Source: Tubiluchus corallicola (Eukaryota; Priapulida; Priapulimorpha; Priapulimorphida; Tubiluchidae). From it: a stretch of 64,000 bases of DNA. The translations under genes were made by a program, and so were the position numbers. Positions 1 to 64,000 of the stretch are shown here, piece after piece; within the stretch, counting starts at the first letter, position 1; each line of letters begins with the position of its first letter. The notes beneath the pieces are model-generated. The model ran no database searches. It saw only the letters and a list, made by a program, of their open reading frames with translations, and was not told the origin of the DNA. The stretch covers positions 62,001 through 126,000 of the forward strand of contig JAQGDQ010000576.1 in NCBI GenBank assembly GCA_030141605.1. The letters run 5' to 3'.

Positions 1-1284
1 TCACTCTCAGTGTTCAGTGCAGGTGACTCTCACACTCTAACTCTCAGTGTACAGTGCAGGAGTCTCTCTCACTCTCACTCTCAGTGTTCAGTGCAGGACA
101 CTCTCACTCTCACTCAGTGTTCAGTGCAGGAGACTCTCACTCTCGGTGTTCAGTGCAGGAGACTCTCACACTCTCACTCTCAGAGTTCAGTGCAGGAGAC
201 TCTCACTCTCAGTGTTCAGTGCAGGAGACTCTCTCACTCTCACCTGTGTTCAGTGCAGGAGACTCTCACTCTCTCACTCTCAGTGTTCAGAGAAGGAGGC
301 TCTCACACTCTCACTCTCAGTGTTCAGCGCAGGAGACTCTCACTCTCTAACTCTCAGTGTTCAGTGCAGGAGACTCTCACTCTCTAACTCTCAGAGTTCA
401 GTGCAGGAGACTCTCACTCTCACTCTCACTCTCAGAGTTCAGTGCAGGAGACTCTCACTCTCACTCTCACTCTCAGAGTTCAGTGCAGGAGACTCTAACT
501 CTCTCACTCTCAGTGTTCAGTGCAGGAGACTCTCACACTCTAACTCTCAGTGTTCAGTGCAGGAGACTCTCACACTCTAACTCTCAGTGTTCAGTGCAGG
601 AGACTCTCACACTCTAACTCTCAGTGTTCAGTGCAGGAGACTCTCACTCTCACTCTCAGTGGTCAGTGCAGCTCTAGCCCTCAGTGTTCAGTACAGGAGA
701 CTCTCACACTCTAGCCCTCAGTGTTCAGCGCAGGAGACTCTCACACTCTAGCCCTCAGTGTTCAGCGCAGGAGACTCTCACACTCTAACTCTCAGTGTTC
801 AGTGCAGGAGACTCTCACACTCTAACTCTCAGTGTTCAGTGCAGGAGACTCTCACTCTCACTCTCAGTGTTCAGTGCAGGAGACTCTCACACTCTAGCTC
901 TCAGAGTTCAGTGCAGTAACTCTCAGTGTTCAGTGCAGGAAACTCTCACTCTCACTCTCAGTGTTCAGTGCAGGAGACTCTCACACTTTAACTCTCAGTG
1001 TTCAGTGCAGGAGACTCTCTCATACTCTAACTCTCAGTGTTCAGTGCAGGAGACTCTCTCACTCTCTAACTCTCAGTGTTCAGTGCAGGAGACTCTCTCT
1101 CTCTCACTCTCAGTGTTCAGTGCAGCAGTCGTGCTACTCATGTTTTCTGTAGTTTAATAAACACTTTTCTGTTGTCTGCAGTGCAAATATGTATTATATA
1201 TTTTTTATTCTTGTTCATACTTCTGTGCCCTAAACTCAATCATAACAAAGTGAGTGATCAACAACTTCAAACATGACTTTCACA
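1..1284 (+). mobile_element. LTR, minisatellite-expanded copy (5' end outside window)
   Basis: The 3' part (about 1115-1284) matches the LTR copies at 21825, 39382 and 58995: a TTTAATAAACAC polyadenylation signal, a GT/T-rich stretch, and the terminal ACTTTCACA at 1284. The preceding ~1.1 kb is a tandem array of a ~30-36 bp unit (core CAGTGTTCAGTGCAGGAGAC plus variable CTCTCA runs) that the short copies have once or a few times. The array is open in all frames only because the unit lacks stops; it is not a protein gene. Confidence 0.8.
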
Positions 1285-1479
1285 CTGAGGTTTTTTGTTA
1301 AGCTAAAACGTCTGTCAGTTGATTGTTGATAATTGAAGATTGTATGTATGAATTAATAAACAGTATTGTAAAGATGTAATATCTATACATTCAATGAGCT
1401 GAATGAAAGAACTGTTCTGTACAAATTTACTTAATTTACGTTGCCTTGAAATATTTGCATTTTTTCTATCTCGGATGAA

Positions 1480-2117
1480 TTCTTATCGTCTCTCACCCAT
1501 ATACTCTCTCAAGTATGGGCCATAACTGTAATGACATAGTAGCTAAAACTCTGATCAATACATTTTGTCTACAAATTTTGTTATACGGATGCGAAATTGG
1601 GGGTATATCAAACAATGAAGTTAATGCCATAAGGGTAAAATGGAACACAGCTTATAGAAAAATATTGGGTTTTAGACAAAATGAAAGCGTCAAATTGTTA
1701 ATGTATTTTTGTGGCACAACGCCTGCGAATTATTTAATAGATAGTCGAAAATTAAACTTTGTGAGAAAAATTATAAACTCTTGCACATTGAGAATTCCAA
1801 AGCTGTGCTACTATGTAAATAACAGTCGAGTAAATTTAAGATTCAAATATGGTTGTACTGTAGATCTAAAGGAAAATGTAAAATTAAAGGTTAAGAACTC
1901 ATTTAAAGATTATGTTTTAAGATATCTATTATAGCTCCTTACAACACTGTATAATGTAATATAATTACAAGGGAACTACAATGTGTGGTTATTATAAAGT
2001 TGAATGTCTGTAGATATGTTACTTTACTAATATCGCATTACCTGTTTTACTAACATCTTTATCTTTCTAAACTGTATATTTTTATACGAAATAAACTCAT
2101 AATAATAATAATAATAA
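1480..2117 (+). mobile_element. LINE fragment, C-terminus of reverse transcriptase ORF and 3' tail
   Basis: The frame 1515-1934 reads LLYGCEIGGISNNEVNAIRV then WNTAYRKILGF and VRKIINSC, the pattern found downstream of the RT domain in non-LTR retrotransposons. It ends in TAG, then an AT-rich 3' UTR and an (AAT)n tail at about 2099-2117. It is 5'-truncated. Confidence 0.75.
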
Positions 2118-2636
2118 ACAGTGAGTTGGTGATGAAATTTTACATCGTGTTATCTGTAATATTTTAACATATCAGTACTTCTTAAGTTAAAATCTTGACA
2201 AACACAATGTAAGTGCGTACAATATGTAACTCAAAAAATTCCTTTTTTATCTAGATAGTCATTTTCATCTTTGTTTAGCATGTTATTACAATGTTTATTT
2301 TGTTTAATATACATTAGAATTTATAAATCCATCTTTTGGTGTACGGCCGAACCCATTTAGAGTGCAAAATGAAGTAATCTTGTAATAACGTAATTATGTC
2401 TATTAATATATGCTGTTTTGTTTTTACTTATTTATTTTTGTTTATTATTCTCGTTATTTTCTATTCGCATTGTACTCCTAGTTTTTCATTGGGTATAAAT
2501 ATGTTTAGATTTTGTTACTATGTATTAAAATGAGCTCATTGTCATTTGTTATGTACGTATGTTGTGATGCATTATAATTTATAACTATGTCTATTGTATA
2601 TGATCGTTGTACATCATTGTGCGTAATACGTTAGAG

Positions 2637-3118
2637 CAGGGGTGTGCAAATTGCGGCCCGCCAAGAGAATTTGTGCGGCCCGCGAAGAGATTTATCAACC
2701 TAATGAAAGTGTGGCCCGGACGATTAATTGAGAGTATCCAGCTGAAGTCCATGCCACGATCCCAAAGATAGTGTGGGTAGTTTTTTCTACTAGATCGGAT
2801 GCCATTAACCTTTACAAGATGGTTGTAGCTTAATAACACTGTACTACACAGACTGTGTGATACACATTACTAATATGCATTGTAATGAAATTACCACTAT
2901 CTGTCCTGAAAGTAGAAATATATGGTTTGTAATATAAATTTTAATAACTTCTAAAATAGTTTCTTGAGTGTAGTAGTAATGATGTACGCGGGTCGGATGC
3001 AAAAAAATCGTTATTAGGCCCTACTGTACTTGGCTCCTTGACCAAACTGCCTGTGGTCCGCAGGAATTACGGGAATGTCTAATGTGGCCCGGCTAGTCAG
3101 ATAATTTGCACACCCCTG
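2637..3118. mobile_element. hAT-type non-autonomous transposon
   Basis: Terminal inverted repeats CAGGGGTGTGCAAAT and ATTTGCACACCCCTG, flanked by CGTTAGAG (2629-2636) and CGTTAGAT (3119-3126), an 8-bp duplication with one mismatch. It contains repeated GCGGCCCG blocks and no transposase. Confidence 0.85.
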
Positions 3119-3529
3119 CGTTAGATTCTAAAATTATGTATATATGTCTACTGCTTTTAGCAATTTTAAAACATATCCCTGCAAAGAAAGGGAATGTATA
3201 TTGTACGTAGTTTTTTAAAAATGAAGAATTATAATAATGATGATAATCCGTCCTCTTTCAACATTCGTTTTGGCTTACTTTCTGTACTTACTACTTATTT
3301 ACTCTTTGTAACATACGTTTTTACTCGTGGTTGTTTTTGTAGCGCTGCAGGCAAGGATTCTCAACACAATACACAATTTACTCACAAACATACAAAAATA
3401 AAATTATTACAGAACAGCAATATAGTCAAATCTCTTTAAGTAATCTAAGTAATAAAACTGGCAAAAACAACGCAAGTGTGTAACTGCACTACTTGCAGTC
3501 GCATGAATAATTTTATCGGAAATCGTAAT

Positions 3530-3616
3530 CAGGGCCGGCTTTAAGCATAGGCAAACTAGGCAACCGCCTAGGGCCTCACCTAAGGTAACATTTTTTTTGC
3601 TTCATGCGAACATCCT

Positions 3617-3662
<46 letters not shown>

Positions 3663-3703
3663 CCTCCCTCCCTCCCTCCCTCCCTCCCTCCCTCCCTCCC
3701 TCC

Positions 3704-3785
<82 letters not shown>

Positions 3786-3811
3786 CCTCCCCACCAAATT
3801 CACTTCGCCTT
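3530..3811. mobile_element. hAT-like element with (CT)n core, truncated
   Basis: The left end CAGGGCCGGCTTTAAGC and the GCCTAGGGCCTC block match the 50535 copy, then (CT)n(CTCC)n(CT)n from 3618 to 3790. The right inverted repeat is lost; the match ends at AAATTCACTTCGCCT, a few bases before the donor of UFSP2-like exon 6. Confidence 0.7.
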
Positions 3812-3817
3812 TCCTAC

Positions 3818-4017
3818 CTTTTTCAAGTGTGGACCCTTCAGGGAACCGTTGTCAGAGCCGTCGATACGTTTAGCCAGATCACGGCAACACTTTATATCAC
3901 AGTCGACGTTTTTGCTGAGAATCAGTTTAGCGGATGTCGCATGGAAAGCTACAAGATCGCTGTCCAGTAAGTGCTTCAAATCTGACACGCCCTTCTCAAT
4001 GTTCTTTAATGTCTCAC
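3818..4017 (-). CDS. UFSP2: UFSP2-like exon 6
   Basis: The acceptor cctcgtcag and donor AAAAAG|gtagga enclose ETLKNIEKGVSDLKHLLDSD and a further ~45 residues, ending in LKK in phase 0. The donor lies only about 30 bp from the end of a (CT)n/(CTCC)n tract (3618-3790). The next exon is not seen between 1 and 3800, which is filled with mobile elements. Confidence 0.65.
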
Positions 4018-7000
4018 CTGACGAGGAATAACAATGACACCATTTAGTTACAAAACATACAAATATGTTACCACACAAACAGAATTTCATGTTCGCGCCA
4101 CTAGTTCTTCGCACTTACATGCATTTCGCCATTCGCTAGTTAGACGGGCACTAGCGCCTAGCATTTCGGAAATACATTGCACAAAAAACAGGTGCTGTAC
4201 CCCTCAGTTCAGATGTGTTAGTTTGTGATGAATTACACACGTTCGACAGCTCATGCGTGAGCACAGCGGTAAATTTGAAATTTGAATTTTTATCTTAAAC
4301 TCACCAAGTTATAATACAACACACTGAATATCTTACAGTAGCACGGTACTTAAATCTTTGCTTCCGTAAACACATGCAACACGCTCGCGGCATATTTTTG
4401 CCATTTAAAATTACGTTAATTTGTGATGTCATCAACAGTTGTACTTGTCTGCCATTAATTAAGTTAATTATCTCTTATTTAATTACCAGAAATGCTTTCG
4501 CACTATTAATTGTGTTAAAATGTATACTTTTATAGGCATTGCTTAACTTTGATCATAACAAATACTCCCTGACCACTCAGCTATGAACCTTGCCTCAGAT
4601 GTTTACAATACACTGCAACATTAGCAAATAACAAATAAAGATAGTGTTCCATGAACTTACAAATATTTCCTGTCTGTTCAAAAGTCAGCCGCAGTCTTCC
4701 GTGAACCCGCAACAAAATCTCATCGTCGTCTGAGCTGTCTTTGTCACTTATTGAATATTGTACTGGTGTTGTATCGCCCGAACTGAAACAGTAAATTACA
4801 ACCACTTTAAATATCTGGTAACACAAATTCTTATTGCTACAATTTGTTTTAACTTGTTATCAATAAATAAATCCCTTGTTCTTACCAAGAAACTGAAAAC
4901 TGTTTCATGCATCATTCACCGAGTAATTAAGAGTAATGCTTTCTTGCTACTTTTTCAGTACATAATAAGTCTTTTCACAGTTTTGTTGCATGCACGGGCA
5001 GTTGCTACAGGTCATAGGTTATGTGCACCACAGTAACGCGTCTTAACTTCAACTGACATGTGGGTAAAGCAAACCCGTGTGCTGTATCAGTTCAGTAACT
5101 TCAGTTGTTTTACGTGGATTTTACTTAATTATGCATTAGTCCATGCATAGAGTGATGTACTAGCAGTATCTTGCTTGGGAACAAGAAAAAATGAACTAGG
5201 TAAGGCTGTAGTTAGCTGTAAAAACTGTTACTATTACAATAGCTTGTGCTGCGAGGCGCTGTCAAGTGTACAAAAATACGTTGTCTGGTACACTTAACCA
5301 TCGACCTTTTTACGATCATCATCATCATTAATCGCCGGAACTGTGAATAGGCTTATTGGCATTGAGTTCAGACATACTAGGTCTTACTGGAAAAAATTTT
5401 CATACTGGCATAAAAAATTGTTCTGCTCTGTAGCAATTTAACCTACGCAGAGCAAAAAAATTTGTTTAGTTAGGAGCACCAAGGCCTGTGATCTCAAAAT
5501 ATAAAAACTTATTTAATATTTTGCGCAAATTGACTAGGAATCTACTAACTAAGATGTCATCAAAGGAACTTTTCTCAAAACACTTGAAAAAACTCTTTGT
5601 TGGTTACAGAAATTGATAACTTTTGCCGAATCTTGCAAGTGTATTCAGCAACGGAGTTAGGCGTCTGTTAGAAGAATAGCTTTAACTAAACACTATACTA
5701 TTACTAAAGATTTAGTCATAATTTAGTCATCTTTTAGTCATAATTTAGCCAAAAATACCGTGCGGCTGAAGTAAAAATCAGTGTGTTTATGGCATATTTT
5801 ACTCAAAATTTCTGCACTTGTATTTCGTCGAACTTAAAATGATAGTTATGAATTTCATATTGGCATCATTAAATTCTGCATAACTATGCAGTTCCTTCAC
5901 TATTGCTTTTCTAGAATTAGCAAAGCATCTTGTAAGCTATACAATTTCCATTCTGATCCAAGCAATGTTATAGTACAGATTATGCAAAACAAGGCATCAT
6001 GGATAAATCTTTAGAGCTGATGTCAACATAGCGCAATCTATTATCTTTCTTCCTACGATTTCCACTAACACGTCCTTCTACCCTTCCTGTGTGATCTAAC
6101 CTTTCTCCCAGTTCTTTTTTTGTTCACTCATCCATTTTTTTATCGGGTTCACATGACAGTGGGCTTATACAAGCCTTTGCTTCTCTAGCCCACTGCAGTA
6201 CAATTATTCTTTTATGATAACGATAGTGTATGAAACATAACAATTTAATACAGTAGATGTAATAATTTTGATGTCACTGTGTGCTTAATGTCATTATATT
6301 GTACTGAATGTGATAATAATAATAAATAAAAAATAAATAAATGCACCAAATTTCCGGAACACATCCCCAACCTATTAATTTTTCCTAGTTTTATGCATAC
6401 CTGAAAGTAAATCTGTACACACTGTTCTCCTGCAGACCCTCTGTAGAGTGAATCCCAATAATATAGATCTCTTCGTGGCCACTTAGTTCCTGTAAACAAC
6501 CGTTGGCATAGTAACAAGCGTGGAATTAAAGGAAAAGACATTTTTTAAAAGGCATGTTTGTTATTTTTTTAAAAATTTGTTAATCCACGAAAATAAATGA
6601 AAATATTGATTGCATTTCAATGAACCTTTTAACCTAGCCACTGGGGGGGGGGGCAAGCCAGCCCAACTCAGTGCCGGTCCCAAGCCAGGATAAATAGGGA
6701 GGGTTAGGGTCAGGAAGGGCATCCGCCCGTAAAAACCGCGCCAAAACCTTCTATGAATGAGTCGGTGAGTGCAAAGAAGCGGTCAGACCCGCTCTAATCT
6801 ATGAGCTGGAAGCAGCTTCTCTAAAGAAGACCAAAGAGAAGAAAATGGGTGTGGTGGAGATGAGGATGTTGAGATGGATGGTGGGAATAACAAGAAGAAA
6901 TAAAATTAGAAATAATAATATCAGAGGAACAGTAAAAGTAGTAGAAGCCTTGCAAGATTGCGATGGTATGGACATCTGAAAAGAAGAGTCGGTGAAGATC

Positions 7001-10000
7001 ATGTGGGAAGGGAAGACATAAATGAAGAGATGGTCAACAACAGGGATGCGTGGAGAAGACTCATACACAGCGGCGACCCCGCATAGGGAAAAGCTGGGAA
7101 GAAGAAGAATTTCAATGAACCATTTCAGTTGAAGGTTACGACTTAAAAACAGTCGGTTAGATTTTGACAATAATCACTGAACGATGATCACTGACAATGG
7201 ATTCGACTATGACGACAATGAGAAATGGCAGAGATATGCCTATATCAAATGTAGATGTTTGAATTGACTGTATTTTAAGGTTGCACTCAAGATTCGTACA
7301 GTTAGTGCAGAATCTGCACTTTGAGTCTTGATCATGTCACTGTAATTTCCATAGTTCATGTGCTTACATTTGCCTTTAGCAGTGTAAGTTTTTATTAACT
7401 AACACTGATTCATCATCTCTGTAAAGTTTTTATCAGTGATTATCAATGTATTTTAATGGCAAATAAAGATTATATAAATATATATATATATATGTAGCTA
7501 AAAAGCTCAAAATAATCCTTTAAAATGCTGAGCTACAGCAAATAATCTTCCTTGCACATTTGTCCGATCATTTTGAACAAAGCAACTCAAACAACCTTAA
7601 CTTAAACACTTAGTACGCTGTGACATTCTTATGGTACATATTGTTTATTCATGAAGCCATGACATAACACTTGGTAAACTGCAATAATTCATTAGCATTC
7701 ATATAATCAAAGCAATTGACATAAAATATATATTAATGGTGCAGTTATCATTTACACGTGATAAGTTGTTTGCCAAGTTAAAAAAATGCAGTGCACGTAA
7801 CTTTGATATGTGTGATGATTCAGCATTCATTTATTTGAGTCAACAACGTTCTCCCATAAAACTGTTTATCAGGAAGAATTAACGTGTTAATTTAAGCTAA
7901 TTATATGCAAAACAAGCTGATGTCAGAGATGGTGATGTTGCACCCATTACCAGTAAAACAATGAACTATATATATATATAATAACCTTTATTTGCCATTA
8001 AAATACATTGATAATCACTGATAAAAACTTTACAGAGATGATCAATCAGTGTTAGTTAATAAAAACTTACACTGCTAAAGGCAAATGCGTCAGTTGTCGC
8101 TTACTTGGATAGCTTTCTTATTTAGTACATTGAGTCACTGACTAAGTCATTTCACGGATTCTATACAGTGTCTAGGTAATGTAAAACATATCTAGGAAAA
8201 GTCCGATTCAACACGAATTATGTTGATTTAAAACTTTGCCAAAGTTGCTTTATGCATTTTATATAAAATGCCTAGGCAAAGTGTAGAAAAGTCGCAGCAA
8301 ACAGATTTATTTTACACTTTTCCTGAAATGCATAGGTATTATATGAAATACCTAAGAATTTTATAAATGTGTAAATTTTACACATTGCCTGTAACATATA
8401 CACAAAGTTGTACACAACTATCACGACAAGATAAAATGCTCTGGTTCAAAAGAAACTGGCAAATTTACCTGAAATTCAGACCCCATGTTTCGTGTACAAA
8501 ACTGCCGCACACTCCTCTCAGTAATCTTAGATTTGGAGATGAAAAATATGCCACAGATGCTCTGGCCTGTAAAAAAGTGAAATATAAAACACTGAAACTT
8601 CAACCACTAGAGTAACTATGCAAATTTATTTGTTACTGACTGATCAAACAATTAGAAAAATAATAAATTTATTTATTTTAGCATTACGTCATATCAGTTT
8701 ACAGACGTACAATAATTACAACCAAACACGCACAATGAAATGATAGTTATGAAGAAGTTCTGAAGGTAATTGCTAAGACACTAGAATACAGGTAGAATTC
8801 AAGTAGAATACAGGTGAGCTTTATTTATATAAATCATTAACAACACTATACATTGCTCTCTCAGTTTAAGTCACATGCTTACTCAATGATCTCTGAAAGA
8901 CAAATGCCCAGGTAAAATTTTCCATGAAGCAAGGAAGCCAGCAATTCTATGAAGGTAAATGTTATGCATACTAGTTCAAGAATGAAAGTTTAGACTGTAT
9001 ATAAAGAAATGGACTTATTTTATAGCTGAAATTTCTTGTGTGGGATTTTTAATGTTTTATCAAGAGAATGTAATAATATGACTAATGATCATAATTAAGA
9101 ACTAATAATTAATAAAAATAAAGGTAAATGTTATGCATACTAGTTCAAGGATGAAAGTTTAGACTGTATATAAAGAAATAAGACTTATTTTATAGCTGAA
9201 ATTTCTTGTGTGGGATTTTTGATGTTTTAACAAGAGAGTGCAATAATATGACTAATGATCATAATTAGGAAGTAATAAAAAATAAAATCAAGAAATCGTG
9301 AGCTTCACGACATAGTTATTTAGTATACTGGTTAGTACTACATAAAAATATAATACAGTAGTACATATAAATATAATAGTTAGAGAACATACTTCCATTT
9401 TTTAATAAAGGTGTCTTAAAAATTTAATTAGGCAGCAGTTTATTAAATCACTGCCATTATTTTTAACGAGACATTTTAAGCTGTACCCACAGATATTTTA
9501 AGCCATACGCGAGTACCACAAAATGCTGGCAATTTCAGCTAAGCGCGTACTTCACTTGCGCTTCAGCTGTAAAGGAGGTTAGAAAACTTTCTTATTCTTT
9601 TACTATACCGGGTGGAGCAGAAAAAATGTGCGAAAGTTTAGACTACAATAACATTAGGCACAAGTGCTCTACAAAGATGAAATTTCACAGCATTGACACG
9701 ATGAAGAAAGCAGTAAAGTGCTGATAAAGATTTGTTGTCAAGAAAAAATGAAACGTAATCCAATAGATAATCCTATAAATTATGGTATATGGATTCTGGA
9801 ATTTCCAGAGGAAGTGGAAGAAGTGCTCTACTTGGATATGGAGCAGGGGTGTCCATTACGTCGATCGTGATCTACCAGTTGATCACACAGACAGCGTGGG
9901 TAAATTGCATGCGCTTATTTTTCAAAAAAAAATGAAAAAAGTAAAGTAACTAATATGTGTGACTCGACTTCATTTTATCTGAAGCAAATAAAAACAGTTT

Positions 10001-11052
10001 CTGCTAATCCAATGTCAAAAGGATAATTAACTGCTATAATGACAATGTGTAATAATATTATGAAATATGAAGAAATCAAACTTACATCTTTGCCGCATCT
10101 TACTAACTTGCTAAAGAGAACTCGACTGACAAAATTTTGTGATAAAACGACACGACGTACTGAACAAGAATGACTTCTTTCCTATCCTGTCTGCAAAATG
10201 AGGCCAATGGCCTATTTCCTGTCCTAGCTCACCTGTCTATCAACAGCCTAAATTTGCAAAAAACAAACACAAGGAGGCTCCACGTGCTTATAACCAAAAC
10301 ACTTAAAGAACTAAGAAACTGTGTTAGCTGCTGCAAGAAATGCTTCATCTAGTTTGCAATGAAAATAGTAAACCAAAGAGCGCTTGCTGTATGTTTTAAT
10401 AATGACACAAAATTTATTCCAGCATTAATTTTCACTTGCTATTTTAAAGCCTCTGTATCTTTGGGGCAAATTTAAGGGACTGGCTTAAAATGTTTGTTGT
10501 ACATACGTAAGCATCTGTAACACCAGTGCGGCAATTTTCAAGTGATTCCATTATTTCCTTCCTATAGCATCATGATCAGAAGCTCTCCACATTTTTTTGT
10601 GCCACCCGATACATATGAAACTCTTATTTCGCAAAATTCAAAACTTAATTACTTTCTCCACGGAGTCATGCAACAGAAATGGTAAGATATGAAAAGTTCC
10701 AGTATTAACACCTACCGTAGCGGAACAATTTTCTAATTAAAATATAATTGCTGTAAAAAGTATAGAACGTAGATATAGCATAATGTTTCTGTCTGTTAAA
10801 CTATGTTGGCTACAGCATCGTTTATATGGAATTAAAATTTTCCATTACTAATATAATAAGATGTAAAACTTTTGAGAAAAAATACCATTGTAGGGAAAGA
10901 GAGAGAAAAAGAAAGATAGAGGGAGAGAGAAAGAGAGAGAGAGAGAAAGGAAGGAAGAGAGGGAGAACGAGAGAGAGAAAGAGAGAAGAGAGAGAATGAG
11001 AGAGGAGAGAGAGAGAGAAGAGGGAGAGAGAAAGGAAGGAAAAGAGGGAGAA

Positions 11053-11142
<90 letters not shown>

Positions 11143-14100
11143 CAAAACATTTAGTAAGACACAATGTGACACTGCTTGGTTGAAATTAGAAATTTTAGGT
11201 CACAGACATGTCTTCTCTGCTTGAAAGCATGGACGCATATACAGCCACAAATAAATATAAATATTTAAATTCTTGCTGACAGTTCTTGCATTGGCTCGTA
11301 CCTGTGGGCAGCAAGACGACGGACTGACCATATTGTCCAATCAGTGATACAAGTTTGTGTTCCCAACACGACAAGCAACTAGTAACTGTCCATGTTTCTT
11401 CATTTTCTCGTCCTACTAAGTAACCCACAGAGCCAATGCTGCCGCTAACAGCTTCTAATTGCTGAAAAAAATAGTTGATATTAAAAATGCCAAGGAAAAT
11501 TATTCCCTGTTTGTTCAAAAGGCAGAAATTGTTGATTGCTGGGAACAAATACCTTTTAACTCCTTCAGGACTGCACCACTAAAAATGGATCTTATAAGAC
11601 CTATGACTCTTCTGCTACTGTATGAGCACAGACATAACTAAATGATTACAAATTAGATACTGTTCTATTCAGGAAAATATTGACTATGCAACTATGCTAT
11701 TTGTTTAAACATTTATAAATGACTTAATTGGATAAAATTAATTAAAATCACGCCCTTTTCAGGCACTCCAACTTAGCCTATTGAGTAGTTTAGTCTGGCG
11801 TACACTTTCATGATTGTACACACTAATTTATTGATCACCTGCTTGCTACAAACCAAGCTGTGTGTCCAGTGTTTTGCTGCTATTCCAGTAAAAACCAACC
11901 ACTCAGCCAAGGAGAAGTTAAGGTTGTTTAATCTTTTAACAGGAATTTCTCCTTAAAAATAGAGTAGACTTAAGGCCAAAGTGCATCAGAGTGTTGTGTC
12001 TGGATAGTTGCAATTTTCTGCATTGGCTGATTTCACACAAGTAATACTGTACATTGCTACAGTGCAAACACTGCAGTTACTGAACACTTTTTTCAACTTA
12101 TTTGTGAAAAAAATGATTTTTAATTTGTCTAAGGTAAACAAATGCATTTCATATATAATTTTGCATGAAAGTCCATTGTGTAAGAAGTAGAAACCTACAA
12201 AAATTATCAAATATAACATAATAGCTGCTTAATGAGAACAGTTTTTCACGAACCCCTGCAAAATGCAGCAAACTATCATGGTCCTGAACCAGTCATACCA
12301 CAATCCTGGTACAGATTATGCAAAACAAGGCATCATTGATAAATCTTTAGAGCTGATGTCAACATAGCGCAATCTATTCTCTTTCTTCCTACCATTTCCA
12401 CTAACACATCCTTCTACCCTTCCTGTGTGATCTAACCTTTCTCCCAGTTCTTTTTTCGTTCACTCATCCATTTTTTATCAGGTTCACATGACAGTGGGCT
12501 TATACAAGCCTTTGCTTCTCTAGCCCACTGCAGTACAATTATTCCTTTATGATAACGATAGTGTATGAAACATAACAATTTAGTACAGTATGACGTAATA
12601 ATTTTGATGTTACTGTGTGCTTTATATTATACTGAATGTGATAATAATAATAAATAAAAAAACATAAAGGTGAAGGAGGTAAAGAACTAAGAAACTGTGT
12701 GAGCTGTTGTTAGAAACGTCTTTGTCTAGTTTGCATGGAAAAGGGTGGACACAGAGAGCAATATGCTTCGTTATTAGTTTATTGTGGTTTGTCCAGCATC
12801 TTATGACTATTTATATCTGATCCAAATTTTAATCGTAACATCAGGCTGATTTTAATATTCGATTTTGTTTTGATTTTCAGAAAATGCATGTCGATATGCT
12901 TGTTCTGCGATTATCGTTTGCACTCTATACAGTTAGCAAATACTTTTTGAGTAATGATATTTGTTTAGCAGACTGTTTTGGTATTATGGCTATTAAAAAA
13001 TTTTGATACATAGATCAGTTTTCGAGTACACATTTTGGAATATTACTAATGGCACTTTTAAATTTCATTATTTCTTATTATTTGTAATAGTCTGTTTTGT
13101 CATTGCGTTCTAAGGTCGCACTTAATTAACAATGTTAATTGTGGTAATGCAACATTTAGCATTTTCTTTCACAACAGAAATGCGGAATCTTAGGAAGAAA
13201 TAATTACAAACAAGTTTAATCAATGATCGTGCAAGAAGACAGCCTGCCTGCTCTCCCACTCCTACCATCTTGCACTGAATGAAGAAAAACCATCATCTAC
13301 TTTCCCACAGGTCTCATGTTGCTGCTACATTATAACATCACAACATAAACATAATATTGTAGTTAAATTTTGCTGTAGAAGAAAAACTAGATTAAGATTG
13401 GCAAATATAAAAATCGCGTTAAAATTGTAAATCTTAATTGTAACACTATTGGTTTATATATACCCACTCTCACACAATATTAGTTTAGTTTTAAAATATA
13501 ATATAAACTGAAAATATAAAACTTATTCTACCCACTCTCACACAATAGGTATGTGTCACATACATTTTAACTCTTTCCCACGTGCATACCCTCAAATTTT
13601 AATTCTCACATATTCTGCAACTTCACCTGGTTTCCTCTGCTATCAGCACCAACCACAACGCAATAGTAGTTTTATTTTCCTAAATAAATTTACAATGATT
13701 TGACAATAAAATACACAAAAATACAAACGAACATAGGAGAAAGGGTGGCAGAAAACCAAAGGTTATCTAGTCAACCACCCTTCTCAAAGGACAGTAAACA
13801 AAAGGACGCTAATGACAGCAGACACAACTATATTAAAAAATACATAAACGTTCAACTAGCAATACTACTCTAAATGAAACAGTAGCGTTCACGTGTAATA
13901 CGCTAAAAGGCATTACAGTTACTGAACATTACACACTTTAGGGAGTTTTTCTCGTGAGTACAAAAGAGCATATTTATATCTAAGCACAGTAAACTGCAAT
14001 AACAGGGTAAGGCCAGTACCACCTAAAAATTACATTTCGTTACTTTTGCTCAAGTTTTTTGATACCCAAAAAAGTTAGTGTTTCCCTTGAAAGAGCGATG

Positions 14101-14488
14101 TTTCACACTCATTTTTACATCAAACATTTGGCAGGTCTGTTGTAATCCTTAAAACCCCCAACCTGCAGGAGATTCGGCAGCGGATTCCACTACAGGGGCT
14201 TACCTCCAGTCACACAGGGCTTACTATTTTGTGTCTCACTCCAAAAGTTTTTGTAAACTTTGAGTATTATTATAATTTGCTCTGGAGGTGCATATTCTGC
14301 CGTAAACTTAACAGCAGAATAATTGCATATTTACGTAAAATTCGCTATGAAGTTATCAACAAACGCAACTGTTGTACAACATACACCGTTTCGTGATGGT
14401 AACAGAAAAATAGTTTTGTTTTAAGTCTAACTTTTACCTTCACTGCCAAACGATGAAGCTCAATTTCTGCCATTATAGCAGCTACCAT
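3818..14488 (-). CDS. UFSP2: UFM1-specific protease 2-like gene, 5' half (six coding exons)
   Basis: Six minus-strand exons join in phase: 14438-14488, 11302-11461, 8469-8566, 6401-6489, 4661-4782, 3818-4017 (720 nt, 240 residues, open at the 3' end). Each has a GT donor and, except the first, an AG acceptor with a pyrimidine tract. UFSP2 is a cysteine protease that matures UFM1 and removes it from targets, and it is recruited to the ER by ODR4. The stretch over exons 5-6 (EILLRVHGRLRLTFEQ, then ETLKNIEKGVSDLKHLL) resembles what I recall of the start of human UFSP2. The preceding ~130 residues (GYLVGRE, LLPTGQSICGIFF, EEIYIIGIHS) look like the MPN-like N-terminal region of long invertebrate and plant UFSP2 proteins. 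The Cys/His catalytic domain is not seen and would lie left of position 1. The exon chain is well supported; the name rests on memory of the family, and another MPN-like protein such as ODR4 is the main alternative. Confidence 0.6.
4060..4450 (+). repeat. Dispersed repeat Z, partial copy
   Basis: Shares CGCCACTAGTTCTTCGC, TTAGACGGGCACTAGCGCCT and GTGAGCACAGCG with copies at 20755, 28445 and 57570. Lies in the intron between UFSP2-like exons 5 and 6. Confidence 0.65.
4661..4782 (-). CDS. UFSP2: UFSP2-like exon 5
   Basis: The acceptor ctgtttcag and strong donor ATTT|gtaagt enclose SGDTTPVQYSISDKDSSDDD followed by EILLRVHGRLRLTFEQTGNI. The second part resembles the first residues of human UFSP2. 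An acidic Ser/Asp linker precedes it, so the human start may correspond to this point. Confidence 0.65.
4975..5360 (+). repeat. Dispersed repeat Y, copy 1
   Basis: Shares ATCAGTTCAGTAACTTCAGT, AAAAAATGAACTAGGTAAGG and GCGAGGCGCTGTCAAGTGTA with copies at 17280 and 42700, and inverted at 15345. Confidence 0.62.
5974..6339 (+). repeat. 370-bp dispersed repeat, copy 1
   Basis: Starts TACAGATTATGCAAAACAAG, ends in a TGATAATAATAATAAATAAA-type tail. Near-identical at 12310 and 61137, all plus-strand and starting at the same base, so probably a SINE or a fixed-length LINE 3' end. Just left of UFSP2-like exon 4. Confidence 0.7.
6401..6489 (-). CDS. UFSP2: UFSP2-like exon 4
   Basis: The acceptor gtttacag and donor CAG|gtatgc flank a frame reading ELSGHEEIYIIGIHSTEG and ending in FTF. 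It starts in phase 0, as exon 3 demands, and ends with two nucleotides of a split Ser codon. Confidence 0.6.
6650..7110 (+). mobile_element. RTE-type LINE 3' fragment, frameshifted
   Basis: Contains a GGTCCCAAGCC...GGGCATCCG block, then coding remnants reading EMRMLRWMVGITRR, KIRNNNIRGT and, in another frame, LRWYGHLKRR, followed by a tail with GAAGAAGAAG. These are signature segments of RTE-like ORF2 C-termini. A frameshift near 6955 shows it is dead. Confidence 0.78.
7367..8087. mobile_element. Long inverted repeat element, ~120-bp arms
   Basis: Left arm 7367-7495 (CATTTGCCTTTAGCAGTGTA to the TATA run) is repeated inverted at about 7965-8087. The core of ~470 bp has no ORF. Both arms end inward at (AT)n. 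It is a foldback/MITE-like element or an inverted pair of repeats in intron 3 of the UFSP2-like gene. Confidence 0.65.
8469..8566 (-). CDS. UFSP2: UFSP2-like exon 3
   Basis: The acceptor tttttttacag and donor CAG|gtaaat are both good. Two nucleotides complete the split Gly codon from exon 2, then QSICGIFFISKSKITER follows. The joined LPTG-x-x-I-x-G-I-F motif recalls the 'LP.G..V.G' strand of MPN-like domains, which supports the junction. Confidence 0.6.
8948..9286 (+). repeat. 170-bp tandem duplication
   Basis: GGTAAATGTTATGCATACTA through ATGACTAATGATCATAATTA occurs at about 8953 and 9122 with few differences. Intron 2 of the UFSP2-like gene. Confidence 0.85.
9844..10020 (+). mobile_element. 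hAT left-end fragment
   Basis: CAGGGGTGTCCATTACGTCG followed by ATCGTGATCTACCAG resembles the left end of hAT-family elements. No matching right end was found nearby, so only a fragment is claimed. Sequence near 10280-10350 resembles 12675-12740 (AAAGAACTAAGAAACTGTGT). Confidence 0.45.
10900..11139 (+). repeat. (GA)n microsatellite
   Basis: Imperfect GAGAGA/AAAGAGAG over ~240 bp with a perfect (GA)n run at the right end. Reading frames through it are low-complexity only. Intron 2 of the UFSP2-like gene, ~160 bp from exon 2. Confidence 0.92.
11302..11461 (-). CDS. UFSP2: UFSP2-like exon 2
   Basis: The acceptor is a T-rich tract plus CAG and the donor is CAG|gtacga. The frame reads QLEAVSGSIGSVGYLVGREN and continues to VVLLPT, ending with one nucleotide of the next Gly codon. 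The first beta-strand pattern (GYLVGRE) is typical of MPN-like folds. Confidence 0.6.
12310..12662 (+). repeat. 370-bp dispersed repeat, copy 2
   Basis: Same boundaries and AATAATAAATAAA tail as the 5974 copy; intron 1 of the UFSP2-like gene. Confidence 0.7.
13737..13785 (+). repeat. Conserved hairpin element, copy 1
   Basis: GAGAAAGGGTGG ... CCACCCTTCTC form an 11-bp stem around GCAGAAAACCAAAGG. Two further copies occur (33724, 44973). Probably the 3' UTR hairpin of a LINE family. Confidence 0.6.
14438..14488 (-). CDS. UFSP2: UFSP2-like exon 1 (start codon)
   Basis: The start codon is at 14486-14488 in a good context (A at -3, G at +4). The 17 residues begin MVAAIMAEIELHR, and the exon ends in phase 0 at a gtaaaag donor. 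A second Met lies five codons in. A CACGTG E-box sits 11-16 bp upstream of the ATG (14499-14504). Confidence 0.55.
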
Positions 14489-14834
14489 GTTTTGTGCCCA
14501 CGTGTGAGTGGCATAAGGGAAACTAACGAAGAGGAAGAAATTCAGGATACCTTTTGATTTAGTTCAGTTTATTTCGCTAATACCTTGACTGAACCAGGGC
14601 CATAAAAGGCCGTAGAGCTACGCCTATAATAATTATAGGGACTAATGCGTTAAACCAAAATACATACACGGTGAAAAAAATTTTCATATAAAATAACAAT
14701 TTATTTTACGCATCCAGACGTTTTGACTGCAACAGCTGATAGTCATCCTTAATGGTCTAATTATAATGTTACAAAATCCATAGGCCTAATTAGTAATTAC
14801 CTACAGTAAGTATGATGGTAACGAGTTTTTTCAA

Positions 14835-15234
14835 TTCAGTACATTTATTTCACAATAAACATATACATATGCATTACAAGTACATTCATAAATTGTTTTG
14901 GTTTAGTATATGTTTCATTAATTCTACGCTAGAGACCTAGGAAGCTAGTCTAAGTTAGGCCACTAGAATTAGTTCAGAGAAAAATTACAATATATTACTA
15001 ATGGTTAGTTTGAGTTGCAGTGGGTGTTAGTAGTATTTCAATATTACGATGGTCGGTAAATCGCTTTAACACATTCGCTAAGCATTTGTGGATGAGGCAG
15101 CATTTGTTTAGACTATATGTAGGTGTGCATTGTAGATATATATGCCGGTGGGAACTAACAACTATATTATTATCCAAGAGGGAAGTTTTTGAAAATGAAA
15201 AACAACAACAAGTATTGTATATGATTACAAACAA
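14835..15234 (-). mobile_element. LINE-like 3' fragment
   Basis: The 14835-14995 part is repeated at 28565-28757 (shared AATAAACATATAC and TAGGCCACTAGAATTAG). The minus-strand frame 14998-15234 contains CCLIHKCLANVLKRF, faintly like the 'YKCLNG' helix of LINE C-termini. The tail-first orientation fits a minus-strand LINE. Confidence 0.45.
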
Positions 15235-15344
15235 CTGATGTGTTTTAATTAATAAATAAATACACTAGAGGCTGGATTCACCTGTACTGCATTTGCAACA
15301 GTCTCGTTAAGTGGGGTTTAGGCGCGTGGAAATATTTCGTTGTC

Positions 15345-15620
15345 TTAAGTCTTTTCTATGTTCTAGTGATTGATAATTGTGGTTAAGGATTAATTGTACC
15401 AGACAATGGCTTTGTGTACACTTGATAACAACTCGCAGCTTATGTTGTTGCAATACTAATAGTTTTAACAGCTAGTTGTATTTTTACTTAGTTAATTTTT
15501 CTTGCTCCCAAGCAAGATCCTTCTAGTTATTCAATCTACATATAGACTAATGCATAATTAAAGAGACCATGTAAAATAACTGAAGTCACTGACGTGATGC
15601 GACAGACAGCTTTGCTTTAC
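15345..15620 (-). repeat. Dispersed repeat Y, inverted copy
   Basis: Reverse complement matches the family (AATGCATAATTAAAG, AATAACTGAAGTCACTGACG), more diverged. Confidence 0.5.
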
Positions 15621-16390
15621 ACTTGTCACCTGACATACCGTCTCCTCCCTTCCCTTCTCTTCTATTAAGCACAGCTGTGTTATGTAATTCGATCTGGACC
15701 ACAGAGGTGTTTTGTCTGGAGCACAGGTGCGTTATGCCCGGAGCACAGCTCTTATTAATACTGATGAAAATAAAAATTTAATGATGCGCTTTTATTTGTG
15801 TAATTGATATTATTAAATTCAGTACAATGTTCCATAGTTAATCTCAGTGTGTTTCATCTCGCGTTTTTAGGCTCTTGCAAACATTTCAGTGTCAGCTTTC
15901 ATTTATTTAAGACCCTTTTCAATAATACTAATGTCGTATTATTATTATTATTATTATTATTATTAAATTATTATTATTTTCACCTAGTCATCATCTTATG
16001 TTTTTGTAACTTTTTGCGATTGTTTTTATTGTATAGTGTAATAAAACAACTAGTCATGTTAACGTCATTGTAAATTTCATCTCGTTTCCTTATTACGATT
16101 CATAGTTTTCTATAATACGAAGTAATCGATAAGTTTACATATGCAACACAATTATTGCCTTGCTTTTACTGAGCCAATTTCGATATAACTTTATCTGTGA
16201 ATTGTAACAATACCATAGATATGGCTTGTGTAGATCAAAGAACTTGGTGATTGCTTAGCAGTGTTCTGCATTCTAGACAGTCATGCTATTCTGATCTTCT
16301 TTGTTTAAGTTCCTAAGTAGTTTAATAAATACGACTTTATTGTGCACGCATTTGTCTGGTTGCTAATATTATTGTAGCGTGTAACATGAA

Positions 16391-16538
16391 TGACGTCATC
16401 TGCATTTTCGATTTCCTGCTCTCCCGACTCTTTCTGAACACATTTCTTCTAAAGCCTGTCGAACCGGAGCAAGTGAGGGAAGTACAACTTCCTTTACAGC
16501 CTAGCACAGTGGTGTTTGGCTGTTGTGCGCATGCGCAC
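16391..16538. promoter_or_regulatory. Candidate promoter: CRE palindrome and NRF1-like palindrome
   Basis: TGACGTCA (16391-16398) and GTGCGCATGCGCAC (16525-16538) lie 126 bp apart in the spacer between the 5' end of the UFSP2-like gene (14488) and the 3' end of SLC13 gene 1 (17640). CREB/ATF and NRF1 sites are typical of animal housekeeping promoters. It would fit a UFSP2 start with a noncoding first exon; no such exon is proven. Confidence 0.4.
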
Positions 16539-17279
16539 ATCTGAGATAAATGCTGTACGCTAGCGTCTGCTGCTTGGTAGAGCGAGTACTGTCTCTATCA
16601 CAGTTACAATTGCCACGTGTTTACCGTGTACCGTCGTATTCATGGATGTGAAAAAATGTAAACTTAACCCGTGTGCTTAAAAACATAAATTATTTAATAA
16701 TGGACTCTTTGCAACCCCAAGAAACAAGTTCTCTGACTGTAAGTGAACTACAACAGCTTAATTTTTCACACCTGTCTCTCCATGAGAAAGTTGCAGTTAA
16801 GAAGAGGCCGTTCAACACCTGATCTTCAAATATAACTACAACATTAAAATTAGATATGTTTGTTACGTTTTGCACCAAATTAAGACAATGGCTAAAAATT
16901 TTTCTATAACAGCACCCCCACTAATATTAGCTATGAGCCGAGTGAATTTCAAACATTCCAGACTGACCTGGATTTGAGCCAAGAAGTTGAGGACTAAAGA
17001 TTCAACACTATGACCACATTCTTTTAGTTGTTAAGAGAAAATAGTGTCAACTACTAGCCTTTCACCTACCCAGGTGTAGCGATGCTGTGGTAAGCCAAGG
17101 CACTGAACTCAAATAATTAATAATAATCAGTAACAACATACTTCTGCATGAAAGCTAAGAATTTATTCACATTCATTGATATTTAAGCTTTTCTGGTAAA
17201 TAGTAACATCACTTAAAATCATCTTAAAATAAGGGACCAGCCTCACCAACAATTTTTAGCAAAAATTTTAACAACAGGA

Positions 17280-17625
17280 GCCATTTCACAGTTTCGTTGT
17301 GCATGAGCGCAGTCAAAGGTTAAGTGTCTTAGCTGCAACCGTCACGTGACATGTGGTTAAAGCAAAGCTGTGTCCCACATCAGTTCACTAACTTCAGTTG
17401 TTTCACTCTGACTTTACTTAATTATGCTTTAGTCTGTGCGGGATCTTGCTCGGGAACAAGAAAAAATGAATTAGGTAAGGTTGTACATCTAGCATTCACC
17501 TTTTTTTAAATACTATTACAATAACATGGGCTACGCGGTGTTGTGAAGTGTACACAAATGTGTTGTCTAGTACACGTAACCTTTGACCTGTTCATGATCA
17601 TAACCAATCGCTGGAATCGCTTATT
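17280..17625 (+). repeat. Dispersed repeat Y, copy 2
   Basis: Same landmarks as the 4975 copy; ends just downstream of the SLC13 gene 1 stop, so it may form part of its 3' UTR in antisense. Confidence 0.62.
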
Positions 17626-17639
17626 CTCAGTGCTAATTA

Positions 17640-17780
17640 CTACGTGCATGTCTGTTCTGTGCCATTTAGAGCTGCCCAATCAGGAAACGTGTTCCAGTCA
17701 AAAACAAAGTATCCATAACTGCTTGCAATGACAGTAACGATTAAACAGCAGACAACGTTCATTACTAATCCAGCTTTTGC
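17640..17780 (-). CDS. SLC13: SLC13 gene 1 exon 15 (stop)
   Basis: Reads [20 protein letters not shown] then [18 protein letters not shown] and stops at TAG (17640-17642). 'KAG' and 'F.....FP.WA' are standard at the SLC13 C-terminus. DNA is essentially identical to gene 2 up to the last ~12 codons, where it changes abruptly. Confidence 0.92.
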   Translation of the reverse strand, partial: AKAGLVMNVVCCLIVTVIASSYGYFVFDWNTFPDWAALNGTEQTCT

Positions 17781-20700
17781 CTGAAACGAAAACAATTTTG
17801 TATTACAGAGATATCACTGCACACGTGCATTTAACGTGTTTCAAGGGAACTGTGCTGTGTGTATGTTAGATAGATTGCTCCTTTACTGTTGCTTTATTGT
17901 GTTGTTCATAAACTGCACCATTTGGCAAGGACATAATATTATTATTTATAGTTAAACACTGCAGCTTTATTAAAACTTTTTATTTACATAGTTAAAAAAT
18001 CGTGTCACACGTTTCTACATGATTTTTTAACTATGTATGTGACGTGTTCTTATCTATGGTTTATATTTTAATGTTTGTGCTCACTAAGGTTTCCCCTCAC
18101 TGTTTTTAGCGGGCAAGCCAAGAGGCGTTATATACTCTGAGCTCTGGACATTAAAAGCAAATCATAAAGCTGAAATCGATGCGTTTCAAAGGCGAAATTA
18201 CAGAAACATTTTGGGTATGATGGCCAAAGAAAATTTCAAACAAAGATCTATATGAAAAAATAAAAGAAGAACCTTGGACAAGAAAAATAAAAAGACGACG
18301 TTTAAGATGGATTGGGCACATGCTTAGACTACCTGATGATGTTCCAGTGAAGATAGCTCTTCAACAAGATATAGAACCAGCTAAAAAACCTGCAGGAGGA
18401 CAAATGCTAACATATTTAGATTTTGCACAAGAAAGATTTAAACACTTCAGCATTGATCCTTAGAAACAAATGCACTTGGGCCATTGCTGGCGAGCAGGGA
18501 GTCCTGGCATAGGGAGGTGAGCAGAATCATGTCCCTGGACGTTTGATTCAGTGAAGAAGAAGAGGCGTTACATCCTCTAGACTTATCATGGCAGCAGTCT
18601 TTGTGAATAAACAGATTAATAAGGAAGAAAGATTTATGTTAAATGTTCTATAAGGTTTCTAACAAAGTTACAAATGTTGTCGAGACGTTACAATGTAAAT
18701 TAAAAGTTTTGATAAAGTTGTGGATATTTTAACTATAAATATTTTAAGTGCTTGTAATGATAAAACTGACTAGTAATACAAGAATAGCTACAGACAAAAA
18801 GAATGCAATAACACAAGTGTGATAAACAGGTTGACTGCAAAAACACAAAGTCATTTCTACGCAACACTTAAAGGACAAGAAAAGGGGTACTGGAAGCATT
18901 CAGAAAAAGCCACTTAAAAAATTATGTTACTTGCGTAAACATTATGTACTCGCGTTAAAAAGAATTTTTGTTTGTTTCCATTTTAAATCTTCCGCAATAC
19001 TGTTCCGATGGCGCCATTACATGACGTCATATACGCACAATGTAAATCAGGGGAAGAAAAGAGAATATTAAACTATGTCCCAAAAAATTTCCATGCAAAT
19101 CTATGTTACTTAGCACTTCACTTACCTACTGAAAAGACTTACGTAACTAGAAATAATAATTTAAAATGTTTGTGCTAATTAGTAAAATGTAGCTGACTCA
19201 CCCTCCAGGGTGTGCCACTCACTAACCAAAAACGTATTTTCAATCTTATTGACAAGATACAGTAATTTAAAATCTTACTTAGTTAATAACATGTGCACTA
19301 CGAATGCTCTGATTATTTCTTCAAACTTCATGTAATGTTATTTAATCTTGTGTCAAACAAGCTACCATTAAAATGGCGGCGTCTAATGTTCATCACGAGA
19401 GTTTAAATTTACAAGTTTTATACAGAGATGCTGCTGAAGCAAGCCCTGCGTGCAAAAAGGCATCATGTAAGTGGTATAAAATTTAAATAAGAATGTTTAA
19501 GTTTTATGTAAGTGGAGGATTTTCGAGTGCTGTACAGCACATGCCGCTTACAGCGTTAATTTAGTGCTGAACTATGAGATGCACATATAATATTGTTTAA
19601 CTACATACCATGTCTGAAATCCTTAATGTCCCGTAAGAAAACACAACAGCATTTGGTGGAGTTGCTACGGGCAACATGAAGGCGAACGAAGCTGCAATTA
19701 CCGCTGGATACAGGAAATAGTAGGGATGAACTCGTAGAGCAGACGACTGTTAAACAAAATAAAAACTTTGTTAGTTTTACTAATTAGATTATTAGTGTCA
19801 AGAATGTTCAGAAATCATTGAAGTTTATTTCACGACAATTATTACCCATTGCGCATAATGAGGCGAAGAAAGAAAGAAGACGTTGAAAAATGGTGTGCTA
19901 CAAGGATGAATTCTTGGGCCTGCTCTGTCACGTTAAACTGGTAACTCAGGTAGCAGAGTTGATGAAAGAAAGAAGACGTTGAAAAATGGTGTGCTACAAG
20001 GATGAATTCTTGGGCCTGCTCTGTCACGTTAAACTGGTAACTCAGGTAGCAGAGTTGATGAAAGAAAGAAGACGATGAAAAATGGTGTGCTACAAGGATG
20101 AAATCTTGGGCCTGCTCTGTCATGTTGAACTGGTAGCTCAGGTAGCAGAGTTGATTGTGTTAGTAAGTCAATGTGAAAATAAGCAGTGCTTCTTGTGAGA
20201 AACATAACAATGAAATGCCAAATTTACTCGGGTAATTGATGTCCTCACTCAAACAAGAACATGAATTTATTCAAATCTGGCGTCAATTACTGAATTGAGA
20301 GCACTAGTACAAAAATCAGTTGAACAGTAATCTAGTTTTTGATTTTTGCACCAGCTTTGTATCACAGTATCGATTCCGAGCAACAGGAGTTACTCAGCTT
20401 TAGGATCAAGTTACTTGCAAGTTACTCAGGCTAAGCAACAAGTCATTCGATTCAAATACCTAGTTACTGCATTTGAGCACAAAATTACTTAATATTAGTA
20501 GCAATTTACTCCTTTTCAGTATCGAGTTACTTAATTTGAGCTTCGAGTTACTCTGTTTAAGCACCATGTCATTACATTTGCGCATCGAGTTACAGTGAAC
20601 TCTGCACAATATGGTTCTGTGTAATTCGGAATATCGTTCAATTTAGTAGAACGGATTTGTTTCTACATATCTCAATGCTTAAAGCAATTGCAAAACTAGG

Positions 20701-23393
20701 TACTTTTATCTTGGTATGCTGCTGATTTTGGCATATTTTAGGGGAAGAGTTTAAAGCAAAACCGGATCCAATCTTAAACTGCAGGTCAAAACAATCTACT
20801 CTTTAAAATACTGATAGGAAACATACTATTTTTTCAAAAATGACTTACGTGAAAGAATTATTAACACATAAACACAATTTCACGTTCGCGCCACTAGTTC
20901 TTCGCTGTTACATACATTTCGCCATTCAGTAGTTAGACAGGCACTAGCGCCTGCATTTTGAAAATTCATTGCACAAAAAACAGGTGTTGTATCTCTCAGT
21001 TCAGATGTGTTAGTTTCTGTCCAACTAAACACGTTCAACAGCTCGTGTGTGAGCACAGCGCTTGGTAAATTTGAAGTTTCATTTTAAAACTTGCCTAGTT
21101 TTAGTGCAACAAGCTGAATCTCTTACAGTAGCACTACACTTTTCTCTTTTACAAACATGTGCAACACGCTCGTTGAATATTTTTGCAGTTGAACATCATG
21201 TTAGTTTGTGATGTCACACTAGTTGGGCTCGCCAGCCTTTAACCCTTTCATACCCGTTGTATCCCATAAGATACAAGAATATTTTCTGCCTTTAAAATTA
21301 ATAAAATTTTAAAACTGACAGTTACTTGATCTGTTAATAGTTATTTTGATTTAAGCCAATAATAATAGACTAAAAATGGTGACAAAATGGCAAACTAGAA
21401 AATCTACATAGCATAAAAAACTGCGCAAGGTATAGTACTTTAGAGACGACTTTGTACAGATCAGTATAGCATGCATACTAAATGTCTTAAATACTTTAAA
21501 AAATTATCAGCAGTTGCAAAATGAAGCAAATTTTATGCTTCCACTGAATCCCAATGTATCCCGTGGGATACAGGCTATATTTAGCACGCGGGCACAGGTA
21601 GAAAAAAATAATTATTATGTGTAAACAAGATGGACATACTGAACAAAAGTACCAAGCCAAAAAAAATTTTTCTTATTAAAAAATAATTTGGTGATTGAAA
21701 AACATTCGGTAAACAAACCAATACTACAGCGCTTTTATGCACGAGGCAGGTGTCAATTACTGTATGTCAATTAATAGTCAAATTTATATTGCATTGGTTC
21801 ACCAAATTACTTAATATGAATATGTGTGGAAGTTGGAATTGTACATTATAATTAGGTGCTGCCATCTATGGGCTACTCCTGTTACATTCTACCAGCCGAC
21901 TTACCCCCAGTATAATTGTATGGTCAAGTGAATGCATATTCACTGGTTCTCTCCCTAATGGTTGTTGTGAAGCCTGTGTAAATCTGCATAGGTCACCTAT
22001 ACCTATATATACTGACTGTTTTTGCTTTCTAGTCACTCTCACTCTCAGTGTTCAGTGCAGCAGTCATGCTACTCATGTGTCTTTACTTTAATAAACACTT
22101 TTCTGTTGTGTGCAGTGCAAATATGTATTATAGATTTTTTATTCTTGTTCAGACTGCTGTGCCTAAACTCAATCATAACAAAGTGAGTGATCAACAACTT
22201 CAAACATGACTTTCACAATATGAGTTTACCCCTTTTGAGCATCAAGTTACTCAGTCTTAACATCAAATTACTTGGTTTGGGTATCAAATTTCTCAATTTA
22301 ACAATATGAAGAGAAAGTAGCCAATTCTGCACATTAACCTACTTAATTACATTGCCATATGACCTAATCAGAGATAATCTGGGTCAACAGTTCTGATTTT
22401 AATAATGAAACCAGGTTACTTAATCATAAAATACTGAATTTTCACAACCACGAAGACAGTGATATGAACATACTGATGATGGCAACAATAATGATAACAA
22501 ATACTATAATCACTGATTTAGAACACCCTGTACCATGCATGTTTATGTAACGACAACGGCAATAAACTTACCAGATCAGCTAGTATAGGAATCATGATGG
22601 TGGCAACGGCTGGATTGCTGGCAAATTCGGTCAGTGTAGCAACGACGACGCACAGTATGAGAACAATGAAAAATGGCGGCACCGGGTCCAGAGAACAAAG
22701 AATAGAACTGATTTCCTTAGACAGACCAGATTTCTGGAAAAAAATATTGACTGAATTCGAGAAATTAAAGTACAAAAACAGCGCATACATACACGATATA
22801 CCAACATACATACATACATATATGCAGACATACATACACGCTACACACACACACACGCATGCACGCACATACATACATACATACACGCTATACCAACATA
22901 CATACATACATATATGCAGACATACATACATGCTACACACACACACACACGCACGCACGCACATACATACATACATACACGCTATACCAACATACATACA
23001 TACATATATGCAGACATACATACATGCTACACACACACACACACGCACACACATACATACATACATACATACACGCTATACCAACATACATACATACATA
23101 TATGCAGACATACATACATGCTACACACACACATGCATGCACACACATACACACACGCACACATACACATGCTATACACACATATATGCAGACATACATA
23201 CATGCTACACACACACACACACACACACACATACATACATACATACATACACGCTATACCAACATACATACATACATATATGCAGACATACATACATGCT
23301 ACACACACACACGCACGCACACACATACACACACGCACACATACACATGCTATACACACATATATGCAGACATACATACATGCTACACGCACG

Positions 23394-23460
<67 letters not shown>

Positions 23461-26400
23461 GGGCAAAATGAAAAGCAGACAGGGAAGTAATACATGAAAG
23501 TAAATGGATTTCCGCCATGTTCATTAGTATTGTGTGTAATTAATTTATCAAATTTTGTAAAAATATGAATTACTTGACACATTTGGACAGAACTTTTGCT
23601 GCAAAATCACCAGAATTCAACTACGACAACCACTAATAACTAATAAACGACTACAGTTTATGTTCAACGTAAGAAGCCATGAGATGAAGAAACACCCGAA
23701 AAATTGCGACACATTTTAGATTTGAACCCACGACCTTGTGAGTAAAACTTGCACGCTCTACTATCGAGAATAAAACCCTACCTGAATTCTCATCCTTACA
23801 ATACGCAACCAAAACAGCGTAATTGCGAAATTGTCCGTAAATTTCCATACCATTTGGTGGACTACTCATACTCAATACAAATTATCATGGATGGAGATTC
23901 CAATTTCACTTAGTGACTATTAACTCAAAGTTTATGAAAACTTCAACAAAAATGTGCAAGATTTTCTTTACCTGAACGCCAGCAGCCAATGCAAAGCCTC
24001 CGCCCAATAAGAAGAAGACGCCCCAGGGTAAGTTTTTGTGAACGGTCTCCCAGCCTATTAATCTCTTTCTTGGTGTTTTTGACTTGGTACCTGAAAATAA
24101 ATAAGATTTCAGCGCTAGGAATGAAATGGTAAAGACAGTACTTTATAGCCATGACAGCACAGTTAAGAGAGCAGTCATGTGTAGAGTCCAAAGCCACGCC
24201 ATTTCAGGCTGAGCTCCACTCGGTTTATTTCTACAGCCGATCTAGCCAATAAGAAACCCAGCTTTAGTCGTGCCAGCCGCTCAGTAATGGGAGTCGAGCT
24301 AGCGAAGATTTTCGCTCTTGTGAAAATCACGTGACACTACAAATCACTGAGTGAAATATGGCAAATGCATCGCAGATTCACCCCGGATTGTGAGTGTTGC
24401 TAGCAGAGATACTAAACTTTAACTATCTTTGAACGAGAGCGCTGTTCAATTCAAAATTGAGTAGTAAATGTAGTAGCAACTGACTCAGCTTCAGCTGAGC
24501 TAGCTGATTTACAGTGTGAGTCAGCTGATGTTGTGGCAACTGACTCAGCTTTAGCCGAGTTAGCTGATTTATTGTGTGAGTCAACTGATGTAGTAGCAAC
24601 TCACTCAGCTTCAGGTGAGCTAGCTGATTTATTGTGTGAGTCAGCTGATGTCGTGGCAACTGACTCAGCTTCAGGTGAGCTAGCTCATTTATTGTGTGAG
24701 TCGGCTGATGTAGTAGCAACTGACTCAGCTTCAGCTGAGCTAGCTGATTTACAGTGTGAGTCAGCTGATGTAGTAGCAACTGACTCAGCTTTAGCCGAGT
24801 TAGCTGATTTATTGTGTGAGTCAACTGATGTAGTAGCAACTCACTCAGCTTCAGGTGAGCTAGCTGATTTATTGTGTGAGTCAGCTGATGTCGTGGCAAC
24901 TGACTCAGCTTCAGGTGAGCTAGCTCATTTATTGTGTGAGTCGGCTGATGTAGTAGCAACTGACTCAGCTTCAGCCGAGCTAGCTGATTTACTGTGTGAG
25001 TCAGTTGATGCAGTAGCAACTGATTCGGTTTCAGCCTCTAACCATATGACAACCAGAACCTAGCTTATCCTCCAAAATTTTACAAGGTTGCAGCCATGGA
25101 AACAATAGCAACATTAAAACTAAACCATTTATCACTCTATTTATAAAAAGATTAGTTAATTAATAGCGAAAAATAGGACACAATTTTCTAAATTTGCAAT
25201 TAGTAGTTAAACAAACTAAGATTATTAACACGAGTACATACCGTCAGATGTGTCGTCACGGCAACGGAAGCTAGGACGCTCCGCAGGACATAAAAACAAT
25301 ACCAAAACAATCAATATTGCAGCTGTGCCGTCTGTGACATACCTACATGAATGTAAGCAGATTTAGCTGTAAAAAATAAGCTAATAATAATAATAATAAT
25401 GACATTTATTTTGCATAGCATCTAAATCTATAAACAGCACAACGGACAATACACAAAGATACTTCACAAAGATATTTAAAGGTTTACAAAATTAAACAGC
25501 AATCCTACTAAATTTCATAAAACTACAAAAAGTAAATACATAAAAAACACACAGATTCATAAAATACAAGCGTACAACGACAAATCGAAATTTAATTGCT
25601 TCAAAGATTGTATGCTATTTTAAATAAGTATGTTTTAATCTGTATTTTAAAAGTGCTCGTGTTCGAGTGTGCTGATGTGGATAGGCAGGCTGTTCCACAG
25701 AACGGATCCTGCAGCAGAAAAATGACATAGTGGAACAGCGCATTGTAGGAAGTGTAGGAACCGTAAGCAAAATGTTATCATATGACCTAAGATTATACAA
25801 GGTTCACATACTCTGATTCAAAGAGATTTCCCCATCCCGACGTGAAAGATGGCGATCGTGTCAAAAATAAAATAATTAACAGGATAAAATTTGCAAGTAC
25901 AACACCTTCCGAAAACCTGCAAAACACAATAAGAAAATCGTTAAACAAAGAAAATGAAAATAAACTATTTTTTCTACATAGCTTTCCCCCACTCAAGCCA
26001 CCTGGCAATATGTATGGGAATAATGCACACAATAACTACGGCCAAATCACGTTGAAAATACCGGTTCTCGTCTGATCACCGAAGTTAAGCAATGTAGAGC
26101 CTGGTTAGTACTTGGATGGGACCGCCTAGGAATACCAGGTGCTGTAGGCTTGCTAGATGCCCACACTGTATCTCGACACTAGGCGGAGGAGCTGCACAAG
26201 CAGCCAATGGCTACAGGGCGGAGGAGGTCAAGTGACCAAACGGCCATGTGTAAAGGAGTAAACCTTCCAAATCAGGAGTGGAGCCCCGAAGGCGGACCAG
26301 TGCAGCATGTTCACTGACTCCGGCAGCTCCTGCAGCCAACCTGGTGCCAAACGTATCGCTCCGCTTTCCTTTGGACTGCACCAGGGAGGAAGAGAGGGGG

Positions 26401-29400
26401 TTCCTGTTGTCTGGGCAACTCAGGATCTCCATACACTTTGCCCAGGCGTGCTCACTGACTCTGGCAGCTCCTGCAGCCAACCTGGTGCCAAACGTATCAC
26501 TCCGCTTTCCTTTGGACTACACCAGGGAGGAAGAGAGGGGGTTCTTGTTGTCTGGGCAACTCAGGATCTCCATACACCTTGCCCATGCGTGCGCCCTGGA
26601 GACGTTCAAGGATCGCACTGCTCAGCCACAGTCGACGCTGCAGCTCCATCAATGTGATCAATAACTGACTCTCTTGACGCACACTCCATTGTCTTCCAAG
26701 ACAGAAGGATGCCAACAAATAATTATATAATACAGAGCTTGCATTTATGATACCTGGCTTAGATAAGCCTTATAAGAAGTTTATAAGTTTAGATTGAAAC
26801 AGCCGTTATCAGGTGAATTTGAATCAAGATTAACCTGCATGGAAAAATTACAGCCTGAGCAGCTCTACACAGATTTGCTCAGGTTGTGGGAACAGCAATA
26901 GATGAATCCTAGCAGCAGAGTTGAACTCATTCATGTGAATCCATGATTGAGGCCTCGTATTAATTCAAAACATTTTCTTTCCTATTCACTTTTTTATAAA
27001 CCTCAATAGTAAGATTTTCACAGTGTCTTCATAATGTAGTTAAAATTTAGATTATATATATATAATGTGGCATCAATATTCTTAAATGTTCATTTTACGT
27101 CATTTTCCTGGTTTTAATGATGGTTAAAAGATGTCAGTTCGGACTTACATAGCTAGTCGATATAAGGAAAAATGATATTTACTTCATTTCAATAGGTTAG
27201 CAAACATCTGGAAAGGTGCAAAAAATGGATAAAGGCTTGTGGACGACCACTGGTCAGCTAAATGCTGAATATATAGTTGCGTTTGTATGTTCAAAACCAA
27301 GAGACTTTGATAAACATTTTTGTTACCCGTTTGTCTTAATGCTAGGCTTACAGGGTTAGTTCTATTGCAAAAATGACAGGATTTGGCACTCGTGTTTTTG
27401 CAGTTCTTTGAAACTTTGTCGCTGCACTCCACTTAAACTGTAAAGCCACTTCTTGGGTATGTTAATTTCTTGTAAAAATAACTGCTGCCTTGCAAAATTT
27501 GTGTGTGCAAAAGTACAAGCTGTTTATCTGCCGATTAGAAATTAGTTGTTTACTAAAGAGTTGTTGTTTAAAGTAAGCCGATGTCTCGATTTCCAGAGAG
27601 TGCTGTGGAAGTTGTAACTGTATATATTTAGGTGCTGCCATCTATTGACTAATCACTTTACATTTTACTAGCTAAACTCACACGCAGTATAATTGTTCGG
27701 TCCAGTGAAATTGCATACGCACTGGATCTCTCCCTATTTTACTGTAATGGTATTTGTAAAGTTTGCATAATTACCTATACCTATATATACTGACTGGATT
27801 CTACTTCTAGTCACTGTCTCACTCTCAGTGCAGTGCAGAAGTCATGCTAGTTGTGATACTCGTGTCACTTACTGTCTAACTCTCAGTGATCAGTGCAGGA
27901 CACTCTGGTCCTCAGTGTAGCAGTCATTCTACATGTGTGTATGTAGTCTAATAAACGTTTTCAGTTTTGTGCAGATATGTAGTATAGTGTTTTATTCTTT
28001 TTCTACAAAGTGTTCAACTACAACCTCATACATGACTTTCACAAGTGCATTTACATAACAACGAAGGCGGAACGATAGACTGATACATTTGACATCAATT
28101 ACGTTTTCTAGCAACATTAAGTTATAAGAATTTTGTACTTGAATGGTCCAAGTGCATTGTACTGTTCTCTAATTGCTCTGCTGGGCGTGTTCTGCACAGG
28201 TTCATTGTCGTCGTGGCGACAACCACAAAGCTTTCTGAAAAATAACGTTTATGTTATAACTCAGTTACGTTCAACAAAGTTTTACCATCTTCGCAAACTT
28301 TTAATCTAAGAAATATCATAATGGAAATAAAAAAACAACTATGTTCTTCTTCAATATTTTGTACATTCAATTTTTTGAACTTTCGTTTATAGTTGGGTTC
28401 TGTTTCCCTTTAAGTGTGTTGTCGGTTGAAACGTTTGTCTAAAACAAAACTGGACCCAATCTTAAACAGCAGGTCAAAGCAATCTACTCTTTAAAACATT
28501 GAAAGGAAACATACTATTTTTTCAAAAAATGACTTACGTGAAAGAATTATTACCATATAAACACAAGTTAGATTAGATTTTAGATTTAGATTTACTTCGC
28601 AATAAACATATACGTATACATTACATTACATGTGCACGATAATCAGGTTTTGTTAATACAAAAATATGATACAATTCATGAATTCTGCGCGAGAGACCTA
28701 AGAAGCTAGCTTATGGTAGGCCACTAGAATTAGTTACAAAAAAATTACATTAAAAGTTTGTGTTTGAGCCACTGGTTCTTCACTGTTACATGTATTTCGC
28801 CATTCGCTAGTTAGACGGACAGTAGCGCCTGTATTTCGAAAACGCAATGTATAAAAATAGGTGCTGTAACTCTCCGTTCATGTGTTAGTTTGTGACGAAA
28901 CTGCACACGTTCGACAGCTCATGCGTGAGCACAGCCGTAAATTTGGAAATTGAATTTTTATCTTAATAAAACTTGCCTAGTTTTAGTATAGCACACTGGA
29001 TATCTGACAGTAGCACTGTACTTCAATTTTCGCTTTCGCAAACACATGGAACACGCTCGTGGAATATTTTTCCTGTTGAAAATTGTGTTAGTTTGTGATG
29101 TATTCAACCGTTGGGCTCGCCCACCGTTAATTAAGATTTTAATCTATTATTTAATTATCACAAACGCCTTTGCAGTATTAATTGTGCTAAAATGTATACT
29201 CCACTGTAAATGTAAGTAAACCTCACTTACTTGAAACCGAAGAAGTAAAACTGTAGCCACAACCAGGCAATGGTGATGCAGACTAGAGCATTGGGTAGAG
29301 CGAACAACATCCAACTTGTGAACGAAATTTCAACTCCATAAATGCTGTAACAGAAAGAGTTTTCAACTCAGAAAAAATTTGATCTTTTTACATTTCGAAC

Positions 29401-32400
29401 GACAACACATACAGCCGCAGAGTTTTGCTGAAATTATTAATCTAATTAAATTTAACATTAAAGCTATCAGGTATAAATTGTTGTCCTCATTCGACCAACT
29501 TGACATCCCAGAAAGAAGAACAAGCTAGGTAAAAATCTAGATGCAGTGCCATCTATTGAGCATCCAAAACACCTGCTTTTTTATTAGATGCAAGATCGCT
29601 AGTTGTTACATTGGATATACAGTTGACCCTCGTTAAACCGGACCCCGTTAGCCCGGATATCGGATAAGACGGACGTCATCCGTGGTAAAGGAAACTGACC
29701 GATTTCCGTCCGAGCCGTAGCGCTAAACACAACACGGCCTACCAACTCACCATGAGCCATTGACGGGCCAAAGCCATTTTTTATTTAAACTGTACAATAA
29801 TTTCTTTATCCTCACAGGCTAACTATTTTAAAGTAATATACAGTATAGTATATAGTGCTATGTATATAGGCCTTATTAAGGTGATTATTCCTGTATAATA
29901 TAGACCATGTATAGGCATATCGGATAAATTGGATAATCGGCTAAACCGGACCCCCCCCCAATTAGTCCGGTTTAAAGAGGGTTGACTGTATTGAGGCAGT
30001 GAGTGTACAAGCAAAAGTGTCACAGGTAGAACCCAACGACTAACACTTCCCATATATCATTTGATATGAACGTCTGACCCAGATTAGAACTGTCTAATTT
30101 CTACATTTCCTTAGATACCTCTAAAATGCTAGCATGCTAAACAATAAATGAACTCACGTTTCAACTTGTCCGGCTAGAATCAAATTCGGAAATGTTCCGT
30201 ACAGGGTGGCCGTTCCACCAATGTTAGCTGAGTAACAAATACACAGCAACATGGCTTTGCACATTGTACTGTTCTCAATGCCCTAATAAATATCACATTA
30301 TTATTTCCTTCCACATAATTATTATTGCATATTACATATAGCTGTTACATATTTCTTCCGTAAACCGTGAGATTAATGCGTGATAAAAACGTTTGTAAAT
30401 TTTTCGAGGAAGGCCAGGCGCAAAAATTTCCACGCACATAGATTACGCTCTAATATTTAAATCACAGCTTGGTTTGAAGCAACATGTCGACCATATTTGA
30501 AGGTAACTGCTAGTTTATAAAACCACGAACAGCTGGACAATGCCAATACATTTAGCAGTGCCAACACACGCGTCAGTGAGTAGCATTAGGATTACGATAG
30601 GATAGGTTACCAAAATTGGGATGAAATATGCGGATCAGTTCAGATAATGAAAAATTAGTAAACGCTTGCAAACTTTAGCGTTTTTATTTAGTCTATCATC
30701 TGAAAGGACCTTTCCTGAAGGGTATTATAACGGGTATGAAAGGGTTAAGATTCTTATTAGGACAGTTCTTATAAGATAGAAACGCTTTGCTTAAAGATAA
30801 AAATACTAAAAAAACCACAGAGCACTAAACAGTTTACATGTGGCATTTGTTATCCCAGCAAATCTTTAGGAAAACAAAAAATAGCAACTGACGACATCTT
30901 CGCCTAGGACCGCGTACTAGAAACATGTTTATGCAACGATAAAAATAATCACAGTGAGAAGTACATGTAGTTTAAAAATTCTCAGCCCGAATGACCTAGA
31001 TGAAAGATGAACCGTAAAGAAACTGAATTTGAAAACTTCGACAAACGTGCAACATTAGAAGTTTTATCTCCAAAACATTTAGAAGAATAAAAACCAAAAA
31101 TGTTTTAGGTTTTACGTTAAGGCCACCCCGGTAGAGAACCTTGCCCTTTGATTACAATCACATTCTAAACATTTCATACTAAATTACCTACCACACACAA
31201 ACATAAAAAAGAGGTGTATAAAATTTTCATCTTCGCAGGCTAAAAGAATCTCTAAGTTTTTTGGTAATATTTTATTTACCGTATTTTCCCATGTATAAGA
31301 GACCCTTTTTTGCTCAGAATTTTCACTTTAAAAATAGGGGGTCTCTTATACATGGGAGTAAGCCTCCGACTCCAATCTGACACCAACTGGCAAGGTAAGA
31401 AAGCCAACCCTTGGAGAAGTCTGCAGCTGGGTCCTCAAGGCATGGAATGGTGTAAAGCCAGAGGTCATTATTAAATCTTTCAAGAAGTGTGGCATCTCCA
31501 ATGCCATGGACGGCACAGAGGACAATGCCATTTTTGAGCAGAGTGACTCCTCTGATGATGAACTGGCTGGAATTGCTGAAGGTCTGACTCCAGTTGATAT
31601 TTTTGATGAGAGTGATGAGGAATTTAATGATTTCTATGATGAATAAAGTTATTCATTACCGAAAAACTTTTTTCCAGAATTTTTGCCTAAAAATTGAAGG
31701 GGTCTCTTATACACAAGGGTCTCTTATACATGGGAAAATACGGTAGTTATTTTCCGCTGTTAAATTATTCGAAAACCGTTTTCAATTGCACGTTACGAAA
31801 ACCGGATAGCAAATATTTGCGGGATAAAAACTTTTAAAACTACCGGATGATATCAGATACGAGTACCTGCAAAATTTTGAGAATATCACCATTTTTGGAC
31901 AATAAAAATAACAAATCATTATTAGTCTAGAATTGATACCATTATGTTTGTTTCATTTTACACATTAGTAAAACAATGGCTAAAAATTTTCTAAAGCAGC
32001 ATCCTCGCTAATTTTAGCTACACGCCGCCATTATTGATGACCCTTACACTTCGTCTTTTCACACCCCATCTGTAGCAGACTTAGCTCTTCTTTTGTTGTT
32101 GTTAATCTTACTTATCGTGCACGAGGCGACATCTGTGACGTGAATGTAAAGCTTTTGGTTTTGGCCAGCTTTTCTGTTTGTTACCTGCTAGTCACCTGTC
32201 TGTGATTACACACCTGTGCTCTGAACAGTCAGGTTAACCCACTTTATGGGATCTGTTGGACATTTATGTTATGTTGGACATACTGATTATGTTAATAAAG
32301 CATTCAGTGGTATTAACCTCTGTTTACAGTGTTTTCTGTGATTACACCATCTACCGTTGAATGTTATTATTATTGTTTTCTTACTTGTTTTTACAGTTAA

Positions 32401-35400
32401 TAAGACTAATAAACAAATGGTAGGGGCTAAGTGAGCGAGTGTTTGTGAGAACGTGTGTTACGTCGTCAAGGTGGGCGGGGCTAAGTGAGCGAGTGTTTGT
32501 GAGAATGTGTGTTACGTCGTCAAGGTGGGCGGGGCTAAGTGGGCGAGTGTTTGTGAGAACGTGTGTTACGTCATCAAGGTGGGCGGGGCTGGTGACAATG
32601 GGCGAGTGTTTATGAGAATGTGCGTTACGTCATCAAGGTGGGCGGGGCTACATGCTGGTGACAATGAGCGAGTGTTTGTGAGAACGTGTGTTACGTCATC
32701 AAGATGGGCGGGGCTACGTGCTGGTGACAATGAGCGAGTGTTTATGAGAATGTGTGTTACGTCATCAAGGTGGACGGGGCTACATGCTGGTGACAATGAG
32801 CGAGTGTTTACGAGAACGTGTGCTACGTCGTCAAGGTGGGCGGGGCTGGTGACAATGAGCGAGTGTTTGTGAGAACGTGTGCTACGCCGTCAAGGTGGGC
32901 GGGGCTACGTGGTGGTGACAATGAGCGAGTGTTTGTGAGAACGTGTGCTACGTCGTCAAGGTGGGCGGGGCTGGTGACAATGGGCGAGTGTTTATGAGAA
33001 TGTGCGTTATATTGAACATCACACGAGTTTGAACGTGTGAGAATCACTGAACATAATAATACAAATATTAATAAATCAATTACTTGTGTGAATCCTGGTA
33101 CAACAACGAAGTCCTGACTAGAGGATGCTTCACAAACAGCCTCTCCTGGTGGCAAGACTGCCAAACGATCCGAATTTTCTAACAATTCAATGGTGTCCCT
33201 ATGTCGTATGCTACCATTTCTGTGGAACAATATGCAAATGATTACATATAGACATAGACACAGACATAGACATAGACATAGACATAGACACAGACACAGA
33301 CATAGACATAGACATAGACATAGACATAGACATAGACATAGACATAGACATAGACATAGACATAGACATAGACATAGACATAGACATAGACATAGACATA
33401 GACATAGACATAGACATAGACATAGACATAGACATAGACATAGACATAGACACAGACATAGACATAGACATAGACATAGACATAGACATAGACATAGACA
33501 TGGACATAGACATAGACATAGACATAGACATAGACATAGACATAGACACAGACATAGACATAGACATAGACATAGACATAGACATAGACATAGACATGGA
33601 CATAGACATAGACATTTTTATTTATCTCCTCATTTACACGTGTATACAAATTGACTACTATTGTTATAGTTATTGATTAAAAAGGATAAATTAAGCATAA
33701 AGGAAAGAGTTAAGGGGGTGCAGGAGAAAGGGTAGCGAAAGACCAATTGGTCATCGAGTCAGCTACCCTTCTCAGGTTAGTGAAAATTGTAAAAAATTTG
33801 TAGTGCTGCTGTTAACATGAATTTATGGGGGGATACATTAAACATGAAAGCGAAATAACTAAATAAACTATGCAACAAAGAAATTAAATGAAAAATATGA
33901 AATGATGATTAACAAAATATGTAAAGCATTTAACTAACTGATTAAAACAAAAGCTAGAAAAAAGTCAAACCAAAAAAAAACCATAAATAATAAATCAGTG
34001 AATGAAACAAAATATGTATAATAAACTCAAACAAAATATAATGAAGCAAAGATATGCAATCGTGTCAAATTAAGCGTAATGATAAAATACTATGCAACGC
34101 AAGAACTAGTGCAGAAAAATGGAGCAAACAAAATATGTAGTGAATTTTGAGTATGTGACTAAATAGACAATATGGCTCAAAAAATATAATAAAACTTAAT
34201 GATAACTGTGAAACAATGAGCAAAATAATCATAATAAAGTGAATATATATGAAGCGAGAAGAGCATAATATGGAAGTAAAAACAGAGCAACATTAAATTC
34301 TAAACGTTAACTTAATAATTTTCATCAAAACACAAACATTAGCAGCATACCAAAGATTATGAAAGTTGTGATTTACTATAAAGTTTCTCTAAATGTTTGA
34401 TCCTGTTATATCTCTCAAAATATTATAGGTTTTGCATGTCAAATGTAGACCTACATTAACTCAAATGTAGATTTAGGTAATTCAAATGTGTGCTGGTAAC
34501 TCAAATGTAGATTTAGGTAGTTCAAATGTGTTAACAATGGTCTTAAACAATTGTAGACACGTGTCAAGTCAAAGGTGACATTTGTATCTCAAATGTGGAT
34601 AGGTGGTAAAGTTTCAGGATGTAAAATTTAATCTTCTTTAATTTCAATTTAATAATTGCTCCTAAGTTAAAATAACAACGTTATGGGCCTACTAATAGAT
34701 GCACTATCTTTGGTTTATCTTTTTCTAATTTGCACTTAAATAACTTAATTACCGATTTATTCAAAGTAATGCATCTACATTTGACTTACCTAAGTCACAT
34801 TTGAGTTACCAAAACACATTCGAAATTCCTATGTCTACATTTGACTTGCCTAAGTCACATTTGAACTTTCCTGTGTCTACATTTGACCTACCTAAGTCAC
34901 ATTTGAACTTTCCTGTGTCTACATTTGACCTACCTAAGTCACATTTGAACTTTCCTGTGTCTACATTTGACCTACCTAAGTCACATTTGAACTTTCCTGT
35001 GTCTACATTTGACGTGTAAAACCTATAGAAACTTAACTGCCACTACATAAGAGCTTAAAGCATAAGAAAAGAATCTCCATAAGTAAAGATAAAAAATTTG
35101 TCCTAACTTCTGTACCACTTACAAGCTGTCTTGTTGCATACAGAGCATGCGTTAGCACTAACTCTATATAAATCTTGTAATTTTAAACTCCCATGATGAC
35201 TGTTAGTTGCAGAAATTTTACAAGAAGTTCATATAATATTACGTTAAAACACAAGAAAACCCTTCATAAACAAAAGGTTGAAAATGCGTTTTGAAGTTTT
35301 ATACCACTTACATACTGCCTTTTTGCATGCAGAGCTTGAGTCGGCAGTAATGCTGTATAAAACTTGTACATTTAAAAAACTCACGCGATGACTGTTAGCA

Positions 35401-38400
35401 GCAGCCATTTTCACGACAGGTCATTTGAAACCAGTTTAGATAACATTTTGTAACAGCACACAAGCCACTAACTAAATAAAATTTAAAATTACTGTATCTT
35501 GTCAATAAGATTAAAATACGTTTTTTTGTTAGTGAGTGGTGGGTGAGTCAGCGACATTTTAGCAATTGGTGAAAACATTTTAAATAATTAATAATTTTCT
35601 TTTCTAGTTACATAAGTCTTTCTAGTAGGTAAGCGAAAATCTAAGTAATATACAGAGTCTTTTGAGACATAACTTAACATTGCCTTTTCTTCCCTTGATT
35701 TACGTTTGGTACATGACGTCATGTAATGGCGTCTTCGGAACAGTATTGCGGGAGATTTAAAATGAAAAGAAACTAAAATTCCTTTCAGTGCGAGTACGAT
35801 ATGTGCATAAAATTGCTGTAAAGTAACATAATTTTTCAAGGCGATTTTTCTGAAACCTACTTCAGGTACCTCTTTTCTTGTCCTTTAAACTTTAAAAAAT
35901 AGTCACAACATTCTCTGCTAACTAAACGAATGCCTAAATCACTGCATTTTGCCTATATTTAAAATTGCTTTGCATTTTCTTTTCCAGTTGCAAAAGTCTT
36001 TCGAATAGGTAAGCATAGTGCTAAGTAATATAACATTGTATGACAAGTTCTTTGTGACATACTTTAAAATTACATTTTCAAATTAAACTTTAAAATTCCA
36101 CAGCAAATAAATTTACAAAACTTGAAGCAATTTGCTGACACAGAATTCTTAGCTTGCATTTTTACATCCAACTTGCAAAACGTTCATCAGCCAAGGTTGC
36201 CCATTCTGTGAACTAGCCTTTATTCTACACGTTCACATGTGCGACATTTAAAAATGCTTAAATAAGTCATAAGTCATTTATTTCACCTTACACATTTACA
36301 ATAGTTTCATGTACAATATCTAGTGAAAGGGCCTACAATGGATATAATACAAATAAGAAATACTGCACAGGAAAAGCCTCAAACACTGTTCACTTATACA
36401 CGAAGGTAAATGTGTTGCGGGCAATCAAAAAGCAGGGCTTGTTAGATTGTCCCACACAGTGATAGAAAAAAAAGTAATGGAGATAATCTGAAAATTTAAA
36501 GTGAATCGTGATAAAAAAAACATTAGTGCTTAAAATGGAATGATGTAATGAATGAAGCTCATATATGGGATGATATAAAAGATAGAAAGACTATTATTTG
36601 TTAATAGTATGTAAAATTAAGATAACTTGATTAAGCTAACACCAAGTGTTTTGCAAATACTGTGAGGATGGATACTGATAGAAATTTTGATTCCTCACTG
36701 ATACTTACTTAAAATTTGATTTTTTTTAGCATTTTTTTAAATCTAGTAATAGATCTGCTATTTTTTGCGGATTGACAAATCTCATTCCAGACTTTTGGCC
36801 TTGATACATTATAAAATTTAGTTTTAGATAAAAAAATTAGTTTGTTCTGCATTACTGTATATGAGTTTGTGTTCCATTGCAGTTCCTAACTATTATCACG
36901 TCTGGTGATGCATCTTCTGCGAGGTTTGCTGTGATAACGTTTTCAACGGCAGGTGCAACACCCAATGTAATCTGTCCAGTGTTTTTAGCTTGCGACAAGT
37001 CATCGGAATGTGGTATTGCGGAATGAGTATCTGGTAAAAAAATATAAGCATTATGTACTACAATCAATGTCTCCCATATTCTAACAAAATATTGTAGTGT
37101 TTTATACGTCATTTCTATTGAAAAAAAATAAAAAGGCCATTTTACAAATTTGCATTCAATTCTGTAGTTCTAGACTTTACTAAACACAAACATTAAGTAA
37201 ACCTAATTTGGTAATTTTACTAATTTATACTATGTAACACGTTCTATCGAATTATAAGATTGTCATTAATTAAACTAAAATGTTCAAAGTGATCAGTTCA
37301 ATCAAAATAATATAAAATGATGTATTTACTTACATCGTACATCTCCATAAAGCAAATCTAGTATTTACCAACATATCTGACAAATTATCGCTATCATACT
37401 GTGAAAAACTATTTTAAAGAAGCCTGTTAACGTCTACCAACTAACTCACTTGTCCAGGTAGAAACAGATCTGCACAGGTGAATCACCGTGGTCACGTGAC
37501 CAACGAGATACTTAGCAAAATTCCCTACACATTATTATAGCTAGAAATGCAACACTGTAAAGTTTTTCTGTAGCTCATCTGTTTTTCCTTCTTTTTCTGA
37601 TCATTCGTGTTATTTCCATTTACTTTCTTGATTCTCTTTCTTCTTCTGTCATTCCTTTCCTTCTCCCTTCTCCCTTTTGTTTTCCCAGTTTCCCCAACAA
37701 TTTCTGTTGTTCTTCCTCTTTTTTCTCTATTTGGCACAACCACATGCTCCTTCATCTGTTCAGACCTACCAACCTCATGCAACTGCCCAGCAGGGCCGGA
37801 ACTAGATGTGGCAAGCAGGGGGGGTGCAAAAATTTTCTGGGAGGGGGCGAGGTATCCGAAGTGGTTAAATAATGGTTAAGCCAATTTTTAACCCCTTTTA
37901 TACTGCATGCAGGCCTATAATTAGCATGTGTGTAGGACGGCGTAGCGGACAGAGCAATAGTGAGAAAATTAACTCTCAGTTAACCTAACGTTATTAATGT
38001 GCCTCTAACTAAATTGTTATTTACAGAAATTTATCACACACAAGTTTTAAGAAAATAATACACTGAAGCTACCAAACATTTTTTTACCTAATTCTAATTC
38101 GTACTGAAAATGATTACATGCGAACTGCAATTTTCACTGCAAAAAAAATTATTTGTCCGATTTTGCAGGGGGGGCGCCCCCTTGCTCCCCTCTAGTTCCG
38201 CCCCTGCTGCCCAGCTTGCTGTCATTCCCTTTTCGACATCTCTTTCTTGTGTGCTTAAGAGGTTCCTCGCTGTCTTACCCGTCACTCCTTCTTCTTTCAC
38301 CTTTTTTGCTCATTTTTTATCTGCTAACTTACGTGTGGTATTTCTACCATCTCGCACCATCAGCTCTTTCAAAACAACCGACACGATGGGTACCATCAGC

Positions 38401-41400
38401 GTTGTGGTCACCATGTTACAAATCCACATGGCCACAAAGAAAGTCACAGCCATAAACCCGAGCATTAACCTACAAAATAAAGCAGCAATTGAAACAAATG
38501 AAGCCAAGTTTATGGAATAGACTAAGCTGCAATTCAAAATGTAGTCACTCCCTTTCAACTTTTAAAAAAACCGTCAGAAAAGAAATATTTCAAAAGTATT
38601 GAGAGTAACACAATTTGATAATGCTAATCACCTGCATTCTTTTTCCACAGTAATCTTAATATAACGTGACTATGCTCAACAGGTTACTGAACGCTTTATA
38701 ATCATGATCACAGTTTTTCTTAGTTCTTGCTCCATTTCATCTTTCATTCACTACTCCCCCCGCCCCACTTTTATGTATATATTATCGTTATTTCATTATT
38801 TCAATAATTAATCATTTTTTTAAGATTTCTATGTACAGTTTGGCCTGTCAAGCTATGCTTTTAGGCTCAAACTGTATGCATCAAAATTACTCTGTAATGT
38901 AATTTGCACATGTATATGCTGCATTTTGTAATTTCTGGATAATACTGCATTTATATTTATATTTACCTTAGTGAAATTATCTGTATTTTTATTATAATTG
39001 TTAGATGCAGAGTGGAAATAAATAAACTTATAGCTTATAAGTTATAAGTGCTCATAATTGTTCGACATCAATAATTAAAAATCAAATAACTTCAATGATT
39101 TACCGTGCTCAATGCAGAGGTTCTAAATGCATGGAAAGGTGGAGACTAAACATCGACACAAAAATTAGGTGCCAAAAATGAGTTGAAAATCATACCATTG
39201 TAGCTGCGATCCCACAAGCATCAAGACTCCCAGAGCTAGTCGTTTGTGCAAGTTACAGTGCTGAACAGCAACAGATAAGGTCAAACCTCCTATGAATAAG
39301 ATTTGCGTATCCTGTACAGAAAAACAGCCATCATATATCGTTCAAACTTTTTGTATAATTTAGATATTATTTTAAAGCTTTTGTGGAAGTTGGAATTGTA
39401 CATTTTAATTAGGTGCTGCCATCTATGGTCTAATCCTCTTACGTTCTACCAGCTGACTTACCCCTAGTATAATTGTATGGTCCAGTGAATGCATATTCAC
39501 AGGTCCTCTCCCTATTTTAAAGTAATGGCTGTTGTGAAGCCTGTGCAAGTCTGCATAGGTCATCTATACCTATATATACTGACTGGTTTTACTTTATAGT
39601 CACTCTCTAACTCTCAGTGTTCATTGCAGGAGTCTCTCTCACTCTCATTCTCAGTGTTCAGTGCAGCAGTCATGCTACTCATGTGTCTGTAGTTTTAATA
39701 AACACTTTTCTGTTGTGTGCAGTGCAAATATGTATTATAGATTTTTTATTCTTGTTCATACTTCTGTGCCTAAACTCAATCATAACAAAGTGAGTGATCT
39801 ACAACTTCAAACAGGTTCATCTTATTCAGATCCTAGCTGGATTCAAATGTAATATGTTTGGAAATTCCTCGGTTTTCAAACAGACTCAAGATTATGATAT
39901 TCAGTAAAATATAACCAGATAAATGCAAGCTTTTTGCCACAGGGATTACCAACTGAAGTCCATGTTACTATTAATGATGTCTGATGTAATAATGTCCATG
40001 TTGATAATGCAATAATAATGCGATTTTCTTATGACCATTACACAGCGATAACTAAATAAAATGAACTCTAGTTGAAACAATTAGCAAAAGTTGCCTGTTA
40101 TCCACCAGCTTTGTTTTGGTGGCTATCACAGGTAACCATGGTAACAGAAGTTATCATATTAAATGCAGTTAGAAAGCCTATTTCCCATGAAATTTTCTAT
40201 GTAACGATACAATTTTTTTAAAAGAGCATTTCTCATGAGCAGAACAGATAACTAGAAACCGAAACGACAAATGGCAGTTTTTACGAGGGCTATGGAGTCG
40301 GAGTCGTTGAGTTGAAGTCGGCAGTGGATTTATTGCTAAAGGAGTTGCAGCCAGAGTTGGGACTAGGGAGTACACTTATTGTTAGAGGAATCGGAGTAAA
40401 AGTCGGCTTTGGAATCCACTTATTGTTAGAGCAGTGGTTCCCAAAGTAGGGGTAAATTACCCCCCCCCCCCCCCCCGGGTAATATGGTTTTTTTGGGGGG
40501 TAACGGGCGCGCCTCTGAAAATTTTTAAAACTTCGCTCGGAATGCATTTTACGTTGTTTTCTTCTTGAAGAGACTGCCTCCGGCAGGCAATACAACAACA
40601 ACACCTGGAAATTTATTTATGTCACGAGCAAACATAAATAATTTTGCTTGCTTGTGGCATATACGTGTGTTTACTTTTTGAGTTGGAGAAGTAGTACTAG
40701 GTGGGGGTAATGGACACCACCGGGTTTCCCGATTTGGGTAACGGTCCGAGAAAGTTTGGGAACCACTGTGTTAGAGGAATTGGAGTAAAAGTCGCTAAAA
40801 AATAGACAAACTCAAACACCAGGTACTTTTAACTTTTAACACATTTATAACGTCCCATTTTGGGGCGCTTTCATATTGGTGTCTATGCAGCTAGACTGTT
40901 TTTCGAGCATAAGAAGTAGGGATGAAATGCCATTGTCATTAAATATTGAGAGTATTACAAACTGTTACTTAAAGACAGGAGTCAGAGTTGGTGTCAGGAG
41001 TTGAGTCTTCTAAAATTCTAGGAGTCCAAGTCTAGCCAGAGTCAGGAATTTAATGTACCGACTCCATAGCCCTGGTTTTTACTAGCAAAGAAATTTTACG
41101 GTCAAAATTGAGACAACGATTACATGTGATGAGCTTTTCATGTTGGTTGTGAAAAGACAGAAACCATGCAACATGTTAACCTCTCGTCTGCACGCTCATT
41201 TGTTGTTATTCATTAATACTGTTTAAGTGTGCGTTAGATTGGATGCACACTAACACCGAACATGACGAAAGTCAAAGCGAAATGAATGTTTGTAATGAAT
41301 GTTCGTTCAAATTTTCAGATTCGACTGCTAGGCCCTATTCAACCGTACCTTACCTTTATATATGCCTGTGCCACTTCTGATGCGCTCATAATTCCAAGCA

Positions 41401-43357
41401 TGGGAAACAACACCAGAGGCATTAAAGCAGTGACAGCTAGAGGATAAACCTCCACAATCCAGTAAATGGCCATCCATATCAAAACGTAAGCACATCGGGC
41501 AGCCTGTAACAGACATTTGGCAAGCTAAGTTTCACAAAAAGCTTTAGCAGTTACCTGCAATATAATTCTATCTCAAAAACTGATCATTATGCAGCTGTAT
41601 TACTTGGTTAAATTCCTTTCCAGGTTTTAGCCGTAAAGAGGAAAAGGCACGTCATAAAAATGAACATATGCTAACCAATGGTCCCTGTCACGCAGATAAT
41701 CCATTTGCCATCTTTCACCTACAGCAGTTTGCCTACCACAGGCCGTCAGCCCATAATCTGTAGTAGGCTCCTCATAAGCCATTTAGGTTCATAAGGTGCC
41801 TTAATGCGAAGTGAATTTGGCCATTAATTCCATTTGCTATAAGGCGTTTTTGTTTATTGCTAACTCGAAAATTAGTGTGCTTAAGCTGCTTTCTATACAA
41901 AATTCATTTACATCATAATAATTCATAACACCGATGTACTGTTAAGTATAAACTAAAAAGTATTTTAACCCACAATACAGTCAACCCTCGATAAAGCGGA
42001 CTAATGGGGGGGGTCCGGTTTAGCCGATTGTCCGATTTATCCGATATGCCTATATATGGTCATTATTATACAGGAATAATCACCTTAATAAGGCCTATAT
42101 ACTGTTCACTATATACTATACTGTATATTACTTTAAAATAGTTAACCTGTGAGGATAAAGAAATTATTGTACAGTTGGTAGGCCGTGTTGTGTTTAGCGC
42201 TCAGGCTCGGATGGAAATCGGTCAGTTTCCTTTACCACGGATGACGTCCGTCTTATCCGATATCCGGGTTAACGGGGTCCGGTTTAACGAGGGTCGACTG
42301 CACTTATTTACGACTACTGTATTACTACGATACACACAGTAACTGTACACTACATGCAGGAGGGAGCATATCAGTCAATCATGTTATACAATGTATGTGA
42401 TTGACAATCTGTTATTCTGCAATGAAGAAATCTGTTTCTTTGTAATGAGTAAAGTTACATCAACTATTAAACTATAGTATCTATTACATTAAATTATAGT
42501 AGTTTCGTGCCACCAAAAAGAGATAATGGCAAAATAGGCCTTGCTAGTGACACAGAGTAAATCGCATACTGCCGATTACGACATGCGCCTTATGGAAGAC
42601 ACCTTGTGACTTACAGGATACGGCTTGCTCCTTACGTCTTTCTCTGCGTGACATGAGGCTAAAAGAAACTGTAAACTGAAACAACAACAATAAGCCTTTC
42701 CACAATTTTCTCGTGCACGTGCGTAGTTGCTGTAAGTCAAAGGTTTTAAGTTAATCACAGCAACGCATATTAACTACAACAGTCATATTAACTACAACAG
42801 TAAAACAAAGCCATCTGCCACATCAGTTCGGTAACTTCAGTTGTTTTATGTGACCTTTACTTAACTATGCATTAGTCTGCCTGTAGAGTGGAAAAAATGA
42901 ACTAGGTAAGGTTCTGTGACTAGCATTCGCCCCTTTTCTTAATTACTTTTACAACAGCATGGGGTGCGAGGCGTTGTCACGTGTACAAAAAATGCACTGT
43001 CTGGCTCACTTAACCTTTGATCTTTTCATTATCATCATCAATCACTGGAACTGTGAAAAGGCTTATTTAATCTAATTATAATTTGGTTCTGTTGATTCCT
43101 GTAAAAAAACTTCTACAGCCTGTACAATGCCTGGCCTGGGCTGTTCTGGTGTTTAAGTTTTGCGAGACATGTGACGCATATTTGCACTTGTCAATACATA
43201 AATGTACGCATTCACTGACTAATGAAGTGAAAAGTACCGGTGATTGCCACACTAATGGCAAGAAGAGTAGACCAACAGGTGTTCCGAAAGCTGCAACAGA
43301 AACTCGATGTGTCCAAAGCCCCGAGAGTATTCTTTTCATGGATATTGTTGGCGGCAT
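17640..43357 (-). CDS. SLC13: SLC13-family Na+-coupled anion transporter, gene 1 (complete, 15 exons)
   Basis: Exons: 43238-43357, 41354-41503, 39196-39311, 38333-38469, 36856-37030, 33084-33219, 30158-30282, 29231-29344, 28139-28234, 25812-25916, 25242-25342, 23972-24090, 22572-22733, 19609-19746, 17640-17780. They sum to 1935 nt, a multiple of three, giving 644 residues, slightly longer than usual for the family (~600). All junctions keep phase and are GT/AG. SLC13 proteins (NaDC, NaCT, NaS; INDY in flies) import di- or tricarboxylates or sulfate with Na+ across the plasma membrane. Family signatures seen: ARCAYVLI and [19 protein letters not shown] (exon 2), NIGGTATL (exon 7), LLGGGFALA (exon 12), [10 protein letters not shown] (exon 14). 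Odd: the two Ser-Asn-Thr motifs are replaced by Cys-Asn-Met (146-148) and Ser-Asn-Pro (537-539). Stops and frameshifts are absent, so this is probably not a simple pseudogene. A paralogue lies upstream on the same strand. Confidence 0.93.
18137..18547 (+). mobile_element. 5'-truncated LINE with target-site duplication
   Basis: The coding remnant reads [20 protein letters not shown] then [12 protein letters not shown] and [17 protein letters not shown], a LINE ORF2 C-terminus. Flanks share GAGGCGTTAYATMCTCT (near 18121 and 18550), 15 of 17 bases, as expected of a target duplication. Tail ends AAGAAG. Confidence 0.75.
18870..19510 (+). repeat. Dispersed repeat with CRE-like palindrome, copy 1
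   Basis: Matches 35280-35890 in inverted orientation: CAATACTGTTCCGATGGCGC, ATTACATGACGTCAT, AATCTTATTGACAAGATACA. Each copy carries TGACGTCA. Intron 14 of SLC13 gene 1. Confidence 0.65.
19609..19746 (-). CDS. SLC13: SLC13 gene 1 exon 14 (family signature)
   Basis: Forty-six codons with [20 protein letters not shown], the sodium:sulfate symporter signature (S-x2-F-x2-P-x-x-T-P-P-N). Only one residue (Val to Ile) differs from gene 2. Donor ATG|gtatgt. Confidence 0.96.
19866..20151 (+). repeat. 96-bp tandem array, three units (tRNA-like SINE derived), gene 1
   Basis: Units start near 19881, 19977 and 20073 at GAAGACG(T/A)TGAAAAATGG and end with ACTGGTARCTCAGGTAGCAG, an A-box-like segment. Lies in intron 13 of SLC13 gene 1, next to exon 14, at the position matching 49415-49740 in gene 2. 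Confidence 0.75.
20345..20620 (+). repeat. Degenerate ~27-bp repeat (GAGTTACTCAGTTTGAGCATC-like)
   Basis: Irregular repeats of (C/T)GAGTTACTYAGYTT(G)AGCA; similar units resume at 22222-22310, right after the LTR at 21825-22217, so elements inserted into an old array. Confidence 0.65.
20755..21240 (+). repeat. Dispersed repeat Z
   Basis: Starts AAAACCGGATCCAATCTTAA, includes GACTTACGTGAAAGAATTAT and the CACTAGCGCC block; it abuts the TTAA-type element at 21243. Confidence 0.65.
21243..21691. mobile_element. TTAA-target MITE, right end missing
   Basis: Left end TTTAACCCTTTCATACCCG; collinear with the 46624 copy and keeps ~90 bp deleted there (GTGTAAACAAGATGGACATA). The terminal GGGACTGAAAGGG is missing. 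Intron 13 of SLC13 gene 1. Confidence 0.65.
21825..22217 (+). mobile_element. Solo LTR with exact 5-bp target duplication
   Basis: Starts TGTGGAAGTTGG and ends GACTTTCACA, flanked by ATATG on both sides (21820-21824, 22218-22222). A TATATATACTGACTG box near 22007 and TTTAATAAACAC near 22087 give U3-R-U5 order. Only one minisatellite unit is present. It lies antisense in intron 13 of SLC13 gene 1. Confidence 0.88.
22572..22733 (-). CDS. SLC13: SLC13 gene 1 exon 13 (altered second SNT motif)
   Basis: Fifty-four codons, [15 protein letters not shown] to IMIPILADL. The motif reads [12 protein letters not shown] instead of [12 protein letters not shown]: Thr to Pro at 539. Gene 2 keeps SNT in the same exon. 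Donor CTG|gtaagt. Confidence 0.95.
22795..23460 (+). repeat. Compound CATA/CA satellite
   Basis: Blocks of (CATA)n and (CA)n joined by CTATACCAACATACATACAT and ATATGCAGACATACATACAT, repeated with a period of ~100-130 bp and ending in (CA)n. Starts ~60 bp upstream of SLC13 gene 1 exon 13. Confidence 0.93.
23972..24090 (-). CDS. SLC13: SLC13 gene 1 exon 12
   Basis: Reads [15 protein letters not shown] then [15 protein letters not shown], the conserved 'W..(F)......[12 protein letters not shown]' segment. Acceptor attttcag, donor CAG|gtaaag, ending in phase 0. Confidence 0.94.
24452..25045 (+). repeat. 60-bp minisatellite with 240-bp higher-order unit
   Basis: Ten 60-bp units with TGACTCAGCTT and GAGCTAGCTGATTTA. 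Units at 24541, 24601 and 24661 recur without change at 24781, 24841 and 24901, and 24481 matches 24721 with two changes, so four units form a 240-bp block present twice. The open frames across it reflect a 60-bp unit without stops. Intron 11 of SLC13 gene 1. Confidence 0.93.
25242..25342 (-). CDS. SLC13: SLC13 gene 1 exon 11
   Basis: Reads [20 protein letters not shown] then a polar RDDTSD tail; equivalent to 'V(S/T)DATVAI...IP' in the family. Donor ACG|gtatgt. Confidence 0.9.
25384..25800 (-). mobile_element. LINE 3' end with (TTA)n tail filling intron 10 of gene 1
   Basis: On the minus strand the frame begins [16 protein letters not shown] and ends [13 protein letters not shown], resembling the L2/CR1-type terminus 'LR..........VP......SF......WN.LP.......FK..LK'. 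The low-coordinate end is (TAA)n. The intron (25343-25811) is almost entirely this element. Confidence 0.65.
25812..25916 (-). CDS. SLC13: SLC13 gene 1 exon 10
   Basis: Reads [20 protein letters not shown] then [14 protein letters not shown], matching the family's 'R.PGF.PGW..LF' segment. Acceptor ttttgcag, donor AGA|gtatgt. Confidence 0.9.
26033..26718 (+). mobile_element. 5S rRNA-headed retroelement, copy with internal duplication
   Basis: The 5S-like head (26033-26151) has lost two bases in GATGGG(TG)ACC. The body repeats an internal segment: GCTCCTGCAGCCAACCTGG and following bases occur at about 26326 and 26467. Same tail as the 48 kb copy. Intron 9 of SLC13 gene 1. Confidence 0.72.
27604..28043 (+). 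mobile_element. Solo LTR, diverged subfamily, exact 5-bp duplication
   Basis: Starts TGTGGAAGTTGTAACTG, ends ACATGACTTTCACA, with AGTGC at 27599-27603 and 28044-28048. It has the TATATATACTGACTG box and a CTAATAAACG signal; the internal repeats are degenerate. Intron 9 of SLC13 gene 1, antisense. Confidence 0.85.
28139..28234 (-). CDS. SLC13: SLC13 gene 1 exon 9
   Basis: A Cys-rich start ([10 protein letters not shown]), then [11 protein letters not shown], which corresponds to the family's 'EYQKLGPM' before the next membrane segment. Donor CAA|gtacaa, two-nucleotide overhang. Confidence 0.88.
28445..29110 (+). repeat. Dispersed repeat Z in intron 8 of SLC13 gene 1, interrupted
   Basis: Collinear with 57570-58060 in the same intron of gene 2, so it was present before the tandem duplication or was moved by conversion. 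Interrupted by the LINE tail at 28568-28757. Confidence 0.7.
28568..28757 (-). mobile_element. Short LINE tail inserted in intron 8 of gene 1 only
   Basis: Interrupts a dispersed repeat that is continuous in gene 2 (57690). The insert begins with repeated TTAGAT blocks, a likely 3' tail on the minus strand, and is flanked by AAGTT/AAGTTT. Confidence 0.6.
29231..29344 (-). CDS. SLC13: SLC13 gene 1 exon 8
   Basis: Reads [20 protein letters not shown] then a membrane segment ending [11 protein letters not shown]. The protein sequence is identical to exon 8 of gene 2. Donor CAA|gtaagt. Confidence 0.92.
29620..29988. mobile_element. Tigger/pogo-type MITE, copy 1
   Basis: Ends CAGTTGACCCTCGTTAAACC and GGTTTAAAGAGGGTTGACTG, flanked by TA at 29618-29619 and 29989-29990. 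Internal sequence has no ORF. Intron 7 of SLC13 gene 1. Confidence 0.85.
30158..30282 (-). CDS. SLC13: SLC13 gene 1 exon 7
   Basis: Reads [20 protein letters not shown] then [16 protein letters not shown]. The family consensus is [12 protein letters not shown]; gene 1 has Tyr306 and Phe309 where gene 2 has Thr and Ile. Donor AAC|gtgagt. Confidence 0.93.
31279..31743 (+). mobile_element. pogo/Tigger element with transposase C-terminal remnant
   Basis: Inverted ends CCGTATTTTCCCATGTATAA and TTATACATGGGAAAATACGG, TA on both sides (31277-31278, 31744-31745). A frame of about 82 codons to the TAA at 31644-31646 reads [20 protein letters not shown] then [13 protein letters not shown] and an acidic tail, the C-terminus of a pogo-family DDE transposase. 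The catalytic part is deleted. Confidence 0.85.
32420..33005 (+). repeat. GC-box/CRE minisatellite, about ten units
   Basis: Units of ~53-66 bp contain GGGCGGGGCT, GCGAGTGTTTGTGAGAA and TTACGTCATCAAGGTGGG; half the units have TTACGTCA and others TTACGTCG or CTACGTCG. GC-rich in an AT-rich intron, ending ~80 bp from exon 6 of SLC13 gene 1. Confidence 0.92.
33084..33219 (-). CDS. SLC13: SLC13 gene 1 exon 6 (hydrophilic loop)
   Basis: Reads [20 protein letters not shown] and ends PGFTQ at a gtaatt donor, phase 0. Gene 2 has six more residues here and weak similarity outside the terminal PG(F/Y)TQ. Long tandem arrays lie on both sides of this exon. Confidence 0.8.
33246..33617 (+). repeat. (GACATA)n hexamer microsatellite
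   Basis: About 62 copies of CATAGA/GACATA with occasional CACAGA and CATGGA variants. Starts ~27 bp from the acceptor of SLC13 gene 1 exon 6. Confidence 0.95.
33724..33773 (+). repeat. Conserved hairpin element, copy 2
   Basis: GAGAAAGGGTAGC ... GCTACCCTTCTC with GAAAGACCAATTGGTCATCG in the loop; the stem change G-C to A-T is compensated relative to copy 1. An A-rich ~500-bp stretch follows (33780-34320). Confidence 0.6.
34424..35027. mobile_element. MITE with repeated TCAAATGTAGA arms, copy 1
   Basis: Ends TATAGGTTTTGCATG and CGTGTAAAACCTATA. The left arm repeats (T)CAAATGTAGAY...GGTAAYT; the right arm has the reverse complement with five 42-bp tandem units. Intron 5 of SLC13 gene 1. Confidence 0.7.
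35280..35890 (-). repeat. Dispersed repeat with CRE-like palindrome, copy 2
   Basis: Inverted counterpart of 18870-19510, with ACATGACGTCATGT. Related partial copies flank it (about 35100-35260 and 35930-36100). Intron 5 of SLC13 gene 1. Confidence 0.62.
36265..36660 (-). repeat. Dispersed repeat, copy 1 (LINE 3' UTR-like)
   Basis: Near-identical to 51113-51500. The low-coordinate end starts with AAGTCATAAGTCATTTATTT, which read on the minus strand looks like a LINE tail. Intron 5 of SLC13 gene 1. Confidence 0.65.
36856..37030 (-). CDS. SLC13: SLC13 gene 1 exon 5 (hydrophilic loop)
   Basis: A hydrophilic stretch ([30 protein letters not shown]) of the long loop. The donor at 36855 (ACA|gtaatg) was chosen because it gives the two-nucleotide overhang that exon 6 needs and matches the equivalent donor in gene 2 (ACA|gtaacg). 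An alternative GT at 36890 breaks the phase. Confidence 0.75.
38333..38469 (-). CDS. SLC13: SLC13 gene 1 exon 4 (altered first SNT motif)
   Basis: Reads [15 protein letters not shown] then [13 protein letters not shown], with donor CAC|gtaagt. In known SLC13 proteins this position is 'MWISNTATTAMM'; Ser-Asn-Thr binds Na+ and substrate in VcINDY. Here only Asn is kept (C146-N147-M148). Confidence 0.93.
39196..39311 (-). CDS. SLC13: SLC13 gene 1 exon 3
   Basis: Reads [20 protein letters not shown] then [16 protein letters not shown]. The family has 'DTNMLF' and 'NLHKRIAL' here. Donor ATG|gtatga leaves two nucleotides of a Trp codon. Confidence 0.9.
39382..39813 (+). mobile_element. Solo LTR, truncated at the 3' end
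   Basis: Starts TGTGGAAGTTGG and carries two minisatellite units and the AATAAA signal, but the match stops at CTTCAAACA, before the usual TGACTTTCACA. Intron 2 of SLC13 gene 1, antisense. Confidence 0.82.
40285..41074. mobile_element. Outer hAT-type element with exact 8-bp duplication (nested host)
   Basis: Ends GAGGGCTATGGAGTCGGAG and CCGACTCCATAGCCCTG, flanked by GTTTTTAC on both sides (40277-40284, 41075-41082). It is interrupted by another hAT element at 40442-40768. Intron 2 of SLC13 gene 1. Confidence 0.82.
40442..40768. mobile_element. Inner hAT-type element with exact 8-bp duplication
   Basis: Terminal repeats CAGTGGTTCCCAAAGT and a matching TTTGGGAACCACTG, flanked by TGTTAGAG at 40434-40441 and 40769-40776. 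A C-homopolymer (about 17) lies near the left end. No transposase. Confidence 0.88.
41354..41503 (-). CDS. SLC13: SLC13 gene 1 exon 2
   Basis: Fifty codons, phase 0 at both ends (acceptor ttacag, donor AAG|gtaagg). It reads [20 protein letters not shown] then [19 protein letters not shown], close to the canonical SLC13 N-terminal segments. Confidence 0.93.
41978..42300. mobile_element. Tigger/pogo-type MITE, copy 2 (inverted)
   Basis: Same element as at 29620 in opposite orientation (CAGTCAACCCTCG ... CGAGGGTCGACTG), flanked by TA on the left and CA on the right. Intron 1 of SLC13 gene 1. Confidence 0.83.
42700..43075 (+). repeat. Dispersed repeat Y, copy 3
   Basis: Same landmarks; in intron 1 of SLC13 gene 1, close to exon 1. 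Confidence 0.62.
43238..43357 (-). CDS. SLC13: SLC13 gene 1 exon 1 (start)
   Basis: First ATG (43355-43357) after an in-frame TGA at 43385-43387; a second Met is six codons in. Forty residues include [20 protein letters not shown], which matches the layout of the first membrane segment of NaDC proteins. The donor CCG|gtactt is phase 0 and gives WQSP followed by AARCAY, as expected for the family. Confidence 0.75.
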
Positions 43358-44972
43358 CCCGCTGCCTTTGAACTCTTTAAAGCATCAACTCATTTTCAAC
43401 ATCATCAGAATCTGTCACTTGAACTAAACACTTCTGTTCCTGCTGTATTGAAAACATGATGCATTTAATTTACGTACAAGATGCAGACTAAATTGTAATG
43501 TACAAACGCCATTGCAAACCAATGCAATTTATCCACTGTTTAGATAAAACTGTTTGATTTTGTGATTTATTTGTTTTAATATCTTCGTTATATAATGATA
43601 TAGATGGCTCTTACACAGGTATGCAAATAATAATGACAGATTGTAACTGTGCCTCACTGTCTAGTTTATGTTTGATTGTACAAAGTGCACTAGACTGACT
43701 GCATGTTTGTTCTATTCATAACGTCTTTACAAAAAGCTGAACAGGCATCATAATCAGCCTTACATTTGCACAGTATTGTAACATCTAATTCTTTTCATTT
43801 TTGTTTACAACGAAATGGCTAAGAGCCATCAATTAGCACTTTCACTTGACCGGGACAAACCTGCTTTTACAATGCTATAGTTGCAATTGTTTTAATCTTG
43901 AATTCTCCCATCCCACCCGCCGGAACGGGGAAGTTTATAATATTTTTGCCATGGCTGGGTTGTCAATAGGTGAAACTCACCATAATTCGCCTCATTGAGC
44001 TGGCTCCAATTCTCCCACTAGACCCACCACCATCCCGCATCCTTCGTTCTTTTGCCTGATATCACTCAAAAGTTGTCGTCCATCACCCAACATCTTCATT
44101 TTGCAGGAAAAAACCCTCCTTCACAGTTGGCAAATTATGTTTGAATCGTGGATCTGCCCATCCTAATTGTTGGTCAATTATTTTTGTGAATTAGGTGACA
44201 GGTCACTGGATTATTCCCCATAATGAGGTCAGATCTTCCTACCATGCCTGCCATTGCTTCACAGCTAATTAATAGGCCTGTTTACACCTATTTATGGATT
44301 TGCGCTCAGAATGACCTTTTACCATGATTATCATCTTTTCCCAAAGTTACCACATGCACAAAATCTGAAGGCTATTTCAACTGGTTCAGGTATAACTGGT
44401 ATGAACTCAAAGAGTGGGTAGACGACGAAGACAGACAGATTTGAATTTGAGATTTTTTTCTGTGCTATTTTTAACGCACCATTTTTTCCGGTGCCATTTT
44501 TACCTACTCTTCCATTTGTGACATTATTTCCAGCGCCACTTTTACCATGCATTTTTTGTGCCATTATTACCCCTGCCATTTTTACCTTCATACATCTAGG
44601 ACATGTCGCTAAAACTAGTGTATTTTCAATGTTCAAACACTAGTCCTTTGCATACTTGCTTAATCGTGTATTTGCTTTATATATTTATTGCTTGTTGCCT
44701 ATTACTTATTATACATCTTCTTTTGTTTTTATTTTTGAAATTAGTGTATTTGCTGAATCGGACAAAATTTGTTAAACATGTAAATTTTTGTATTTCTAGA
44801 TATTATTATTTGTATAATTTCCTCACTTTTTGATAATTTGTATTACTTTTTTTAAAGATGAATAATTGATTTGGATTTGCTATTTCCTTTACACATGTAT
44901 ATTTTTGTATTTCTGCATATTCATGTATTTTTCTAATTTTTTTTCAAATTTGCCTGTCATTGGCGTCATAAT

Positions 44973-45021
44973 GAGAAGAGTGGTTGACTCGTTAACCAGT
45001 CGCTTTTCACCACCTTTTCTC
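44973..45021 (-). repeat. Conserved hairpin element, copy 3 (inverted)
   Basis: Reverse complement reads GAGAAAAGGTGGTGAAAAGC ... CAACCACTCTTCTC, same layout as the other two. Between the SLC13 genes. Confidence 0.58.
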
Positions 45022-46623
45022 TTACGTCCTTCTGTATATTAAGTATATATTATTGGGTATTCAATGTAAAGTTAGTAAAGCCAAGGAGACAAGAAAAATA
45101 ATATTTACTCGTGATCAACAGAATTAAATTGCAGCAAGACCAATAAACAATTCCAAATATCTAAACAAGAACTTAATTTAAATTTAAACTACAAACTATC
45201 CCTTAGCACAACAAGGAAAAACAAAATATGTCAGAAATGTTGAGTACGTATCATTGAAAACACGTTAGCAAGGAGACAGCCATGCTGCCGATATCCCACC
45301 ACCTCAAGAGGCACCGGCCAGTTGCTAATGTTAGCGGATCACTGACAAAGACTCCAGCCCTCTCATTTCTCGAGGATGATGCAAAATTATAGCCTCTTAC
45401 TAACTACTATACATGTGCGAAGAGACGAAAACAAAAAAATAACAATACAAAACAATTTGCATTAAGTTTTAACTTTCAGCAAGTTTAATAAAGTGGACGG
45501 GTTAAAAACTATAAAATTAATAGCATATGTGCTAATAAGCCCATCTCTAGATTACGAATTACGTCAAAGTATTGCTGTAACATCAATAGTAAATTTATCA
45601 TATCGTTGTACCTTGTAGACTGGTAAAGCCTGTAATCTTGCTTCTCGAGGAATATGGTCGGAGCAGATCGAATTGTATAATTTGAAAATACACCAAACTT
45701 CAGGTGAATAGTACATTCGCCTGAGTACGTTGCCGTTGTGTATGTTCGCGCCATTTCAAGAAACAGCATAGAACGTAAGAAGGCTCAAAAACATTGTGTG
45801 ATATCTGCAAGATGTGTTGGGGATATTAGCTAAATTCCATCAATAAATTCTCTGAATTCAGATTCCGAATTTAAAATATTTTTCCGAGATGACAGACCGT
45901 TGAAGGTGCCCATGGCTTCCACTAAATACTGGAGGCACAGTAGTTTCTCTAATGATTTAGGTGTTACTATAACTATGAAGTAATAAAATGTTCTGTCCCA
46001 TTAATCCTTGTTTTCGAATCACCTAATGTGCAACCTGCTGGGAGATCAGAGTTTCACATACACAAACGTAATAAGCAAATAAGTTGCATTGAAATTGTAT
46101 GAAAAGTAATCATGCCCTCACAACATGCTTATGATGATAAGGAGTTTTTTGTTATTCGTTTTCCTGTGAATCTTACAAACACTCAAAGTTCCTTTAATAG
46201 TTATGTTAAACGAAAGAGTATGTTAAAATCACTACTAATTTATTATTGATAGTTGCATTGGTCTTTATTCAGCTCATAATATCTGAAATTATTTCTCATC
46301 TTCTGCACTCACACAGGTATATATTTCAACAATTTGATTTATCACTCTCAACGTTTCCCCGTTTTTTACTCTGTAGTGTTTCCAGCTGTCAATAATTTCC
46401 CGAGGTTGCTGACATCCTCCTATCAATCCTGGAAATTATCACTAAGAATAATTCTGAAGAAGATGCAAAGTTTGCAACACAATGAAGCAGTAAGATAGCA
46501 AGGTTTCATCAATGAATGATACATTATAAAATTTGGAAAAGCTTCTACAAAATTATAGCTTTCTGCCTCTTAATGCTTCTGGCATAATTTTATGAGTTCA
46601 CTAAACTACTGTGACTCGGTTAA

Positions 46624-47006
46624 CCCTTTCATACCCGTTATATCCCGTGGGATACGAGAATATTTTCTGCCTTTAAAACTAATAAAATTTAAAACTGACA
46701 GTTATTTGATCTGTTAATAGTTATTTTGATTTAAGCCAATAACAAAAGACTAAAAATGGTGATAAAATGGCAAACTAGAAAATCTACATACCATAAAGAA
46801 CTGCTCAAGGTACAGTACTTTAGAGACGACTTTGTACAGATCAGCATAGCATGCATATTAAATGTCTTAAATACTTTAAAAATGATCAGCAGTTGCAAAA
46901 TGAAGCACATTTTATGCTTCCATTGAATCCCAATGTATCCCGTGTTATACAGGCTATATTTAGCACGCGGGCACAGGTAGAAAAAAATAATTTGGGACTG
47001 AAAGGG
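46624..47006. mobile_element. TTAA-target (piggyBac-type) MITE, copy with both ends
   Basis: Starts TTAA-CCCTTTCATACCCG and ends GGGACTGAAAGGG-TCAA (one change from TTAA). It contains ATCCCGTGGGAT near the left end and a related one near the right. Located between the two SLC13 genes. Confidence 0.68.
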
Positions 47007-47354
47007 TCAATTTGTACTAACATCTCCGGGAGAGTGTAGCAGACCCAGCTTGCCCTGGCACAACACTTTTCAAAGGCAGCGTTGTTTTGGTATCTCAAGT
47101 ACCTTATTGTCCATTTCATACTCTACACCCTTACAGGTTCGATAGTTTATTGAAGTAATAGTCATAATAATGTATAAATTCAGTTATGCATGAAACTATT
47201 TTTCTATTTGTAGTATTTTAACGATGTGACATTTTCTCAAGTTTACAAAAATTATATCCTGAAAGGTTAATGTCATATCCAGTTCTTGTCCACTAATCCG
47301 ATGTTGCCCAAATGTTGTTGCCTCCACACTATTCTTGATATACAGGTATTACAA

Positions 47355-47900
47355 CGATAAAAGATAAGATAAGATAAGATAAGATAACATTTATTTTCAT
47401 CGGTATGATATAAAACAGTACATATTTGTAAAACATGAGCTTAAAGCTCGTAAACCTATATCAAACATAATGTATATGAGCGATAACATGGTAAGAATAT
47501 GTACTTCTTAAAATCTTTTGGATGCCACCTACATGAAGACAGTAAAAATTTGAGACAGTAAAATTTTAGGCAGTAACATTTTCTAAAATTTACACAAAAA
47601 GCTATCTAGGTCAATAAAAATTTTTCCTGTCAACATATTCAGCATTTAATTACGACTTAACAAAATTGGGAAGTTTGCTGAATTTACAAATGGCACATTT
47701 ACATGATACACCAGTCCATGAGTTAATTAGACGTTTAAATTCTCCAAGATTTTCGGCCATTCGGAGACAGTTTGGTAATTCATTCCACAATGTGGCTCCA
47801 TAATAGGAGAAACTTTTCTTACCATATGTAACACCATCATATGTAGGGTGTTCTGCAGTGTTCATTTTTCTGAGATGCGATGATTCTCAGATTCTTTGTA
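47355..47900 (-). mobile_element. LINE 3' end with (TTATC)n tail
   Basis: Minus-strand frame reads YGKKSFSYYGATLWNELPNC then EFKRLINSWTG, a standard LINE ORF2 C-terminal motif. The 3' tail is the AAGAT pentamer array at about 47361-47387. It begins just after the stop of SLC13 gene 2. Confidence 0.78.
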
Positions 47901-47968
47901 CGATGACCCACAAAGTTGTTCTTCCTTTATACACTTGATAAAAATTCTATTCAATATTATATCAATCG

Positions 47969-48115
47969 CTAACCACTGCTGCATGTCTGATTGTTGCCGT
48001 CGAGTGCCGCCCAATCAGGAAACGTGTTCCAGTCAAAAACAAAGTATCCATAACTGCTTGCAATGACAGTAACGATTAAACAGCAGACAACGTTCATTAC
48101 TAATCCAGCTTTTGC
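47969..48115 (-). CDS. SLC13: SLC13 gene 2 exon 15 (stop)
   Basis: Same as gene 1 through FPDWAAL, then [10 protein letters not shown] and a TAG at 47969-47971. A truncated LINE begins about 70 bp downstream, so the 3' UTR probably includes it. Confidence 0.92.
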   Translation of the reverse strand, partial: AKAGLVMNVVCCLIVTVIASSYGYFVFDWNTFPDWAALDGNNQTCSSG

Positions 48116-50649
48116 CTGTAACAAAAACAATTTATTTATTGTCAACATGTAAAGTAAAAATATAATGGAGACTCAGTAAGTAATTCTCTTACAAATTTTA
48201 AAACGAGTTTTTTATTTTTTATCTATAGCTTTTCGAGAGACGTATCACCTGTTTTACAAAGTTATTTTTCTGATAACTGAGGGTAAGTCTAGTCACAGTT
48301 TAAACAATAGTATTACATAGTTGTTTACGGCCATATCACGTTGGAAACACTGGTTCTCGTCTGATCACCGAAGTTAAGCAACGTAGAGCCTGGTTAGTAC
48401 TTGGATGGGTGACCGCCTAGGAATACCAGGTGCTGTAGGCTTGCGGGATGCCCACACTGTATCTCGACACTAGGCGGAGGAGCTGCACAAGCAGTCAACG
48501 ACTAGAGGGCGGAGGAGGTCAAGTGACCCAACGGCCATGTGTAGAGGAGTAAACCTTCCAAATCAGGAGTGGTGCCCCGAAGGCGGACCAGTGCAGCATG
48601 CTCACTGACTCCAGCAGCTCCTGCGGCCAACCTGGTGCCAAACGTATCGCTCCGCTTTCCTTTGGACTACACCAGGGAGGAAGAGAGGAGGTTCCTGTTG
48701 TCTGGGCAACTCAGGGTCTTCATATACCTTGCCCAGGCGTGCGCCCTGGAGACGTTCAAGGATCGGATTGCTCAGCCACAGTCGACGTTGCAGCTCCACC
48801 AATGTGATCAATAACTGACTCTCTTGGCGCACATTCCATTGTCTTCCGAGACAGAAGGATGCCAACAAATACGTATGTATTACTATTGTTTAAAATGTGG
48901 TCTAGAGTAGATTTGTGATGCCACAATTAAAGGACGCAGTCATTTATTCTCTGATACGCACAAATTTCCATTATACATGTAGTAGTAGTAGTAGTATTTG
49001 TATATGCATCGCTGGAGTGAAATAAATTGATTGATTGATTGATTGATATGGCAAAAGATTCTTTTTAATTTTGTTTTTGAATTATTATCCAATACGTTGT
49101 AGTCACTTCATTTTGGATAGTAACTCACCATGTTTGGAATTGATAAAACCTACCATGTCAGAAATCCTTAATGTCCCGTAAGAAAACACAATAGCATTCG
49201 GTGGAGTTGCTACGGGCAACATGAAGGCGAATGAAGCTGCAATCACCGCTGGATACAAGAAATAATAGGGATGAACTCGTAGAGCAGACGACTGTTAAAC
49301 AAAATAAAAACTTTGTTAGTTTTACTAATTAGATTATTAGTGTCAATGCCAGAATGTTCAGAAATCATTAAAGTTTATTTCACGACAATTATTACCCATT
49401 GCTCGTAATGAGGCGAAGAAAAAAAGGAGACGCGAAAAAATGGTGTGCTACAAGGATGAATTCTTGGGCGTGCTCTGTCACGTTAAACTGGTAGCTTAGG
49501 TAGCAGAGTTGATGAAAGAAAGAAGACGTTGAAAAGTGGTGTGCTACAAGGATGAAATCTTGGGCCTCCTCTGTCATGTTGAGCTGGTAGCTCAGGTAGC
49601 AGAGTTGAAGAAAGAAAGAAGACGTTGAAAAATGGTGTGCTACAAGGATGAATTCTTGGGCCTGCTCTGTCATGTTGAACTGGTAGCTCGGGTGGCAGAG
49701 CAAGGGAGGTCTCGGGTTCAAATCCCGACTGGTTCACAATTTTCAGCGTCTCATTTCTTTCTTCAACTCACGATCCGCAATGGGTAATAATTATCATGAA
49801 ATAAACAGCAATGGTTTGTGGACATTCTAGCACTCATAGTCATAATTTAAGTAATGACACCGTTAATTGCCAGCTAATTTAAAGAAAAAGCCTAACTTTG
49901 CTAGTAGTGAATGTGAAATAGGTATCCTGAGCTGACAATAGCTCTTTCAATTAACGGTTTTTTCCTTGCAAATGCCGTGTATTGTTCTTAATAATGCAGA
50001 TTAATATGCCAAACCTACCAGGTCAGCTAGTATAGGAATCATGATCGTAGCCGTTGCCGTATTGCTGGCAAATTCGGTGAGCGTTGCGATGATGGCGCAC
50101 AGAATGAAAACAATGAAAAATGGAGGCACCGATTGCAGAGCGCAGAGGATGGAACTAATTTCTTCAGACAGACCAGATTCCTGCAAGAAACGGTTTGATA
50201 ACATCAGTTCGTGACCATTTGAACACCAAAATGAGAAACTGTTTTGTAGACGTAGGCGTACGAGGCGGGGGGGGGGGGGCTTAGGGGGGAAGTGGTTGCC
50301 CTCCAAGAGCAAATGTATTGTACATTTTCAGGGCAAAACTGTTTATTTTCACTGCAAACAATTCCGTTTTAAAATTTCAAAATCTAAGATTTCAATATTC
50401 AAGAATTGCTTGCGTACTGCATTAGGCCTACCTCTTTTTGAATGGCTGCAATTAAAGTGTTTCTTGTACGACGAATTGTTTTAATAATTAAAAAGTTACA
50501 ATAGAACTTGGTATCAGTTTTAGTTCACTAAACCCAGGGCCGGCCTTAAGCATAGGCAAACTAGGCAACCGCCTAGGGCCTCACCCTCCAGGGGGCTTCA
50601 CGCCGAGGTAACATTTTTTTGCTTTATGCGAACATACTGCCTCCTCCCT

Positions 50650-50690
<41 letters not shown>

Positions 50691-50702
50691 ACTCTCTCTC
50701 TG

Positions 50703-50769
<67 letters not shown>

Positions 50770-53700
50770 AATTGCGTAATTTTATTTTTTTCGTATTTAT
50801 TTTTTATTTTTCTATTTCATTTGGGGCCACCAAATTCACTTCGCCTAGGGCCTCCAATTACCTAAGGCCGGCCCTGCTAAACCTCATAAGTCCTTTGTAC
50901 ACTTTTCAAGTACATGCTTCTCTATGTGCTCGAAAGCTTAGTACATGTTTGTTTTGAAAAAGAAAAACATAAACCGTCGCCATTATTTCTTTTAATTTTT
51001 TTTAAACGTTAGAAACAGCTTTGTGAAAGTATTTGCATGTTTGATCAGTGAAAATGCAAACCTTTGACTTGTGTTTTGTTTGACTTTTTAGATTTTCTAA
51101 TAAAGGATGTAAGTCATAAGTCATTTATTTCATCTTACACATTTACAATAGTTTCATGTACAATATCTAGTGAAAGGGCCTACAATGGATATAATACAAA
51201 TAAGAAATACTGCACAGGAAAAGCCTCAAACACTGTTCACTTATACACGAAGGTAAATGTGTTGCGGGCAATCAAAAAGCAGGGCTTGTTAGATTGTCCC
51301 ACACAGTGATAGAAAAAAAGTAATGGAGATAATCTGAAAATTTAAAGTGAATCGTATGATAAAGAAAACATTAGTGCTTAAAATGGAATGATGTAATGAA
51401 TGCAGCTCATATATGGGATGATATAAAAGATAGAAAGACTATTATTTGTTAATAGTATGTAAAATTAAGATAACTTGATTAAGCTAACACCACTGTTTTG
51501 CAACTACTGTGTGATATTTATTATAATTCGGACTTCTTGTATTTATTTACTATTGCAATTGTTATGGGGTGTCAGGAGATGATTGTCTCTCCTCTCAAAC
51601 AAGGGCAACTTTGAAAATTTTTGGGCAAATTCCTTCTGCCCTCCTTGTGAAACTTTCTCCGGTACGCCTATTTCTGTGAAAGGTAACTAAATTTGATAAA
51701 TTGTTACAGCCGTTATAATTTAGAGCAGCACGATACTTGCCCATCTTTCCCCATTTTGCCAAAAACTAGAAGTTGATAATTTTAGTAGTTCAGCGTGAAA
51801 AATACTCATATAACCTTGACCTACTAATTTTCTTTTTGCTAAATGAAGTTTTTTACGTTTTCGTTTTTGTAGTTTGTTGGCATTAACTATCGTAATTAAT
51901 GCAGACATATTCTTGTTATAAGCCATTTGACCTTTCAAAAGTCACGTGACTCGATTTTTGACTTTTCAGACGTTACTTTGACGTTGGTGTTTGATCTTTT
52001 AGAGGCTATAGTTCTTTGACTTTCCAGAAGCCGTTTCATCTTAATGTTTGGTCAGACAAGCACTATTTGACATTGACTTGACCCTTGATTTTTGACCTTT
52101 CACTATTTGACATAGACTTGACCTTTGATTTTTGACATTTCACTATTTGACATTGACTTGACCTTTGATTTTTGACCTTTCACTATTTGACATTGACTTG
52201 ACTTTTGATTCTTGACCTTTCACTATTTGACATTGACTTGACCTTTGATTTTTGACCTTTCATCTCCATTTTCGTGTCACGTGGCTTCTTCACAATCACA
52301 TCTTCACAAACAACGTGAAATTTTACTGGCAGGTTCAAAAACTCTATGATCCAGAAGTACAACCATTGTTATACCAATAGCACTATTCCGACTTCCTGTA
52401 CAAGTGTAAATTGCTGCACGGATTTTTTTACCTGGACACCAGCAGCTAATGCATACCCTCCTCCCAAAAGGAAGATTATACTCCACGGTAACTTTTGGTG
52501 TATGGTGTCCCATCCTATCACTGTCCCTCTCGGTGACTTGGATTTAGCGTCTAAAAAACAATTTCCACTTTTTGTGTTAAAGAGCAGCACGAATAACACA
52601 GTTACCCTCAGGTCTAGTGTGAAGGCATAGTTATGTATAGGTTTTACATGTCAAATGTAGGCCTACGTTAACTCAAATGTAGATTTAGGTAATTCAAATG
52701 TGTCTTGGTAACTCAAATGTAGATTTAGGTAATTCAAATGTGTCCTGGTAACTCAAATGTAGACTTAGGTAGTTCAAATGTGTTAACAATGGTTTTCAAG
52801 AAATCTTAAGCATTTTTGGTAAGTCAAATGTAGACACATGTCAAGTCAAATGTGAAACTGGTATTTCAAATGTAGATAGGTGGTAAAGCTTAAAGATGTT
52901 AAATTTAATCTTTTTTAATCTTAATTTAATAATTGCTGTGAAAATAGTACCTTCTGCTTACCATTTTACTAACTAAAACTGCAGTTGCAGCAGTTACCAT
53001 TCTTCTCTCGGCGAACTTAATTTTCACTATTTCTACCACCTCAGTCATGGGACCTAATATCTTCTTCTAAGGTTGGAAACAATCAGTAATGTCATGTTTA
53101 GAGTTAGTTATAGAAGTTATAGAAAATTTCAACTAATCTGCTTTCGGCGCCTGACACAAGATGAAAAAGTTGCCAGGCTAAAGAATAAATAAAAATTACA
53201 ATTGCTGCAGCGTTGCTCATAATCTATAATTTACGTAATTTATTATACCGTCACCAGAAGCAGCACAGCAAAGAAAGTTTGGACGTTCGGCTGGACATAC
53301 GAACAAAAGCAGAGTGACCAAGACAGCTGCGGTACCATCTGTGACATACCTACATGAGAACAAGACATAATTGTAAAATACAGGCATTCTTTTGCTAAAA
53401 TTTCTAGCTGGCTGTTGAGCGGTCAAGATGAAATTTATCAAACTTCAAGTTTGTTCTTGACTCTGTCGTCATCATCATCATCATCATCATCATTATCATC
53501 GTCATCATCATCATCATCATCGTCGTCGTCATCATCATAATCATCATCACCGTCATCATCACCGTCATCGTCATCATCGTCAAAGCCAATATGAAATTTT
53601 CTTACCCATTAGTCAAACTTCTGTCTCTTGGTGACTGTGTCATTATTATCATCATCATTATCATTACCATCGATGTCGTCGTTGTCGCCATCGTCATCAT

Positions 53701-56700
53701 CATCATCGTCGTCATCGTCATCATCATCACCATCATCATCACCGTCATCGTCAAAGCCAATATGAAATTTTCTTACCCATTAGTCAAACTTCTGTTTCTT
53801 GGTGACTGTGTCATCATCATCATCATTATCATTACCATCGATGTCGTCGTCGTCGCCATCGTCATCCTCCTCATCATCATCATCATTGTTATCATCGTCA
53901 TCGTCATCGTCATCATAGTCGTCGCCGTCATCATCACCGTCATCGTCATCATCGTCAAAGCCAATATGAAATTTTCTTACCCATTAGTCAAACTTCTGTC
54001 TCTTGGTGACTGTGTCATCATCATAATCATCATCATAATCATCAACATTATCATTACCATCGATGTCGTCGTCGTCGCCATCGTCATCCTCATCATCATC
54101 GTCGTCGTCATCATCATCCTCACCTTCGTCATTTTTATTACTCTGATGACATGACGCTATCATGGCTGTCATTACTGCTGTCGTCATCATACCACAGTCA
54201 CCATCATGACCATCATTATGGTCTTATTTATCATAATCCTTATTATTATCGTCGTCATTTTTGTATCATCATTTGTAGTTGTCGCTACGATTATCAGCGA
54301 TGGTAGCAGCAATAGGTCGGTGTCGTTGTAGTCACTGATTTCTACAACACATATTATAGGTTTTACATGTCACATGGAGACCTGCGTTAACTCAAATGTA
54401 GACTTGGGTAATTCAAATGTGTCTTGGTAAGTCAAATGTAGACTTTGGTAGTTCAAATGTATTAACAATGGTTTTCAAGAAATCTTAAGCATTTTTTGTA
54501 AGTCAAATGTAGGCACATGTCAAGTCAAATGTGACATTGGTATCCCAAATGTGGATAGGTGGTAAAGCTTAAGGATGCTAAATTTAATCTCCTTTAATAT
54601 TAATGTAATAATTGCTCCTAAGTTAAAATAACAACGTTATAAGGTCTACTAATAGATGCACTATCTTTGGTTTATCTTTTTCTAATTTGCACTTAAATAG
54701 CTTAGTTACCGATTTATTCAAAGTAATGCATCTACATTTGACTTACCTACGTCACATTTGAGTTACCAAAACACATTCGAAATTCCTATGTCTACATTTA
54801 CTTACCTAAGTCACATTTGAGTTACCAAAACACATTCGAAATTCCTGTGTCTACATAAGTCACATTCGAAATTCCTGTGTCTACATTTTACGTGTAAAAC
54901 CTAAATAGAACACATTTCCTGAAAATCATAAAACTTATCAACTTTTTTCATTTAAATGCTGAATTACCCGGATTCAAAAAGATCTCCCCATCCTGATGTG
55001 AAAGATGGTGATCGTGTCAACCACAGAATGACTAGGAAAATGAAATTTGCTAGAACAACGGCTTCTGAAAACCTGAAAAGGTACAACAATGTGACACAAC
55101 ACAATCAAAAATTGAGATACAGTCTTTCAAGACTGCTACTTTCAAAGCTGCAAAAAATCAGAAAAATTTCGCTCTCTGGCTTTATTGATAGGTCGATTAG
55201 TGACTTTAGTTTAATGTGAATTAAATTTCTGTTTTTATTGTTCGATAGAGGTGGTCCTATCTAAAACTTTGCTTTCGTGACTGAGATACAGTATAGAAAT
55301 AATGGCGACTGATTATTGATTGCAAATTCGGCACTAGATGATGTTAATTAAATTTTATTTGTTATTAATTAATCTTCACAAATTATCATTATTATTGAAA
55401 GAGCAAAAAAGAGAAGCAAAAACGAAGTGCTGCTTTGCAATATTTACAAGGCTGCAGGACAGTGCCTAGCAGACAAGATAGTGAAAAAAGCTTGTACAGT
55501 GTAAAAAACATTGTGTGATTATTTTTTGAACATAGCCTGAACATAGCGACATTCAAACTAGCACGCTTTATTTTTGACAGCAACTTGGAAGTGTGAACTG
55601 CTTTGCGAGTTACGATCGGCAAGTTATTGCAAACTCTCGGACAGTTACTGCGAGTTAATTTGGTGTTTAGGTCATTGGTGTGCAAATTGCGGCCCGCCCA
55701 CGGGCCATTTACGGCCCACGGGCCGAGAAGAGATTTGTCAACCTAATGAAAGTGCGGCCCGGGCGATTAATTAAGTGTATCCAGCTGAAGTCCGTGCCAC
55801 GATCCCAAAGATAGTGCAGGTAGTTTTTTCTACTAGAACGGATGCCATTAACCCTTACAAGACGGTTGTAGCTTAATGTCACTGTACTACACAGACTGTG
55901 TGATACACATTACTAATATGCATTGTAACGAAATTACCACTATCTGTCCTGAAATATATGGTTTGTAATATAAATTTTAATAACTTCTAAAATAGTTTCT
56001 TGAGTGTAGTAGTAATGATGTACGCAGGTCGGATGCAAAAAATTTTTATTAGGCCTTTCTGTACTTGGCTCCTTGATCAAACTGCCTGTGGCCTGCAGGA
56101 ATTGCGGCCCGGCTAGTCAGATAATTTGCACACCCCTGATCTAGATGAACCAAGCAGAAGGCGCGCTGGTGTGAACGAGTTGGTCTCGACACTTCTCGCA
56201 GGGAATGAGAAGTGGAGTGTCAGCTCACACTTACCGTCAGAGAGTCATTGGCGGCAAGGTTTCCTCTCTGGTCTGAACGTGTTACCGAGTTACTTAACGA
56301 GTAACTTGGGGAGTTAACTTGCCGAGAAAACTCGCTAGTCTGAACGAGCTATGTTTTTTGGAATTTATTATCAACAACTTACAACAAGCCGTTCAAACGG
56401 CAATTACTGTTAGAGATTTTTTTATTACAACTATATGTAGTATTTGTATTATCTGTAAAATGAATTATTCTCCTCAGCAAGTTTGAGAATTCTTTTACTT
56501 AATTGGTCCAAGTGCATTGTACTGTTTTCGAATCACACTGGTAGCTGCATCCCGCATTGTTCCACTGTCGTCATGGCAACAGCCAAACAACTTTCTGCAA
56601 ATCATAAAAATTATTTTCTGGTTGAACGAATTATTCAGAAATACAAAGTCGTTGTTCTCAATTTAAGCATCTCGTGGCGAATCCAGGTAAAATATCACAG

Positions 56701-59700
56701 GTAAGAGATCACAGGTAAAATATCACAGGTAAAATGTTACAGAAAAAAAGAAATTGCTTCTGCTAACCTAGCCAAAATTAATTGTGCCAAAATTATGACT
56801 TTTTTCCTGTGACTTCATTACCAATCACCCTTGTGACTTTTTGGACATCTTAATTTAAAATTTTAGGGTAATTAACAGTTGGCGAAATAGCCTACAGGGT
56901 AACATTTGCATGGACAAGGTTGAGCTTAAAATTCAAACTAAAATTGAACTTTGGGCCCAAAATTAAATTTTGGTGTGAAATAAAAGAACACACTGATATG
57001 TGACAAGGAACAAAATTGAGACTTTCTGATTGGATAATAACAATAAAGATAGCCTAAGATTAAAAACGAAAACAGGAGGACACACACTGCTCTATTCTGA
57101 ACTATACATTTTAACGCCTATAAAAACGCCAAAATGATTAAATAATATCTTAAAAACTTAATCAACAGCCGGTGAATCCAGCTAATGATGACGTCAGAAC
57201 TGAACATAATTTTCAACAGCACAGACACTTCATGAAAGTATTGCGCGTGTTTGCGAAAACCAAAATTAGAGTACAGTGCAACATTTAGTGTGATACACAA
57301 AAAATCGACAAATTTATGTCTGAACATTTAAATTCTAAATTTACGGCTGTGCCATCATACGATTTCACCACAAATACATGCTACGTCAGAAACGAACTAA
57401 AACACCTCTTGGGTAATAATTCTTTCATAACTCCCTATTAAAAAACAACTATGTTCTTTTTCAATATTTTGTACATTCAATTTTCTGACCTTTCGTTTAT
57501 AATTGGGTTCTGTTTCCCTTTAAGTGTGTTATCGGTTGAAAAGATGTCAAAACAAATAGTTTGTTTAAAACAAAACTGGACCCAATCTTAAACAGTAGGT
57601 CAAAACAATCTAGTCTGTCAAATATTGAAAGGAAACACACTATTTTCTCAAAAATGACTTACGTGAAAGAATTATTACCACATAAACACAAGTTCGTGTT
57701 TGAGCCACTGGTTCTTCACTGTTACATGTATTTCGCCACTTGCTAGTTAGACGGGCACTAGCGCCTGTATTTCGAAAACGCAATGCATAAAAAACAGGTG
57801 CTGTACCTCTCAGTTCATGTGCTAGTTTGTGACGAAACTGCACACGCTCGACAGTTCATGCGTGAGCACAGCGGCATATTTGGAAATTGAATTTTTATCT
57901 TAATAAAACTTGCCTAGTTATAGTATAGCACACTGAATATCTTACAGTAGCACTGTACTTCAATTTTCACTTTCGCAAACACGTGCAACACGCTCGTGGA
58001 ATATTTTCCTGTTAAAAATTATGTTAGTTTGCGATGTCATCAATAGTTGGGCTCGCCTACCGTTAATTAAGATTTTACTCTATTATTTAATTATCACAAA
58101 CGTTTTTGAAGTATTAATTGTGCTAAAATGTATACTCCACTGTAAATGTAAATGTAAATAAACCTCACTTACTTGAAACCGAAGAAGTAAAACTGTAGCC
58201 ACAACCAGGCAATGGTGATGCAGACTAGAGCATTGGGTAAAGCGAACAACATCCAACTTGTGAACGAAATCTCAACTCCATAAATACTGTAACGTAACAG
58301 GCAATATTCATATATTAATCTTTGTAACAAGAAGAACGTATCCTTTAGCTTCAAGTTCTATGTAGTTTCGCTGATCTTGGTTGTTACTTGCTAAAAGATC
58401 ACATATGTTTCTGCCGTCGTGCTGCAGGTGTCCTTGCAATAAGTAACACACCACAAACAGTTATAAACTTGAACAACATAAGTAGTCAAACAACGAAATT
58501 AAGGACTCTTGAAAAATGTGTTGTAAATTCAATATGCAGATGCAACGGAGTTAGGATTTTTATATTTTTGCACTGTGTTACAATGAATTTCAAAAACACA
58601 CAACAACAACAACAATAAGGAACAACAGCTTCATACTTTTGCATTTTTTACACCTGCTATACGTGTTCTAGTGCCCCGTGCTAATTTAAACAGTGTAGAT
58701 GGTGCAGTTAGAAATAAATTTTTGCAGTGAGCGACGGTCAAGGGACAAAATTTACTGTCCAATGGTTACTATCGAATGACCTTTCCCACCCAAGCACATA
58801 CTGTAACATTACACACAATCTTGGTTTGAACGAATAGGTAGCTCTGTGACGTAGTGCTCAGAGTTTAAACAGACAGATGAGGTGAACACACATAAACACG
58901 CCAACAGACAGATAGACGAACAGACGCGCTTTGGTATAAGTGTTAATTAAATATCATTTAACGTAAATAACAACTTTGTTGTTCTGAATATATCTGTGGA
59001 AGTTGGAATTGTACATTAGAATTAGGTGCTGCCATCTATGGGCTACTCCTGTTACATTCTACCAGCTGACTTACCCCCAGTATAATTGTATGGTCCAGTG
59101 AATGCATATTCACTGGTTCTCTCCCTATTTTAAAGTAATGGTTGTTGTGAGGCCTGTGCAAGTCTGCATAGGTCAAGTCCTATACCTATATACTGACTGG
59201 TTTTGCTTTCTAGTCACTCTCACTCTCACTCTCAGTGTTCAGTGTAGGAGACTCTCTCACCCTCACTCTCAGTGTTCAGTGCAGGAGACTCTCATACTCT
59301 CACTCTCAGTGTTCAGTGCAGGAAACTCTCACTCTCACTCTCAGTGTTCAGTGCAGGAAACTCTCACTCTCACTCTCAGTGTTCAGTGCAGCAGTCATGC
59401 TACTCATGTGTCTGTAGTTTTAATAAACACTTTTCTGTTGTGTGCAGTGCAAATATGTATTATAGATTTTTTATTCTTGTTCATACTTCTGTGCCTAAAC
59501 TCAATCATAACAAAGTGAGTGATCAACAACTTCAAACATAATTTTCACAATATTTCTCGCCATCGTCTAGTCATTTTTGATTCAATGTATTTTGATAACT
59601 TACGCTAGAACTTGTCCTGCTAGAACCAAGTTTGGGATCGTTCCCGTGAGGGTAGCCGTTCCACCAATGTTAGCCGAGTAACAAATGCACAACAACATGG

Positions 59701-62700
59701 CTTTACACAGCGTATTGTTCTCAATGCCCTAATTAAGATTAAATTATTATTATTATTTTAATTAGTTATTATTGCTTAACATTGTATCTCGACACTAGGA
59801 GCAGCTGCACAAGCAGCCAACGACTAGAGGACGGAGGAGGTCAAGTGACCCAACGGCCATGTGTAGAGGAGTAAACCTTCTAAATCAGGAGTGGAGCCCC
59901 GAAGGCGGACCAGTGCAGCATACTCACTGACTCTGGCAGCTCTTGCAGCCAACCTGGTGCCAAACGTATCGCTCTGCTTTCCTTTGGACTACACCAGGGA
60001 GGAAGAGAGGGGGTTCCTGTTGTCTGGGCAACTCAGGATCTCCATACACCTTGCCCAAGCGTGCACCCTGGAGACGTTCAAGGATCACACTGCTCAGCCA
60101 CAGTCGACGCTGCAGCTCCATCAATGTGATCAATAACTGACTCTCTTGGCGCACATTCCATTGTCTTCCGAGACAGAAGGATACCAACAACAACAACAAT
60201 TGCTTAACATTGATTTCTGGCCACATACAGTTAAGCATTACAATTTAACTATTTTGCAGCTTTACTTGATTATATTTAGTTTTGGTAATAATGAAGTAGA
60301 ATTTTCTTGCTATTTTAGTGGCATTTTCCAGCTTCTACTGTTGCTGCTGCTAGTGGCGTTGTCGCCATCGTTGCTGCCAACACCTTAACCACCACAAAAT
60401 TGTTACTACTGCCACTACTGCTTAATACTTTATAAATACGTGAACAATAAAGTGTTATTCTTCACGTATATATGAAGTATTTAGCAGTAGTGGCAGTATA
60501 TATATATACATACATACATACACATACATACATACATACACACACATACACACATATATACACATATACATACACATACACACATATATACACATATACA
60601 TACACATACACACATAAATACACATACACATACACACATATATACACATACACATACACATACACATATATATATATATAAATACATATTTAGCAGTAGT
60701 GGCATCTACTGTTAAGCAAAATTAATGCTTTTTTGTGAAAGGCAATTATGACTGCTAAATTATTATGACAATTTTCAAAAGCAACTTACTTGAGTGTATC
60801 CTGGATTAACACCAAGGTTTTGATGAGTAGATTTACCGTGGTCATCCAGAGCGCTTTTACTCTGCCCCCAAGGGGAAAGAGTTGAATAATCAGGCTCTTC
60901 TAGAGGGGCTTCATCATCTTTACCCCCTCGGGCTGGGTTTTTTCTGTAGAAATAAAGCAAAGTCATAATTATATGGAATTTACATGGAAACGTTTTGTAT
61001 AAGTTTGCAAACAAGCCCTGTGCTAAAATCTGCAACACCTAATAAACAACCATCATGGTGAAGCGACTTCAGAACAGAAGAGCTATATTCGGACCGGGTG
61101 TTAAACAGGTTAGCTTCACGCTGCATTAGGCATAGGTACAGATTATGCAAAACAAGGCATCATTGATACATCTTTAGAGCTAATGTTAACATAGCGCAAT
61201 CTATTATCTTTCTTCCTATCATTTCCACTAACACATCCTTCTACCCTTCCTGTGTGATCTAACCTTTCTCCCAGTTCTTTTTTTGTTCACTCATCCATTC
61301 TTTTTTTATCGGGTTCACATGACAGTGGGCTTATACAAGCCTTTGCTTCTCTAGCCCACTGCAGTACAATTATTCTTTTATGATAACGATAGTTTATGAA
61401 ACATAATAATTCAATATAGTAGATGTAATAATTTTGATGTCACTGTGTGCTTTATATTGTACTGAATGTGATAATAATAATAATAATAAATAATAAATAA
61501 ATAAAAATAGGTAACAGCAATTTTCATTACGGTAGCTTGGCGCTTATTCTAACAGAACTTAATACTGTTATAATTCTACTTCAGTGTGGCTTTAATTTAC
61601 ATTCTATCTTAAAGTGGTTTTAGCCAATCACTGTGGTTTTACTTGTATTCTAGTTTTTAACTAATTTTTTTTATAAATCTGGTTTTAGTGTGACTTTATA
61701 AATTATGCTACTAATGCTGTGAGTAATAAATTATGAATGTTTCTGATATGATGTGGATCGTGGTTATTTTAACCCTTTCAGTCCCAAATTATTTTTTTAA
61801 TAAGAAGAAATTTTTTGGCTTGGTACTTTTGTTCAGTATGTCCATCTTGTTTACACATAATTATTTTTTTCTACCTGTGCCCGTGTGCTAAATATAGCCT
61901 GTGTCCCACGGGATACATTGGGATTCAATGGAAGCATAAAATGTGCTTCATTTTGCAACTGCTGATAATTTTTTGAAGTATTTAAGACATTTAGTATGTA
62001 TGCTATGCTGATCTGTACAAAGTAGTCTCTAAAGTACTGTACCTTGCGCAGTTTTTATGCTATGAAGATTTTCTAGTTTGCCATTTTATCACCATTTTAG
62101 TCTATTGTTAGTCTAACTGTCAGATAGTTTGCAATAACTTGCTGACAGTAACGCACAAAGGCGTACACACTAGACAACAAAACAACTCGCAGTAACTATC
62201 AGAGAGTTTGCAATAACTTGCCGACAGTAACTCGCAGAGGCGTACACACTAGACAACAAAACAACTCGCAGTAACTATCAGAGAGTTTGCAATAACTTGC
62301 CGACAGTAACTCGCAGAGGCGTACACACTAGACAACAAAACAACTCGCAGTAACTATCAGAGAGTTTGCAATAACTTGCTGACAGTAACTCGCAGAGGCC
62401 TTTACACTAGACAACAAAACAACTCGCAGTAACTGTCAGAGAGTTTGCAATAACTTGAAGACAGTAACTTGCAGAGACGTACACACTAGACAACAAAACA
62501 ACTCGCAGTAACTGTCAGAGAGTTTGCAATAACTAGCGGACAGTAACTCGCAGAGACGTACACACTAGACAACAAAACAACTCGCAGTAACTGTCAGAGA
62601 GTTTGCAATAACTTGCCCACAGTAACTCGCAGAGACGTACACACTAGACTACAAAACAACTCGCAGTAACTCTCAGAGAGTTTGCAATAACTTGCCCACA

Positions 62701-63136
62701 GTAACTCGCAAAGCAGTTCACACTGTCAGAGGAAAAACTCGCTAGTCTGAACGAGCCTTTACGAATATCATAATTCTATTCTGTGACCACGAGTGAGTTT
62801 CAACAATTTCCCAAATCGTATCGTAATATGAGCAATGTGAAAAGTATTGTGGATTATTATACATTTTTTTAGTTTATGTTGCACGATCAATGTTTACATT
62901 TTAGATTTTAAAAGTGAAGACATTAAATATTTGTTAATTATCATTTCTGTTCACATAGTGAATTTCAAACATGTTACTACGTTACTGTTCGCTTGCTTGT
63001 GGTCGACTGTGAATCTCCTGTGTATCTGAGATAAATGAAGTTTCTTCCACCAGGTTTGCTGAACTGGCTTCATTTTTCGTCACTCCTAACGCCACCTGTT
63101 GATTACTTTCGGCAGGTGAGCGTAACGAAGGCGCTT
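47969..63136 (-). CDS. SLC13: SLC13-family transporter, gene 2 (exons 5-15; 5' end outside the window)
   Basis: Eleven exons match gene 1 one for one in phase: 62986-63136, 60790-60943, 59604-59728, 58173-58286, 56499-56594, 54968-55072, 53249-53349, 52432-52550, 50019-50180, 49154-49291, 47969-48115 (1412 nt). Exons 1-4 should lie right of 64000. Substrate-site motifs visible are canonical: [12 protein letters not shown] in exon 7, [12 protein letters not shown] in exon 13, VATPPN in exon 14. The gene lies about 4.6 kb upstream of gene 1 in the same orientation, so the pair is a head-to-tail tandem duplication. Expected role: Na+-coupled import of dicarboxylates, citrate or sulfate; the substrate cannot be decided from the sequence. 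Confidence 0.92.
48323..48870 (+). mobile_element. 5S rRNA-headed retroelement (SINE3-like), full-length copy
   Basis: Bases 48323-48442 match animal 5S rRNA closely (GTCTGATCACCGAAGTTAAG, GGTTAGTACTTGGATGGGTG), including the internal control region. The 5' stem is altered (GTTTACGG instead of GCCTACGG). It is followed by ~430 bp shared with 26151-26718 and 59778-60187, ending near CAGAAGGATGCCAACAA. The linked, repeated 3' part shows this is a mobile element rather than an rRNA gene. Confidence 0.75.
49154..49291 (-). CDS. SLC13: SLC13 gene 2 exon 14
   Basis: Contains [20 protein letters not shown]; one residue differs from gene 1 over 46 codons, and the adjacent intron is also near-identical. 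Confidence 0.96.
49415..49740 (+). repeat. 96-bp tandem array, three units, with intact tRNA-like end, gene 2
   Basis: Same units as in gene 1. The last unit runs into a tRNA-like segment (49677-49735) with GGTAGCTCGGGTGG as A box and GGTTCAAATCC (49715-49725) as B box. The 7-bp acceptor-like stem GAACTGG/CTGGTTC and D and T stems pair; most of the anticodon arm is missing. This reads as a tRNA-derived SINE, not a tRNA gene. Confidence 0.7.
50019..50180 (-). CDS. SLC13: SLC13 gene 2 exon 13 (canonical SNT)
   Basis: Reads [18 protein letters not shown] through [20 protein letters not shown]. About four fifths of the residues match gene 1. The SNT motif is intact. Confidence 0.95.
50535..50876. 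mobile_element. hAT-like element with (CT)n core
   Basis: Ends CAGGGCCGGCCTTA and TAAGGCCGGCCCTG, flanked by CTAAACC on both sides (50528-50534, 50877-50883). Repeated CGCCTAGGGCCTC blocks lie inside each end; a (CT)n tract fills 50656-50766. Intron 12 of SLC13 gene 2. Confidence 0.75.
51113..51500 (-). repeat. Dispersed repeat, copy 2 (LINE 3' UTR-like)
   Basis: Second near-identical copy of the 36265 repeat, in intron 12 of SLC13 gene 2. It is not at the paralogous position, so each copy arose by its own insertion. Confidence 0.65.
52060..52265 (+). repeat. 40-bp minisatellite, about five units
   Basis: Repeats CACTATTTGACATTGACTTG-ACCTTTGATTTTTGACCTTT with few changes. Intron 12 of SLC13 gene 2, ~170 bp from exon 12. 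Confidence 0.9.
52432..52550 (-). CDS. SLC13: SLC13 gene 2 exon 12
   Basis: Reads [15 protein letters not shown] then [15 protein letters not shown]. Acceptor gtttttttag, donor CAG|gtaaaa; 119 nt as in gene 1. Confidence 0.93.
52636..52935. mobile_element. MITE with repeated TCAAATGTAGA arms, left half only
   Basis: TATAGGTTTTACATG followed by the left-arm repeats and TTTAATTT...AATTGCT, then the match ends. Intron 11 of SLC13 gene 2. Confidence 0.65.
53249..53349 (-). CDS. SLC13: SLC13 gene 2 exon 11
   Basis: Reads [20 protein letters not shown] then [13 protein letters not shown]; 101 nt, same phase as gene 1. Donor ACG|gtataa is weaker than its counterpart. Confidence 0.9.
53465..54200 (+). 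repeat. (ATC)n compound satellite with a repeated unique spacer
   Basis: Three copies of a ~60-bp spacer (AAAGCCAATATGAAATTTTC, then TTGGTGACTGTGTC) at about 53584, 53754 and 53957, separated by imperfect (ATC)n. Intron 10 of SLC13 gene 2. Confidence 0.9.
54355..54905. mobile_element. MITE with repeated TCAAATGTAGA arms, copy 2
   Basis: Same ends (TATAGGTTTTACATG ... CGTGTAAAACCTA) and same central unique part as the 34424 copy, but fewer units in the right arm. It ends about 60 bp from the donor of SLC13 gene 2 exon 10. Confidence 0.7.
54968..55072 (-). CDS. SLC13: SLC13 gene 2 exon 10
   Basis: Reads [20 protein letters not shown] then [14 protein letters not shown]. Acceptor ccttttcag, donor CGG|gtaatt; 105 nt as in gene 1. 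Confidence 0.9.
55673..56138. mobile_element. hAT-type non-autonomous transposon, second copy
   Basis: About 470 bp matching the 2637-3118 element. The left end is eroded (CATTGGTGTGCAAAT) and the right end intact. It is inserted in a sequence related to the 79-bp array at 62110 and lies in intron 9 of SLC13 gene 2. Confidence 0.8.
56499..56594 (-). CDS. SLC13: SLC13 gene 2 exon 9
   Basis: Reads [20 protein letters not shown] then [12 protein letters not shown], same length and phase as gene 1 but diverged in the first half. Donor TAA|gtaaaa. Confidence 0.88.
57570..58060 (+). repeat. Dispersed repeat Z in intron 8 of SLC13 gene 2
   Basis: Uninterrupted counterpart of the gene 1 copy, showing the empty insertion site CACAAGTTCGTGTTTGAGCC. 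Confidence 0.7.
58173..58286 (-). CDS. SLC13: SLC13 gene 2 exon 8
   Basis: The protein is identical to gene 1 exon 8 and flanking intron sequence is shared over hundreds of bases. Confidence 0.93.
58995..59549 (+). mobile_element. Solo LTR with about five minisatellite units
   Basis: Starts TGTGGAAGTTGG, ends ATTTTCACA; flanks ATATC and ATATT are a near-match 5-bp duplication. Units of the CAGTGTTCAGTGCAGGA repeat lie between the TATA box (about 59187) and TTTAATAAACAC. Intron 7 of SLC13 gene 2, antisense. Confidence 0.85.
59604..59728 (-). CDS. SLC13: SLC13 gene 2 exon 7
   Basis: Reads [20 protein letters not shown] then [20 protein letters not shown]. This retains the family TLTGT loop, unlike gene 1. 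Donor AGC|gtaagt. Confidence 0.94.
59778..60187 (+). mobile_element. Headless copy of the 5S-linked retroelement
   Basis: Starts at ATTGTATCTCGACACTAGG, within the body, so the 5S head is missing as in a 5'-truncated retrocopy. It ends at GGATACCAACAACAACAACAA. Intron 6 of SLC13 gene 2. Confidence 0.7.
60498..60681 (+). repeat. (ACATAC/ATAT)n microsatellite
   Basis: CATACATACA, CACATA and ATATAT blocks; flanked on both sides by TATTTAGCAGTAGTGGCA (60479, 60687), so the array may have grown inside a short duplicated sequence. Confidence 0.9.
60790..60943 (-). CDS. SLC13: SLC13 gene 2 exon 6
   Basis: Reads [20 protein letters not shown] and ends VNPGYTQ|gtaagt. It is 18 nt longer than gene 1 exon 6, keeping phase. 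Confidence 0.85.
61137..61506 (+). repeat. 370-bp dispersed repeat, copy 3
   Basis: Same start and a longer ATAATAATAATAAATAA tail; intron 5 of SLC13 gene 2. Confidence 0.7.
61775..62108. mobile_element. TTAA-target MITE, inverted copy joined to 79-bp array
   Basis: Reads the family in reverse: TTTTAACCCTTTCAGTCCCAAA at the left, then GTGTCCCACGGGATACATTG. The other end is replaced at about 62105 by the 79-bp tandem array. Intron 5 of SLC13 gene 2. Confidence 0.65.
62110..62720 (+). repeat. 79-bp minisatellite, about eight units
   Basis: Unit contains GTACACACTAGACAACAAAA, CAACTCGCAGTAACT and AGAGAGTTTGCAATAACTTG. It ends with ACTCGCTAGTCTGAACGAGC, also present at 56329-56348. A partial inverted unit lies at 55604-55660. 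Intron 5 of SLC13 gene 2. Confidence 0.9.
62986..63136 (-). CDS. SLC13: SLC13 gene 2 exon 5
   Basis: Hydrophilic loop: [20 protein letters not shown] then [11 protein letters not shown]. It aligns loosely with gene 1 exon 5 (Q-x-LGV, ANL-x-E). The donor ACA|gtaacg gives the two-nucleotide overhang needed by exon 6; an internal GT after AACCTG breaks the phase. Confidence 0.72.
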
Positions 63137-63648
63137 CTGAAATAAAACAGCAAAATGAACTTTGAAAAGAGCCCAGTTAAAATATCAACTGAAAGTAAGT
63201 GGGTTATTTGTTTCTTGCTTGTTTGTTTGTCTGTTGTTCTCTTCGCTTCATTGTTTTAGTTGTGTAGTTCCTTTTTCTTCTTTCCTGTCTATTTTTCTTT
63301 TTTTATTAATTCACTTAGGAGAAGAATAAGAAAGGCTAACAAGGAAAAAACTAAGTGGATTAATAAAAAAAGAAAAAATAGACAAGAAAGAAGAAAAATC
63401 CTCTTCGTCCTTCCTCCTCTTTCGACTGTGCGGCCGCCTCTTTCTCCATCGTCTCTCTTTTTTCCTTTCTCTGCCTATCCGATCACTCTTTCATTCATTC
63501 ATTTTTTCCTTCGCCTTTTGTTTTTCATCCCATCTTCCTTCTTCATCTTACTCCTTCTTTCTCTTTATGCCTTTGCGATTACTATTTCCTCACTTTTTGA
63601 CTTGCTTAGTCTCTTTTTTGTTGCTTCTTAGACCTGTTCCTCATCACC
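63137..63648. other. Intron 4 of SLC13 gene 2 (partial), pyrimidine-rich
   Basis: CTTTTTC-rich sequence on the plus strand with no exon 4 candidate (no LMLGFM-like frame on the minus strand). Exon 4 must lie beyond 64000. Confidence 0.6.
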
Positions 63649-64000
63649 TGTGAAAGTCATGTTTGAAGTTGTTGATCACTCACTTTGTTATGATTGAGTT
63701 TAGGCACAGAAGTATGAACAAGAATAAAAAATCTGTAATACGTATTTGCACTGCAGACAACAGAAAAGTGTTTATTAAAACTACAGACACATGAGTATCA
63801 TGACTGCTGCACTGAACACTGAGAGTGAGAGAGTCTCCTGCACTGAACACTGAGAGTGAGAGTCTCCTGCACTGAACACTGAGAGTGAGAGTGTGAGAGT
63901 CTCCTGCACTGAACACTGAGAGTGAGAGAGTGAGAGTCTCCTGCGCTAAACACTGAGAGTGAGAGAGTGAGAGTCTCCTGCACTGAACACTGAGAGTTAG
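63649..64000 (-). mobile_element. LTR, minus orientation, continues past the window
   Basis: Begins with TGTGAAAGTCATG, the reverse complement of the family's 3' terminus, followed by the polyadenylation region and then at least five minisatellite units running off the right edge. It would lie in sense orientation within SLC13 gene 2 if exons 1-4 are further right. Confidence 0.8.

Follow-up and report, generated by a model that had tools for sequence, protein, structure and literature searches.

Loss of the first Ser-Asn-Thr motif in an otherwise intact SLC13/DASS gene beside a paralogue that keeps it

Two neighbouring SLC13/DASS genes lie on the minus strand of the 64,000-nucleotide stretch of DNA analysed here (the window). 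Gene 1, rebuilt from position 43357 down to 17640, has 15 exons separated by 14 introns, all GT-AG and with consistent phases. Its open reading frame comprises 644 codons and a TAG stop, with no internal stops. The start codon is in exon 1 (43238..43357), which is followed by exon 2 (41354..41503), exon 3 (39196..39311) and the HPin exon 4 (38333..38469). Exons 5 (36856..37030) and 6 (33084..33219) encode loop sequence, exon 7 (30158..30282) carries L5, and exon 8 (29231..29344) lies in a conversion-like tract shared with gene 2. Exons 9 (28139..28234), 10 (25812..25916), 11 (25242..25342) and 12 (23972..24090) lead to the HPout exon 13 (22572..22733). Exon 14 (19609..19746), also a conversion-like tract, contains L10, and exon 15 (17640..17780) ends the gene with a C-terminal NGT sequon and the stop codon. 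None of the 15 exons has an internal stop, a frameshift or a damaged splice site of the kind expected in a pseudogene. The product scores 283.9 bits against Pfam PF00939 (cut-off 27) and 214.6 against TIGR00785 (cut-off 198.6). By its frame, splice sites and profile scores, gene 1 is an intact SLC13/DASS gene and a paralogue of neighbouring gene 2. The first-pass annotation had described an in-phase, 644-residue frame of 15 exons, and both this description and its readings of exons 4, 7 and 13 hold on reconstruction.

Gene 2 is represented in the window by exons 5 (62986..63136), 6 (60790..60943), 7 (59604..59728), 8 (58173..58286), 9 (56499..56594), 10 (54968..55072), 11 (53249..53349), 12 (52432..52550), 13 (50019..50180), 14 (49154..49291) and 15 (47969..48115, with the stop codon). 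Exons 1 to 4 lie beyond the window on the same contig (C1722:126001-136000). Exon 7 reads TLTGTIPN and motif 2 in exon 13 reads SNT, in agreement with the earlier readings of these exons. Exon 4 reads MWISNTATTAMM, so that both SNT motifs are present in gene 2. The two genes had been placed 10-20 kb apart; the distance from the gene 2 stop (47969) to the gene 1 start (43357) is in fact 4.6 kb, and the matching exons 7 and 13 are separated by 27-29 kb.

Over exons 7-15 the two genes are 81% identical (293/362), and they group together with 88% support in a protein tree that took one further copy, C676, without its exons 10-15 and in which the human branches are poorly supported. Identity to human NaCT over these exons is 156/356 for gene 1 and 160/356 for gene 2, and to NaS1 it is 145/345 for each. 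Gene 2 and two copies on contig C790 of the same genome share the exon plan of gene 1 wherever their exons were found. In these three genes each of the two motifs is SNT and L5 reads TLTGT, whereas gene 1 has CNM, SNP and TLYGT.

Motif 1 of gene 1 is Cys-Asn-Met (C146-N147-M148, aligned with NaCT S140-N141-T142), so that only the Asn of Ser-Asn-Thr is kept. The Thr at this site (T142) occurs in all 84 comparison proteins, which comprise 80 prokaryotic relatives and four human proteins, and the Ser (S140) is found in 78 of the 80 prokaryotic relatives and in all four human proteins. Among best-scoring candidates in the same genome, 13/13 exon-4 places other than that of gene 1, on contigs that carry split SLC13 genes and counting gene 2, have SNT, as do 3/3 single-frame places, which leaves gene 1 as the only copy found there without it. 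Judged against these relatives, motif 1 of gene 1 is a real loss of SNT. S140 and T142 of NaDC1, like S139 and T141 of NaS1, are described as forming hydrogen bonds to substrate, and N141 as binding Na+ at Na1; the NaDC1 substitutions S140A and T142A reduce citrate currents (PMC10980263). Seven HPin changes can be polarised to gene 1: V141, A142, C146, M148, V149, T152 and L153.

The second altered element is L5, which reads TLYGTFPN, with Y306 and F309 at the positions of NaCT T225 and G228. All ten other L5 exons compared, from among 20 other listed places, have Thr at the Y306 position, and no Thr codon can give T306Y with fewer than two base changes. Gene 1 retains the Asn residues whose side chains serve as ligands at Na1 and Na2 (N147 and N538), G307-T308 of L5, and A580-T581 with the following Pro in L10, which reads LPVATPPN and is unchanged.

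Motif 2 of gene 1 reads Ser-Asn-Pro (S537-N538-P539, aligned with NaCT S464-N465-V466), with Ser-Asn kept and a third residue that is also Pro in human NaS1. This third residue is Val, Val, Thr and Pro in the four human proteins and T (62), L (11), V (3), M (3) or I (1) in the 80 prokaryotic relatives. Motif 2 was considered as a second loss and rejected on account of this variation, which extends to SNA in two copies from the same genome (C1104 and C676). The first-pass annotation held that both SNT motifs are lost. Neither motif reads SNT, but 'lost' fits motif 1 only because the changed residue of motif 2 is unconserved across the family. The proposed symmetry of the loss is likewise unsupported, since motif 2 keeps its Ser and Asn, has the sequence of human NaS1 and differs at a variable position. 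In the predicted pocket of gene 1, the change is one-sided and lies in HPin and L5.

Three characterized proteins resemble gene 1 in part. Human NaS1 (SLC13A1) shares Ala-Ser-Asn-Pro at motif 2, but has SNT in motif 1, Ser260 in L5 and Asn533 in L10, where gene 1 has CNM, Phe309 and Thr581. Because S260 and N533 are the residues proposed for sulfate selectivity (PMC10980263), gene 1 lacks the sulfate residues of the NaS1 type. Orthology with NaS1 was rejected, as gene 1 does not group with NaS1 in the tree (subject to the truncated C676 and low human-branch support given above). In human NaCT (SLC13A5), Thr142Met is the same change at the same site as M148. A patient table classes this variant as likely pathogenic (PMC8625967), and a review says that it affects Na+ or citrate binding directly (PMC10890222). 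Unlike the human variant, Met in gene 1 is the assembled state, stands alongside C146, V149, Y306 and F309, and belongs to a gene that appears to be under purifying selection. Drosophila INDY is a family member that also departs from Ser-Asn-Thr at motif 1, with Ala171 in place of Thr where gene 1 has Met, and it is reported to carry citrate without Na+ (PMC8537002, PMC11782487). Motif 1 of INDY nevertheless retains its Ser together with a small residue, and two Na+-site positions that are Ala in gene 1 are Ser in INDY.

The selective history of gene 1 depends on how silent sites are treated. With equal silent rates imposed on the two neighbours, gene 1 has a dN/dS of 0.17 and gene 2 one of 0.14, and omega = 1 is rejected for gene 1 (p = 2e-23) and for its exon 4 alone (p = 3e-5). 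In a free fit with a class shared by both copies, gene 1 has an omega of 0.83, and omega = 1 has an identical lnL (-4873.84). Silent sites are saturated in the outgroup paralogues, so that omega is not identifiable for gene 1 without the equal-rate constraint. A first branch model, with one free branch compared to a single ratio, puts gene 1 at an omega of 1.24 (p = 2e-5) and gene 2 at 0.32 (p = 0.002); when exon 4 is removed, the gene 1 value goes to the upper bound of 20. The dN/dS check suggested in the first-pass annotation thus has a divided outcome, with no decay under equal silent rates (0.17) and a value indistinguishable from 1 when the constraint is lifted. Gene 1 has been under purifying selection since duplication, provided that the silent sites of both neighbours clock equally. 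Under this assumption the omega of exon 4 is 0.11, which gives no hint of positive selection and so does not demonstrate adaptive change.

In an HPin window that was picked because the first-pass annotation pointed there, 7 of 29 polarised changes in gene 1 fall inside HPin compared to 0 of 17 in gene 2 (p = 0.036), whereas the counts outside HPin are 22 and 17 (p = 0.52). The protein-tree branch is 0.22 for gene 1 and 0.13 for gene 2. Deviations at conserved sites, counted in both genes with residues below 275 left out because exon 5 of gene 2 aligned wrongly to transmembrane columns, stand at 8:5 (gene 1:gene 2) when at least three of four human proteins agree (p = 0.58), 5:1 when all four agree (p = 0.22), 5:2 for a 60% prokaryotic majority and 3:0 for 80% of all proteins. 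The stricter of these counts (5:1, 5:2 and 3:0) tilt towards gene 1. A general acceleration of gene 1 is not clear from these comparisons.

The reading that we favour, with a probability of about one half, is that gene 1 encodes an intact transporter with a rebuilt HPin/L5 pocket, most likely one that moves a different anion. After duplication, the gene would have stayed constrained while HPin was altered at its seven polarised positions, and L5 would have gained Y306 in a loop that also carries F309. The Na+-site Asn side chains, the Gly and Thr of L5, Ser-Asn of motif 2 and Ala-Thr-Pro of L10 would have been retained throughout. The product is a putative transporter in which Na+ binding is probably retained, although it need not follow from the presence of N141 and the backbone ligands, and remodelling of its N-terminal half-site probably changes selectivity. 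Citrate, succinate and sulfate would not be expected to be handled in the usual way; an example of a suitable cargo might be an anion with a single carboxylate, gripped by the intact HPout half. An altered substrate is the likeliest consequence of the pocket change; with the Asn ligands and L10 intact, altered Na+ coupling is less favoured. Unless it is compensated, however, the Thr-to-Met change favours loss over change of function, given its listing as likely pathogenic for human SLC13A5 (PMC8625967). Of the original interpretation, the open coding frame and the altered binding site survive; a symmetric loss of two motifs does not.

A fuller version of this reading is tentative. It supposes a one-sided DASS protein whose HPout half still holds a carboxylate and Na+. 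The HPin/L5 half, formerly a carboxylate clamp, would have become a hydrophobic wall, and the product would be either a pseudo-transporter that binds Na+ or a carrier with monocarboxylates or bulky anions as its cargo. The gene pair would have originated by tandem duplication, and gene conversion would have homogenised exons 8, 14 and 15 and left pocket exons 7 and 13 diverged.

The same residues can be read as marks of a protein that no longer moves substrate. Cys and Met replace two substrate-binding hydroxyls, the gene is constrained overall with change concentrated in HPin, and the corresponding human T142M is the variant listed as likely pathogenic (PMC8625967). Gene 1 might then fold, keep its Na+ sites and dimerise, either to serve gene 2 as a silent or regulatory partner or to act as a binder or sensor, and DASS proteins are said to be obligate homodimers (PMC7553777). 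This is somewhat unlikely. The structures of NaS1 are interpreted to mean that either protomer can function on its own (PMC10980263), in which case an inactive partner need have no regulatory effect on the active one, and a non-transporter would presumably not need to keep L10, the motif-2 Ser-Asn and the Na+ ligands so strictly. A recent loss, in which a long-constrained gene has lately ceased to transport and is an incipient pseudogene, is unlikely. Both pairwise and clock-based omega values average all of the time since duplication, and a late loss would therefore be invisible to them. In addition, omega = 1 on a short gene 1 branch fits equally well when no clock is imposed, and the M148 V149 codons (ATG GTG) could stem from CpG-type changes along a presumed path. 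But even a short neutral branch (0.27 neutral changes per codon, or about 0.09 per site) should yield about six stops, and simulation at 0.1 per site gives a mean of 6.5 with a probability of none near 0.0005; gene 1 has no stop, frameshift or broken splice site. Decay also accords poorly with the distribution of deviations at sites conserved at a 93% threshold (0/10 in L10 and 6/12 in HPin), with the multiple base changes behind T306Y, and with rejection of omega = 1 for exon 4 itself by the clock model.

Changed ion coupling, with gene 1 Na+-independent in the manner of Drosophila INDY (motif 1 SNA), is improbable. INDY too is without the motif-1 Thr, its Ala171 corresponding to human Thr142, and S169A is reported to have no significant effect in that protein (PMC8537002, PMC11782487). 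However, the INDY residues at the positions of NaCT T463 and A507 are Ser, whereas gene 1 has Ala at both, like human NaS1 and gene 2, and it keeps both Asn Na+ ligands. Arg, Lys and His are absent from gene 1 in 57 tabulated motif columns, which may omit the LaINDY Arg159 and His392 sites (PMC7553777). An assembly or base-calling artefact in exon 4 is very improbable. The genome search gave a single exact exon-4 place and no second haplotype of gene 1, so no comparison between haplotypes is possible, and tblastn within the window found no second exon-4 copy usable as an alternative exon. Scattered errors would hardly produce seven polarised amino acid changes within 13 residues while leaving the frame open and the splice sites intact, and exons 7 and 13 have changed independently.

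The binding site of a DASS protein consists of two pseudo-symmetric half-sites, and the share of each in substrate choice and Na+ coupling is, to our knowledge, unsettled. Gene 1 would be a natural protein that alters one half-site and keeps the other, beside a paralogue that keeps both, and thus a natural test of the parts of the pocket. If it transports, a DASS pocket can dispense with the HPin hydroxyls, and compensating residues can make room for a Met that counts as likely pathogenic in human SLC13A5. If it does not, gene 1 would be a constrained pseudo-transporter, a class that, as far as we know, has hardly been described among DASS proteins. No DASS protein of the CNM type is named in the titles and abstract openings of the literature searched, which came mostly from outside subscription journals. 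A scan of a viral collection returned two weak relatives.

Gene 1 is intact and its binding pocket is changed on one side. Its exon structure was assembled by hand on the minus strand of G000:C1722:62001-126000, 64 kb out of an assembly that totals 343.5 Mb in 2344 contigs. The model encodes 644 residues and a TAG stop in 15 exons within 43357 -> 17640, and all introns are GT-AG with consistent phases. This rebuilt model confirms both the intact frame described in the first-pass annotation and its reading of exons 4, 7 and 13. Gene 2 proves to be closer than the 10-20 kb given there, with its stop codon 4.6 kb from the gene 1 start. Exons 5-15 of gene 2 are inside the window and exons 1-4 lie in the adjoining 10 kb of contig (L091), for a full frame of 645 residues. 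Its exon 4 peptide is MWISNTATTAMM, and SNT is present in both of its motifs (exon 4 from L091, exon 13 from the window). Both copies carry a C-terminal N-glycosylation sequon (NGT, NQT; 17640-17780, 47969-48115) despite differing flanking residues.

Gene 1 was matched by sequence to the solved human NaCT, NaDC1, NaDC3 and NaS1 proteins and Drosophila INDY. The prokaryotic comparison set is the best 80 of 569 relatives, retrieved with two search patterns that avoid HPin, L5 and HPout, one of which overlaps part of L10. At motif 1, where gene 1 reads Cys-Asn-Met, these best 80 carry Ser (78/80), Asn (80/80), Thr (80/80) and a following Ala (80/80). Exon 4 was used to search the genome, and among the best candidates (E <= 1) matches were listed at 17 places: gene 1, 13 on split-SLC13 contigs and three that are single-frame and bacterial-looking. 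Among these listed matches, all 16 places other than gene 1 have SNT; the 13 split-gene places amount to ten distinct peptides, because three contigs share one peptide and two contigs another. In L5, the position of gene 1 Tyr306 is Thr in the four human proteins and Ile (44) or Val (36) in the prokaryotic set (best 80 of 569). An exon-7 search found 21 places, and the ten read of the 20 others all have T-x-T-G-T or -S, with Thr at the Tyr position. Thus, the motif 1 and L5 Tyr departures are specific to gene 1 within this genome's places read.

The claim that both SNT motifs were lost therefore stands for motif 1 and fails for motif 2, which by alignment is inside the normal family range. Its third residue is variable: the four human proteins have Val, Val, Thr and Pro, which makes Ser-Asn-Pro the human NaS1 sequence, and it is T in 62, L in 11, V in 3, M in 3 and I in 1 of the prokaryotic set (best 80 of 569), where the preceding Ser and Asn are each 80/80. 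Among 13 places found with exon 13, gene 1 has SNP, two have SNA (C1104, C676) and ten have SNT, one of them single-frame; Pro is thus seen only in gene 1 among this genome's copies read.

Amino-acid changes were polarised in exons 2-4, 7 and 9-13 where a state was backed by at least two of four paralogues, giving 29 changes in gene 1 and 17 in gene 2 (p = 0.10), with 48 unpolarised. Residues 138-156 hold seven gene 1 changes and no gene 2 changes (Fisher p = 0.036; the HPin window was picked from the first-pass annotation's pointer, so this and the HPin p-values that follow are not blind), and the counts outside are 22 vs 17 (p = 0.52). Across 84 outside proteins, among them the prokaryotic set (best 80 of 569), 91 sites are at least 93% conserved, and gene 1 deviates at 13 of these. 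Its departures take in six of 12 conserved sites in residues 138-158 (p = 0.0015; with the conservation cut-off set to 80%, 90% or 97%, p = 0.033, 0.0065 or 0.0015) and none of ten in L10. At the same 12 HPin sites, departures in the four human proteins number 0, 0, 1 and 2. There may also be a mild overall speed-up of gene 1, because its protein branch is longer (0.22 vs 0.13) and strict conserved-site departures in exons 7-15 lean towards it (gene 1:gene 2 = 5:1, 5:2, 3:0).

Comparison of the two copies over exons 7-15, using the first 120 bases of exon 15, gives dS 0.55, dN 0.099 and omega 0.18; with exons 8, 14 and 15 left out, dS is 0.89 and omega 0.17. Simulated neutral change at 0.1 substitutions per site produced a mean of 6.5 stops (P(none) ~0.0005). 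Codon models used 333 codons (exons 2-4, 7, 10-13) with paralogues C790A, C790B, C1104 and C676 as outgroups. When one branch at a time was released from a single ratio, gene 1 took omega 1.24 (p = 2e-5) and gene 2 took 0.32 (p = 0.002); with exon 4 left out, the gene 1 value ran to the upper bound of 20. These values arise because silent sites are saturated. One omega common to both copies is 0.153 (lnL -4874.70), and two free values are 0.83 for gene 1 and 0.08 for gene 2 (lnL -4873.84). Fixing gene 1 at 1 leaves the likelihood equal to the free fit (-4873.84), and fixing gene 2 at 1 gives -4877.51. Fits with a high gene 1 omega require silent branches ~9-11x unequal between copies; polarised synonymous changes number eight in each. 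A neutral gene 1 branch of the fitted length (~0.09 changes per site) would be expected to carry about six stops, to which the codon model is blind.

When equal silent rates are imposed, omega is 0.169 for gene 1 and 0.139 for gene 2 (difference p = 0.39), and omega = 1 is rejected for gene 1 (p = 2e-23). For exon 4 alone, omega is 0.114 and 1 is again rejected (p = 3e-5). Equal silent rates are an assumption, reasonable for tandem copies, and the resulting omega averages the whole time since duplication. Given equal silent rates in both copies, gene 1 is constrained. The dN/dS comparison proposed in the first-pass annotation is thus divided, as without that assumption omega = 1 fits as well.

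Excerpts of the cited papers place these changes in the pocket. NaDC1 hydrogen-bonds citrate through Ser140, Thr142 and Thr240, and NaS1 does so with sulfate through Ser139, Thr141, Thr259 and Ser260; Na1 is held by backbone carbonyls together with a Gly carbonyl and the side chain of Asn, and alanine at Ser140, Asn141, Thr142 or Asn476 reduces NaDC1 currents (PMC10980263). The NaCT pocket comprises Asn141, Thr142, Gly228, Ser464, Asn465 and Thr508 (PMC8537002). When these residues are mapped, gene 1 retains Asn147, Gly307, Thr308, Ser537, Asn538, Ala580 and Thr581. Those altered are Ser140 (Cys146), Thr142 (Met148) and Gly228 (Phe309), the last offering no clean contrast between copies, since gene 2 has Ile, likewise bulky, there. 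Human Thr142Met is listed in a table as likely pathogenic (PMC8625967) and is said to affect Na+ or citrate binding directly (PMC10890222). T227M lies at the neighbouring L5 Thr, which gene 1 retains, and leaves the human protein without citrate uptake, an effect ascribed to a steric clash in a model (PMC6063891).

We favor altered selectivity, at a probability of roughly 0.5. Gene 1 would retain Na+ binding and elevator movement, its HPin/L5 half would stop acting as a carboxylate clamp, and its substrate would be altered. A pseudo-transporter is an unlikely reading, though the leading rival; the replaced Ser140 and Thr142 equivalents speak for it, and the retained Na+ ligands, which a non-transporter would hardly need, speak against it. 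Recent loss of function is somewhat less probable again; the time-averaged omega would not reveal a late loss, and the stop-free frame speaks against one. Changed ion coupling seems improbable. In Drosophila INDY, Ala stands at the Thr142 site and the S169A mutation has no significant effect, according to excerpts of PMC8537002 and PMC11782487; thus, a carrier that works independently of Na+ can have a different motif 1. That exon 4 is an artefact is very improbable. By homology gene 1 is a member of SLC13/DASS. Because it departs from the motif-1 signature of the family, annotating it as a carrier of citrate, dicarboxylates or sulfate would be unwarranted. The titles and abstract openings searched, mostly outside the subscription literature, name no DASS variant of this kind.

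The copies are near-identical at exons 8, 14 and 15 (dS 0.09, 0.18, 0.16) in contrast with six other comparable exons (dS 0.58 to 1.95; Fisher p = 2e-10, rounded silent counts). Blocks of 91-93% identity span 605 bases of exon 8 and intron (28754-29351 with 57690-58293), 553 of exon 14 and intron (19603-20150 with 49148-49700) and 175 of exon 15 (17632-17804 with 47968-48140), with uncertain edges because intron stretches partly match elsewhere in the window. These tracts look like gene conversion between the copies that spared exons 7 and 13.

The SLC13 family is expanded in this genome. Exon-4 peptides distinguish at least 11 loci on split-gene contigs (C1722, C790, C1104, C676, C1399, C969, C949, C1787/C2138/C2264, C1534/C2041), two of them paired on C790; some contigs apparently repeat as haplotypes. 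Single-frame, bacterial-type DASS genes on C1761, C402, C188, C1997 and C1597 suggest associated bacteria or contamination.

Rfam gives two matches to 5S rRNA (95.9 and 111.3 bits), which form the heads of a repeat of ~550-690 bases with 93-96% identity, and a third copy of ~410 bases is without the 5S head (26034-26721, 48323-48871, 59779-60190). This repeat looks like a 5S-derived SINE-like element within introns. An open frame at 31362-31643 on the plus strand has a DDE_1 match below threshold (14.6 bits vs 22) and may be a pogo/Tigger-like transposon remnant. By eye, gene 1 introns also contain an array of minisatellite type as well as a long run of (gacata)n repeats (24470-25010, 33241-33613), and a dispersed repeat of ~400 bases pairs 36263-36664 with 51110-51511 at 97.8% identity.
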